A stretch of 64,000 nucleotides of DNA, taken from positions 575,926 through 639,925 of the forward strand of contig CACVBU010000508.1 in the NCBI GenBank assembly GCA_902728285.1, written 5' to 3'. Every line of letters starts with the position of its first letter. The stretch's first letter is position 1. The notes below the pieces were generated by a model. That model searched no databases. It was not told the DNA's origin and saw only the letters and a program-made list of their open reading frames with translations. Shown here one piece after another: positions 1 to 64,000 of the stretch. This DNA comes from Clytia hemisphaerica. Lineage: Eukaryota > Cnidaria > Hydrozoa > Leptothecata > Clytiidae. The translations under genes were made by a program, and so were the position numbers.

Positions 1-1264
1 TTGGCTTAAAGGAGCTTTCAGATTTTTTCGGCGTGGGTGGTGTGATCTTTGACGTTCAAAAAGCGTCATACGTGATTGACGCGAGTATAATGTCGGCGTG
101 ACGTCGTAATTGCGTGATTGTCTTGATTAGGGACTCCGCTGAGGAGCCTCCTTCATGGTAAAACCTAACGAGTAAGCTTCCTAATTTTGATGTTCAAGAT
201 TCGATTCCTTATCTGTTCTTCTCATTATTTTCATTTGAGTATTATATGATTTTATTTGAGAAGAATATTGTGCTTATAATGGCTTGAAAGAAAGTGTAGT
301 GCAGTAGAGTTTCTTGCTTTCTATCACCTGGAGTTTTTCACATGGAGATTTGCAATAGTACAACAGAAACTTCAAACTTTAGCTTACAATAACATTCGAC
401 TTGTTTCCCATTTTTTATAAGAACCGAGTGCATTTTGGCTGAGCCTCAGATTTTTTTGCTCGTTTTTGATTTTCATAGCAAGAGTTCTTTAATTGTTTAC
501 ATATATACTTCGATGAGAATTTCAATCATTTTCAATTTCTAGATTTTGTAAATTTTAGAGCTTGTAGTAAAGTTCAATAGCTTTCAATAAATCTGAGGCC
601 CTTGTTCTTCTTCTTAAGTTGTTCTAATAAAAAATTGTGTATTGTTTGGTTTGGAATGAATCTTTTATTCCCAAATAATATATAGTCCACAAGGGAAAAT
701 AACATGAAAATGTCTGAAACAAACATTTTTCCCCGAGAAGAAATATTTTGAAAAATAATTTGAAAATAATACTTAGGAAATCTGTCTGAATTTAATGAAT
801 TTCTCCCTTAATAAAGATTACAAAGAGAATGAAACATTTCTCGCAGCTTACTGATAAAAAGTCTGGTATGAAAATTGTTAATGAAAAAGATTTTGGTCCC
901 ATTCATTCAGCAGGCATATCAATTCTGATTCCTTGTCATACCATGCAAGAAATGATTAAAAATAATTTATATAAGGCCGTAACAGCTAAAATGTCAAAAT
1001 ATTTTTCCGTAAAAACGCTGGAAATTTTTTCTTTTTCATAATGTATCAAAAAAAGGAATAAAATTATAAAAAAATATATATAATTGGAATATGATTTTCG
1101 TATCAAAGTAAGGAGCCTAAACGTTATATTCCATTTATTTTAATGAGATTTTTTTGTAATAAAAAGATAAGAGGAGCTTAAAATTCGGATAAAGGAGTCT
1201 TAAGAAGTGGAATAAGCAAAAGAAAAATTACTTTCAGAGAAGAGAATCAAGACACAGAAATAAC
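1..1264. other. 5' flank of the glutamate receptor gene
   Basis: AT-rich sequence with no supported exon. The 70-codon frame at 829-1041 has no splice signals or recognisable protein. The promoter and 5' UTR of the receptor presumably lie here, but no TATA box or initiator can be chosen with confidence. Confidence 0.4.
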
Positions 1265-4200
1265 ATGAGAATCTTGAAAATGTTTTACATTTTATCATTC
1301 GTCATACTAAATGTAACATTTTCGTGGGAACTGGGAATGAAATCGTTTGGTATCATATCACCATGCCAACAAAATAGATCATCATCTGGGAATTTTACTA
1401 ACGTAAGAATGATCACATTCAGCTAAAAAAGATCAGATGTCTACCGTGAGATCGGGTAACTTGCATCAGTGGAGGCTAACATGCATAGCCCTCAAATGAA
1501 TGACCTGGCTGGTCATTAAAATACAAAATTAAATCAAAACATAATGGTAGAGTAGAGCTGCGAGTGGAGCTGCGCAGTTGTATTTTAATGACCAGACAGG
1601 TCATTCATTTGAGGGCTATGCATGTTTGCCTCCACTGATGCAAGTCACCCGATCTCATGGTATCAGTCCTTGGCAGTCAAACCTTGGATATGGGGACGGT
1701 GTACGAGTGTGACGGTGTGACGGTGTGACGGTATCAGCCTTTCTTTCTGTCGGTCTTTCGGTGTTAAAAGGAAAAGCTCAAGATATACCAGTCCTATGCA
1801 TGAGGGGACGACGTACGGGAGTAGCGTGACCGAAATACCTACGAATCTTCCTTGGGTCACCGCCAACCGTCAAAGTATCTCGGTGTCAAACATGCCATGT
1901 TCTGACAAAGTAAGGATTATGTGGGTGTGTTTTCTGGTAAGACCCAATCTTATCCATTTGACATTTTATCACTCTTGTTTTAGAACTCCTCAAATCAATG
2001 GCCAATTACGAATCTACCAAACCTTTCCGAAGCTGCAATCACCACTACAAGCAACTCCATCCTTCGTTACGTCATTGAAAAATCCATCAGAATAGCACCG
2101 AGTTCTTCATCAGCCACAAATTTCATCTTATACGTCAACACTGACGGCAAATTGAATGAAAAACACGACAATAACAAAGTCAGAGAGGAAATCTTCAAAC
2201 GACGTCACAATCAAGATTTCCAAGAAATCTATTTTCACATATCTTTAAAAATTCTTCTATATGATATTGAATGGCTTGAAAAATTTGTTGAAAGCTTGGT
2301 TCAATTATTGAAATCTTTACTCGTAATTGTTCTCAATGTTGGTTATTTTCTAACTGAACTCATTGTGGGTCGATTCTCGTCGAATCTCCTGAATCATCCT
2401 AGAGTTATTTGGATAAGTCGACATGCCGAGTTGAAGACAGGAGGATTCCTGTTTCGCTATGGATTGGTGCTGGAATACGGACATCAATGTTTAGGGTGAG
2501 ATTTTTTTGTTTTGAAGTTTTTGGAAGGGTGATATGTATAATCATGGTCGAAATATATTGAGATTTTAGTGTATTTTAACATTTTTCACAATTTAAAGTT
2601 CGGGCTAGAATTGCTATTTTAGCACTTCAACTTTCTTTCATTGAAAATTTCGATTTTGGAGGGATTCGGTGGCTTCTAGGTTATATTCCAAGCCTTATTG
2701 GAGCAAATTTGAGCTTTTAAATCCTGAGATCATAAGGTCTAATTCCTAAGTCTTATGTTAAAATATGTAGTTTAACGCGGTTAAAAATCCTTTGTCCATG
2801 ATTGTCGATTTGTTGGATATCGTATTACCGTATTACTTCGAATAAACGCCCCCTCGAATAAATGCCTCCCCTTTAGGAGTAGCGTTTATTTGAAACAAGT
2901 AGCTGGAAAGAAGTATAATATAAAAGAAAACTTAGATATACGGTCATAATTGTTTTCTTTTTTGTATTCAACATGATTTTGACCCGTTACTGCATCCCCA
3001 AATTGACATATTTGTACTCAAATACTGTTGAAAAGGCAAAACAAGGTATTACGGTACTTCAAATAAACGTATCGGGCGTTTACAAAATTATTTAGATTTT
3101 AGAAGGGGCGCTTATTCAAGGGTGCGTTTACAAGAAAGGCGCGTATATCAAATAATTTTTAACCACGGTTGCATTAATAAAGTGAATGAGAACCTTGTTT
3201 TGCCTTTTCGTTATCTTTCAGTTAAAATATATCATTTTAGAGATGTAAAAATGGGTGGGGTAATCAGGATCTTCTCGGAGATTAAGCTGACACTCAATTT
3301 TGTTTTGACGATGTTGAGTGCCTGCTTGGATTTGACTCGAGGAAAAATGACTTTTACTAAGTTCAAAAAGTGCAAATCGATTCTGAAAATCTCCAGGTGA
3401 TCTGCTACGTAAATATATAAAAGGAGTTCAATGTCTCTTAATCTCATGATTTACGTCTTGATTTTAGAAATCTCATCAAGAGTTACCATTTTGTTTGGCG
3501 AAATCGAAAGAAGGACACTGAAATTCTACAAATCCAAATTGACAAAAACCAAACAGTCATCAAAGCTCGAAAAAATAATGAAAATCAAAATTTCTTTAAA
3601 CATCCTATTAAGGACATTCCAACATTGAAAATTATTACTCTAATGTCTGGAGATGTTTTCATGTACCAGAGACACGATTTCTTTAATGAAGCGACTCAAA
3701 ATTGCGATGGATCTAAAACTCATCTTTGTAAACAACCTATAGTTACGGCAACCGGGACTGTTGGAGGTTGGGAATTAACCTGTTGCGCTGGATTCCTAAT
3801 AGATCTTTTAAATGATGTGAAAAACGATGTTAAGTTTGAAGCTGATCTAGAAATATCACCTAATTTCATATTCGGTGGTTATAACGAGACTTCAAATACG
3901 TTTAATGGTCTTATCGGTGCCGTCAATTCTTCCCATTACGATTTAGCTCTCGCTAGCGTTACGGTAACCGAACAGCGGAGTCGTTTCGTCGATTTCTCAC
4001 ACCCATATGTTGATGTTGAAATCGGGATGTTGATGGACTCTGCAGCGCTTAAAAACTCTATTTGGTCATATTTTCAATTCAATTTTATCGCTAATTTGGA
4101 TCCATTTGTGTTCCTTTCATTTTGTGGTTTATATTGTGTGTCTTTCGCGATTCTTGGATTTACCGAATACTATATAGCCAAAGAGAAGAAACAGTCGTGT

Positions 4201-7200
4201 TTGATACTGCGTGGAAGAAGGACAAGGCTACGTCGTAACATCTTCCTTGAAACAGTCGCGTATTTGAATCGGTTAGCTTTTGGACATGACTCAGGTGGTG
4301 AGTACGAATTTTTGTATTGGTGATAGACTAGGAAACTAGTCTGTCAATTAATCGTGTCCGAGGTTTGGAATCAAGGGGCGGGTAGGGCGTTTGCTAAAAT
4401 AGCAGCTTTATGGGAGAAATGTTAGTGAGAGGGAGTTCTGTGAAAGCTTGCAACCTAACCCGCCGACAAAATTTCGCCCATGAGCCGACTGCAATATTAT
4501 ATTCTGCTTTATCTCATTATAGATTTTTGACTTTGCTTCAAGTTATACACCACTATCTCACAGTTCTGTTGAATCTTTTTTCCACAGCGGGGATAATATT
4601 TCTATCGAAATCCCAATGGGGATAAAACTTTTATTGTTCCATGAGAAACCCAGTAGGGCCGGTTTTGGAGTGCACTTTTAAGCATTGAATTTCGAATGAG
4701 GATGATATCAAAGTCAATTTCCCAGTTTCCCGAAATTCGAGCTTATTTTTTCGAGATTTTTGCCAAATTTTCCAGTGGGCTTCAGCGGGTCTGCGGCACA
4801 GGGGTATAATAATGGTTGATTTCTTTTCAGTTGGGATCTAAAATCGTGCACTATTTTTTATTCTGTCTTTTGTTTAGGTAAAGAGCCAATAACTTATGCG
4901 GGTAGAATGATTGCTGGGACACTGGCAGCAGCTTACATCACTATCATATCACTTTACACGGCTTCGTTGACTGTGGGTCAAGTACAAATGAAAAATGATT
5001 TGAGTGATATCTCACTCGACAGTGAAGTGGTGAGTACTTCTGGCTGAACTTTGCTTTTTGATGATTTTTGATGATTTTTGATGACGCTGAGTTCAGTGAA
5101 GTAGACTAGGACCATTTGACGAGGTTGCCATTTTGAAAAAGAATGTTTAAAATCCAAATAACAAAAAAACTACTTGGAGTGAAGTAGTAGTGCCATCCAG
5201 TCTACCAAAAAGCTTTAAGTGGACCCCGGGCTAAAACTGCAGTTGTTTTTAATCCGTGTAATACAGTAATATGGATGTTATATGATGGTACGATAATTGT
5301 TATGGAGAAATATGAGTTTGTATAAATCTACGATTTGTCTCATCTATTATTTTTTGCTTATTTTTTACAAAAATGCGAACTAAAGGACCTGTGTTCAAGT
5401 TTGTTTGATCACGTGTAACTTCTTTTTACTAAGAGTGGGCTATACAGGGTCATTTTCATTTTTTTCGTCAAATCATGTCAAATTAAATTTTCTTTAGCTC
5501 CGTATGGCATATCTAGGCAGGATCAAAAAGCATTTTTGAGATATTTTAAATATAAAAAATGTGGGAGCCCCTTTTCTGGCCCCCTATTAGACTCATATAA
5601 AGTATGACAAAAAATCCCCAATTTGACCTGGAAACCTTAAAAATCATTCAATTTTGCTGCAATTTGGTACAAGTCCTCCTTGAATAACAATGATAACATT
5701 TTGTCAGTATTAAAAATTTTCATTATCGGACGTTTTAGGGCGTGGCCAAACCCCAAAAAGGGCAAAAAGGATTGGGTAGCTCTAGAAAACTTTGGAATGA
5801 TATTTTTGCCCTAAAGTTTTGCATACCTACCCTCAGTTATCTATCTTGACGAATCCTGAGAATATTTCCCAAAGTAAATTCGTTATTTCGTAAATAATTG
5901 TTTCGATGTCCGTAAAAAAAGGGGAAATATAGACGGGCTAGGGCTTATTCATAAATTGTGTAATTCAATTGAAATTCCGACTCATGGCGGAGATTCAAAT
6001 TTGGGGTATTGCGTGACAGTTTTTGGAACTTGTCAAAATTAATAATATTCTATGTATAAAGTACCGAAAAAATGACTAAAAATCTTTCTTCAAATGATCC
6101 TCTTATGAAAGTTTGGGCTAGTAGACTAGGAAATATCAATAGACTTTTTTAATTTTCAGTTTGCCAATCCGACACCTGATTTCAAATTTGCTACTTTGAA
6201 AGACAGCAGCACTGAAGGTTTCTTTAAAAATTCAGAACTTCCCAAACTACGCAAGATGTACGAATTCATGAAAGACTACAGCTATTCCGACAATAAAGAC
6301 GGGCTGGGACGACTTGAAAATAAGTAAGTCATTTTCTTTTTGTAATTTCTGTAACCCAATGCATTGAGTTTAAAGAACGAAGGGCTAGAGTAGAATCTCT
6401 GTAAAAACCACGCGCGGGTACCGTGAAAAGCGGTGAAAAGCACAGATCAAAATCATATATTGACGCTGTGCCGACGAATCGAGATTCTATTCATCGCGCA
6501 ATCAACGAAGACAAAAGTAGCCATGACGACCATCCAAGATCTTGGATGAAGTTCAAAGTTGATATTTTTATTCCCGTCGTTGAAAACACAACTAAAAAAT
6601 ATCATCAATGCTTTTTAAAAAGAGTCAGTGATAGAGAATCATAACATAAAGTCTGTCTATTATTTCGATTCAACTAAAAGTGACATTTCCATAATTAATA
6701 GTTTCGTAATTACTGTTATACATTTGGGGATCATGTAAAAGATTTCTTTCGAAAGAAACTCACTTCAATTACATTTGGAGGTTTCTGGGGAATTCGTAAA
6801 TAGTAAACTGCATACTGATACAGTCTGCTAGACATTAGTAAGGTAATATTTGCTCTTCATCTTTGATTCTTTCTACAGTGACTAGATTGACACATGCGCG
6901 ATAAAATTTCCATTATTGGTCTGCAGAGGTTAATATATTCTTTGAAAACTTAACCTCTGATACTCAGGGTGCTCTAGATGGGAAATTAAGTAGCTTCATT
7001 TCCCATCCAAAAGTGGCTCTCTCTAGCCCCTTCGGGGGGCTTTTTAAACTCAATGACCCAATGAGAGTAAGTCTGCGCGCAACCCGAAGTAGGCCTTTTC
7101 ATTATTATTTTGAGTGTAAAGACTATTACCAAGTTGATTAAATCCCTTGAGTTTTTGAATAGAGTAAACTTCCTATGAACTCCCCTCTGGGAATCAACCA

Positions 7201-7891
7201 CCATTGTACTTTAATCAGGGCGTGTAAACACATTCATGGTAACGCTATAATACAGTATACAGCAATATGCTTCCAGCCAATCACTAATTTCAGCTTCTAC
7301 TTTTAAATTTCATTCAGAGAGTTGCAAGCTGTGATAGAAGAATCTTTGGTTTACAAGCATTCAAGTATAGCATGTAATCTTGACATCCATAACCTTAAAT
7401 TTGGTTCATCTGGATGGAGCTTTGTTTTACAAAAGAATTCACCATGGACGGATGGAATCTCAGAATCAATAATGCGATTATCCGAACAAGGTCGTTTAGC
7501 TGAACTACGTAAAAAATGGGTCAACTTCAAATGCGTGCCTAATAACAAAGTAGAAAGTTATTCTTTTCATTTCTTTGCAATGCCCTTTCTTTGTTTGGCT
7601 GCCATGTTTGTTTGTTGTTTACTCACCACGTGGCTACAAAAACTTTATTATAATTCGAATTTAAGTCGAAAGAATACATTTCAACCTGACATTTCGTATG
7701 TTATGGATGACCCAGCAACTGAGTGTGATGCAAATACTAGAACTCTAAATATACCGTCAAATAGTTGGCAAGATGCGAAGAAAGCTCAGTCTACTTTTTC
7801 ACTTACTACGCGGCGGGTGGCGACTGTCTTTGAGACGAACACAAATAGACGAAAAAGAAGTAGAACACATACAATAGAATCTACTTGCTAA
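1265..7891 (+). CDS. Ionotropic glutamate receptor subunit, 7 coding exons, apparently complete
   Basis: Ligand-gated cation channel subunit of the plasma membrane. The exons I derive from splice sites and phase are 1265-1402, 1984-2495, 3241-3396, 3468-4297, 4878-5029, 6160-6323 and 7318-7891 (TAA). They total 2526 nt (841 codons) and all phases agree. Residues 1-21 form a signal peptide (MRILKMFYILSFVILNVTF), and roughly residues 25-320 form a divergent amino-terminal domain. The S1 ligand lobe contains GGWELTCCAGFLIDLLND and VTVTEQRSRFVDFSHPY; the Arg near residue 439 sits where iGluRs bind the ligand carboxylate. M1 is at about 479-505 and M3 at about 556-578, containing YTASLTV where the family has YTANLAAF. 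The S2 lobe ends LSEQGRLAELRKKW, with a Glu near 658-659 at the ligand-acid position. Cys670 and Cys723 match the conserved S2 disulfide. M4 is at about 736-759, followed by a basic tail. Length is normal for the family. The subfamily (NMDA, AMPA/kainate, delta or other) is unresolved. Seen: the motifs and splice sites; inferred: the channel role. Confidence 0.9.
1442..1662. mobile_element. Long-armed palindrome (MITE-like) in iGluR intron 1
   Basis: Two 85-nt inverted arms, 1442-1526 and 1578-1662, match at all but a few positions around a 51-nt spacer. The outer ends read TACCGTGAGATCGGG and its complement. Near-identity of the arms implies recent origin or selection for the hairpin. It is followed by a GTGTGACGGT-type short tandem repeat at about 1707-1735. 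I see no coding capacity. Confidence 0.75.
2820..3160. mobile_element. MITE-like repeat with TTCGAATAAACGCCCCC ends, iGluR intron 2
   Basis: TTCGAATAAACGCCCCC-type sequence occurs near 2836 and again in degenerate forms (AGTAGCGTTTATTTGAA, TTCAAATAAACG) up to GGGGCGCTTATTCAAGGGTG near 3105-3125. The arrangement is of inverted and direct copies of one terminal motif. Exact ends are unclear. Confidence 0.4.
4580..4800. repeat. Dispersed repeat R, reverse-oriented copy (iGluR intron 4)
   Basis: The phrases GGGGATAA, CCCAATGGGGATAAAA and CCGGTTTTGGAGTGCA occur here in the reverse orientation of the copies at 18.5, 30.5 and 44.3 kb. All consist of spaced CATCCCCACTGGAA-like blocks. It is an old interspersed family of unknown class. 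Confidence 0.5.
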
Positions 7892-10294
7892 AAGTCATTT
7901 CAATTTTTTTTTCAGTTTCAGTTTTTCTTATGTTAATTAATTTTGCGGGGTTTATTCGTGATATCATGGTGATATTTATTGCATAATGTTTTATACAGAA
8001 GTAGCCACTAATTTTGAATTTAAACAGTATAAACCTTCCTTATAAAACATTACGTAATGAATCCCTGAATGATGTCACCATTGAGTCCATGGGGATTTGA
8101 CGTGGAGAAAATATTCGCCGTTTGACTCTTGCTGGTCTTTTTCGACACTTTAAAGTTCTGCCTCACCCATAATTCTTAAATTTTATACAAAGCTTTTGCA
8201 CTTTTGCAACCCTGTCGCAGTGCAATTCGTGATAGCTTTTTTAGCCTGTGTGGATAAAATGAATAGGAAAAGATTTACGGGGCTATAGGCCCTTAACGAA
8301 ATATTCATAAAATGGCGCTAAAAGGGTTAAAAACTTTTCAATTTGATTGCTGGTCATTTTTGGTGATTCTAAGGACCCAAAAGGAACCTAATTTCAGCTA
8401 CATACGGTATTATTTTTTTCAAGGTTTTCAAGGTTAGGGCCTTTTTTAGCCAATTCGCGTTTGATAAAAATAAAATCTAATTTTACCCCTCCCCCAAGAG
8501 TATATTAAAAACATTTGTTTTTCTACTTTAAGATAAGATTCTATAAAAGTTACGTTTTTCAATAGTAAGGATGTTTTCTTTTAAGGACTCTGACCACACA
8601 GTGAATATTTCATATATGCCATAAACAAAATATAGATTTCTGCCTGATGTAACCAAAAAAACATGGCATTTTATACATTGATTTACTGTTAGGCTAATAT
8701 TCCTGTGTGAAAATTAAAAAATATTAATGAAAAAAGTCGATAAAAAAGAAAATGAAGACTTTTGGGAAGAAAAGTTTTTCAACTTTGAGGACTTTATTTT
8801 CGGCAAAATTAACCAAATTGTCGGAATATTTTTGTAAAGGTTTCGTTGTCTCAAAATCTTGAAAATAGTTGTTTTGACCAACTAATTGTTCATTTTTCGT
8901 AGAAAAGCAGTCATAAATCTTGATGCATCAATTTAGAAAATTTTCCGAAAAATTTCAAATATAATTAAACTCTTTGTGAGTAATTAAAAAAAAATTAAAC
9001 AAAAACGTTAATCATCCATTGATTCATTTTATAAAAGAGGGTAATATAAATTTTATTCACATATTTTAAAAGTTCATAAGGTCATTTTCGTAATTAATTT
9101 TTTAATTACTCTTGACCGAATAAATTACCAAACAACTATTTGTTAAAAGCGTCAAGGAACCCAAAACAAAAGTTTCACCTACAAATTCCTTAACACATTT
9201 TCTGACTATGGTCAGAGCCCTTAAGTCTTATACAGGGTGTCCCGGAAAAAAAGTATCGAGTGGAAATACAACTTTGAGTGGATAGTTTTTATGAATAATG
9301 AATACAACAACATTCTAATAAATTTCTAAATGTATATTTCATTTCAAAATTAGAAAGCCTAAAATCACATTAGATCCTCTTTTAAAACCGGAGATAAAAT
9401 GTATGACCATCTTCAAGTTTTCAACACAAGCTTGAACAACACAAACAATTAACTCTCAGCAAACATGTAGCATGTACAGTTTATTTTTATACTGCATTTT
9501 TATCAAATACACTAACGATGTTGGGTTCACTGTTGAGACAGAGGGGGACAGAGCAAATGGGTCTCTCAAACCAAAAGCCTTATACTGTACAACACCGCTC
9601 TGTCAGGGACCAATGTGGGCCAATAGGGTAAATGATCTCAAAATTGGATATCCAGGGAGCAAGCAAACGTTATCAGCAGGAAAATCAACTTTATAAATAA
9701 GGATGTCCAGGGGGTACATCGGGCTGCATGGAAAATTTAAAATCCGTTAATGTAGAGATTCAATCTCTCTTGGAAAGGTCCAAAGTCAGTAGTAGCTTCA
9801 CATTCTCATCATCTTTTCAATCTACCGCCAACGTTGCTTAGCAACCATTGATAATGACAAAAACGTCTTCCGAATGGTTGATTTTTAGCATAAAGGCATC
9901 TCATTTGATTGGTTAGGAACATAATATTGGCGTACCATACAGAATAAATCACCTTGTGGATCTTTCAGCTCTTGACTTGCTGTTTTCTGTTGTACTGACG
10001 AACTAATGGCAAAGAAGGGAAATTCTCAAAAAGTCCTGTATTTATTTCAAAGCTTTTAATTAAGTCGCATTTGAAAAGTGTTTTTCTTAAAACCAGAAAT
10101 TATTGAGTTTTGTAAAAAGTAAACCCAACCAAATTATTCTCAGTCTTATTTTCTTAGTCCGGAGGACCTGTAGGCTTGATAAGGTTTAACACAATTAATT
10201 TGTGAAAATTTTACCTCTTTTTGTTATTGATACATCCAATTTTGGCGTTGTTATGTGCAGCAGTTGTTACTAAAAATTAGTCAGAAGAAAGATT
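7892..10294. other. Intergenic region 3' of iGluR
   Basis: No gene is supported. The sequence is AT-rich. One isolated TACAGGGTGTCCCGG end at about 9231-9245, followed by AGTATCGAGT, is the same terminal motif as the mariner-type element at 51.68-51.93 kb. I could not find its partner end. The 74-codon frame at 9472-9696 has no supporting feature. Confidence 0.4.
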
Positions 10295-10521
10295 AGGCTT
10301 TTCCAGAAAAAAATTTGAATATGAGGGGTGGAGGATAAACAATTTCCAGTGATTTACCCCCCGGACAAAGTGACTTTTGGCTCCCCGGACAACGGGTTTT
10401 ACCCCCCGGACAGAGAAAATTTACCCCTCGGACAAGGCAAATTTTGATGATTTTTACGCTACCCCCAGGACAATATATCCTGCTCCACCCCCCATGTGCG
10501 GACATTTTCTGGAAGAACCCA
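10295..10521. mobile_element. Inverted-end element with CCCCGGACA blocks, copy 1
   Basis: The ends CTTTTCCAGAAAA and TTTTCTGGAAGAACCC are inverted. The inside carries several spaced copies of ACCCCCCGGACA. The same architecture recurs at 43,609-43,882, so this is a dispersed non-autonomous element. The apparent 70-aa minus-strand frame here is only the repeat. Confidence 0.65.
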
Positions 10522-11205
10522 TAACCGAAATTGCAGTAGAAAAGTAGAAAAGTTGAAATTTTTAAATATCAGTGGATACCTTTCATTCATTCATTCATTT
10601 TCATTTATTAATATTTAAAGAGGAGCATACATCAGTTAAATAAATAAATAAAAATTTACAACTGCTATCAACGTCACTCCTCTCACCCAAATCGTACGCT
10701 CGCTTCACATCACACCTCAAGACACACACTCAAGATAAAAATTAGATAAAATGACATAAATACTAAAAATAAATACTAAAAATAAATACTATTATAAATT
10801 GATAAAATCTAAAATCTAATGTTTTCGAAAGATTGAGTATAGTCTTATGTATCAAAGGATGAGCATCGTGGTCAAAGTGGCCAGAAAGGCCCTTAAAACC
10901 TACAAAATTGCACCTTTTTACTATCTCTTATAAATGTACTTTCATAAAATACCTGCTCTCGGGTACCTGATAGCCGGGGGGGGGGGTTGGAATAAGCGGA
11001 GGGATTAAAAATAATCTCAAAACTTAACAAGTAATACTTTAATGGACCTACCTATTTATAAAACGAATAATTAGAATTTAATGGAAGTAATGTATAATTT
11101 TAAATTTCGATTTATATATCTATTGGAACGGAGAAAGCAATTAAGAAACGCATCGATGTTTAACGGTGAAAGAAAAATAATATCGACACTTTAATCAACC
11201 ATTCA

Positions 11206-12325
11206 TCTCGAGAAAATCTCAAAAAAACGCTTTTTTCGGGACATTTCCGGTTCTAGCGGCCGGAAAAATTTCTTTTTCGAAAATTGGGCTCTGTCACATT
11301 TTGGGCATTGCCATTTTACATCATTGTGCAAAAAATCATGAAAATCTGTCGAGTATAAGTTGAAAAAATGAAGGAAAACCGTTTTACGCCGGTTTTCGGC
11401 TGTTCCGGCAATTTTTAAGGAGTTCCGGATTCAAAGGATGATTTTTTTGGAAATCAAACGATGCTAAGTTTTGGGCATCATCATAAAGAACATTTTTCTG
11501 TAAAGAAACAATTAAATAAGTTGAAAAATGTGACGGAAATGTGAAAAAACGAAGATTTCCGGCACATTTCCGGTTCTACAGACCGGAAAAAAATTTTTTT
11601 CGGCAAACGGTTTTCGACACCTTTTCGGCAGTACTAATGTGCATCTATGTGCAAAAAATCGCAAAAAACTAATGATAAAATCTCGAGAAAATCTCAAAAA
11701 ACCGCTTTTTTCGGGACATTTCCGGTTCTAGCGGCCGGAAAAATTTCTTTTTCGAAAATTGGGCTCTGTCACATTTTGGGCATTGCCATTTTACATCATT
11801 GTGCAAAAAATCATGAAAATCTGTCGAGTATAAGTTGAAAAAATGAAGGAAAACCGTTTTACGCCGGTTTTCGGCTGTTCCGGCGATTTTTAAGGAGTTC
11901 CGGATTCAAAGGATGATTTTTTTGGAAATATCAAACAATGCTAAGTTTTGGGCATCATCATAAAGAACATTTTTCTGTAAAGAAACAATTAAATAAGTTG
12001 AAAAAATGTGACGGAAATGTGAAAAAAACGACGATTTCCGGCACATTTCCGGTTCTACAGACCGGAAAAAATTTTTTTTCGGCAAAACGGTTTTTCGACA
12101 CACTTTTCGGCAGTACTAATGTGCATCTATGTGCAAAAAATCGCAAAAAACTAATGATAAAATCTCGAGAAAATCTCAAAAAACCGCTTTTTTCGGGACA
12201 TTTCCGGTTCTACCGGCCGGAAAAATTTTTTTTTCGAAAATCGGGCTCCGTCACATTCGAGGGTTTATAGTAATGCACCTTTGTGCAAAAAATCAGAAAA
12301 ATTGAATGAGCCAATCTCGAGAAAA
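11206..12325 (+). repeat. Tandem repeat, unit 475-482 bp, 2.3 copies
   Basis: Units start at 11206, 11681 and 12163 with TCTCGAGAAAATCTCAAAAA; the third is partial. Within each unit a smaller motif (CATTTCCGGTTCTA, CGGCCGGAAAAA, TTTTTCGAAAA) recurs in divergent half-units of about 240 bp, so the array has two levels. Open frames across it are by-products. Confidence 0.85.
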
Positions 12326-12327
12326 GT

Positions 12328-12372
12328 TGGTAACTAACGAACGAACGAACTAACTAACTAACTAACGAACAC
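12328..12372. repeat. (GAAC/TAAC)n simple repeat
   Basis: Short runs of ACGAACGA and ACTAACTAACTA lie just after the partial third unit of the 475-bp tandem array. Confidence 0.7.
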
Positions 12373-12501
12373 GGGTTAATTTATAGGACCTCCACCCCAC
12401 CGGGGTAGGTCCAAAAGGGGGGGGGGGGTGGAATAAGAAATGTCTTGGGTGGAAAATTTTTGAAAAATTTATTTATCACCCCCCGTTACTACCCGAGAGT
12501 A

Positions 12502-15500
12502 ACTTTGATAATTTCAATTATCGCAAAGTGTCGTAAAATTCGAAGTTATTCAAAATTTATCAAAATATCCTTCAAAAAATCGAGTTTTACCGACCTAGAG
12601 ATTACACAATTGAATTTAAGGTCATGAAATCTATACTTATGGTAGGTATGAACAAATTTTCTTCTTCATGGTTGTTAGACCTCAAAGAAATTGTAAGACC
12701 GTGAAAGTTCTATTTTAAAGCAAATTAAAACTGAAAATCGACTTTCTCAAAACATGGTCATGGTCACAAATTTGATGGAGATTTTAGAAAAAACATTAAC
12801 CATATACGTCAAAAATTAAGTCAATAAGTTTTGACCCTTCGTTTTTTGACAAAAAACAGGCGCAATTGCATTATAGGCATGAAAATACAAATATTGTTTT
12901 GGGGATGGATTTCTAGCAAGTATTTGATCACGGTTCAGCACCTGAATTGCAATTTCACAGTTTCAGTAAGTTATGAGCAAGGGGTCAATGTTTGTAGGTT
13001 TTAAGGTGTTACAGTGTTAGGTTTTAAGGTGTATTTTGATTTTAAGGTATACAGTTTTGAAAATATTTAGGTACCAATGATCTTATTGTAACATTTGCAA
13101 CTTTGCAGTAAATCACTGTTCAAAATTTGAGACCAAAAGGACTATTTTAAAAAAAGTTTTAGGAGAAAAACCAGTAGGTTTGTAGGTTTTAAGGGGTAAA
13201 TAGCTAAAATGACATTTTTTAACTTCCTTGTGAAAAACTGAAAACTTGTTCTTACAAAACACTGCTAGGGAAGAAAACCATAGACAGCGTACTTTAAACA
13301 CAAAAGATTTCAGCCTCGAATTCCATCTAAATTTTCAGATAGTCACTGCAGATAGAGGGTACCTCTATTTTCTGTAGGTTTTAAGGGGTATCCACTGGTG
13401 TTTAATTTCATATTCTTTGTTTATTAAAAGTATATTTTTACATTTAACTTATGAAGTGAGCTTTTGCCAATGTAAATAAGTAACTGGATGTAAAGATCGT
13501 TATCCGAGGGTTTGTTATAAAAAAATCGGTATAATTGCCGGGGAGTGCGGTAGCTCAAGGTAACCAACTATCTGTAGGTGCGGTTCTTGAGGGTGCGTTT
13601 TTGAAAAAAGTTTTTTGGGCAAAATTTTGGAAATTCTTTTTGCGCTATGGTCAAAAGCTTTCAAGAAAAATGCATTTCAAGGGTCGATTTACTCAAATTT
13701 GGCTTTATTTTCTCTGCATTGTAAGGGTCCGATTATAAAGACCTGATTTTGGGCCGCACATACGGCCATTTTCAAATCGAGCTAACACCTGAAGGGGTAT
13801 AATGGAGTAAGGAACTGTATTAGGTCAAACCTTTGGTTGTATTTTTCTTCGTAACATCATCACAATGAAGTGCCGTGTTAGATTTACCATCCATTATCCA
13901 CCAGAAAACCAAAGTGTTTTCCTCGAAGTGCGTTCTTTATTTCTTTTTTATTATCTAATAATGACTTGAGATGAGTGAGCAAAAATGAAAAGTTGTTGAT
14001 TTGACAGAGAATAAGGTCACCAAAAGTGTTGGAGTCTTTTTACTAAAATTTTTTCTTTAATTCCGACTATGGAAAATTGTGTTTTGTTTTTCCTCTTTAC
14101 TATCGTTTTCTATTTCAAACTTTTCTTTTCATCCTGCCTCATATCTTTTAATCTTCTCTGAACACTAACGTAATTTTTTTTTCAAAAATAAAAAGGAAGA
14201 AAAATGGAAAATGAAAATAAAATAACCTAATTAGAGTTTCGTTTAAATCACAACATGGAACTGCTAGCCTCTCCTTGTTTTAAGCTTATCACTCCCAGGC
14301 GATTCGTTTAACTTATATCATATTCAGTAGGGTTTCTTTGCTATAATTTTTCGACCCTAAACGAAGAAGAAACAAAAACCTAGTACAGACTAAGTACAGA
14401 CTTAGACTAGTTCTTAGAGAATTCCACAAAAATATTAAAAAAAAATGAAAATCTGTCTTGTCTGTCAAAATCTCCTGATGCTACTAACTGTATCTGAAAA
14501 AAATGAAGAGGAGAATGAAGAATTTGATAAACGATTTTCCATTCCGTGACTCCTCTTTCCATAAATCATATACGCCATATGGAGAAAATTCCAGATCTTT
14601 TTTTCAATTATTCGATTCCTTTTTTAAGTACCTTTTAAGAGTTTTTTTTGCCAAAATTTTGTCTTGATATATGTAACTCACACTAATTTTTCTTTGACCA
14701 TCAAGCTGGTACATAACGTTGTTTTATCGTTAATTGAACGTTATGGATGTTATAAGGACGTCATGTGGACGTAGTTTTGTGCCAGCTGGGCTTTCTACGT
14801 AATACCTGTAATGTAACAATCAAACCCTGATAAAAATAAATCACTGCAGAGTACTAGTTTTAAAAGTTTATACAGCAGCAAGCAGTCAATATTAAAAAAC
14901 TACAGCAGGTGAAGCTTAATGTCAATTTTAAGAATCACATCAAAAGGTTTTCATTTTTAATCACATCATTTGCAATTAAAACAAATCATTTGACGAGGAG
15001 CATTTTTAAACGGTTGGTAAATTAACGTTATTAAAGATGAAAAAGATAAGAGACACGTGGAAATGAATGAAAGAAAAACTATTGGTAACGTTTGTATTTG
15101 AACACGAAGATTTTTGCTAGAGATTATTGTAAAACTCGTCTTTAAAAAAATATTTTCACTTGAAAATTGATTAATTTAAAAAAGAATCAAAGAAGAGGAG
15201 TAAAATTATTCCCAATTTTGAATATTTTTCAAATCATCCGCTACAGACACTCTTCAATTATGTTCAAATGTTTATAAATGTTTAGTATAATGTCAAGACA
15301 AAATCCTTCACACAAGGTGGGTCTTGACACAACATGGCCACATTTTTTGTCAAAAAGATCGCGCTCTTTCATTTTTAGATCGTAAAATAAATTTCTTGAT
15401 AGTTTTCTAAAAAAATATAAAAATATACATCGTGTGAATTTTAAAATTATTAATATAAAATGACTTTAGTTCCCTTTTAAGAGTAATAAAAATTACAATA

Positions 15501-15548
15501 ATTATAAAATAGATTAAATTCTTAAAACATTCTTAAGGTCTACTTAGA
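12502..15548. other. Intergenic region without supported genes
   Basis: AT-rich. The phrase GTAGGTTTTAAGG recurs four to five times between 12,990 and 13,390 at irregular spacing, which suggests a decayed tandem or dispersed repeat. I see no exon, RNA gene or clear transposon end. Confidence 0.4.
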
Positions 15549-15760
15549 CTACACAATATATTGACGTACAATATTTGACAATATCGTTTTCGGACCGTAA
15601 TGTACGAAGTAAATAGCATGTGCTCTATTATTATAAAAAGGAATTTTCTTTCTGTAAACAATCCCCCTGTATTGTTAGAAAAATTGCAAATCAAGCCGAC
15701 AATATATTGTGGACACCTTTTCAATATATTGCCGGCACTCAGCAATATATCATTGTGTAG
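15549..15760. mobile_element. Short inverted-repeat element with CTACACAATATATTG ends
   Basis: The left end CTACACAATATATTG and the right end CAATATATCATTGTGTAG are inverted, about 210 bp apart. CAATATATTG-like blocks repeat subterminally inside. There is no coding capacity. Confidence 0.55.
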
Positions 15761-15905
15761 TGTATGTAGCCCTTTAAAACAAGAGTTAAGTTTTGGAATG
15801 TGTACTTCATTTAGGTTTTAATTGATTTGATGGAATCAAATTGAATCAAATGTTTCTTTCATCAGATTAGTCTTGAAACATTCCAAAGGCTGTCATTCCA
15901 AAGGC

Positions 15906-16102
15906 TGCGCGCATCCCCCAAATTGATTTTGATATACATGATATGCACCATTGCAATGTAGTCTAGCATTACACCACGGACCCAACAGCTGATTGGTTGT
16001 AAGTGACGTAAAACCTGTCCATACGTCATCACTTACAACCAATCAGCTGTTGGGTCCGTGGAAGACATTGCAATGGTGCATATCATGAATAGGGGATGCG
16101 CG
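15906..16102. mobile_element. Palindromic MITE with GCGCGCATCCCC ends
   Basis: Arms of about 90 nt pair across a short centre: GATATGCACCATTGCAATGT and CACGGACCCAACAGCTGATT occur left, and their complements right. The arms differ by an extra 10-15 nt on the left. A very stable hairpin is predicted. Confidence 0.75.
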
Positions 16103-17121
16103 TCGTGTAAAAAAATTCCCGTCGGAGAGCTATGTAGCCTGTACCGCCCCACCCACGTGTTTTTTTATTTTTTTTTTTTAACTTGCCGTGTGTTTATCTG
16201 GTACTCGATGTAGAAATTTTCTTCCGACACGCTAGAGCTCTGAAGGTCGGGAAAATTTTAACATCTGGAACCTTTGGGTTACCATTTTTCTTTTTTTCTG
16301 TAAGGTTTCTCAGGCAGCAGAGATTTTCATGCTAAATTCAGTCGGGTGCAACCGATAGTCAAGCAAAAAGTGTAAGGACAGCTAGACACGACTTTGATGC
16401 GGTACATCAAACGATGACTACTATAGGTCTCCGATGGTATATTGGCCCGCTCCTTCAGAGCTTTAGCGTGGGCGGCCGCCAATACGCCATCGGAATATCA
16501 GATAAGCCGTGTGTCGGTCTGTTACGGTCAGAGCGAGATTATCTCAATTTGTCCCAGTTTTCTGGGACGAAATCCGAGAAAATAAAATTATAGTAGTACT
16601 CTTTTTAAAAATAAAAGGTACCATTGCATTGATGCGTGAAATATAACGTCACTTTGGTTGAGCTAGATTAAATGCTAAAAATAGCTACGCTCCACCACAG
16701 AGACATTCAGAGATTTGCGTAAAGATGTCTGAGATACGTAATGTTGCCAAACCGTAACAAACCGAACTTTACGTTATCTTTTCAATCAGTGAAAAAGAGT
16801 TTGGTACAGGCATTAGCTACCCAAAACTTGATATGACTTCGTGTTCGAGAAAAGACACACAGAAAACGTAACATTTTTTACAGGATACGTTCCCCCGATA
16901 TCATAACATATCAAAAGGAATTCATGCAGCCTAGCTATTCCATTGAACATTATCTGTGTGAAGCAGGAGCAATTCAGAGAATAACACAAACAGCCAAAAT
17001 TGCTTCCTTGCTGAATCACTTTCGTGAAATTTTCCACTCGTTGTACAATGGGTGAATCGTGCAATGTTTAGTAAACTGCATAACACTAGCAAACCGATCA
17101 CCATTTTGCAAAAAATAATTT
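16103..17121. other. Region 3' of AP5M1, no gene seen
   Basis: It includes a short GC-richer block at 16.4-16.5 kb (GCGTGGGCGGCCGCCAATACG) containing a NotI-like palindrome. No exon or canonical polyadenylation hexamer could be tied to AP5M1. Confidence 0.35.
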
Positions 17122-20100
17122 TTACTTAACACCATAAGCTGTACTGGTGATTTCACCACGAGAATTCCATACTTTATATTCCACCGTCTTTAACATGGTT
17201 ACTGAAAATAAAAGAAAAATCAGAATCAAGAGGTCAGGTTTATCTAAAGAATCCTGCATTACTAAAAATAGACAAAAAGAACGACAAATTTCATAAAAAC
17301 GACATATTTTGCCGTCCACAAACCCGACCGAGAGTAACTGTACCACCCCTAGCGATTCATTCCTCTTCGTTTATCACGGGAATTAACGGCATGAGGCTTA
17401 AAAGAACGACAAATTACGCATGCGTGTTACAATGCAGGATTCTTTAGAGGAATATACTGCAACGTCAATCTTTCGACATTTTTTTCTCCGAAGTCTTGGA
17501 GTATAGAGATAGTCCTGATCGTCATTATACACTTATCAACTCTTAAAGGAGCGGTCAGCGCCTATTTTGAGCCCTCTACCGCGAGTACACTCGTAGTTAG
17601 CAACGCATCTGTTAATTAAATCGACTTTACTTTGTCACTTCAATGCAAGGGTATTTTTTGTTTTTCGATACAGTCGTCGAAAAGACTTTAACGAGATTAT
17701 GTATTTGCACTTTTGAGGACGGCGGTGTGACTGAAGCGATTTGGAATAACCCGCAGTTCTGACCAGCCAAAATCGAGGACGGTAAAAGTGCTGATTTACC
17801 GTTGTCCTCAGCTGGTCAGGATCTAGTCAAATTAGAACCTCACCATCTCCGTCGCATAATAAACACACATACATACTTGGGTTTTCCTTGTATTTACGTT
17901 ACCAGTTTTCTCAAAAGCTGACCGTTCCGCTGAGAGTTGATAGGTGCATTGGATTAGGAACGAGAAATGGTCTTTAATTACAGGAAATTGTCTTTACTGA
18001 AGAGCAAATTGTGTCAATAGTCGTAACATAACGAAATTTGCGAAAAAAGGAACTACCTATCAAAATTTTTTTTGTCTAATGAGTCCAACAACTCTAACTA
18101 TGACCATAACATTAGGCACAAAACGAATTTCCCTGCAAAATTAAAAAAAACCGCAAGCAGTTTTTAAGTGCCCTAACTAAGGGAATGTTTGGAAGCCGTT
18201 TTACCCCTCCCAAATCAAAATATCCGAGTATATAAAGAAAAAAGCCTGAAAATGTCATTCTCGCCCGAACTTTAAATTCTGCAAAACGCTATAATTGTAC
18301 ATACCACTGTTCACTTTGATTTTACTGTTTGGGAAGAGTTCAACAGATTTGTTGTCGAATTTCAAGCCACTGTAGGTGAAGTCACTCACCCTCCAATACA
18401 TCTGAAAAAGAAACCAATTAGCAATCATGTTTATTTTATAACCATGGTGTTTTGTTACTGAGCCCTTTTCTTATAACGCACTAGAAAATTTGGCGGAAAT
18501 TTCGTCACCGGTGGGGAAAGTACTTGGGAATTTCAGTCCCACTGGGAGATTGACTTTGATTTCATCCCCATTCAAAATTCAATGTTTAAAAATTACACGC
18601 CAAAAACCATCCCCACTGGATTTTTTACCTTGGAACAATTCATTATATTCATGACGTAATGTTTTCTACGGAAATTCCCCGGTTTTAGCTAGTAGTGGCA
18701 AAGTTAAACTAGACAAAAGTTGTATAAAATTTGCCACTACTGTCAAAAACCGGGGTCTTTCCGTAGAAAACACTACGTCATGACTATCATGTAGAGAAGT
18801 TCTATCCCCATCAGGATTTCAAAAGGAATTTTTATTTCCCCCCTGAGGAAAAAAGTTCCATCGGAGACCCCTGTGTCTTATAACAATAAGTGAGGCACAT
18901 ACAGCTGTTCTTTTTTGGGGTACTTCGAGCTTCAAATTGTTTTATCATGTTCTTATTTTATGTCCGTTATACGAAAGATCGAGCAGCTTAGAAAAATGTA
19001 CGCTAGTAGGATCCAATATTTTTGGAATATTGACCCTCATGGGGCTGAAATTATAAATTTCTCAGAACACAGCATTCAAGTCTTTCCAAATTATCAAAAA
19101 AGGCTGTTTATTTTATCTCCGAGCAGATTCTGATACTTCACGCATGGCACATATTCACTCTAAAGGCCGTGTGGTTCCGCAAGGGAATCTGCCCAGGTTG
19201 GCCAGGTTCGCCAAATTCCTTTAAATCAGATTGGTGTATGCGCAGAATGGATGGTCTGTTATGAGATTAGATTTATGCTATGTCATTCAAGAGTCAGGAT
19301 TATCTCCAATGTGCGGTAGGCCGTCACCTGTAATGATTCAGAAAAATGATCATTCTCGGAAATGTCTAAATAATTCATGACAAATCAAATGGATATTAAA
19401 AATTCAATACATTAATTCACGAAAAACTAAGCAAAAATTATTTATTCAACGGATTTCAATTTGTTCATAGTAAGGATCACCATCCTATTATCAGGAAAAT
19501 CAAAAAAAAAATTAGCACAGAGAAAGATGGAAATTTAGTATTCTTCAAACAGTTTATACAAATTATTAATTTTTCGCAAAATGCCGAAATATTAAATCTG
19601 AGGAGGGGATTCCATTACTTATGAGAACGGCTCGTAAAATATTACCAATAATGGCGTCTTCACATATGAAAAAAACGAATGAGAAGCTAAAATTGAGAGT
19701 TGCAGTGAAAATGAGGAGACGTGGGGCAAACAAAGTATTTGGCCGTGGGAAAAGAAAAAATTAGCAGAACAGTTAGAGCAACAACATCAAGGTTTTGACG
19801 ACTCTGGTGAATTCTACACCAGTTTTTGTAGTAATCATCTTTTCCCAAACGAAATCGCAGTTTTTACTTTTAACAAGGAAACACAAAAATTACAAGGTGA
19901 CATCATCCAGTTGAAAACTAAAGGAATCGTGAGTTATGATCCAGCAACCACACGCTGGTTTGACATGACATTCCAAGGCCCCTTAAAAAATGATGATGAT
20001 GATGAAACAATGGTCGACGTTCTGAAAGTTCAAAGTCAAACTTCAAGGGAACGTTTTGGGACTTCGATAAAAATTGATCCTTCAGATGCCGATATAGGGG

Positions 20101-23100
20101 AAAGTATTTACATACCTATTGATTACAAATGGGAATATATTGGAAGCGCAATCCATAACACAGAAAAGAATGGCCAGTTTTTCAGCATCCTCATGCAGAG
20201 TAAAGATGGAAGACATTTCTTGTACCTGGTTGACTGTAATGATTTTAACGATGATAAGATAATATCTCATCGCCATACCATCCCAATTTCTGACCTTTTA
20301 TTGTATGATCGAGACAAGTTCTTCACATTGAATCGAAAATGGTTTTTAGATTTTACCTCAAAGAAGGTATTTATTATTGATAGTGAGAAAAGAGTAAATA
20401 CTACTAGAAAAGCTGGAGTTTCTGCCGAGGAAAATTATGTCAACTCTGGAAGGATGACTGGCTTTGATTTTAATGGGAACAAAATATTCGCTTTCCCTAT
20501 TGTGAAGCAAGAAAAAGATTATCCTCATTACTGGCATATCGTTACACAATATTGTGCCTCCAAATTTCTTGTGGTCTGGTTACAGAATTTTGAAGTGGAG
20601 CTTTTTGATGCTACAGCTAATGGTATGATTCGGCTGAAAAAATTCCCGATAGCCTGTCCGATTGAATGCAGTCAATACGATAATGCATTTCGTATGATCA
20701 AAAGTTCGAGAAAACACTATCTGTCACGTAAATATTATGACGACGAAAAGAATTCTTATTTCATTGTGGTTTACGATCTGGACGCAGAAAAAACAATATT
20801 GAGCTACGAACATTCAGAATTAATTCAGTTTATTTACGCTTACGATATCAATGTGGAGACTAAAGAAGTGGCAACATGTAATTTTGGTGGTATTTCAAAA
20901 GCAACTTTGAAAGTATCGAAAATGTTGAAAAACGATTGATAATGAAAAATATCAGGAAAGAGATATAAAAAATGGAAGATTCAGATCGATTAAAAACATT
21001 CTGCTTTGATACGGACTTGTCGAAGTTTTCTCGAAATTACCTGTAAATTTATAATTTTATTAGTCAGCCCCGGTGACTCTTCAAATCGGTTCGACGATTT
21101 TTTTCCCGCTGGTCGTCGTCGTTAAGACTTTCATTTTAATTCCGATTTCGGATTATTTTCGGGAAACAGGATTTCGGGATTATTTAGCGCGCGAAAATAA
21201 TTTTTTCTTAGCAAGATAAAATAAGAAAAGAAAAAAACACATAACATAAAAAGAAGCCTTATAATTGATAATAAGAAAAAAAGAGAAGAGAAAAAAAATT
21301 CTTTTTTGCGTCATATCCAATAGTTAATAAAAGATGCTTTTGCATTGTAAATAAAGAGAGCTAATTATAGAGTAAGCATAGATGGAGCATAGAGGTATAA
21401 AGAAAGACAGGAGATGAATTTGTCGGTAATTGGTCGTTAAAGTCTTTTGATTTCTTTTATGTAATAAACCAAAAGAAATTCTAGGCTCGCCCGATGAAAT
21501 AGGACTTTTTAGTAGAACTCAAGTTTGCTGTGAACATTCTTACTATCAGCATCGAAGATTTCCAGCCTTCTAATATACGAGAATAAAATAAAATTTAGCT
21601 CCACGAAATAAGTTTGCGTTCAATTTTGTCATCCATTAAATTTTGTTTTGAAAAGATATTTTCTCAAGCCAGAAAATGAAAAGTTCTTTATAAGCACACA
21701 CAATTTCAGACCCAATTTGTAGACAAAAAGTCGCTGGAGAATTTTGGAGGTAAGTATTAAGCAATAGAGTTCACCTTGAAGAAAATGTTGATCGAAAAAT
21801 CTTGTCATTTGATGAAGGATTGCAAAGTTTACAGGCCCTTTTTTAATCCAAATATTTTCTTACACCAATGTCAGAAACAATGAATCTCGTCCCATTTTAT
21901 TTCCAACACTTAAGTTAGCCAATAAGATTTTTCCTATCAACAAAAGAGCTCATTAAAAATGCACGATATATGAGATTATGAGCATGCATACCTCGTAATA
22001 TTTCTAATCGTAGGGCGAGCATGGTTACAATAGCATACTTCTCCTGTTTCTTTATACCTCCATGGATGGAGAAAGTGAGTACTGTATATCAAAGAAAATT
22101 TTTTCATTCGAATAATGTTAAAAGTTATATACTACATGTAGCCTATTTCTTCTATCTGGGTCTTTTATTATTCTCATCTCATGACATGGAAAGAGTATAA
22201 CAACAACGGAATAAATCTTTTTCACCGACTTCTGCTTTGGATACGGATTCCACTATGCACTGCTCTGTTTTCTTCTGAACGTTTCGAGCAAATAGATACG
22301 TTCTTTCAAGCTGCTCAGATTTTAACAAACCAGATTTCTTATCTGTACTTCCTATTAATCATTCTAAGCCTTCTAAGCATTTTGGGCTGACTTTCCAGCG
22401 CAGCTGGTTTATTTAATTTCAAATCAGTTTATCAATTATAACATTTTGTCTCATTATGAGGATACTGTGTAAGTATTGTCCAACAAATATTTATAAAATA
22501 TTGAATGATTAAAGACACAGTGTCTCGCGAAAAAAGCGGATAAATTTTTATATTGTAAAGTAAAATCCTCAAAACTCATTATCTAAACTGGGCTTAGAAT
22601 AATTGAAATAAGATTACAATTATCTGTTCAATCAAATAGATATTCAATTCCTAAGAAAATTGAAAAGGTTTTTGAGACTGAAATATTAAGTATACGAGCA
22701 CGATAAAACTTGGCATAAATTATGAGGATTTTACAATATATAAAACTTTGTCCGCTTTTTTGGGACATACTGTCTACTTTGTTAAGTCTTTAATTGTCAA
22801 TAGACGATATCGGCTTAACATGAAAACTCAGATTTGACCTCCGAAAATTGCCCACAATGCTTTGCGCGGAAAAAAGTTCACGGTGAATTTTTTTTTACGC
22901 GCAAAGCATTGTGGGGAATTCTCGGGGGTCAAATCTGAGTTTTCATGCGAAGCCGATACCGTCTATTATGGTTATTCAGTTATAATTATAAGGTCGGTTT
23001 GTATAAGACATGTACATAGCTTATTTGTTTGGTACATTCGCTGGAGTTAGGTATTCGGTATTCGGGATTCGGGATTCGCATTCGGGATTCGAAAAAGCTC

Positions 23101-26100
23101 AATAAAAACTTAACGAAAAAAGATATTAACTTGAAATAAAAAACGGATGCAAGCACACATACTAAGGAATAAATCCCAATAAAAAAATTCAGAATATGAG
23201 CTCAGTTGTCACGTGACTATGGGAAATTCCCCTATTCGGGATTCAAATCATGTCAGGGACCTTTCTTCAAAAGCTCGCCAGTCGTCAGTAAATGGTTGAA
23301 TTGACTTCAAATAAAAAACGGATGCAAGTTCACATGTCAAGGAAGATATTCCAAAAAAATAAATTCAGAATATGAGCTTAGTTGTCATGTGACTACGGGA
23401 AATTCCCCTATTCGGGATTCAAATTATTTCAGGGACCTTTTTCAAAAGCTTACCAGTCGTCAGTAAATGGTTGAATTGACTTCAAATAAAAAACGGATGC
23501 AAGTTCACATGTCAAGGAAGATATTCCAAAAAAATAAATTCAGAATATGAGCTTAGTTGTCATGTGACTACGGGAAATTCCCCTATTCGGGATTCAAATT
23601 ATTTCAGGGACCTTTTTCAAAAGCTTACCAGTCATCAGGAAATGGTTGGATTGACTTCAAATAAAAAACGGATGCAAGTTCACATGTCAAGGAAAATATT
23701 CCAAAGAAAACCATTCAGAATATGAGTTTAGTTGTCACGTGACTATGGGAAATTCCCCTATTTGGGAGTTATTTCAATTTAGAGACTATTTTTATAAAGC
23801 TTACCAGTCATCAGGAAATGGTTGGATTGACTTCAAATAACAAACGGATGCAAGTTCACATATCTGGGAAGATATTCCAAAAAAAAATTATTCAGAATAT
23901 GAGCTTAGTTGTCACGTGACTATGGGAAATTCCCCTTTTTGGGAGTTATTTCAGTTTAGGGACCTTTTTTGAAAAGCTCATAAAAACTCAAGTAAGAAAG
24001 GTATCGACTTCAAATAACAAACGGATGCAAGTTCACATATCTGGGAAAATATTCCAAAGAAAACCATTCAGAATATGAGTTTAGTTGTCACGTGACTATG
24101 GGAAATTCCCCTTTTCAAGAGTTCAATTATTTTAGGGACCTTTCTTAAAAATGATTTGATTGACTTCAAATAACAAACGGATGCAAGTTCGCATGCTAAT
24201 GAACAAGTTCCAAAAAAAATAATTCAGAATATGAGCTTAGCTGTCACGTGACTATGGGAAATTCCCCTTTTTGGGAGTTATTTCAGTTTATGGACCTTTT
24301 TTGAAAAGCTCATAAAAACTCAAGGAAGAAAGGTATCGACTTCAAATAACAAACGGATGCAAGTTCACATATCTGGGAAAATATTCCAAAAAAAATTATT
24401 CAGAATATGAGCTTAGTTGTCACGTGACTATGGGAAATTCCCCTTTTCTAGAGTTCAATTATTTTAGGGACCTTTCTTAAAAATGATTTGATTGACTTCA
24501 AATAACAAACGGATGCAAGTTCGCATGCTAAGGAACAAATTCCAAAAAAAATAATTCAGAATATGAGCTTAGCTGTCACGTGACTATGGGAAATTCCACT
24601 TTTTGGGAGTTATTTCAGTTTATGGACCTTTTTTGAAAAGCTCATAAAACTCAAGGAAGAAAGGTATCGACTTCAAATAACAAACGGATGCAAGTTCACA
24701 TATCTGGGAAATATCCCAAAAAAATTATTCAGAATATGAGCTTAGTTGTCACGTGACTATGGAAATTCCCCTTTTCAAGAGTTCAATTATTTTAGGGACC
24801 TTTCTAAAAATGATTTGATTGACTTCAAATAACAAACGGATGCAAGTTCGCATGCTAAGGAACAAATTCCAAAAAAAATAATTCAGAATATGAGCTTAGC
24901 TGTCACGTGACTATGGGAAATTCCCCTTTTTGGGGATTTATTTCAGTTATGGACCTTTTTTGAAAAGCTCATAAAAACTCAAGGAAGAAAGGTATCGACT
25001 TCAAATAACAAACGGATGCAAGTTCACATATCTGGGAAAATATTCCAAAAAAAATTATTCAGAATATGAGCTTAGTTGTCACATGACTATGGGAAATTCC
25101 CCTTTTCAAGAGTTCAATTATTTTAGGGACCTTTCTTAAAAATGATTTGATTGACTTCAAATAACAAACGGATGCAAGTTCGCATGCTAAGGAACAAATT
25201 CCAAAAAAAATAATTCAGAATATGAGCTTAGCTGTCACGTGACTATGGGAAATTCCACTTTTTGGGAGTTATTTCAGTTTATGGACCTTTTTTGAAAAGC
25301 TCATAAAAACTCAAGGAAGAAAGGTATCGACTTCAAATAACAAACGGATGCAAGTTCACATATCTGGGAAAATATCCCAAAAAAAATTATTCAGAATATG
25401 AGCTTAGTTGTCACGTGACTATGGGAAATTCCCCTTTTCAAGAGTTCAATTATTTTAGGGACCTTTCTTAAAAATGATTTGATTGACTTCAAATAACAAA
25501 CGGATGCAAGTTCGCATGCTAAGGAACAAATTCCAAAAAAATAATTCAGAATATGAGCTTAGCTGTCACGTGACTATGGGAAATTCCCCTTTTTGGGATT
25601 TATTTCAGTTTATGGACCTTTTTTGAAAAGCTCATAAAAACTCAAGGAAGAAAGGTATCGACTTCAAATAACAAACGGATGCAAGTTCACATATCTGGGA
25701 AAATATTCCAAAAAAATTATTCAGAATATGAGCTTAGTTGTCACGTGACTATGGGAAATTCCCCTTTTCAAGAGTTCAATTATTTTAGGGACCTTTCTTA
25801 AAAATGATTTGATTGACTTCAAATAACAAACGGATGGAAGTTCGCATGCTAAGGAACAATCCAAAAAAAATTATTCAGAATATGAGCTTAGCTGTCAGGT
25901 GACTATGGGAAATTCCCCTTTTGGGAGTTATTTCAGTTTATGGACCTTTTTTGAAAAGCTCATAAAAACTCAAGGAAGAAAGGTATCGACTTCAAATAAC
26001 AAACGGATGCAAGTTCACATATCAAGAAAAATATTCCAAAAAAATTATTCAGAATATAAGCTTAGTTGTCACGTGACTATTGGAAATTCCCCTATTCAAG

Positions 26101-29100
26101 AGTTCAATTATTTAGGGACCTTTCTTAAAAATGATTTGATTGACTTCAAATAACAAACGGATGCAAGTTCGCATGCTAATGAACAAGTTCCAAAAAAAAT
26201 AATTCAGAATATGAGCTTAGCTGTCACGTGACTATGGGAAATTCCCCTTTTTGGGAGTTATTTCAGTTTATGGACCTTTTTTGAAAAGCTCATAAAAACT
26301 CAAGGAAGAAAGTATCGACTTCAAATAACAAACGGATGCAAGTTCACATATCTGGGAAAATATTCCAAAAAAAATTATTCAGAATATGAGCTTAGTTGTC
26401 ACGTGACTATGGGAAATTCCCCTTTTCAAGAGTTCAATTATTTTAGGGACCTTTCTTAAAAATGATTTGATTGACTTCAAATAACAAACGGATGCAAGTT
26501 CGCATGCTAAGGAACAAATTCCAAAAAAAATAATTCAGAATATGAGCTTAGCTGTCACGTGACTATGGGAAATTCCCCTTTTTGGGATTTATTTCAGTTT
26601 ATGGACCTTTTTTGAAAAGCTCATAAAAACTCAAGGAAGAAAGGTATCGACTTCAAATAACAAACGGATGCAAGTTCACATATCTGGGAAAATATTCCAA
26701 AAAAATTATTCAGAATATGAGCTTAGTTGTCACGTGACTATGGGAAATTCCCCTTTTCAAGAGTTCAATTATTTTAGGGACCTTTCTTAAAAATGATTTG
26801 ATTGACTTCAAATAACAAACGGATGGAAGTTCGCATGCTAAGGAACAAATCCAAAAAAAATTATTCAGAATATGAGCTTAGCTGTCAGGTGACTATGGGA
26901 AATTCCCCTTTTTGGGAGTTATTTCAGTTTATGGACCTTTTTTGAAAAGCTCATAAAAACTCAAGGAAGAAAGGTATCGACTTCAAATAACAAACGGATG
27001 CAAGTTCACATATCAAGAAAAATATTCCAAAAAAAATTATTCAGAATATAAGCTTAGTTGTCACGTGACTATTGGAAATTCCCCTATTCAAGAGTTCAAT
27101 TATTTTAGGGACCTTTCTTAAAAATGATTTGATTGACTTCAAATAACAAACGGATGCAAGTTCGCATGCTAATGAACAAGTTCCAAAAAAAATAATTCAG
27201 AATATGAGCTTAGCTGTCACGTGACTATGGGAAATTCCCCTTTTTGGGAGTTATTTCAGTTTATGGACCTTTTTTGAAAAGCTCATAAAAACTCAAGGAA
27301 GAAAGGTATCGACTTCAAATAACAAACGGATGCAAGTTCACATATCTGGGAAAATATTCCAAAAAAAATTATTCAGAATATGAGCTTAGTTGTCACGTGA
27401 CTATGGGAAATTCCCCTTTTCTAGAGTTCAATTATTTTAGGGACCTTTCTTAAAAATGATTTGATTGACTTCAAATAACAAACGGATGCAAGTTCGCATG
27501 CTAAGGAGCAAATTCCAAAAAAAATAATTCAGAATATGAGCTTAGCTGTCACGTGACTATGGGAAATTCCCCTTTTTGGGAGTTATTTCAGTTTATGGAC
27601 CTTTTTTGAAAAGCTCATAAAAACTCAAGGAAGAAAGGTATCGACTTCAAATAACAAACGGATGCAAGTTCACATATCTGGGAAAATATTCCAAAAAAAA
27701 TTATTCAGAATATGAGCTTAGTTGTCACGTGACTATGGGAAATTCCCCTTTTCAAGAGTTCAATTATTTTAGGGACCTTTCTTAAAATGATTTGATTGAC
27801 TTCAAATAACAAACGGATGCAAGTTCGCATGCTAAGGAACAAATTCCAAAAAAAATAATTCAGAATATGAGCTTAGCTGTCACGTGACTATGGGAAATTC
27901 CCCTTTTTGGGATTTATTTCAGTTTATGGACCTTTTTTGAAAAGCTCATAAAAAACTCAAGGAAGAAAAGGTATCGACTTCAAATAACAAACGGATGCAA
28001 GTTCACATATCTGGGAAAATATTCCAAAAAAAAAAATATCAGAATATGAGCTTAGTTTCACGTGACTATGGGAAATTCCCCTTTTCAAGAGTTCAATTAT
28101 TTTAGGGACCTTTCTTAAAAATGATTTGATTGACTTCAAATAACAAACGGATGGAAGTTCGCATGCTAAGGAACAAATCCAAAAAAAATTATTCAGAATA
28201 TGAGCTTAGCTGTCAGGTGACTATGGGAAATTCCCCTTTTTGGGAGTTATTTCAGTTTATGGACCTTTTTTGAAAAGCTCATAAAAACTCAAGGAAGAAA
28301 GGTATCGACTTCAAATAACAAACGGATGCAAGTTCACATATCAAGAAAAATATTCCAAAAAAAATTATTCAGAATATAAGCTTAGTTGTCACGTGACTAT
28401 GGGAAATTCCCCTATTCAAGAGTTCAATTATTTTAGGGACCTTTCTTAAAAATGATTTGATTGACTTCAAATAACAAACGGATGCAAGTTCGCATGCTAA
28501 GGAACAAATTCCAAAAAAAATAATTCAGAATATGAGCTTAGTTGTCACGTGACTATGGGAAATTCCCCTTTTTGGGAGTTACATATTTAAGTTTAAGGAT
28601 TTTTTTTGAAAAGCTCATAAAAACTCAAGTAAGAAAGGTATTGACTTCAAATAACAAAGGGATGCAAGTTCATATATCTGGGTAAATATTCCAAAAATAA
28701 TTATTCAGAATATGAGCTTAGTTGTCACGTGACTATGGGAAATTCCCCTATTTGGGAGTTATTTTAATTTTTAGACCTTTTTTAAAAAGCTTACCAGTCA
28801 TCAGAAAATGGTTGGATTGACTTCAAATAAAAAACGGATGCAAGTTCACATGTCAAGGAAAGTATTCCAAAATTAATTATTCAAAGCATGAGCTTAGTTG
28901 TCACCCCTTTTTGGGAGTTATTTCAATTTAGAGACCTTTTTTAAAAGATTACCATGGATTGATCATGGATTGACTTCATTAGCGTTTTCTTATTTTTCTT
29001 TGAATGACATTCATGTTTCTTTTATTAGAACACCTAAATTTTGATTGAGGCTGAATGTTCTTATTTTTTCAACCATTTTCAGCCTTAGATGCTCTTGTTA

Positions 29101-32100
29101 ATGTTTCTATATATGGGTCCAAATAACAAAAGAAATGCATTGTCTCGAGTGAACCGTAATAAACCCAACAGGTAATGAACGTTGTTATAACGTCCAAACA
29201 ATGTTGTCTCAACATCAGAACGTCAAATCTTTCAAATTTTCCCATAGATCATTTTACCCCCTTTTGTGTGTCATACATCATCATCTATTTCATCCAGTAT
29301 TATTCTGTCTCATTTTTCTCTACGCCCAAGCTACCTTTTTAACGCCCCTTCCTTCTCTTCATATACACGCATAGACCCTCCACTAAATTAAGCAACTAAT
29401 CACTTACCATAAGTAAACTAGGTCACAGTGTGGATCTAAACCACACTGAAACGACCGCCTTCCATCACGCATCACGCTCGCGAAAGAGCGCACGCACATT
29501 ATTAACGCCTACATGTCATCTCCAGTACATTTTAGATTATTCATTAAAAACAGATTACAAATTAGTCATTCTTCATGTCTCGATTATTCAATTCCGAATA
29601 AAAGACATTCAGGGAAAAAAAAGAGAAACACCTGGGTAATCTAGTTAAAAAAACCGAAAGTAAATGGCAGACAAAGTAATGAGCCAAGGCAAAACGAGAT
29701 TAGCGTACCACTATGAAAGAAAAATAATACATAATAAATTCTTGGTGGTGACTTAAATTCTTAATAAGGATGATTTCACAACTTATTGGTAATAACAACT
29801 TATTGTTAATAATTGCTGAAAATTAAGCAACTGTGAACCGGAAAAACTCCCTCCGAACCTGAAAAAACTCCCTGTCAATCAAACATAACAACTGCCAATC
29901 AACAACTACAATCGGAGAGTTGAATAAATAGAAGATGGGCAACTGCCAATCAAATTACAGCGAACAAATAAGAATAGCGAAAGCAAAACATTACGTCTTC
30001 CTAAAAGTGGGGGGCGTACGGGCCTTCGTAATACCGATATACCGATCACTTTTTTTCTCAATTACCGATATACCGATAAATTTTTCGTTCAAATACCGAT
30101 ACCGGTCAATTTTTCCCAATTTTTCAGGTACTTATCTCCCGGAGGGGGGAATTAGGCAAATATGGGTGCTGGGTACGTGTGGACGATAAAGGTTGGGTTT
30201 GTCACCATCCAAAGTCTCTATGACGATTACCAAACAGTAGCGTGGTGGGTAGATCAAGGATGGGCAGGTAAAAGTAGAATTTTGGCTTAAGGCGCCTTGT
30301 ATGCTTATTCTGGCGCCCATTTTTTGGTTGCATTCGTATACCAAAAATTGAAGTTAAAATTCAGGTCATTTTAGAAACATTTAGGAAATACGCGAGCGAA
30401 GCGAGCAAGAAAAAATTGCGACATTGCTCATCGAGATGGATTGAGACACCCCTGTGTCACAGACCCAGTGGACCCCCCACCCCGGTGGAAAAATAGGCCA
30501 AAAAATCGTCCCCGGTGGAAAAATATCCTACAATTTCAACCCCACTGCGAAATTGCTCTATGATTTTATCCCCATTGAAAACTGAATGTAAAAAATTGCA
30601 CTCCAAAACCATCCCCACTGGAATTTTCGAGCTGGAAACAATAAATTTTCTATCCCCATTGGCATTTTGATAGAAATTTTCATCCCCACTGAGGGAAAAA
30701 GTTCTACCGGGGCACTGAGACAGGGGTGTATTGAGTGAAGCCAATTACAGTATAATGACATTGAACAAAAAAGAACAAAAAACACAACCATGGTCATGCT
30801 TTCTCTATTAGTCAGTGGAAAAAGTTAACTCTGTTTGACGCGATTTTTTTCCAAAACAGAGCTTAAATTTGACCAAAAGTTTAGCAAGATGCTAAAAATT
30901 GAATAAGAGAACGGAAAACCATCAAGGAACCTCGAACTTTCATCGAAAATGGGAGCTTATCGAGTGATAGAATGTCGAATAGTAGAAAGTAACGAATAAA
31001 GATACAAATTTAATACTCTTTAATAATCTCTAGATCAAAAAATTGAAGGAAGCTAGTGCGTGCGAATGAAACAAGAAAAAAATTGTGAGTTTTTGTTTTG
31101 AATATTGTTTTCACCAAATTGGTCGTGGGGCGCAGTTAGATCTCCCTTCAAAAATCGTCTTATAACTTTATTGCGAGCGAAGGGAGCAAAAAAAAATCAT
31201 GATTTTTCAAGTTATTTCTGGTCTTTGGGCGCAATTTAAAGCGCATTTAGGGTAATTTTAAGAGTTGGGCGTTCAAAACTCCACTTGGGGAGGCGTGACC
31301 CCCTGCCAAAACGCCAAAATAGATCGTTTAGAGAGCGTCAACTGTATTCACGGCAGGAAATGTGTCAAGCAGACCCCTGGCTGAGACTCTTGCCTTATGA
31401 AAATTGCAGCCATGATTCTTAAAATTGGCGTCTCCGAGTGTTCCTTAATTTGTACTAATTTACGTGTGAGTGCTTAGAACATATCGTTCATATATTCACA
31501 TGGAAAAGGAGGCTTTGGCCGTATGGACAATTTTTTAAAGTCATCCGCAACCATATAGCATAAACCCTAAAAAAGCGATGAGAATTTGATACTTATCAAG
31601 AAGAATTCGAAGAGGCTAGTGCGAGCGAAGCGAGCAAATAATTTGAGATATTTTGTTTTAAATATTGTGTATAGGAGCGCAATGGCTCATGATCTTCGAT
31701 ACCAAGGAGGTGGTCGATACCGATAGTTGACCAAAAATACCGAAATACCGAGATAAAAAAGGTCTCTTACCGATACCGAGATGGTCTTAAAATACCGATT
31801 ACCGATCAATTTTTTCCTCTAATACCGATTTACCGATCTAAAAAAAGGCCAATACCGATGTACCGATATCCCGTACGCCCCATAAAACATTACGTCTTCC
31901 TAAAACATCAAACAATAGAATTACAAGGACCACAGAACGACCCTTGTAAACGTGCCTCAATTCTGGCATGAAAATATCATCATCCTTTTTGAAAATTGCT
32001 GTAGAAGAAGAAGGACATCACTTTGAAAAAATGTTAGATGGTACGAATATATCTTATTTTAGACTATCCCAATTAAGGACCTTTACATCAACAAATAGAG

Positions 32101-35100
32101 TAATCAAAATATTTTACGAAACCATTTAATTAGAGCTACTTTTAAAATAACTACTGAGCTTGAGGATGTAGTATCTTAGATAATATTGATACTACATGGC
32201 CCGCTGATCTACGAGAAGTTATTGAATTAAAGGGTCGAAAACTTTATCTGAGTAGATCTGAGTCAATACTGATGACCTCCTAAAAGCTCTTCAATCTAAC
32301 AAAACGCAGCAGATGATCCTTAAAATCCATGATATACAACAACAAACATTATCTGATATAAAAACATTTTCTTAAAAAATCTCAATAATCCCAGAAGACA
32401 ATGGGTTGTAAACCATAAAACTATATTATCTGTTGTACCAAATCATAGAAATAAAAAACTATTTCATTCACATCTCGATTTTTTGACTTCTTTGACCTTC
32501 AGAAATCTGACTTCGTTATTTACATTATCTCCCTGTTACAGCTTAAGGTCTCTATTTCTTTATAAATCTTATCGGCAGTACTCTGACCTAATATATTTTT
32601 TTTTGTTTTTGTTTTTGTTTTCTTTTTTTCATCGAAATAACTCCTAAAAAGGGGAATTTCCCATAGTCACGTGACAACTAAGCTCATATTCTGAATTATT
32701 TTTTTGGAATTTGTTCCTTAGCATGTGAACTTGCATCCCTTTGTTATTTGAAGTCAATACCTTTCTTACTTGAGTTTTTATGAGCTTTTCAAAAAAGGTC
32801 CCTAAACTGAAATAACTCCCAAAAAGGGGAATTTCCCATAGTCACGTGACAACTAAGCTCATATTCTGAATTTTCTATTTTGGAATGTTTTTCTTGACAT
32901 GTGAACTTGCATCCGTTTGTTATTTGAAGTCAATCCAACCATTTCCTGATGACTGGTAAGCTTTTGAAAAAGGTCCCTGAAATAATTTGAAACCCGAATA
33001 GGGGAATTTCCCGTAGTCACTTGACAATTAAGCTCATATTCTGAATTATTTCTTTCGGAATATCTTTCTTGACATGGGAACTTGCATCCGTTTGTTATTT
33101 GAAATCAATCTAACAATTTCCTGATGACTGGTAAGCTTTTGAAAAAGGTCCCTGAAATAATTTGAATCCCGAATAGGGGAATTTCCCGTAGTCACGTGAT
33201 AACTAAGCTCATATTCTGGACTAATTTTTTTGGAATATTTTTCCAGATATGTAAACTTGCATCGGTTTGTTATTTGAAGTCGATATCTTTCTTCCTTGAG
33301 TTTTTATGAGCTTTTCAAAAAGGTCCCTAAAATGAAATAACTCCCAAAAAGGGGAATTTCCCATAGTCACGTGACAACTTGGCTCATATTCTGAATAATT
33401 TTTTTTTGGAATATTTTCCCAGATATGTGAACTTGCATCCGTTTGTTATTTGAAGTCGATACCTTTCTTACTTGAGTTTTTATGAGCTTTTCAAAAAAGG
33501 TCCCTAAACTGAAATAACTCCCAAAAAGGGGAATTTCCCATAGTCACGTGACAACTAAGCTCATATTCTGAATAATTATTTTTGGAATATTTTCCCAGAT
33601 ATGTGAACTTGCATTCGTTTGTTATTTGAAGTCGATACCTTTCTTGCTTGAGTTTTTATGAGCTTTTCAAAAAAGGTCCCTAAACTGAAATAACTCCCAA
33701 AAAGGGGAATTTCCGATAGTCACGTGACAACTAAGCTCATATTCTGAATTTTCTATTTTGGAATGTTTTTCTTGACATGTGAACTTGCATCCGTTTGTTA
33801 TTTGAAGTCAATCCAACCATTTCCTGATGACTGGTAAGCTTTTGAAAAAGGTCCCTGAAATAATTTGAAACCCGAATAGGGGAATTTCCCGTAGTCACTT
33901 GACAATTAATCTCATATTCTGAATTATTTCTTTCGGAATATCTTTCTTGACATGGGAACTTGCATCCGTTTGTTATTTGAAATCAATCTAACAATTTCCT
34001 GATGACTGGTAAGCTTTTGAAAAAGGTCCCTGAAATAATTTGAATCCCGAATAGGGGAATTTCCCGTAGTCACGTGATAACTAAGCTCATATTCTGGACT
34101 AATTTTTTTGGAATATTTTTCCAGATATGTAAACTTGCATCGGTTTGTTATTTGAAGTCGATACCTTTCTTCCTTGAGTTTTTATGAGCTTTTCAAAAAG
34201 GTCCCTAAAATGAAATAACTCCCAAAAAGGGGAATTTCCCATAGTCACGTGACAACTAAGCTCATATTCTGAATAATTTTTTTTTGGAATATTTTCCCAG
34301 ATATGTGAACTTGCATCCGTTTGTTATTTGAAGTCGATACCTTTCTTCCTTGAGTTTTTATGAGCTTTTCAAAAAGGTCCATAAACTGAAGTAACTCCAA
34401 AAAGGGGAATTTCCCTAGTCACGTGACAGCTAAGCTCATATTCTGAATTATTTTTTTTGGAATTTGTTCCTTAGCATGCGAACTTGCATCCGTTTGTTAT
34501 TTGAAGTCAATCAAATCATTTTTAAGAAAGGTCCCTAAAATAATTGAACTCTTGAAAAGGGGAATTTCCCATAGTCACGTGACAACTAAGCTCATATTCT
34601 GAATAATTTTTTTGGAATATTTTCCTAGATATGTGAACTTGCATCCGTTTGTTATTTGAAGTCGATACCTTTCTTCCTTGAGTTTTTATGAGCTTTTCAA
34701 AAAAGGTCCATAAACTGAAATAACTCCCAAAAAGGGGAATTTCCCATAGTCATGTGACAGCTAAGCTCATATTCTGAATTATTTTTTTTGGAACTTGTTC
34801 CTTAGCATGCCAACTTGCATCCGTTTGTTATTTTGAAGTCAATCAAATCATTTTTAAGAAAGGTCCCTAAAATAATTGAACTCTTTAAAAGGGGAATTTC
34901 CCATAGTCACGTGACAACTAAGCTCATATTCTGAATAATTTTTTTTGGAATCTTTTCCCAGATATGTGAACTTGCATCCGTTTGTTATTTGAAGTCGATA
35001 CCTTTCTTACTTGAGTTTTTATGAGCTTTTCAAAAAAGGTCCATAAACTGAAATAACTCCCAAAAAGGGGAATTTCCCATAGTCACGTGACAGCTAAGCT

Positions 35101-38100
35101 CATATTCTGAATTATTTTTTTTGGAACTTGTTCCTTAGCATGCGAACTTGCATCCGTTTGTTATTTGAAGTCAATCAAATCATTTTAAGAAAGGTCCCTA
35201 AAATAATTGAACTCTTGAAAAGGGGAATTTCCCATAGTCACGCGACAACTAAGCTCATATTCTGAATAATTTTTTTTGGAATATTTTCCCAGATATGTGA
35301 ACTTGCATGGCATACCGGATAAGTGGGATGGGGGAACCTGGGAACCTAAAGTGGGAACCTAAATGAACACCTGAAAAGTGGGATGGGGGAACCTAAGTGG
35401 GAACCTAAATGAACACCGGAAAAGTGGGATGGGGGAACCTAAGTGGGAACCTAAATGAACACCGGAAAAGTGGGATGGGGGAACCTAAGTGGGAACCTAA
35501 ATGAACACCGGAAAAGTGGGATGGGGAACCTAAGTGGGAACCTAAATGAACACCGGAAAAGTGGGATGGGGAAACCTAAGTGGGAACCTAAATGAACACC
35601 GGAAAAGTGGGATGGGGGAACCTAAGTGGGAATCTAAGTTGTTTAATTATTAATAGAATTGAAATATTTTTCTTTAGAAACAAATACATAAGCGAAAAAT
35701 AAGACTTGCTCGATAGCAAGTCTTATCGTAGTTTAAGAAGAATTCCTTTATGTTTAAATAAATAGGTCTATTGAAATGGCGATTTTGTGTTTACTTTTCA
35801 AATTTTGAAAATTTTGAAAAGATGTGCCCACATTTTTTTACCTGAAAGTGGGATGGGGGAACCGGGAACCTAAAGTGGGAACCTAATTTGTTATTATTAT
35901 TATTTTTCTTTAAAACAAATACATAAAGATAAGAAAGATATTATATGCAAGGAAAGAAAAAACCTTTTATCATAATAAGAACACCAGTTATTTACTTTTT
36001 ACATTACGGTTCGCAAACAATAATGTTGAAAATAAAACAAAGGGAATTTATTTATTCAATTAGCTCAAAAAAGCATGTTTATTTATCAGCAGTTTTATAG
36101 TGCATCTTTTTGAAAGGTTCTTTTTAGTAAATTGACTTAATTGACTTTAAACTTAAAACTTTAAACCGTCATATCATCAAATCTAGAAGGAATTAGAAGT
36201 TCGTTCATAGCTCGATGGATAACTTAGACCTTCTTCTTTCTTTTGCACGGATCTAATTTGCTTGAATACAGAATCTAGTAAAACATTATTTACGATCTAG
36301 TTTTTGTTCACTCTTGATGGGGGGGGCGTACGGGGTTTCTGATTTCTGAAATTCCGAGCATTTTTGACCTGATTTCCGATACAATTCCGCAAAAATATTT
36401 CACTAATTCCGATACCGAATTTTTTTCTGTAGATAATTTTCACTTAAAGAAAAACTTGAATAAAAAAAGGAAGAAACTGTGGGAAAAGAATATTTTTGCC
36501 ACATACAGTACAACTATTACACCCGCGGACACCGCACGCTGCAAAGAGGTGGTACGACACAGAGACCAGAGGACACAAATTTCCTCTATATATAACCCCC
36601 TACCTCAAAAAAGGAAGTTTGTAAAAGATAATGCGAGCGAAGCGAGCGCGAAAATTGTCCTTGACTTTTGCTTTAAAATCCACCCTTTTTCCCTAAAAAA
36701 GTGTTGAGAAGAGTAGTTTTCCCTGACTTTTAGAATGGAAAGAGAATATTCTTTCCTGACCAAAAACGTCAAATTTTTCGTGTTGTAGTAAAATAATTAT
36801 TTCAAAAATAACCCGGCCAGCTTTACAATAGTCAAAGTGTGTTGACTTTTAAAAAAATAAAAAATAGAGATTCAAAGATTGACTGAAAACCATCAAATTC
36901 AAGGCATTCTGGAAAAAAAGCTCCCTGACTTTTCCCTGACTTTTGAAAAATTTTGCGAAAACTCCCTGACTTTTCCAGGTTTTCCCTGACTTTTTCAAAA
37001 AACAACCCATTTTCAGGTTTTCCCTGACCGCTGGGAACCCTGTTATAGAACTGGATTTTCATCGTTCCGAATGATAGGTGTTGATTTGACTCTCAGTAAA
37101 ATATTAACGCCTTATTATAAAAATGTTGACCTTTTCACAAAGCCCTCGAGGCATCGTGCCATTCATCGAACCAGCTTTGGTCCGTTTTGAAAAAGCTTCA
37201 ATTTTTCACTGCTTACAAAAGGTCCGCGAATGAAATAAGATTGTGTTGTGGAGCAATCTATACCTATACCCATCATATGTGCGCCCGAACGCCGCTAGGA
37301 TCTAGCGCGCGCTTGTGCTTGACGTCATTGATTCAGAAAGCGTCTTTTGTGGATAGAAATTAGTGAGGTTAAGTCCCAAATTGGTAAAATCACGACCATG
37401 AAAATTAAACAGGCTAGTGAGTTTCAACCAATCAAATTTCGTATTTTTTCGTCCGTCATCGTGATTATCCTGGTATGCTTAACCTCAGTATTATATCCGA
37501 AGCACACAATCTGATACCGAAAAACCGAAACTAAAGCTCTTCAGACCAAGTTTCCGCAGTAAAAAAAGTCATTTTTCCGAAACCGAAGTCTTTTTGGATT
37601 CCGAAATACCGAAGTGTTTTGACGTGACTACCGAAATTCCGCACAAAAACAAGCCCATTTCCGCAATACCGAAATCTCGTACGCCCCCCACTTGATGCAA
37701 TACACATTGTTTTTTATTAGCAGCTCCAATTTCGGGTCAGGGCTGGGGTCGCTTAGCATTTAACGGATTCTAGCTCGTTTTTCTTTCTGTACCAACCAAA
37801 CAGTACAGCGTGTGAATACACTTCATTAATTAAAAATGTTTGATAGTAAAATAGACATATTGCACGGCTTGCCACGTTTCCATACACATAAGCATAGATC
37901 CACGGGGGGGGGGGGGGTTGCACTCAAGGTAAACGACCTACCGTACGTGCAGCCCTTTTTTCCAAGCTACCCAAAGTACACTGTAAGGGTGGAAATTAGC
38001 AAAATGAGAATAAGTGCACTCTAAGGGTTTAAAATTTGGTCAAAGCCAGTCCGGCTTTTAGAATTTCATCCGAACAAGTGTCACGTTTTAACACTGGGTA

Positions 38101-41100
38101 AATTTTGGAACATCAAATATGTCCATCCCTATCAGGATCTGTTCTAGAACATGTTGACCAAAAAAAAGATCTAGGAGTGATAATCGATAGTGACCTGACC
38201 TTTGAAGCCCATATATTCAGTAAAATCAAGAAAGCTAACTCTATCGTTGGCTTGATTAGCAGGAGCTTCGAATTTCTCTCACCAGATATGTTTCGAACGC
38301 TTTTCATTGCATTTGTCAGACCCCATTTGGAAATATGCACATGTAGTATGGTCTCCAAGACTAATCAAACATATCAATGCAATCGAGGGCGTCCAACGAA
38401 GAGCTACAAGGCTAGTTAGTTGCTATAGAAACTACTCATACGAAGATCGGCTACGACTCATCAATCTACCTAGCCTAAAGACCAGGCGGCAAGTTGGTGA
38501 TATGGTGGAAGTTTTCAAGAACCTCCACATTTATGACGAGTCTATAAGATCAGAGAAATTTTTACCTCGAACACGACCACGACGTCAGCATGATTACGAG
38601 CTTCAAAGGAACTTTGCTAATGACGGTATGAGAGGCTACCAAAGCAACTCTCTTTTTACAGAAGTGTGAAACCTTGGAAATGATCTAGAAGAAGATATTG
38701 TTGAAGCACCATCCTTACAAGTCTCCAAAGAGCTTTTGATAAAAGAAAGGGAGAAAAAACTTTATAAAATGTAAAATCAAAAGTTCTGTTTCATAGGAGT
38801 CAATAGACGTGCGAAATATATTGCTAGATAAAAAAAAAATAAAAAATAAAAAATAAAAAAAAAATAAAAAAAGGTTCCCACTTTAGGTTCCCCCACCCAC
38901 TTTTCCGGTGTTCATTTAGGTTCCCACTTAGGTCCCCCATCCCACTTTTCCGTTGTTCATTTAGGTTCCCACTTAGGTTCCCCCATCCCACTTTCCGGTG
39001 TCATTTAGGTTCCCACTTAGGTCCCCCATCCCACTTTTCCGGTTGTTCATTAGGTTCCCCCGCCCCTTTCTCTTTGTTCATTTAGGTTCCCACTTAGGTC
39101 CCCCCATCCCACTTTTCGGTGTTCATTTAGGTTTCCACTTAGGTTCCCCCATCCCACTTTTCAGGGTTCATTTAGGTCCCACTTTAGGTTCCCAGGTCCC
39201 CGTCCCACTTATCCGGTATGCCAACTTGCATCCGTTTGTTTATGAAGTCGATACCTTTCTTACTTGAGTTTTTATGAGCTTTTCAAAAAAAGGTCCCTAA
39301 ACTGAAATAACTCCCAAAAAGGGGAATTCCCATAGTCACGTGACAACTAAGCTCATATTCTGAATATTTTTTTTGGAATATCTTCCCAGATGTGAAACTT
39401 GCATCCGTTGTTATTTGAAGTCAATCCAACCATTTCCTGATGACTGGTAAGCTTTATAAAAATAGTCTCTAAATTGAAATAACTCCCAAATAGGGGAATT
39501 TCCCATAGTCACGTGACAACTAAACTCATATTATGAATTGTTTTCTTTGGAAATTTTCCTTGACATGTGAACTTGCATCCGTTTGTTATTTGAAGTCAAT
39601 CCAACCATTTCCTGATGACTGGTAAGCTTTTTGAAAAAGGTCCCTGAAATATATTTGAAACCCGAATAGGGGAATTTCCCGTAGTCACTTGACAATTAAT
39701 CTCATATTCTGAATTATTTCTTTCGGAATATCTTTCTTGACATGGGAACTTGCATCCGTTGTTATTTGAAATCAATCTAACAATTTCCTGATGACTGGTA
39801 AGCTTTTGAAAAAGGTCCCTGAAATAATTTGAATCCCGAATAGGGGAATTTCCCGTAGTCACGTGATAACTAAGCTCATATTCTGGACTAATTTTTTTGG
39901 AAATTTTTCCAGATATGTAAACTTGCATCGGTTTGTTATTTGAAGTCGATACCTTTCTTCTTGAGTTTTTATGAGCTTTTCAAAAAGGGCCCTAAAATGA
40001 AATAACTCCCCAAAAAGGGGAATTCCCCATAGTCACGTGACAACTAAGCTCATATTTGAATAATTTTTTTTTGGAATATTTTCCCAGATATGTGAACTTG
40101 CATCCGTTTGTTATTTGAAGTCGATACCTTTCTTCCTTGAGTTTTATGAGCTTTTCAAAAAAGGTCCATAAACTGAAGTAACTCCCAAAAAGGGGAATTT
40201 CCATAGTCACGTGACAGCTAAGCTCATATTCTGAATTATTTTTTTTGGAATTTGTTCCTTAGCATGCGAACTTGCATCCGTTTGTTATTTGAAGTCAATC
40301 AAATCATTTTAAGAAAGGTCCCTAAAATAATTGAACTCTTGAAAAGGGGAATTTCCCATAGTCACGTGACAACTAAGCTCATATTCTGAATAATTTTTTT
40401 TGGAATATTTTCCTAGATATGTGAACTTGCATCCGTTTGTTATTTGAAGTCGATACCTTTCTTCCTTGAGTTTTTATGAGCTTTTCAAAAAAGGTCCATA
40501 AACTGAAATAACTCCCAAAAAGGGGAATTTCCCATAGTCATGTGACAGCTAAGCTCATATTCTGAATTATTTTTTTTGGAACTTGTTCCTTAGCATGCCA
40601 ACTTGCATCCGTTTGTTATTTTGAAGTCAATCAAATCATTTTTAAGAAAGGTCCCTAAAATAATTGAACTCTTTAAAAGGGGAATTTCCCATAGTCACGT
40701 GACAACTAAGCTCATATTCTGAATAATTTTTTTTGGAATCTTTTCCCAGATATGTGAACTTGCATCCGTTTGTTATTTGAAGTCGATACCTTTCTTACTT
40801 GAGTTTTTATGAGCTTTTCAAAAAAGGTCCATAAACTGAAATAACTCCCAAAAAGGGGAATTTCCCATAGTCACGTGACAGCTAAGCTCATATTCTGAAT
40901 TATTTTTTTTGGAACTTGTTCCTTAGCATGCGAACTTGCATCCGTTTGTTATTTGAAGTCAATCAAATCATTTTTAAGAAAGGTCCCTAAAATAATTGAA
41001 CTCTTGAAAAGGGGAATTTCCCATAGTCACGCGACAACTAAGCTCATATTCTGAATAATTTTTTTTGGAATATTTTCCCAGATATGTGAACTTGCATCCG

Positions 41101-44100
41101 TTTGTTTATGAAGTCGATACCTTTCTTACTTGAGTTTTTATGAGCTTTTCAAAAAAGGTCCCTAAACTGAAATAACTCCCAAAAAGGGGAATTTCCCATA
41201 GTCACGTGACAACTAAGCTCATATTCTGAATATTTTTTTTTGGAATATCTTCCCAGATATGTGAACTTGCATCCGTTTGTTATTTGAAGTCAATCCAACC
41301 ATTTCCTGATGACTGGTAAGCTTTATAAAAAATAGTCTCTAAATTGAAATAACTCCCAATAGGGGAATTTCCCATAGTCACGTGACAACTAAACTCATAT
41401 TATGAATTGTTTTTCTTTGGAATATTTTCCTTGACATGTGAACTTGCATCCGTTTTTTATTTGAAGTCAATCCAACCATTTCCTGATGACTGGTAAGCTT
41501 TTGAAAAAGGTCCCTGAAATAATTTGAATCCCGAATAGGGGAATTTCCCGTAGTCACATGACAACTAAGCTCATATTCTGAATTTATTTTTTTGGAATAT
41601 CTTCCTTGACATTGAACTAGCATCCGTTTTTTATTTTAAGTCAATTCAACCATTTACTGACGACTGGCGAGCTTTTGAAGAAAGGTCCCTGACATGATTT
41701 GAATCCCGAATAGGGGAATTTCCCATAGTCACGTGACAACTGAGCTCATATTCTGAATTTTTTTTATTGGGATTTATTCCTTAGTATGTGTGCTTGCATC
41801 CGTTTTTCATTTCAAGTTAATATCTTTTTTCGTTAAGTTTTTATTGAGCTTTTTCGAATCCCGAATGCGAATCCCGAATCCCGAATACCGAATACCTAAC
41901 TCCAGCGAATCTACCTATTTGTTTTTATATGTAAACGATAAAAAAACAATCGAAAACAAACGCCCATTCAGTCAATATACATTTCTTTTGGTATCAAGGT
42001 AACAAGAAGTACTGAAACGTCAAAAAGGAAGAAATTTTGTGTTTATTTTCATCTTTCTGGTGAGTCGTATGAGGCTGTTTGCTGCTCTTGAAAAAACAAA
42101 ACAGAGTATCGATTTTTCATGCTTCATAAATGACGCAGACCCTTCTCTCAATTCGTATTCAACATTTTTTTACACAGTTTCTAAGTCAGTGGTCTGCACT
42201 ATAAAACCATAATTTTTTTTCTTTTAAGAACAATTTAATAAAAACGACAACGAGGCTCAAAATCGCCAAAAATAAGAGCATTTTAAAAGCAATGCTGAGC
42301 CTGAAGCAATTTAGGGGTCAAAGTAGTAAAAATTGGGTAAAACGCCTAAAATACCTCAATTACACCCTATAAATAAGAACATGATAAGAATAATTTGAGG
42401 CACAAAGTGCCAAAAAAAATTAGGAACAGCCGAACTTCAGCAAAATATTTACTGGTTCTTATAAAAAGGAGTGTATTGTCAAAAAAGAGCCAAACTGAGA
42501 AAAACGAGCACTCTTCTGTATTGCTGACTCGTTTTAACAATAGCAATGCTTTTGTAAGCTCAAGCATTTTTTAGTCATCGAATCATAACTGGCTTAACTT
42601 TAAACTTACCGTGATATAAGAATTTGCACCAACCAACAATGGATCAGTACGTATGGGAGGGACAAACTCATTACTAAATGTTACGTTCGCTTCCATATTT
42701 TATCACCTCCTTTGCTTGAGAACTTGTGACCTGAAAAGGAAACCAATGTAATACCTAGATGACCATTATGCGTTTACCATGGCCATTTCACAGTCGAAAT
42801 GGATCATGGTAATCGGACTGATTGCGCCTCCATAACGGCTTTCTGTGGCTAGATGCGAAAATCTTTAAAAAATTTCAAAACTTTTGACAAAAGTAAGTCG
42901 TTATTAGCGCGCAGTGGTCCTGATTACCCATTACGCTTTGTGACTGTGAAATGACCTATGCTCTGCTCTAAGGGATACGTAGAAAGTCTTACGGAGCCAT
43001 GGCCTCTAAAGTGTATACGTGTTATCGCAGAGTAAGATTATGTTACACTTTGTCACCAGACATAAATCCATAGACCGGCGCCACTTTTTTACACCTTAAT
43101 GGTAGTTTTCAGCCAAAAAGAGAAAATACCCAAAAACTTCGTGCTCGCTTCGCTTGCTTCATTTTTACAAAGATATTTTACTTTTAAAAGGGGGGCGCCA
43201 AAAATAAAATCGCCAAAACTTCCAAAATTGCCAAAGCCTCCCGGATTTGGTCGACCCACCACGGTACTGCTCTAGACTAATAAAAACCCTTTCATTTTTT
43301 CATTCACCGATAAGGTACTTAAATGATTTTGGATAGAGGAGCTTTAATAAATTGAAAGGAGTTAAGACGTACCAACATTCCAGAGAAGAGTGCATTTATC
43401 AGGTAATAAAACCAAATTGGACGAAGTCAAACTCTTGAATTCAACTATAGGGCCCCTGAAAAACAAGAAACAATTCATTTCTGGATGAAGGTCAATAATG
43501 CAAAAAAAGAAAAGAAAAAAGAAGAATCATTCGAAAAAGCTTAAATTTCTGAAAGAATGACTAAAATTATCACCAAGCTTTTCAGAAGCACGTGCTCTAA
43601 TAAAAATTGGGCTCTTCCAGGAAAAATTTTGAATATGAGGGGGGTGGAGGATATAAAATGTTGGAGATTTTACCCCCGGACATTGTGAGTTTTCACCCCC
43701 GGACAACGGATCTCACCCTCCGGACAAGCATAAGTTGACCCCCGTACATTCGAAATCACCCTCTAATCAGAGAAAATTCGCCCCTAAAACAAGGCACATT
43801 TTGCAGATTTTCACTACCCCCGGACAAAAATATCCAATATATCCTCCACCCCCCTCATGTACAAAGATTTTCTGGAAGAGCCTATTTCAATGAACCAACC
43901 TATTGTTTAAAGGGATTTAATGAGACAAATTCCTAATCACCTTCTTCATTTCCTATAGGAAGTCAAAAATGTTATTCATCTTTCGATATCAAAACACAAT
44001 AAACCTGTTGAAGAATGGTATCTGGACTTCAAAAGCTTCAAAAGAACTTTTCATCTGTTCTGCTATTTGTATTTGTATCATAATAGTTAGTCTGTTTTGA

Positions 44101-47100
44101 TCGCCCTGTTGGAAAAAAGACCATTGCATATTTTAATACGATGTCTAGATTTAAACCTCTCACAGGAAACTCAAATCCAAAAATCTTTAGAAGGAAAGCA
44201 AGTTAACATTTTGCTGAAATGCAAGTCCCCTGTCAAAGACACGGTAGGACAAGAACTCAAAGTTAAACCCCACTGGGAAAGTATCCCGTGAATTTATCCA
44301 ACATCATCCTTTTATCCCCATTGTGATCTAATAGAAATTTTTGTACTTAAGAGAAAAAAAAGCGTCCATTACCTGGGGAACTGGGAAAGAAATTAACTTG
44401 CTATCAGCTTAAAACTAATTTCTGTAGCATTCTAACATCATACCAAGGTGCTACCAAAAAAGAGCTAGAATCTAAGTTGGTTAGTACCTTCATTTGGTAG
44501 AAAGCTTTAACCGGAATATCATCCTCATGTAGTTTCACTTTATACTGACACAAATCAATTTCATTGTTGGGCGGACAAAAACGTAATTTTCTTGACCCAT
44601 ATTGACGCCCTGTGTTTGCACCCTTGTTGATGAGGGGCGTAACATCATCAGCAAGTTGAACGGAAGGGTGGAATAGCATTTGGTTATGGATGGTAGATTC
44701 CAGGGGAGCAATGATGTCAAGACTAATCTCTGGTGATTCTTCAACGTCTGCCTGCAGATAAACAAAAAACAAGAAAAAAATAATTCCCAGCTATAGTTTA
44801 GTTGGAAGCGTTGCAACGAGGTTTTTTGAATATAAAAGGAAATCTAGAGACTAATGGGCCATTCAGCCAAAACTCTTCTTGCTGGCAAGACGGAGAACAT
44901 TATATTTGTATCTCAACGGATATCTGTCTACAGGACAGAAAAGTTGTAACACGAGATAATTCTCCCTATACCAATTTCAAACAGAGAATCTGGACTTTCG
45001 AATGTAGAACAAACTAGAAACAAGAAGATGTAACATTTCATTTCCTGATTTTTCCCAGAGCCATAACCCTATTAGGGACCTTTAGCATCTAGGACGGCAA
45101 CTTTGAAAAAGTAAGGTAGGATTGAACAAAAAGAAAGCCCCTAGGGATTGACATCTGGATCGCAGCTAGATTCTATTCTTTTCATATCAATTTTCTCATG
45201 AGAATAGTGAATTTTAATAGGGTAATGAATAAACCTTTTCAAATCTCAAGACGACTTGAAAATCTTTTTTGACGTCGTCTTTGGGACGAAGATGCTATAA
45301 GAGGAGTACGTCAAAGGAGGAATTTTAAATGATATGAATCCCTCGACAATTATAACGTCGTTTTTTACAAAAACTTGACTACATTTCAAATTTGTCCATC
45401 TGATATTAAATCTAACCTGATAACAGCTGTTCATAATTTTCTTACGCGCACGGTAAACAGGCGCTTGAAAATTAAACATCTGAGGAAAATTCGTGGAAAA
45501 TTCTACAACAAGAATCTTGTTGTGTGCCAGAAAGTAAAAAATTGCTATGGTACCCTATTCCTAAACACAAGCCCGCAACTTTGTTGTCATTCCTAGTCCT
45601 TTTAGACGGACGCGGTCCTTACGATTTCGAGATAGCATATTCGTCAGATTGTTATGTTTTCACACATCCCTTTAGAGCTTCAGCATGGTGTGCAATAAAC
45701 AATCACAATCTGATCTCAGGTTAGATAAAGTCGGATGAAATTTGCCATTTGATTTTAAGATTTATTTCAGGCCCTCATTTAAGTCGCCGTCCTAGATGCT
45801 AAAGGTCCCTATTGTTTTGATTTGTAACCCATTAACATTGGCAGCGTCGACAAAACAGAGTAAAATTTAAATGTTGGGACTGAAATAACCAAAAAATCAA
45901 AAAATGACTGCAGTGATGGTATGTTACCGGGAGAAAGGCGTAATTAATCTAGGCAAATTACCTAAAACTTAAAGATTGATTTTACTGTGTGTTCAACAAA
46001 TATTCGAGTCAACATTTCACGTAGAAGGTCCAAAATATTTTAGATAGTCTCACGGTTAACATCATAGAGCCAAGGGAATGATTTAGCTTGTTTCACAGTT
46101 ATTATACAAAGAGTCAAAAAATGGATATACGGGTATAGGGTCAAAGGAATGAACTGAGGTCCCTTGATCTGGCTAATTGGTCCTTTCCCCAAACATACCT
46201 TGCATCGAACTGTTCCATATATCTCGCAAACGTCTGGGTATTCTTTGCTGTCGAACTAAATAAATATTAAAAATATTATTTGATGTATAAATTTACTGAT
46301 ATCTCCCCGCAAACACGTGTTTCGTCCTTCCCAGGACTCACAGTGCGGCTCGGGTAAGCGTTGTCACCAGAGTGCTCCACACAAACTGTTGAGCTTAACT
46401 TAATCACTTGTGGTGAGCGGAATCTAGAGTGCTCAAAGAAGTTTTGAGCGTAATAGATCAACTAATAAGACAGATGAACAAAGAATAAAGTGACGAATCA
46501 AGTTATTGTATCTTTTCACAGGAACAAATCCACCAAAAAGATTACTTTTGAAGGCCCATCAACTGTACAGGATTCAAAACTACCTGTATCGCTTTGATGA
46601 ATTCGTTGATTTCAATATTGAGGGATTGTTTCCCTTTATATGTTGTTGCGCGCCAAGATGGTCCCTTTGAAATAAAAATCGATATGAAGATTGCAGCTTG
46701 AAAATGAGTAAATAGAGTTAACTTATATCTAATAAGCTGGGAATCAATAGACCTTTTCATAAATTACGTTACGAAAATCACTTCCTTGGTTTTGAAATTA
46801 TTGCCGTGGTGATAACTCCCAGCAGATTTTATTTAAACTACTTTCCATTCCTAAAAAAATAATTTAATGTCTCAAGGGACATAATCACCATGGTAATTGT
46901 TTGAACATAAGTGATGTTCGTGAAGTAATTTTTGAAAAGGGCTTTAAGGGGAAGTTAGAAACTCGAGACTTGAGACAAGCACTATGTTATACAGTGAAAA
47001 GTACAAGTTTTTATCATGAAGGCGACCGTAAATTATAGCCTTTCTGGTTTTGAATTGAGAAGAACAAAACACTCACCTTTATTTTAGGAAGCGGAATATT

Positions 47101-49546
47101 TTCGGAATAAGAAGCGATCCCTAAAGCAGTATGTATGTCTAATTCAGTTGGGATACCCAGTGGAAAACCAATGGACGCATACTTGTGCAGCGTTTGTAGT
47201 TTGTTTTGAAGTGTCTGTAGAAAAAGAAACATAAACATCATCTGTTTAAGTTTTTTTTTGACAATTTGACAAAACCTACTAGTAAAAAGTAATGAGATTT
47301 ACTTCCGCTTTTTGTTTGATTCGAAGATCAGATACAGTGGACTCTCGCTAATTCGAGATTCTAATATTCGAATCTTTCTATAATTCGAACTACCCGTTTA
47401 TTTTTTGCTCTGAGCCTGGAGTTCCTTATTTTTACAGAGAATTTCAGTCTCAAAGTTCCTTATCGAGTTCCTTACAATATAGGAAATTTTGCCCCTTGAA
47501 AGATCAAAATTTGGTCAAATTAGTCCCAATAAGGTACATTATTTTCAAATCCACTTATTCTCAGCCTGAGCAGTTCCTTAACAATTCCTTATTTTTTGAA
47601 CCATTTTCAGCCTCGAGTTCTTTATAAACGTGTTCCTTATAAAAAAACGTGTAATTCTCAGTTCCCCGCTACGAGGAAACTGTTGTAAAATGTTTTCTAT
47701 GATTCGAGCAAATTGGACTTCCCGTTCGATTTTGAATCAGCGAGAGTTAACTGTTGAATCTCCACAAGAAAAAAAATACCCGAAACAACTTTTACGAAAT
47801 TAATGATTGCACGATTGATACAAACCTCGTAGTTGTTACCAAACCCAATAAATTTCGACATGTTTTGAATGAGTGCAAAAGCTAACGCGACACCAGGACT
47901 GTAAAAGTTAAATATAAACAATGAAATGAGGCAAATAGTTTTCGCTGGAAAAAGATTCCAAAATACTTTTAAAAAAAGATTGGTCCGTAGAAAATACCTT
48001 CGTCCGTCCCTTCGTGCACTTTAACTCTCCTATTACTGTATTATGAAATGGTTTGTGAATCAAAAAACTTGATTGTCTCTGATTCACTTTGATTTGCAAG
48101 GGACCAACAATGAAGGGACCAAGGATATTTTGGTCCCTTGCAGATTTTAATTATTTATTTAATTGTTAAATTGTTTATTAATTACCTATCAAAAGAAAGG
48201 TAATAACTTGACGGTTTTCCAATCATTTCGAAATGAACTGGGGATTAGAACTCGTAAAAATTTCTAATTGAAATAATTATGACGTGTTCGACGCGGAATG
48301 TTATTCTTAGTCTTCTGATGCAATCCTTAGCGTGCTAAAAATGAAAACTTTCTCACCTGTAAAGAAAATCACAGCGATCCTCATTTTTTTCGCCTTCCAA
48401 CAATGTTTTGTTTACTTTCTCCTCAGTATGAGGGATACAACAGAATATCAGTCCATTCTGCAATTATAAAAAAAACTATGATTAATTTTTGTAGTTATCT
48501 TTCAAACCATTAGTGGTGTGTATTTAGGGAGCGATTGCCGAGTGGTCGAAGGCACAAACCAGGGATTCGCGGTTATAATCATCTTTATTTAACGAAAATC
48601 CTGCCTGTGGACAGTTTTCTACGAATTTCTAAAAAAGTTTAATCGCGTGTCTAAAGGAGCGATGGCCAACTTATGAGCGACATCCGAACAGAGATACCCT
48701 CAAAGGCGTCAGTGCTACAAACTAGGGATTCGCAGTTAGAATCCTCGCTCCTTCCAAAGCTCTATTCAGTTAAATGATAGCCAAGCCAGCTAGCCGTGAA
48801 AACACTCGAAAGACTACGTGTAAATTAACTCCTAGATTAAATATCGACTCCATCCATTTACGGGTTAGAAACAAGAATAAAACCGCAACTAAAATCATAA
48901 GTTCTGATCTACCCCGAATGACACAAAAAAGAAAAACACGTGGGCACCTAATCTCATAACAGTTTATCTATTCTGCGCATACCATGCTCTGCTCTAAAAG
49001 GATATGGTGATTGTGAAGATTTGACCTGGCTGTTTAACCAAAAGATTCAAAACCGCGTTGCTTTTTTCTTGAAAACGAAAACGAAAGCGAAAGCAACTGT
49101 GTTCAAATGATTATGTTTATGATTGGCTTTTGATTTTGGTGCGATTGTTTTGCTTTAGCAAATTAGTATATCCAAATATGGATGAAAAAAGCTCAAAGCG
49201 GTGTTCTCTTACAGAGTCATGGCCTTTAGTATCAAAATCTACTCGGGGATAAGTTATACGTTTTTATAATGCATGCAAAAACTTTAACAGAGGCGGCACA
49301 AACATTTTTTCGTGAATGTAACAGCAGCTCGCATAACCTTACGCTTAATCAACGTCAAATTTAGTAGGTGCCAACCCTAACGAAGAAAAGAAAACAATTT
49401 AAGCTTTCTTTTTAATCTGATGTGAAATCTTCAATTACTGTAGTGCATACCTTTAGAAAAGCGACAACGGGGAATAATTTTCCATCCAATAATTTGTATA
49501 CAGGAGTAATCTGCTTTCTTGAGCACGAATCCAGGTCTGCCACAAA
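17122..49546 (-). CDS. AP5M1: AP-5 complex subunit mu-1 (AP5M1/MuD), 12 exons, N-terminus not found
   Basis: Medium subunit of the AP-5 adaptor, which acts on late endosomes/lysosomes with SPG11/SPG15. The exons in transcript order are 49546-49451, 48457-48357, 47898-47826, 47214-47077, 46664-46584, 46255-46199, 44751-44488, 44105-44005, 43455-43373, 42730-42610, 18401-18305 and 17201-17122 (TAA). They give about 429 residues; the human protein has 490. Diagnostic stretches are DSCSRKQ and FPVVAFLKNGLIFCCIP, then PSWRATTYKGK, GTVRCK, FYQMKGDQNRLTI, VQIPFFNRGPIVEFK, DFTYSGLKF and a terminal YKVWNSRGEITSTAYG. They occur in the same order as in vertebrate AP5M1, covering the end of the longin-like region and the mu-homology domain. 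Every intron has GT-AG ends and matching phase except for a frameshift inside exon 42730-42610. The intron 42609-18402 is about 24 kb and holds a giant transposon and an antisense gene. The first 60-70 residues should lie upstream, above 49.5 kb. Confidence 0.9.
17529..17946. mobile_element. Inverted-repeat element with ATCAACTCT and GGTCAGC ends
   Basis: The left end (ACTTATCAACTCT, then GGAGCGGTCAGC) and the right end (GCTGACCGTTCCGCTGAGAG, then TTGATAGG) are about 30-nt imperfect inverted repeats around 360 bp. The inside contains TTGAGGACGG-type phrases that recur at 52.48-52.59 kb, so the family has another remnant there. Confidence 0.6.
18481..18875. repeat. Dispersed repeat R, copy split by a hairpin element
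   Basis: CCGGTGGGGAAAGTA, CCATCCCCACTGGATTTT and GGAAAAAAGTTCCATCGG match the copy at 30.45-30.73 kb. The copy is interrupted at 18,650-18,782 by a palindromic insertion. It lies in the giant AP5M1 intron. Confidence 0.65.
18650..18782. mobile_element. Palindromic element inserted in repeat R
   Basis: The outer ends CATGACGTAATGTTTTCTAC and its near complement at 18,763-18,782 begin roughly 45-50-nt arms ending at TTTGCCACTACT. The centre is about 30 nt. Nothing coding is present. Confidence 0.75.
19683..20939 (+). CDS. Uncharacterised intronless ORF nested antisense in an AP5M1 intron
   Basis: The frame is open from just after a TGA at 19680-19682 to a TGA at 20937-20939, about 418 codons. 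I see no ATG in the first part of this frame, so the 5' end is either joined by splicing or lost. An ATG at 19661 starts a different, short frame. The protein is acidic to neutral and rich in aromatic residues. It has repeated short strands ending in aspartate or aromatic residues (FLYLVDCND, FLDFTSKKVFIID, FLVVWLQNFEVELFD, YFIVVYDLD, EVATCNFGG), a pattern like the blades of a beta-propeller, but no WD or Kelch signature is clear. I do not recognise the family. The even codon use and the long frame argue that it is or was a real gene. It could be a retrocopy, since it has no intron and sits inside another gene's intron. A-rich AATAAA-like sequences follow at 21.35-21.6 kb. Confidence 0.6.
   Translation, partial: EAKIESCSENEETWGKQSIWPWEKKKLAEQLEQQHQGFDDSGEFYTSFCSNHLFPNEIAVFTFNKETQKLQGDIIQLKTKGIVSYDPATTRWFDMTFQGPLKNDDDDETMVDVLKVQSQTSRERFGTSIKIDPSDADIGESIYIPIDYKWEYIGSAIHNTEKNGQFFSILMQSKDGRHFLYLVDCNDFNDDKIISHRHTIPISDLLLYDRDKFFTLNRKWFLDFTSKKVFIIDSEKRVNTTRKAGVSAEENYVNSGRMTGFDFNGNKIFAFPIVKQEKDYPHYWHIVTQYCASKFLVVWLQNFEVELFDATANGMIRLKKFPIACPIECSQYDNAFRMIKSSRKHYLSRKYYDDEKNSYFIVVYDLDAEKTILSYEHSELIQFIYAYDINVETKEVATCNFGGISKATLKVSKMLKND
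20940..22517. other. Intron sequence between the nested ORF and a MITE cluster
   Basis: AT-rich, with A-rich purine runs at 21.2-21.3 kb and AATAAA-type hexamers near 21.35 and 21.58 kb that could serve the nested + gene. The 69-codon frame at 22181-22390 is hydrophobic but has no splice or family support. Confidence 0.35.
22518..22772. mobile_element. MITE with ACAGTGTC ends and 50-nt inverted repeats
   Basis: The left arm carries CGCGAAAAAAGCGGATAAAT then ATTGTAAAGTAAAATCCTC. The right arm carries GAGGATTTTACAATATA then GTCCGCTTTTTTGGGACA. The arms are about 50 nt each. The ends resemble Tc1/mariner-type termini, but a clean TA duplication could not be confirmed. Confidence 0.65.
22801..22965. 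mobile_element. Palindromic MITE with TAGACGATATCGGCT ends
   Basis: Arms of about 70 nt: AAAACTCAGATTTGACC, CCCACAATGCTTTGCGCG and their complements flank a centre of about 20 nt. It lies only 65 nt outside the left end of the giant foldback element. Confidence 0.75.
23022..23030. repeat. Left 9-bp target duplication of the giant element
   Basis: TATTTGTTT lies directly before the left terminus and is repeated exactly at 41916-41924 directly after the right terminus. Confidence 0.85.
23163..28950 (+). repeat. Left arm: tandem array of 156+175-bp dimers
   Basis: About 35 monomers. In the middle of the array two monomer types alternate strictly: GACTTC starts at 24338, 24494 and 24669 give lengths of 156 and 175, a dimer of 331 bp. 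One type has TCACATATCTGGG and CAAGAGTTCAATTATTTTAG. The other has TCGCATGCTAAGGAAC and GGGAGTTATTTCAG. Each monomer holds GTCACGTGAC, then TAT, then GGGAAATTCCCC. The first monomers carry ATTCGGGATTCAAAT instead and grade into the terminal repeat. All frames across the array are artefacts. Confidence 0.95.
28951..30008. other. Central spacer of the giant element, left part
   Basis: Single-copy-looking AT-rich sequence. Contains palindrome-like AACGTTGTTATAACGT near 29,176 and a 69-codon frame at 29430-29639 without family support. I see no transposase motif. Confidence 0.4.
30009..31881. mobile_element. Nested element X1, 1.9 kb, GGGGCGTACGGG ends
   Basis: The left end GGGGGGCGTACGGG (30009-30022) and the right end CCCGTACGCCCC (31870-31881) are inverted. 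Just inside each end are clustered ATACCGAT units: about 5 on the left over 100 bp and about 10 on the right over 170 bp. A 22-bp perfect direct repeat flanks the element (29985-30006 and 31884-31905). The interior includes repeat R at 30.44-30.73 kb and several GCGAGCGAAGCGAGC motifs. No transposase is seen. Confidence 0.75.
30440..30728. repeat. Dispersed repeat R, most complete copy
   Basis: Spaced blocks of the form CCCCGGTGGAAAAAT, CATCCCCACTGGAATTTT and CATCCCCACTGAGGGAAAAA end at GGGGCACTGAGACAGGGGTG. Related copies lie at 4.6, 18.5 and 44.3 kb. The 95-aa minus-strand frame is a by-product. Confidence 0.6.
31882..32640. other. Central spacer of the giant element, right part
   Basis: AT-rich, with a T-rich tract at about 32,600-32,630 just before the right arm. 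No reading frame over 60 codons and no recognisable motif. Confidence 0.4.
32641..35308 (-). repeat. Right arm, proximal part of the inverted tandem array
   Basis: Same monomers as the left arm in reverse orientation, about 16 copies. They read GGGGAATTTCCC, then ATA, then GTCACGTGAC on the plus strand. A block of variants (CTTGACATGTGAACTTGCAT with CCCGAATAGGGG) appears twice, near 32.87 and 33.74 kb. This shows duplication in multi-monomer blocks. Confidence 0.93.
35300..35308. repeat. Left target duplication of the nested 3.9-kb foldback
   Basis: AACTTGCAT precedes the element and is repeated at 39223-39231 after it. The uninterrupted paralogous site at 41,089-41,097 has a single copy. 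Confidence 0.9.
35320..35640 (+). repeat. Left subterminal minisatellite of the nested foldback
   Basis: About six copies of a unit of roughly 57 bp (GGGAACCTAAATGAACACCG, then GAAAAGTGGGATGGGGGAAC, CTAAGT), nearly identical to one another. Confidence 0.9.
36320..37690. mobile_element. Nested element X2, 1.4 kb, GGGGGGCGTACG ends
   Basis: GGGGGGCGTACGGGG at the left and CGTACGCCCCCC at the right are inverted and match the termini of X1. The subterminal repeats are related but different: TTCCGATA and TACCGAAA-like units in place of ATACCGAT. CTTGATG occurs on both sides (36313-36319 and 37691-37697), a possible 7-bp target duplication. One GCGAGCGAAGCGAGC motif and CCCTGACTTTTCC-type repeats lie inside. 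No transposase was found. Confidence 0.72.
36900..37042. repeat. CCCTGACTTTT repeat with hAT-like end
   Basis: Several TCCCTGACTTTT units end at CCGCTGGGAACCCTG, whose complement CAGGGTTCCCAGCGG looks like a hAT-type terminus. It lies inside X2. The other end is not clear. Confidence 0.45.
38050..38872 (+). pseudogene. 3' fragment of a jockey/CR1-type non-LTR retrotransposon
   Basis: One frame (38105 to about 38330) reads KKDLGVIIDSDLTFEAHI, then KIKKANSIVGLI and MFRTLFIAFVRPHLE, the carboxy end of a non-LTR reverse transcriptase. The next frame (about 38325-38669) continues with YAHVVWSPRLIKHINAIEGV, QRRATRLV, and LINLPSLKTRRQVGDMVEV. The two are joined only by a frameshift near 38.33 kb. 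The upstream catalytic region is absent, so this is a 5'-truncated, dead copy. An A-rich tail of AAAAAATAAAAAAT type at 38829-38872 marks its 3' end and touches the right minisatellite of the host element. The reading stops at a TGA ending at 38669; similar charged sequence continues to about 38774. Confidence 0.85.
38873..39202 (-). repeat. Right subterminal minisatellite of the nested foldback
   Basis: Reverse-orientation copies of the 35.3-kb unit (AGGTTCCCACTTAGGT, CATCCCACTTTTCCGG). Unlike the left copy they carry many single-base differences and length changes in homopolymers. Confidence 0.85.
39223..41800 (-). repeat. Right arm, distal part of the inverted tandem array
   Basis: About 16 reverse-orientation monomers up to the right terminal repeat. 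The interval just after the insertion (39.22-39.6 kb) is repeated near-identically from 41,089, a shift of 1866 bp. 40.0-41.09 kb repeats 34.2-35.3 kb, down to private variants such as CATGCCAACTTGCAT and CTCTTTAAAAGGGG. Confidence 0.92.
41916..41924. repeat. Right 9-bp target duplication of the giant element
   Basis: TATTTGTTT is identical to 23022-23030 and directly abuts the right terminus CCAGCGAATCTACC. Confidence 0.85.
41925..42609. other. AP5M1 intron beyond the giant element
   Basis: AT-rich intron sequence, no exon. The stretch at 42.24-42.55 kb contains AAGAACA and TTCTTATAAAAA phrases that recur at 52.7-52.95 and 55.0-55.25 kb, probably a dispersed repeat. Confidence 0.35.
43609..43882. 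mobile_element. Inverted-end element with CCCCCGGACA blocks, copy 2
   Basis: Ends GGGCTCTTCCAGGAAAA and TTTTCTGGAAGAGCC are inverted. Internal ACCCCCGGACA blocks match the copy at 10,295-10,521. It sits in the AP5M1 intron between exons 43455 and 44005. Confidence 0.7.
45413..45723. mobile_element. Inverted-end element family F, copy 1 (311 bp)
   Basis: Ends TAACCTGATAACAGCTGTTC and CAATCTGATCTCAGGTTA are inverted and approximately complementary. The interior (AAGAATCTTGTTGTG, CTTACGATTTCGAGA, TTTAGAGCTTCAGC) recurs reversed at 57.67-58.27 kb and in part at 56.24-57.04 kb. It lies in an AP5M1 intron. Confidence 0.7.
46749..46943. mobile_element. MITE with 35-nt inverted ends in an AP5M1 intron
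   Basis: Left AGACCTTTTCATAAATTACG and right GAAGTAATTTTTGAAAAGGG belong to 35-nt arms that match at most positions. It lies between AP5M1 exons 46664 and 47077. Confidence 0.65.
47335..47753. mobile_element. Pogo/Tigger-like MITE, about 420 bp
   Basis: The left end CAGTGGACTCTCGCTAATTC and the right end CGAGAGTTAACTG (complement CAGTTAACTCTCG) match the ends known for pogo/Tigger-type elements. The left flank is TA. It sits in the AP5M1 intron between exons 47214 and 47826 and contains no transposase. Confidence 0.65.
48530..48760 (+). repeat. tRNA-derived (SINE-like) sequence, two degenerate heads
   Basis: GATTGCCGAGTGGTCGAAGG followed by GGTTATAATC, then a second copy (AGGCGTCAGTGCTACAAACT, then CAGTTAGAATCC), resemble degenerate A and B boxes of a serine/leucine-type tRNA. 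The arms do not fold into a valid tRNA, so a SINE or pseudo-tRNA is more likely. Confidence 0.45.
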
Positions 49547-50237
49547 CTGAAATGAAAAGAAGAAAAAGAAATTTAGAAAATCTAACTCATTGTTTTTATT
49601 TCGAATTGTCCACATCAAAGATGTATATAATTTTAGGGGCTATATCATCGTTTATAGCTATATTACAGTAATATTTTAAGATAATTTTGCGCGATGCCAT
49701 TTTTTGTACATAGGCAAAGGATCTCGAAGGTCTGAAGAGGTATCGTCAATCGGAAGTATCTTAAACTTAGAAATCCTGGTTTTCGACAGTCGGAGGTACT
49801 TTTCTTTGGCAGTCGGAAAAGTATCAATCAAAACGAGTCTTCGCGGAATCAGCAGAATGCCATGACAAGCACGAGAAAAGACTTTGAAATCAAGACATTT
49901 CTGTTTAGTACATTAGTGTCTTGATTATATTCTTCTATTTCAATGTGGTCGGATTGCAGAAGGTACTTTAGTCAACAATCTTCTCGAGCATCACTTAGTT
50001 ACGTTAATAAAATTTTTTCCTGTGAACACCTTCGAAAACCATATTTTATAAGCCTCGTTCTGATAAGTCACGTGATTTTTTGCTCATGACGTCAATTTAT
50101 TTTTAATAATTATTTGACGTCACTAATTTTGAATTCAGATATAGTCCGAATCATCAAAGAAGCAGTAACGTTCTGGATTTTTTTGACTGGAATATTGTGG
50201 AGAATATTGTTATTAATCATTTATTTATTAAAATTTC

Positions 50238-50621
50238 ATGATGTGGTGGCGCGCCAACGTTTTGTTCAAAGAGGATTTGGCGAAAAGCAGCAACACACGC
50301 CTCCCAAAGAAATTTGACGCCACTAGCAAGACGGGCACCGATCAAAGCGCATCGTCTAATACTGACGTACCGCAACGAAGTATTTACCGAACACACATGG
50401 ATGAGTTCTTTTCCGTCCCTGATTCACACCTCGGCTCATCTACGGGGATACTCCACGTTGGAAAGATAACACAAGGTGAAATCAACAAGGCATTGGAATG
50501 CCAGTTAAGAGTACTTCAGTATCATCAAGAAGCACATAAAAAACTAATCGAAAAAATGTTAACTCAAAAAAACATTGCGGAAACAATCGATGAAATAGAT
50601 TCTGAAGAATCTAGCAGCCAG
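50238..50621 (+). CDS. Probable coding exon of an unrecognised protein
   Basis: An open frame of 128 codons begins with ATG ATG and ends in phase 0 at a donor site (CAG followed by GTAATT). It is polar and charged, rich in Ser, Thr, Gln and Glu. It includes VPQRSIYRTHMDEFFSVPD and a helical stretch, GEINKALECQLRVLQYHQEA. An overlapping frame upstream (to a stop at 50317) follows an acceptor at 50137-50138. It encodes a strongly hydrophobic segment (FWIFLTGILWRILLLIIYLL) and then a basic RQRFVQRGFGEK stretch. The two frames read as if they were one membrane protein split by an indel near 50.27-50.31 kb. No downstream exon was identified. The family is unknown and the orientation is opposite to AP5M1. 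Confidence 0.45.
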
Positions 50622-51004
50622 GTAATTCTATTGTTTAGAATCTTGAAATTGATTTATTATCTAAACACAAGGTCGTGGGTTTATCTTAAACTAGGTCTTG
50701 CAAAGAAGAGAATTATAATATTTTCACTGTAATATGCTATGAAAGCAATGCTTTACGGTGTAGGAATTCCGATTTCGATTACTACTGCGGTACTACGGTT
50801 CAACTACTCCCAGAGTCAAGCTATCTTATTAGGTAAATTTTGTAGGATATCTCTAGTAATGTTAGTAATCGTATGACTCTAGGGATATCTGTCTCGTGTT
50901 ACTTACTTTACTACCTTCATGCGAAAGTAAAAGTTAAATGAGGTCAATTTAGGAAGAATAGCCGGAAGTTTGTTTTGATATTTAAAAAAAAATTGAAATA
51001 GAGA

Positions 51005-51192
51005 CAGGGTGGCCACTCAAAAAAACAAGTAAAATTCCAGGACTTTTCAAGGACTTTTCCAGGATGTTTTTAAACTTTTCTAGGACTTTTTATCCTAAAA
51101 GAAAAGCATTTTCTCTCGGAACTGAGCTATGTATGTGAAAAATATTAACGTAAAAATGAGGTGCAAAGCTTTTTCTAACTTGCTCCAAAGCA
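51005..51192. mobile_element. hAT-like terminal fragment, twin of 57,474
   Basis: Begins CAGGGTGGCCACTC, a hAT-type terminus, followed by CCAGGACTTTT units. About 185 bp is nearly identical to 57,474-57,659, and a related opposite end (CCAGGACTAGTGGCTCTG) lies near 60,052-60,070. Confidence 0.6.
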
Positions 51193-51249
51193 AAAGTGCT
51201 CTCTCTTTACTTTCCTTCCGAACTACTGTAAGCCAATTCTTCATTTCCC

Positions 51250-51480
51250 CTTAAAAATACAAACAACCTCCGAGGTAAATTTCCTACAAAAATACAAAAA
51301 ACTTCCCAGGTAATTTTCCTTCAAAAATACAAAGAACACCCCGGGTAATTTTCTTTCAAAAATAAAAAGAACATCCCGGGTAGTTTTTCCTTCAAAAATA
51401 CAAAGAACTCCCCAGGTAATTTTCCTTCACAAGTACAAAGAGTTCCCCCATGTAATTTACTTTCAAAAATACAACGATGA
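51250..51480. repeat. Minisatellite, unit about 37 bp
   Basis: About six imperfect units of TTTTCCTTCAAAAATACAAA plus GAACTCCCCAGGTAA. The 61-aa minus-strand frame with KENYPG/KEKLPG repeats is only this array. Confidence 0.8.
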
Positions 51481-51677
51481 ACAACACTTCTTTTTTGATT
51501 ATACAAAGAAGGTTTTAATGCTTTTTAGAAACTGCCCCTCGTTTTCCTTTGAGAATACAAAAAAACATAATTTTACGCTCTACTTTATTTTCCTTAGAGA
51601 ATACACATATTACTATCTAGTTACTTTATTTGTAATCAATAATAGATTGACATTAGAATAATTGTAAAATATCTATA

Positions 51678-51928
51678 CAGGGTGTCCCTAATTAAAGTAT
51701 CGAGTCGAAACACAACTATGAGTAGAAAGTTTTATGTGCGTGTTCACAAAATTGTATTTTAAGCTCTCCCTCTTTTTTCTTTGTCATTACGATTAATTTA
51801 TACGCTGTAACTACCTTTTGTAATAAGCCTGTGTGATGGAGAACGTTCTTATATTTTAGCGATAACACACACAAACTTTTCTACTCAATCGCATGTTCAA
51901 ACTCGATACTTTAATTAGGGACACCTTG
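51678..51928. mobile_element. Mariner-type MITE, 251 bp, TA target duplications
   Basis: CAGGGTGTCCCTAATTAAAG at the left and CTTTAATTAGGGACACCTTG at the right are inverted, extending to AGTATCGAGT. TA flanks both ends (51676-51677 and 51929-51930). It abuts the second exon of the small secreted-protein gene and could supply its stop codon. An isolated related end lies at 9.23 kb. Confidence 0.85.
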
Positions 51929-53087
51929 TACATACCTTCCGACTTATGAGATTTAGATTTTCCTTTGGAGCCGTGTGACTTTTTGGATCCAGTTTTATGC
52001 CTTGCTCTTACGTGTTTACTCTTCTTAAAATTGGTCGGTTCAAATTTTTCAACATTTCCAATTTTATGAATTTCTTTAATGTCTTTTAAATTTACATTAC
52101 TATTGTCTTTGACTAATTTTTTATTCAATATTGCACTCAAACCATGCGGTGATTTATTTTCAGTTCTCTTCTCAGAGACTATATGAGTTGTATGAATGTC
52201 ATGGGTTGTATGTACAGTGTTTTGGTTATATCGTTGCGTTGAAATACTAGCTAGTCCAGAACCTAAGAAAACAAATGAAAGATATGAACAGTCAACAACC
52301 TTTGTATAATTCGTCAACAGAGATATGACCACTGACCTTTATATACCCTGGACCAAGTTTCTCAATCCCGGTCAAGCAAAATCTTTGATTGGAGCTTGGT
52401 CCAGGAATATATGAAGGTCAGTGGATATGACACCCTTGGGAATATATTAGCGAGTTTATGTATCTGTGTTTTTCTGTGACGGAAACAGTTAGCTTCTGAG
52501 GTTACCGCACTCGATTTTGAAGGCCAAAATTGCAGGTTATTTCAAATCTTTTCAGTTACTCTTCCGTCCTCAAAAGTGCAAATACATAAACTCAGTATTG
52601 AGTAAAATAGAATCAGCAAGCAAAGAAGGTGAATGATGCATCCCAAAAATAGATTTTGTTACGCAAATCTAGACTTTTAGTGAAAAGTGATGCGCTTTGG
52701 GCTCTTGTACACCTTTTTTTAATAAGAACAAACTACATAAGAACATAAGGCTTTGATGGCCAAAATGCTAAGAACAAGTTAAAGAACATCTTGGGGCTTT
52801 GCAGACTCTAAAACACCCGGTTTCTTAGGAAAATGGAAAAAAATGCTCAAAAAATGGTGAGAATAAGAACATTTTTAGGCTTAAATTTCAAAAAGTTAAG
52901 AACACCGGAAGGCTTCAAAAATTTTGGATGTTCTTATAAAAAAAACGTGTACATTTTTCTACGAATAAAATTTATGCAAGATAAGTTGGTGTAAAAGAAG
53001 TTCGTGGTAGTACAAACCTTTGTGCTCTTTGGATGACGTCAGTTTGTGTGACGATAGTAATATGAGTAGGAGAAGAAGTTTATGCAT
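51856..53087 (-). CDS. Small secreted basic protein, two exons (Lys/Ser/His-rich)
   Basis: Exon 1 (53087-53018) encodes a clear signal peptide, MHKLLLLLILLSSHKLTSS. It ends in phase 1 at a GTTTGT donor. Exon 2 starts at 52262 after a TTTCTTAG acceptor and restores the frame. It encodes about 108 residues with His/Thr-rich HTTHDIHTTH and then a very basic tail (KKSKHVRARHKTGSKKSHG and SKGKSKSHKS). Either the exon stops at the GTATGT donor next to 51936, or the frame reads on to a stop at 51856-51858. That stop lies inside a mariner-type inverted-repeat element, so the transposon would supply the C-terminus. It resembles low-complexity secreted or matrix proteins, but I recognise no family. Upstream in-frame ATGs exist, but only the one at 53087 starts at the hydrophobic core. 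The gene lies upstream of, or within a 5' intron of, AP5M1 on the same strand. Confidence 0.55.
52321..52432. mobile_element. Palindromic element in the intron of the secreted-protein gene
   Basis: Arms of about 39 nt: ACCACTGACCTTTATATA and CTGGACCAAGTTT pair with AGCTTGGTCCAGGAATATAT and GAAGGTCAGTGG. The centre is about 33 nt. Confidence 0.7.
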
Positions 53088-53282
53088 CGTGTCTAAAAAG
53101 ATAGTGAATGGCATTATGTCTTTCGGAAGATTTGGGAATTTTGCTGAATTTTGCCTTATGCCTTGAAAATATTGAAAACTATCCAAAAGTGCTTCAACCG
53201 ATTCATGATATTCACGATGTAGTGTTTTCTACGCCGATTTTTGCCAGTAGTCAATTGGTAGATTATGAGAAGAATATTTCTA

Positions 53283-53354
53283 CAATAGAATCCCGGTTAT
53301 TCGAAGTAAATTGTTATCCCCCTTGGAGCTTCGAATAACCGGGAGTTTACACTG
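53283..53354. mobile_element. Mini pogo-like palindrome, 72 bp
   Basis: ATCCCGGTTATTCGAA and TTCGAATAACCGGGA are perfectly inverted, flanked by TA on both sides. This is probably an extreme deletion derivative of a TA-inserting element. Confidence 0.65.
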
Positions 53355-53975
53355 TACTTTAAATTTGCCGCACTGGGCCAAAACGAGGTGTTTCCGGGTA
53401 GTATATTACGTCACGAAGATCATGAATTGAAAAAGAGCAATACTGTATATCCCATTGTATTTTTCTGTATTTCTCTTATCAGAAAATCCTTTGTTTAATG
53501 GTTTTGTTTTTAGATAAGAGTGATATCGTTTGCTTACTCATCAATTTTAATCCAAAAGCTTTTTAATATTGAATTGACACAGATGTGGAGCAAGATTGGT
53601 CAGAAAGATGAAAAGAAAAACATGTTTTGCTTATATCAGCATAATACAGTATAACAATAGGCAGACATTGTCCTGATATGAAATATGTGTCTGATATGTA
53701 ACGGGAACAGTTATGTAAACATAAAACCTTTAAGCTCGAGCTATAATATAACAAAGTATGTTTGAAAACGTAAAAAAGAAATAAGACGTACAATTTTATG
53801 GTGGTATTCACCAAGGCATATTCCTCGCTAAACTTCGTTCATGAGTTTGTCAATCCCTTCTCCGTGCTCCAAATATTTTTATTCTTTGTTAAAGTCCTAA
53901 AAATAATCAAGATTGAGCTATGTTCCCTTTTTGGCTAGCAGAAATGTTTTGTACCTGTGTACATAGTAGTTATGT

Positions 53976-54106
53976 ACAGGCCCGGCGGAACCACTGTAAA
54001 AAGTGGGGAGGCTGAAGACTCAAAATGAGATAAAACTCGCTGGGAATTTGAGAAAAAATTTCATCAAAGTTGGGAGGCTGAAGTCTCCCCGCTTCCGCCG
54101 GGCCTG
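53976..54106. mobile_element. MITE family G, copy 1 (CAGGCCCGGCGGAA ends)
   Basis: CAGGCCCGGCGGAA and TTCCGCCGGGCCTG form perfect 14-nt inverted ends. GGGAGGCTGAAG repeats inside. A related copy in opposite orientation lies at 55,267-55,410. Confidence 0.8.
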
Positions 54107-54112
54107 ATGTAG

Positions 54113-55266
54113 GCTATGTAGTGAAGTAGGAAACGGCTCCTTAAAAGAGTCCTAGCTGGAAAGAAATGGTGTTTCGTCTATTTAACTATAATCAGCTGGT
54201 GACGCTAGCAGACGCTAGATGGACGTTGTTTTGAAAACTTCTCCTGATTGTTATCACTGGGTCAACGCTGGAGACAAAAGGAACGGTCAGCATGATAAAA
54301 GTGTGCATAATCTAACTCCGAAAAAAAACTACTAGTATATGTGAATTAAAATATCAACAATAAAATAATTACAATCTCTGACAAAGACAATGAAATAAGA
54401 TTTATAATATTTTTAATATATTCTGCCATAAATTTATATAACAACCATCAAAAAGAAATCTTACAATTTTCTCGCTGCAGGGCACACCTTCTGCATCGTT
54501 CAAAATAAACTTCTAAAATGAAACAATTAGAAAATCATTAACTGTGAAGAATAAAGACCGTCTCCTTTTTTGTGCTCACTTTCTGTATAAGAAAATAAAA
54601 TTATGTGTTTTGATTTTTGAGCCGCACTGCATAGGCCATTCTGCTAGGCTCTACAAATGGATCAAAATTCACTAGCCTGAAAGACTATTGAGAAAGCACG
54701 ATCCAAGCACTTTCAATTATAAATAAAATTTCTCCCTGACCAGTTTCGACTGACATTTCTAAGAACTTTGTAGGTATTAACTGGAATTTGTCGAGAATGT
54801 AAACATTTTCGTTGAACAAACGTAAAAAACACGTTTGGCGCTGTTGGAGGCGTGTTTCAAAAAAAAAACAGACCACTCATTACTGTAAAGTAGAAATTAT
54901 CTTCTTTGACTTGAAACCTTCAAATTTTATTAATGAGGTCACTACCATACTACGCTCGACTACGCTACCACTTTATGATACACGCTTTTTTTTTTATAAG
55001 AATGGTGTAAATCCATTGCATCATGGATATTCTTAACTTTTTTGGGAAAATCATCCTAAAATATTCTTACAGCATTCTTATTACTCGGGGGTATAATTGG
55101 CAATTTATAATTTAAAATGCTCTGAAAATGACATTCTTTGCTTGAATAGCAAAATTCCATGATGGTGATATTCTTAGCATATTCTTGATTTTTAGGCCAT
55201 TTTCATCATGGAAATTCTTATAAAGTGTATTCTTATAAAAAAAAAAGCGTGTAATAAGGCAATACA
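54113..55266. other. Region between the two family-G elements
   Basis: AT-rich, with no gene apart from the weak exon candidate at 54465-54512. From 54.98 to 55.25 kb phrases such as ATTCTTATAAAAAAAA and TTCTTAGCATATTC match the dispersed repeat at 42.2-42.5 and 52.7-52.95 kb. Confidence 0.35.
54465..54512 (-). CDS. Candidate AP5M1 N-terminal micro-exon (weak)
   Basis: A 48-nt frame lies between a good acceptor (CATTTTAG) and a good donor (GTAAGA) on the minus strand. It translates to KFILNDAEGVPCSEKI. This weakly resembles the start of vertebrate AP5M1 (hydrophobic strand, then G-x-P). If real, the AP5M1 5' intron would enclose the small secreted-protein gene and the + exon at 50.2 kb. The match is too short to be decisive. 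Confidence 0.2.
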
Positions 55267-55410
55267 TCAGGCTCGGCGGAAGTGGGAGACTAGGGAGACT
55301 TCAGCATCTCCACTTAAGAGCAAATGAGATTTTTTCTCAAATTCCTAGCGAATTTCATCTCATTTTAAGCCTTCAGCCTCCCTACTTTTACGGTTGTTCC
55401 GCCAGGCCTG
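55267..55410. mobile_element. MITE family G, copy 2
   Basis: Ends CAGGCTCGGCGGAA and TTCCGCCAGGCCTG. Internal TCTCAAATTCC, GCGAATTTCATCTCATTTT and CAGCCTCCC match copy 1 in reverse orientation. Confidence 0.8.
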
Positions 55411-56238
55411 TACATAATCTACAACCATCTACCGGGTGCGCCAAGAAAAATATATTTGCTTGTCAAGATATTGTGAGCTTACGGTCAATATCTTTTGTTG
55501 ATCCTTTTTTTATTCTATAGAGGATCAAGCTTTGGTACATAAATCTTTAAAGTCGGTTCAGTCAAACAAAAGAAGGCGTTTATTGGAACTACCTGGACCA
55601 GCACGCCTTCTTTATAACGGGACATTTATTTACGATTGTAACAACGTCAAAAAGTTAAGAACATCTGAAGACTTTAGAACATTTCAGATGTTCTTATAAA
55701 GAAACCCCGAAAGAAACGTGTACAGGAAGAAAGCAATAAGAAAAGTATTTTGGGCCAGATGAAAAAAAAATTCCCAAAAGTTTCTCAATGGGAAATTTGA
55801 AGGTCCTAGGTCCCAGTTCAAAAACAGTTTGGTGTGACGTAACATGAATTAGATAATAGTCCTCCTTGGGACAGAGAGCTGCTAAATTTGACAACGGCAA
55901 AATTTCACAGCAATAAAGCATGGATTTTAAAAAGGCTTTTTTTCAATGCTTAAATTTAAAAAACTTCCATAATTTGCGTTATCTAATAGAACTAAATGCT
56001 TTTACAAAAATTTGTCATGAGAATTTAGTCACTTCCAGCTCGTTTCACTCTTGGATAGGTAAAAAAAGAAAGCTTATAAAGAACCCAATACCCACTCTAT
56101 CGATGATGGAATCCATTTCATGGGGTAGGGTTCTTTACGGTGACATTATGCTTATTATTAGTGATTCTTATAGATAAAGATGCGTTTTTTGAGCTGAAAA
56201 ATTCTTTTTTACAAAAAACTGCTTGAGCCATCTTTTAC

Positions 56239-57043
56239 TAACCTGATAACAGATTGTGTATTTTCTGGCCCAGTACGCTGAAGCTCTAAAGACGTGGGCG
56301 AAAATATACAATCTGAAGAATATGGTCACGCGCCTGTTCGCGGACCGCGTAGAATTTTATTTAAGAGGAACAGGTCCGAGTGCAATGTCGACAGGGAAGG
56401 GTGTCATGGTCGACAGGGGAGGGTGTCATGGCCGACAACTTTTGGGTCGGGAGATATGTCAAGTTCTCTCAAAGCAAATTCAGAACTTTTTTGGAAAAGA
56501 AGCATGCAAAACATTATTGTACTTCACAAACAAGGTTCTTTTATGGATGAATATGCTCAAAAAAGAATCTCTTTTGCTTTAAACTGAACACACAAAGAAA
56601 ACAAAGTAAATAAATAACATACACAAATATCACTTAAAAAGGGAGAAAATCATAAACAAACATCTTTATATTATCAGTAGAAGAAAACTGAAGCTATAGA
56701 AAATGAATACAAACCATTACTGAATACTTTTATGAGGTTTATAAAGTATAAAAACCAAAAAAAACTTGAGTTTTAAAACAATAACAAACATCCATTTTCA
56801 CCTTCCGCCTCCAATTTGAAACCTTTCCACTTGCAAAGCATTGTGGGACAGAATTTTAATTCCTATCTATAAAACGCACTTTTTATGGAGCGCCATTTTA
56901 ATTTTTAAGTTTTCGGCACGAGACAAAAAGTTGACTCAAAATTTCTGTAGAGATAGGGCCATTTTCCTCAGATGTTAGTTTTCAGCGATCTTTAGAGCTT
57001 CAGCGTATCGCGTTAAGAAAACTCCACAGCTGCTATCAGGTTA
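56239..57043. mobile_element. Element family F, copy 2 (about 805 bp)
   Basis: Left TAACCTGATAACAGATTGTG and right CAGCTGCTATCAGGTTA are inverted. Subterminal ACGCTGAAGCTCTAAAGACG and CATTTTCCTCAGATGT match the other copies. Overlapping frames of 97-108 codons near 56.25-56.59 kb lie inside and are not conserved in the other copies. Confidence 0.6.
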
Positions 57044-57473
57044 TCTTTTACCTACTTTCATGCAAAAAATCAAAAAAAAAAAGATCCAATATTTCACAAA
57101 GTCCAAAAAACTCTTTCTTTGGCTGTTTTTTAGCTGAAATTTACCCTAAAAATGTTTTCCCAAAAATCGAGCTCCGTCGCACATTCGATGCTAATCAAAA
57201 ATAGTGTGACATTGCAAAAAATGCTCAAAATCAACTTTTTGGAATAACTCTTCATATTTTTTGAGTCAGCCATAGAGATTTCACAGGGTAATAGACCTCA
57301 ACGTGGAGATATGATTAAAAAAAATTTTTGTTATTCGAGTCAAAATTGTGGCTGCAGTTCAAAAATTCTAGTTTTTTTTAAGTCTAAGCCACACGATATT
57401 GAAAAGTGATCTCTGAACGGGACCTTCTAGACTTGAAAGAAGAAAGGCTGAATTTTCCAAAAAGTGTTAACAG

Positions 57474-57659
57474 GGTGGCCACTCAAAAAAACAAGTAAAA
57501 TTCCAGGACTTTTCAAGGACTTTTCCAGGATGTTTTTAAACTTTTCCAGGACTTTTTATCCTAAAAGAAAAGCATTTTCTCTCGGAACTGAGCTATGTAT
57601 GTGAAAAATATTAACGTAAAAATGAGGTGCAAAGCTTTTTCTAACTTGCTCCAAAGCAA
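57474..57659. mobile_element. hAT-like terminal fragment, twin of 51,005
   Basis: CAGGGTGGCCACTC followed by CCAGGACTTTT units and ATGAGGTGCAAAGC, nearly identical over 185 bp to the copy at 51.0 kb. The identity stops exactly where family-F copy 3 begins. Confidence 0.65.
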
Positions 57660-57667
57660 CGAAATAG

Positions 57668-58265
57668 TAACCTGAGATCAGATTGTGAATGTTTTCTGCA
57701 CACCACGCTGAAGCTCTAAAGGGATGTGTGAAAACAAACAATCTGACGAATATGCAATCTCGAAATCGTAAGGACCGCGTTCGTCTAAAAGGACTGGGAA
57801 TGACAATAAAGTTGCGCGATTGTGTTTATGAATAGGGCGCCGTATTAGTTTTTATTTTTCCGGCGCACAACAAGATTCTTGTTGTAGAATTTTCCGTGGG
57901 AGGACTATTTTCCTCAGATGTATAATTTTCAATAGCCTATACTAGACGTCACGGCTTTTTTTCTACACTGTAACGTCTATTCCACTTTGCGACTTTTTCG
58001 AATGTTTTGAGCCCAGGTTTTCGGGCTCTAAACATTCGATTTTTTGACGTCACTTTAAACGTTTGAAGCTCCTGCAGTATCAAAAAAATAGAATTTGCGT
58101 CAAAACACTTGAAAGGCTTCTATTTTTCGAAAATCGTCAAAGTGGAACTCACTAAGAAACGGGATAAAAAATCCCGGTTTTTGGTGAGGTACTCGCTAAA
58201 TTTTCAAGTGCCTTTAGAGGTTTACCGTGCGCGTAAGAAAATTTTGAACATCTGTTATCAGGTTA
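57668..58265. mobile_element. Element family F, copy 3, with an internal inverted-repeat insertion
   Basis: Ends TAACCTGAGATCAGATTGTG and CATCTGTTATCAGGTTA. Compared with copy 1 it is reversed and interrupted by about 250 bp (57.94-58.19 kb) whose halves carry inverted blocks TTCCACTTTGCGAC and GTCAAAGTGGAA. This shows a second nested insertion. Confidence 0.65.
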
Positions 58266-59040
58266 CGAAATAGAGAATGGGCCAATTTGATTTTAACCAA
58301 GAAGACAAGAAGCCCAGAGGGCATGAAGGCCCAGCGAATAAAAATATGAACTGAACAAGACTTAAGTAACAGAGAGGATTTGAACCTAAAGTTGCTAGTA
58401 CAAGCCAAAGACGCCTTAAACCACTCGCCTATCTCTTATTAGCAACAATGAGAAATACAAAATATTTAATCTTATATACAGAAGTGTTTTGTTCCTAGCA
58501 CGTGAACAACTGAACTGTTCACATGATAGAGAAACTTGTAAAAACAACTTTTTAAAAAGAACATATTCCTAAAGAGAAGAAGGTTTGTTACTCTGTGTAA
58601 ATCACATTGTTTCTGCCAATCATGTTTTATAGAGACGTGTTTCAGCCAATCAAATTTTTCACAATATGTACTAGCCTGTGCTTGAAATAAAACGCGTATC
58701 GCCTAGTAAATTGTTACACACTGACACCGGGCAGAATGCTAATGAAAGGCCCACTACGCTAAAGCTAGCTGGGCCAATAAAGAAGATTTGCATAGACAAT
58801 CACATAGCTTTAAAAAGAATCTTACAAATTGTCATATGCTGAAAAATATTTGTTGAAATATTTTTTGAATAATAATAAATTGTCTTACTTGTTGAGGATA
58901 TTTTTAGGCGACAAAGATTTTGTAAAGTGAGAGTTAACCGTACATTACTCTTGTATTTTTGTTTTTAAAGTAACCAATACGGATTTCGAATTACTTTTCG
59001 AGCAAAAAAATTGGGTTATATGTTTTAAATTGCATTCAGC
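58266..59040. other. Intergenic segment with a tRNA-like sequence at 58,370-58,440 (-)
   Basis: On the minus strand GGCGAGTGGTTTAAGGCG (A-box region) is followed by GGTTCAAATCC (B box) about 30 nt later. The acceptor arm does not pair well, so this is best read as a tRNA-derived SINE head rather than a working tRNA. Nothing else is recognisable. Confidence 0.45.
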
Positions 59041-59041
59041 T

Positions 59042-59230
59042 AATTGGTCATGAGGCGCACAGTTAGATTACCATTCGAAACTGCTAGATTGTCAAAAAAA
59101 AATTGCAAAACTAGATTTCAAAAAAATTACCAAAATCTTATTGCGAGCAAAGCGAGCATGAAAAATTTGAAAAATTATTTCACCAAAATTGATTTCAGGG
59201 CGCAGTTTAAGACGCACAAAGTCTAACTTT
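59042..59230 (+). repeat. Dispersed repeat containing GCGAGC-GAA-GCGAGC
   Basis: TTGGTCATGAGGCGCA, TTATTGCGAGCAAAGCGAGC and AGGGCGCAGTTTAAG match the interior of nested element X1 at 31.12-31.24 kb. The same motif also occurs at about 30,392, 31,621 and 36,632, and reversed at 43,144. Confidence 0.55.
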
Positions 59231-59515
59231 TAATAAGATTTAACAAAAAAGTTTTGGCGCCCCTTTCCCTTTCTCCTCCAAAAAGCCAATTTAAACAATT
59301 TTAGTGGTGCATTATCGTTTTCATCAACAATTGGAAAATATCCTTTTTAGAAACAGAAACGTAGGATTATCTCTTTGAAACGCAACAAGATAATATTTTC
59401 GAAGATTGGAGTGATATTCTGCAAAACTTCAATGGGTGTATTCATAAAGCTGGTGTTTTATAAGTGTCTCATAGGAACCAGTTTTTAGACGATAATGCTT
59501 TTGGCTTTTAGCCAA

Positions 59516-59790
59516 ACTACTCTTGGGTACCTAATAAGTGTACCCCTCGCTAATTAATTTTTTGAAAAATTCTCCACCCATGACATTCGTATTCCACCCC
59601 ACCCACCCCCTGCTAAAGTTTTGGGAAAATGTTTTTGATAGTTCCCTCTTTTGCCCTAATCCTTCTGTATTAGCCTGCTTTTCCAAAGTTTCCCACCCAG
59701 GGCATTTTAATTCCAACCTCCCTGAATAGATTTTGAGATTTTTTCCAACTGCTTAATTCCAAACCCCGTCCATTGGTACCCGAGAGTATG
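59516..59790. mobile_element. Short element with TACTCTTGGGTACC ends
   Basis: TACTCTTGGGTACC and GGTACCCGAGAGTA are inverted. Internal TTTTTGAAAAATTCTCCACC and GTATTCCACCCC match the right end of the 10.96-12.50-kb element, so this is a shorter relative. Confidence 0.7.
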
Positions 59791-59937
59791 CCATTATGTT
59801 TGACGATTTTGACAATATTCATGACTTCTGCAAACACAGATATTAGAATACAGAAAATAAAAGCAATAAATATCTGGTCAGAATACAAATTCCTTCACGC
59901 TTGATCGCTTATAGAGAAAGGTTAAATTCCAGAGGAC

Positions 59938-60076
59938 TAACAAGGAAAAATATTCCAGGACTTTTCCAGGACTTTAATCAATTTTCTGAATTTCCAGGAC
60001 GCTTTTCCAGGACTAAAACAAAATCCAGGACTTTCAAGGACTTTCCAGGACTTTCCAGGACTAGTGGCTCTGTAGA
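59938..60076. repeat. CCAGGACTTTT repeat with hAT-like right end
   Basis: Repeated CCAGGACTTT units end in CCAGGACTAGTGGCTCTG, the probable opposite end of the hAT-like fragments at 51.0 and 57.5 kb. Confidence 0.5.
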
Positions 60077-60367
60077 GAGTTGTGACCTGAAGTAGCACTC
60101 TTCATAACGTGTCATGATTACTGTTAAGTATAAAAAACTATTGAGGGTAAACAGAGTTTAGTGAAAATAAGCAAGCAAGCTTACACTTCCTGTTAGAGTG
60201 GCAAACCTTCATAGTTCGGACCCTCCCCTTTCTTAAGGGGGGGGGGTGACACCTTCCGAAAAAATGGGGATCAGAAATTTTCATGAAAAAAGGGGGGATA
60301 GCTAGGAAGGGGAGGGGCTTACATATATATTGTAGATTATCTTCAAGGCTGTTGTAGGCATTTTGAA

Positions 60368-60545
60368 GGCACTGTGGTATAGTGGTCATTGACTTTGGTT
60401 GCTGCACAGGCGACTGGGGTTCGATTCCCACCCACAGCGGTTCACTTGGCAAGTGAATGAACCTTCGTCCGCGAAAATGGACCTCAAAGCCTCCTGCGAC
60501 TCAACCAAATAGAAATAGAAACAAGCCCTTCCATGAAAGGAAGTT
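60368..60545 (+). repeat. tRNA-derived SINE
   Basis: TGGTATAGTGG (A box, 60375-60385) and GGTTCGATTCC (B box, 60418-60428) have normal internal-promoter spacing. The T-stem and acceptor stem contain mismatches, so it is not an intact tRNA. The following 100 nt (CGTCCGCGAAAATGGACCTC) is probably the SINE body. Confidence 0.6.
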
Positions 60546-61370
60546 TTCTGTTAGAGTAGTCTGAGTCAATTAGAAGAAAGAAGTTTATCATTTCCCTTTC
60601 TCTCTCTAAAGATATTTCACATATATCTATTAGCTCTTTTTGCATGACAAAATCGTCCATTGATGCCTTTAAGCGATATATCTTGGCTTTTGAAAGATAT
60701 ACATATACAGTACATCTCCAAAACTAATTTCGCGAATGAAAATAAACCAAAAATTCAAATTATCCGTAAAAATTATAGTCTCAACTCCTTCAGTGTTACT
60801 TTCCTTCAATGAGATAGCTCGATTCTTTTCGGACCTAGGATCACAGTGACCCATAATGCCGTCCCTTCTTTTAACCCTGGCCGAATAAAAAATCAAGTCA
60901 AGAATGGTATTATTTTTTCTTAGTCTGGATGTGGACGCGTGTTTGAAACTAAAAAAATATTTATGAAATTTAAGTTTAACGGAGTAATTGCGTTTTAGTG
61001 ACCTAGAAACAAAATTTGCTTCAGGGGGTACATGTTCAATAGAGAAGAATGGTTGGATCCGACGTGCCAGAAAATTTTTGGGATTTCATACTCTCTAGTT
61101 TGGCTGAAACAGCCTATCTAAAAGTCAATTTTAAACAATAGGAAATCTTAGATGATGTGGAATATCAGGTATATCTTCAAGTTAGGGTTTCTAAATAGTC
61201 AGCTAAAAGAACTAGCAAAACGTTCTGCAGATAGAAGAGTCCAAAAGTATTTTTCTGGTGTCGTAACACTATATAATCTAGAAAAATTTGCGGGGGGGGG
61301 GGCTACGGTACTGAAAGGGTTAAAGAGTACCACCGAGAAGATTAACTCAATGAAATTATCCGTATTTTAG
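60546..61370. other. Intron upstream of the coiled-coil exon
   Basis: No exon was found. The 72-codon frame at 61152-61370 ends exactly in the acceptor TAG and crosses a poly-G tract, so it is not supported. The start of the coiled-coil protein is not visible here. Confidence 0.4.
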
Positions 61371-63764
61371 GTGAAGGGAAGAAACTCACACAACGAAGAC
61401 GATCGAGCAGCCAACCAAGAGGGCCAAGAGTGTGCTGATACCGATAATGGAAGGTTAAGGATCGCGCTGCAGTATACAATAGAGGAGTGTGAACAGCTTC
61501 ACTCACAAAACAAGGCTTTCAAAAGTGAAGTACGTTCACTGAAACACGAGCAAGATAAATCCTTGCTTAAACAAGAAACTGAATCATACGCAAAGGACAT
61601 CATGATCAACAAATTGACTGATGAATGTTGTTTGGCAAGACGGCAACTCAAAGATTTTACATCGGACGTTGAACACGATGTCAAGTTACTGGCACAGAAC
61701 ATGACTCACCAGTTCCAATCAAGCTTGGAAAATGCTGTACAAAGCCACGAGGATACTCAAAAAGCGTTCGTCGAATTCCAATCAAAGTTGGAAGCTGAGC
61801 AACATCAGAGTTTATTGAATCAGGAACTGATTAAAGAGCTTCAATCAAGTTTGGAGATGGAGAAACATGCTCACAATGCTTCCGACCAAAGTGTCGTATT
61901 TTTGAAATCTAAACTAGTGGAAGAGCAGAAGAGAAGTCAGGCTTCAATAAACGAAGTTGCGAAACTTACTGAGCAATGTGTTCTTGCTAAGGAGGGCCTT
62001 CAGAATCTGACGAGTGAAGTTACTGAGAAAGTTGAAGCTGTCACCAGAGGATTTAAATCGATTCTGGAAAGAGAAAAACTGTCTCGGGATGCTTCAGAAC
62101 AGAAGGTTGTGTTTTTGGAGTCTCAATTCGCAGAGGAAAAGAACAGACACGAGGAGTCAAAAGGCGAAGTTTCGAGACTTACTGAACAATGCCAACTTGC
62201 TAAAAAGTATGTTCAGGCATTGGAGTCTGAGGTTGGTGAGAAAATCCGGGAAATCACCAGCAATTTTCAATCTTTGCTTAAGCAAGAAAGACATGAGCAT
62301 GAGCTGTCTATGAAAAATTTCGATTCTCAATTGAAAGCATACCAACAAGAGTCATTATCACGCAATAAACTCATCGCTGATTTACAAGCAGAGTTGACCG
62401 AAGAGAAGAAAGGTCACGATTTGACAAAAAAAATAACGGATTTGGAGGTGAAAGCCAAGGAGTTAGCTAAAACAGAAGTTGCCAAGCTCACTAAACAGTT
62501 CCATCTTGCTAAGGAGAATGTCCAAAGTTTGGAGACGGAAGTAGGTGACAGAATTAAGGAGGTAACCAGCGAGTTCGAAAATATTCTTCAAAAAGAAAAG
62601 CACGCCAACGAAACTGTTATGAAAAATATTACATCTAAATTTGATACTGAATTGGCGATGGTGAAACAAGATGCTCTCAAAAGTGAAAAACTTGCCAGTG
62701 ACTTGAAAAAAGAGCTGGCTGGAGAAAAGAAAGGACACGATTTGGCCAAAGAAAGAATAATCGAATTCCAAACAAAACTATTAAGTGAGCAAACAGAAAA
62801 TGAGAAGCTCACAAATGAATTCATTGTAGCTAAGGCGCATATTCAGAAGATGGATATGGAAGTGGTTGAAAAAATCAAGGAGTTGAGTACTAGTCTAGAA
62901 TTAGCTATCAGTAAAGAAAAACAAGCACATCAACTTACTAAGTTTAGGCTGGAAGAAATGGCAGATCTACGTCAAAAAGAAAAAGTCAACCTTGAAAAAG
63001 AGTTGCTTGAAGCAAAGCAAGAGAACAAATTAGTAAACGAACAAATGGATGGATTGAAGAGACAATTGGACAGTGAACGGAAAGATAAAGAGATTGCTCA
63101 AAGTGAAGCGATGAAACTTAATGAGCAATGTGACCAAGCTAAGATGCAGGTCCACGAGATGGAGGTAGAAGTAGGAGAACAGATTAAAGAGATCAGCGCT
63201 AGTCTGGAATTATCTGTCATTAAAGAACAGAGCGAGCATCAAGTGACAAAGCAGAAACTGAAAGAAGTGGAAAGTTTGCATAACAATGGAAAAGAAAGGT
63301 TCGAAGAGGAGATGGCATCCAAACAAAATGAACTGAGGAGCCAGGAGCAAACGATTGTTGATCTCACTGAAAAACTTGCCCACGTTGAAAATCTATTTTT
63401 TGATGAGAAGAAGTATTCAACGAACGAAATCGAATCTCTAAACCAACAACTAGATTCAAAGACCAAATTTGCCAAGAACCTAAATGTTCAGCTCGAAGAC
63501 TTGGCAGAAGAGCTTAACCTGACTGATGATAATTACCACCAAATACAAGAAGAGCTGAAAGCAATGTCCACAAAAGCGTACACTCTTCAACAGAGATTAC
63601 AACAACGAGAGCTAGAAATACGAAAGCAAGTGGATGAGATTTTTACGTTAGAAATCAATGAGAAAAAGGGAAACTCAAACCGCCAACGCTTGAAATTCGA
63701 CTTAGGTTCAAGCAATAAACAGCTTAAACACCAAAAAGCTCTGAACCGAGACCTAATCAACCAG
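61371..63764 (+). CDS. Long coiled-coil protein, one internal exon of about 798 codons, partial
   Basis: The exon opens after a TATTTTAG acceptor and closes at CAG/GTAAGA, so both the 5' start and the 3' end lie elsewhere; the 3' part is beyond the window. There is no in-frame ATG at the exon start, so translation begins in an upstream exon I could not find. Almost the whole length is heptad-patterned and rich in Glu, Lys, Gln and Leu, with no Pro-rich breaks: a long alpha-helical coiled coil. Internal repeats share a core like EVAKLTEQCxLAK, then VQxLExEVGEKI, then a helix ending near LxxEK. Copies start near exon residues 80, 195, 265, 365, 480 and 580. Such proteins are usually cytoskeletal, centrosomal, Golgi or motor-tail proteins, and similarity to myosin tails or golgins is expected from composition alone. 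I do not assign a family. Confidence 0.8.
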
Positions 63765-64000
63765 GTAAGATATATTACTTCTATATATGAGAGAATTATA
63801 TCCAGCTTATTCAGCCCAGTTAAGTGGTTTAAACATCTCGATTTTCTCCAGAACTTTTGAGGAATTTTCAAGCGAATACTGACTGACGTTAGTTGATCCT
63901 CAGATCCACTTTTCGTCAAACTTTTGTTTGGTAGCTTTAAGTGTAAATACTTTATCTCTGGTTTAGACGCCTCACTTCTTTTGACGTCGATGCAATGACT
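63765..64000 (+). other. Start of the intron after the coiled-coil exon
   Basis: Begins GTAAGATATATT. No further exon before the window ends. Confidence 0.6.

Follow-up and report, generated by a model that had tools for sequence, protein, structure and literature searches.

Satellite DNA origin and spread is an old question, and the window analyzed here, a stretch of 64,000 nucleotides from Clytia hemisphaerica, raises it in a concrete form: can an array of long tandem repeats move and grow as part of a transposon? The initial annotation had described a foldback transposon of 18.9 kb at this locus, with satellite-like arms and an exact 9-bp target duplication, and had proposed that a whole array had moved or grown inside it, perhaps by a route not yet described. 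The analyses confirmed a real mobile DNA element with two long satellite-like arms.

Architecture of the 18.9-kb element

The foldback element in the window spans positions 23031–41915 (18,885 bp) and is flanked on both sides by the 9-mer TATTTGTTT (Table 1). The two flanking copies match exactly, as had been annotated, and the probability of a chance match between two random 9-mers from the window is 5.3e-5. The left and right ends of the element are 98.3% identical across the first 300 bp. Including the terminal domain, the left arm covers 23031–28954 (5.9 kb). The right arm covers 32634–41915, of which about 5.4 kb is arm sequence because a separate 3.9-kb element at 35309–39222 splits it. 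The arms accordingly have the annotated lengths of 5.4–5.9 kb and consist of one tandem family in opposite orientation. The annotated extent of 18.9 kb was also correct; the second foldback element within the right arm had been overlooked. Subtracting this nested insertion together with a single copy of its target duplication leaves a window element of 14,962 bp. No recognized gene was found in the window copy (C355), and segments of its core recur in C228, C928, C545, C177, C592, C753, C250, and C380.

Table 1. Positions of the element, its arms and the nested element within the window.
Feature	Position	Strand	Remarks
9-bp target duplication TATTTGTTT, left copy	23022–23030	.	Exact match to right copy
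Left terminal domain	23031–23124	+	GGTACATTCGCTGGAG and short ATTCGGG repeats
Left arm array	23125–28954	+	34 monomers delimited, mostly alternating 176/156
Core, no recognized gene	28955–32633	.	Parts common to other copies
Right arm array, inner part	32634–35308	-	Inverted
Nested duplication AACTTGCAT, left copy	35300–35308	.	Inside a monomer
Nested foldback element	35309–39222	.	Ends GGCATACCGGATAAGTGGGA; own 9-bp duplication
Nested element arms, 46-bp minisatellite	35340–35637; inverted 38872–39193		
Nested duplication AACTTGCAT, right copy	39223–39231	.	
Right arm array, outer part	39232–41821	-	Inverted; best match 23300–25799, 90.6%
Right terminal domain	41822–41915	-	Reverse-complemented end = GGTAGATTCGCTGGAG
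9-bp target duplication TATTTGTTT, right copy	41916–41924	.	Exact

Ends of the nested family occur 456 times in the genome and not once in the reversed control. An exact 9-bp duplication was present in 9 of the 10 end pairs checked, which were taken in listing order, all with perfect ends, excluding ends without a partner and a C94 cluster that was ambiguous. Of the two RT-like ORFs in the nested element, one gave a Pfam match to zf-U11-48K below the cut-off (E 0.064) and the other gave none.

Copies and target duplications across the genome

A genome search with the terminal sequence for copies and their flanking 9-mers, as suggested in the initial annotation, recovered 77 element ends in the 417-Mb genome (end pattern with up to 3 mismatches) and none with the reversed control. 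The end pairs examined number 24, a count that excludes the 31 of the 77 ends listed without a partner and includes the C472 pair, which a second end pattern recovered. An exact 9-bp duplication flanks 15 of the 24 pairs, an exact 8-bp duplication flanks one, and partial matches flank three (two with 8/9 and one with 7/9); the duplication is absent in C547, C592, C228, C187, and C75. Target duplications of 8–11 bp, as in the Mutator superfamily, are present in most of the 24 pairs and sit at unrelated sites in different copies. Copy size among the pairs ranges from 0.7 to 25 kb. Two core classes lie behind an identical arm type, together with derivatives whose cores are deleted or different; C41 and C816 resemble relatives of the 22–25 kb class with internal deletions.

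The flanks of C187 are inverted to each other (1.4 kb, 97.7%), and C228 shares its right flank with the window copy but has a different left flank; some copies may therefore be misjoined. That the whole structure arose from misassembly, or from two inverted insertions unrelated to each other, is nevertheless extremely improbable given that exact duplications flank 15 pairs at different sites and that copies have cores in common. In a search for the empty site via the left flank, the window copy and two common repeats (query 187–446, MITE) matched among the 40 of 1349 candidates scored.

The satellite arms and their higher-order repeats

The arm repeat, annotated as a monomer of about 165 bp and a dimer of 331 bp, is in fact an alternation of 176- and 156-bp monomers with a dimer of 332 bp. 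In the left arm, TRF found 14.9 copies of the 332-bp unit with 96% match (23816–28749). This arm is organized as a dimer higher-order repeat (0.934 at lag 2, 0.726 at lag 1), and the left arm of C41 as a pentamer higher-order repeat (0.944 at lag 5, 0.78–0.79 at the other lags up to 9). The satellite appears to have multiplied separately in different copies, as dimers in the left arm of the window copy and as pentamers in C41. Together with the 77 ends and the exact duplications in 15 of 24 pairs, these copy-specific repeats in two copies bear out the proposal that a whole array has moved or grown inside a transposon.

Arm length varies within and between copies, as in the foldback class: from 6 to 34 monomers were delimited per arm across 12 copies, and 0 and 2 in the 1.2-kb C547. 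When monomers were compared by position between copies, identity was 0.974 for monomer 1, 0.962 for monomer 2 and 0.89–0.83 for monomers 3–6, a fall that arises partly because arms with differing monomer numbers lose register; the right arms of C355 and C228 are not independent in this comparison. The monomers and the terminal domain have a 24-bp motif in common. With up to 4 mismatches, the motif occurs 35 times in the left arm and 25 times, inverted, in the right arm, and is absent from the core and the remainder of the window.

The satellite adjoins the ends in this family, as a satellite or minisatellite does in Rehavkus elements. Of 217 monomer matches, 100 were listed, and 96 of these are no more than 10 kb away from a transposon end; one (C585) is on a contig without an end and three (C27) are 20 kb from an end. 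Among the matches listed, the 176/156-bp satellite hardly occurs away from these elements. The monomers do resemble an ordinary 332-bp dimeric satellite, and the C585 and C27 matches would fit a transposon that had captured a pre-existing array. Such capture of a foreign satellite is thought very unlikely because the listed matches adjoin ends, and the motif common to the monomers and the terminal domain also argues against it.

Large copies, their coding region and related elements

The initial annotation had also suggested looking for a relative with a transposase between the same ends. Three copies of 22–25 kb contain a transposase-like segment. In C187 and C558 it lies between the same ends as those of the window copy, in C472 between similar ones. 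In C187 and C558, the segment, DDE-like by its motifs, precedes USP- and Ulp1-type protease domains, and the reading frames are interrupted. The USP domain scored 73.3 bits in C187 and 28.5 bits in C558 (cut-off 23.9). The Ulp1 domain scored 30.1 and 34.7 bits, respectively (cut-off 20.7), when the C-terminal part was scanned alone, and was unlisted when the entire 830-aa ORF was scanned. The DDE segment matched the Pfam MULE model below the cut-off in one of nine members (E 0.098, 13.5 bits, cut-off 27.6). Its hhalign comparison with the MULE domains of this genome gave 30% probability over 47 columns, limited to the surroundings of the second Asp and of the C-x2-H motif, and a PDB search with the 830-aa ORF gave no match at E 0.01. 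The family is probably Mutator/Rehavkus-like.

C472 (23,951 bp) is flanked by the exact duplication AAACAAAAC and contains transposase matches at 64 and 72% identity. Its ends are similar to the family ends (92% over 60 bp), and the single arm read contains an unrelated 188-bp repeat. The two ends are 95.3% identical to each other over only 64 bp and differ beyond this across the 180 bp that were read at the left end. The foldback form of C472 is only putative because its ends diverge after 64 bp.

A FLYWCH-type MULE of this genome, rather than the giant gene, might move the elements, since one such gene sits within copy C33 and MULEs make 8–11 bp duplications. This is unlikely: the giant transposase-like segment lies between the ends in three copies, whereas the FLYWCH gene is flanked by its own inverted 15-bp minisatellite arms (L051:2989–5974). 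The FLYWCH-MULE was set aside as autonomous partner because these arms make a separate element nested in C33 likely.

Long inverted ends built of tandem repeats, as in foldback-type transposons, characterize the family (C472 lies outside this result). The window element is probably a non-autonomous foldback-type cut-and-paste DNA transposon that keeps its ends constant while its arms generate satellite arrays. The product of the large-copy gene, probably a Mutator/Rehavkus-like DDE transposase, would recognize the terminal domain, may also recognize the 24-bp motif recurring in the monomers, and would mobilize copies in trans. The outer end and the first two monomers would be held constant by selection for mobility. 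Further inward, unequal exchange or replication slippage may build higher-order repeats from the monomers, independently from copy to copy and from arm to arm, and the element would thereby take an expanding satellite array with it to new locations.

Satellite arms are already known in Tetris and Rehavkus-1_TC, so that the suggestion of an undescribed route is not supported. According to the available portion of its report, Tetris of Drosophila virilis carries inverted ends with repeats of ~220 bp, generates target duplications of 8–10 bp and was the source of a satellite; a 37-bp stretch is present in both its terminal domain and its repeats, comparable to the 24-bp motif here, and its repeats are suspected to grow by unequal exchange (PMC4079207). 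The same portion reports long arrays outside the element, whereas nearly all listed matches here adjoin an end, and no autonomous relative, whereas three copies here have a transposase-like segment (PMC4079207). The inverted ends of Rehavkus-1_TC, from Tribolium, contain a satellite with a 164-bp unit (PMC10218199). In the accessible parts of their descriptions, Rehavkus elements resemble the present family in the 9-bp duplication, satellite unit length and, probably, a MULE-related transposase, but Rehavkus-1_TC is 9.5 kb long, compared with the wide size range here, and Rehavkus has a PHD finger, with no mention there of USP or Ulp1 (PMC10218199, PMC6446971). Tm1 (Meloidogyne) and Muta1 (Aedes), of the Mutator/Foldback type, share duplications of 8–10 bp, inverted ends that contain tandem repeats and a Mutator-type transposase, a type only probable here; as far as the excerpts go, their repeat units are 12–15 bp and the Muta1 transposase has 504 aa (PMC3169594, PMC5225508). 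KI-MULEs of plants are Mutator-type elements with an Ulp1-like protease domain but are non-TIR elements, and the source text at hand mentions neither satellite arms nor a USP domain (PMC2528002).

It is quite possible, if short of probable, that the element is merely another Rehavkus or FB-type element, new only for the species. The 9-bp duplications on record for Rehavkus-1_TC and Rehavkus, the satellite-like repeats within or next to their ends, and the structural resemblance of Tetris and Tm1 favor this reading. No PHD finger was found in the scanned ORFs, with the C187 and C558 frames broken and ORFs such as C187 9574–10167 outside the scan; the USP domain goes unmentioned for Rehavkus and FB-type families in the accessible parts of their descriptions, and C472 bears another repeat in the arm read. 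No description of USP together with a Mutator-type transposase was recognized among the papers listed by the literature searches. A tentative and rather doubtful extension is that these giant (about 22–25 kb) foldback transposons form a separate group with a diverged DDE-type transposase and ubiquitin-/SUMO-type proteases, in which the ends (60–120 bp) are conserved and the arm satellite is replaced between lineages, making them a standing source of satellite families that are new and already dispersed.

Relative to known satellite-armed elements, the copy-specific growth, the size and the protease-bearing gene appear to be new. The larger copies connect foldback elements with a gene region bearing USP and Ulp1 proteases. 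One genome seems to show successive steps side by side, from short arms through dimer and pentamer arms to a relative with another satellite, in the arm read, behind similar ends, and the birth of a satellite can therefore be studied with datable insertions.

Insertion sites and genomic copies

The outer element spans 18,885 bp of the window (copy C355; copies are named after the host-genome contigs that carry them), and the two 9-mers and inverted ends from which the initial annotation had recognised a foldback transposon were located exactly where it had placed them. The genome (417 Mb, 951 contigs) was searched with the terminal 28 bp at up to 3 mismatches, which returned 77 matches (37 forward and 40 reverse) and none for the control. 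These ends resolved into 23 converging pairs on the same contig and 31 single ends; a second end pattern added the C472 pair, giving 24 pairs in all. The paired duplications expected genome-wide of such a transposon were found: 15 of the 24 pairs are flanked by an exact 9-bp duplication (C355, C753, C928, C41, C545, C250, C380, C177, C33, C154, C796, C869, C782, C564 at 1761265 and C472), with a different sequence at each site. The probability that two random 9-mers of the window agree is 5.3e-5. Eight of the nine letters match at C564 (472808) and C780 and seven at C558, C712 carries an exact 8-mer duplication, and no target duplication was seen at the other five of the 24 pairs (C547, C592, C228, C187 and C75). 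The element has inserted at many sites with duplications.

C228 matches C355 at ∼98% in the right flank, in the nested element and in part of the core, and differs from it in the left flank; it is probably a duplicate or stems from the second haplotype, the repeat having been either rearranged or misjoined. C187 is bordered on its two sides by a 1.4-kb stretch in opposite orientations (97.7% identity), doubled in tandem on the left (flanking stretches L058 and L059); this arrangement reflects either duplication with inversion or a fault of the assembly.

Positions of features in the window and of genomic relatives of the giant transposase-like domain
Feature	Position	Remark
Left arm of outer element	23031-28954	
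Right arm of outer element	32634-41915	split by nested element
Nested element	35309-39222	
Palindromic MITE, ∼169 bp	22799-22967	adjoins left end; more than 30 other genome places among the matches listed
Segment of the common core	30011-31881	ends GGGGCGTACGGG / CCCGTACGCCCC; 22-bp repeat AAAACATTACGTCTTCCTAAAA at each side; end motif recurs at 36323, within nested element
Presumed 3′ end remnant of a non-LTR retrotransposon	38102-38872	within nested element; RT-like ORFs (no RT match in a Pfam scan) and A-rich tail
ORFs presumably resembling an ionotropic glutamate receptor gene	3442-4320, 7307-7888	
35-bp tandem repeat	51249-51474	right flank
TTCCAGGACTT-like repeat	51035, 57501, 60024	right flank
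Open frame, 829 aa	61371-63857	coiled-coil appearance
Domain relative	C597:505634	
Domain relative	C883:1079331	
Domain relative	C197:1633352	
Domain relative	C759:10253	C472-type end at 10253; domain fragment at 19450

Repeat arrays of the arms

The arms consist of 176- and 156-bp monomers. With split monomers included and half of each copy taken as the search span per arm, 6–15 monomers were delimited in 20 of 26 arms (13 copies); the counts outside this range belong to C355 (34 and 30), C41 left (23), C228 right (18) and C547 (0 and 2). Lag identities, computed for C355, C41, C753 and C187, show that the pattern of the arrays is copy-specific. In the left arm of C355 the monomers follow a dimer pattern, with identities of 0.726 and 0.934 at lags 1 and 2. 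Those in the left arm of C41 recur as pentamers (0.944 at lag 5 and 0.958 at lag 10; 0.77–0.79 at other lags up to 12), a pattern absent from the lag identities of the C41 right arm. Only weak periods occur in the right arm of C355 (0.787, 0.832 and 0.845 at lags 1, 2 and 11), and the lag identities of the C187 arms contain no dimer- or pentamer-like period. The high values of C753 (left, 0.943 at lag 6 from 2 pairs; right, 0.916 at lag 9 from 6 pairs) come from too few pairs to judge.

Among 325 monomers of the 13 copies, mean between-copy identity is 0.974 and 0.962 for monomers 1 and 2 and 0.886, 0.870, 0.839 and 0.828 for monomers 3 to 6, a drop that stems partly from loss of register; neighbouring monomers within one arm are 0.80 identical. 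A 45-bp monomer pattern matched the genome 217 times (control, 0). For 96 of the 100 matches listed, the distance to a known end is less than 10 kb; the other four are on C585, a contig without an end (one), and on C27, 20 kb from an end (three). To judge from the matches listed, the arm satellite appears not to be one of the host genome's general satellites.

A 24-bp motif of the terminal domain, searched at up to 4 mismatches, has 35 occurrences in the left arm and 25 inverted ones in the right; at this threshold neither the core nor the remaining window contains it. The Galileo transposase is described, in excerpts of the sources, as binding several sites within its long ends (PMC3688188; quoted in PMC4079207). 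The repeated motif may likewise be a putative transposase binding site.

Conserved ends, divergent cores and transposase-like genes

The right end of C472 matches ours at 91.7% over the 60 terminal bp, and its arm is built from a 188-bp repeat (375-bp dimer) with no match to our dimer. The two C472 ends agree at 95.3% over 64 bp and then diverge, which argues against a complete foldback structure; on the left, the 180 bp read beyond the end contain only a weak 47-bp match, and no array was seen there. Four more distant ends were compared over 500 bp each. C564 and C106 share ∼120 terminal bp with ours at 81–82%, together with short motifs, and their inner sequence has diverged; C75 has ∼65 bp in common, and in C712 our satellite is present behind a ∼250-bp insertion. 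The ends are therefore better kept than the arms.

Two core classes lie behind the same arms. Ours, in which no gene was recognised, is common in part to C228, C177, C928, C545, C592, C753, C250 and C380; it measures 3.3–3.7 kb in C355, C228, C928 and C545 and is shorter or longer in the rest. The second, of 18–20 kb, is found in C187 and C558, mostly 94–99% identical in aligned pieces, and C41 and C816 look like versions of it that have lost internal sequence.

C187 and C558 contain long ORFs, all on one strand, with acidic repeats in the N-terminal part and a segment bearing FFDASG, ITDYS and C-x2-H motifs, from which we take it to be a DDE transposase. Two protease domains follow from Pfam: a USP type (UCH, 73.3 bits in C187 and 28.5 in C558; cut-off 23.9) and an Ulp1 type (30.1 and 34.7 bits; cut-off 20.7) detected in a separate scan of the C-terminal part and not listed for the C187 ORF scanned in full. 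What we assume to be the USP Cys and His and the Ulp1 His, Asp and Gln-Cys motifs are all readable in C187; in C558 the USP His motif falls in a disturbed stretch and the others are readable. Of the 26 genome matches of the DDE segment, some fall in single open frames of great length (C597, 3,818 aa; C883, 2,111 aa; C197, 1,731 aa). Two matches, at 64 and 72% identity, lie inside C472, whose ends at 2294201 and 2318151 are 23,951 bp apart and which has AAACAAAAC exactly at both flanks. Elements with a transposase-like gene therefore exist between the same ends (C187 and C558, with interrupted frames) or similar ones (C472).

A nested foldback element and the relation to known families

The nested element is bounded by separate inverted ends, GGCATACCGGATAAGTGGGA, and flanked by a 9-bp duplication of its own, AACTTGCAT; its arms consist of a 46-bp minisatellite. 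The window thus holds one foldback element within the arm of another. Its family has 456 ends genome-wide (reversed control, 0). Ten pairs were checked in listing order among the first 100 of these places, skipping unpaired ends and an ambiguous cluster on C94; all ten have perfect ends, nine an exact 9-bp duplication and the remaining one an 8-bp duplication. A further copy, on contig C228, has CAAATATAT at both flanks. In C33, a FLYWCH-domain MULE gene lies between inverted 15-bp minisatellite arms (2989-5974 of stretch L051), nested in a copy of the outer element; it is possibly a third foldback-like family.

The 9-bp duplication and the arms of the outer element are consistent with Mutator/Foldback and Rehavkus elements. 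The DDE segment is weakly linked by sequence to MULE transposases (Pfam MULE E-value 0.098, in 1 of 9 members; hhalign probability 30%). Because this link is weak, the element was not filed under Rehavkus. Elements of this kind are already known, to judge from excerpts on Tetris (PMC4079207), Rehavkus-1_TC (PMC10218199), Rehavkus (PMC6446971), and Tm1 and Muta1 (PMC3169594, PMC5225508); the accessible part of a recent survey gives arthropod MULEs of up to 10.0 kb with inverted ends of up to 1,193 bp (PMC13359780).

Common ends unite the copies that carry the transposase-like gene and those that lack it. The giant gene would mobilise copies in trans, the recurrent 24-bp motif would serve in binding, and the arrays would grow through unequal exchange or slippage.
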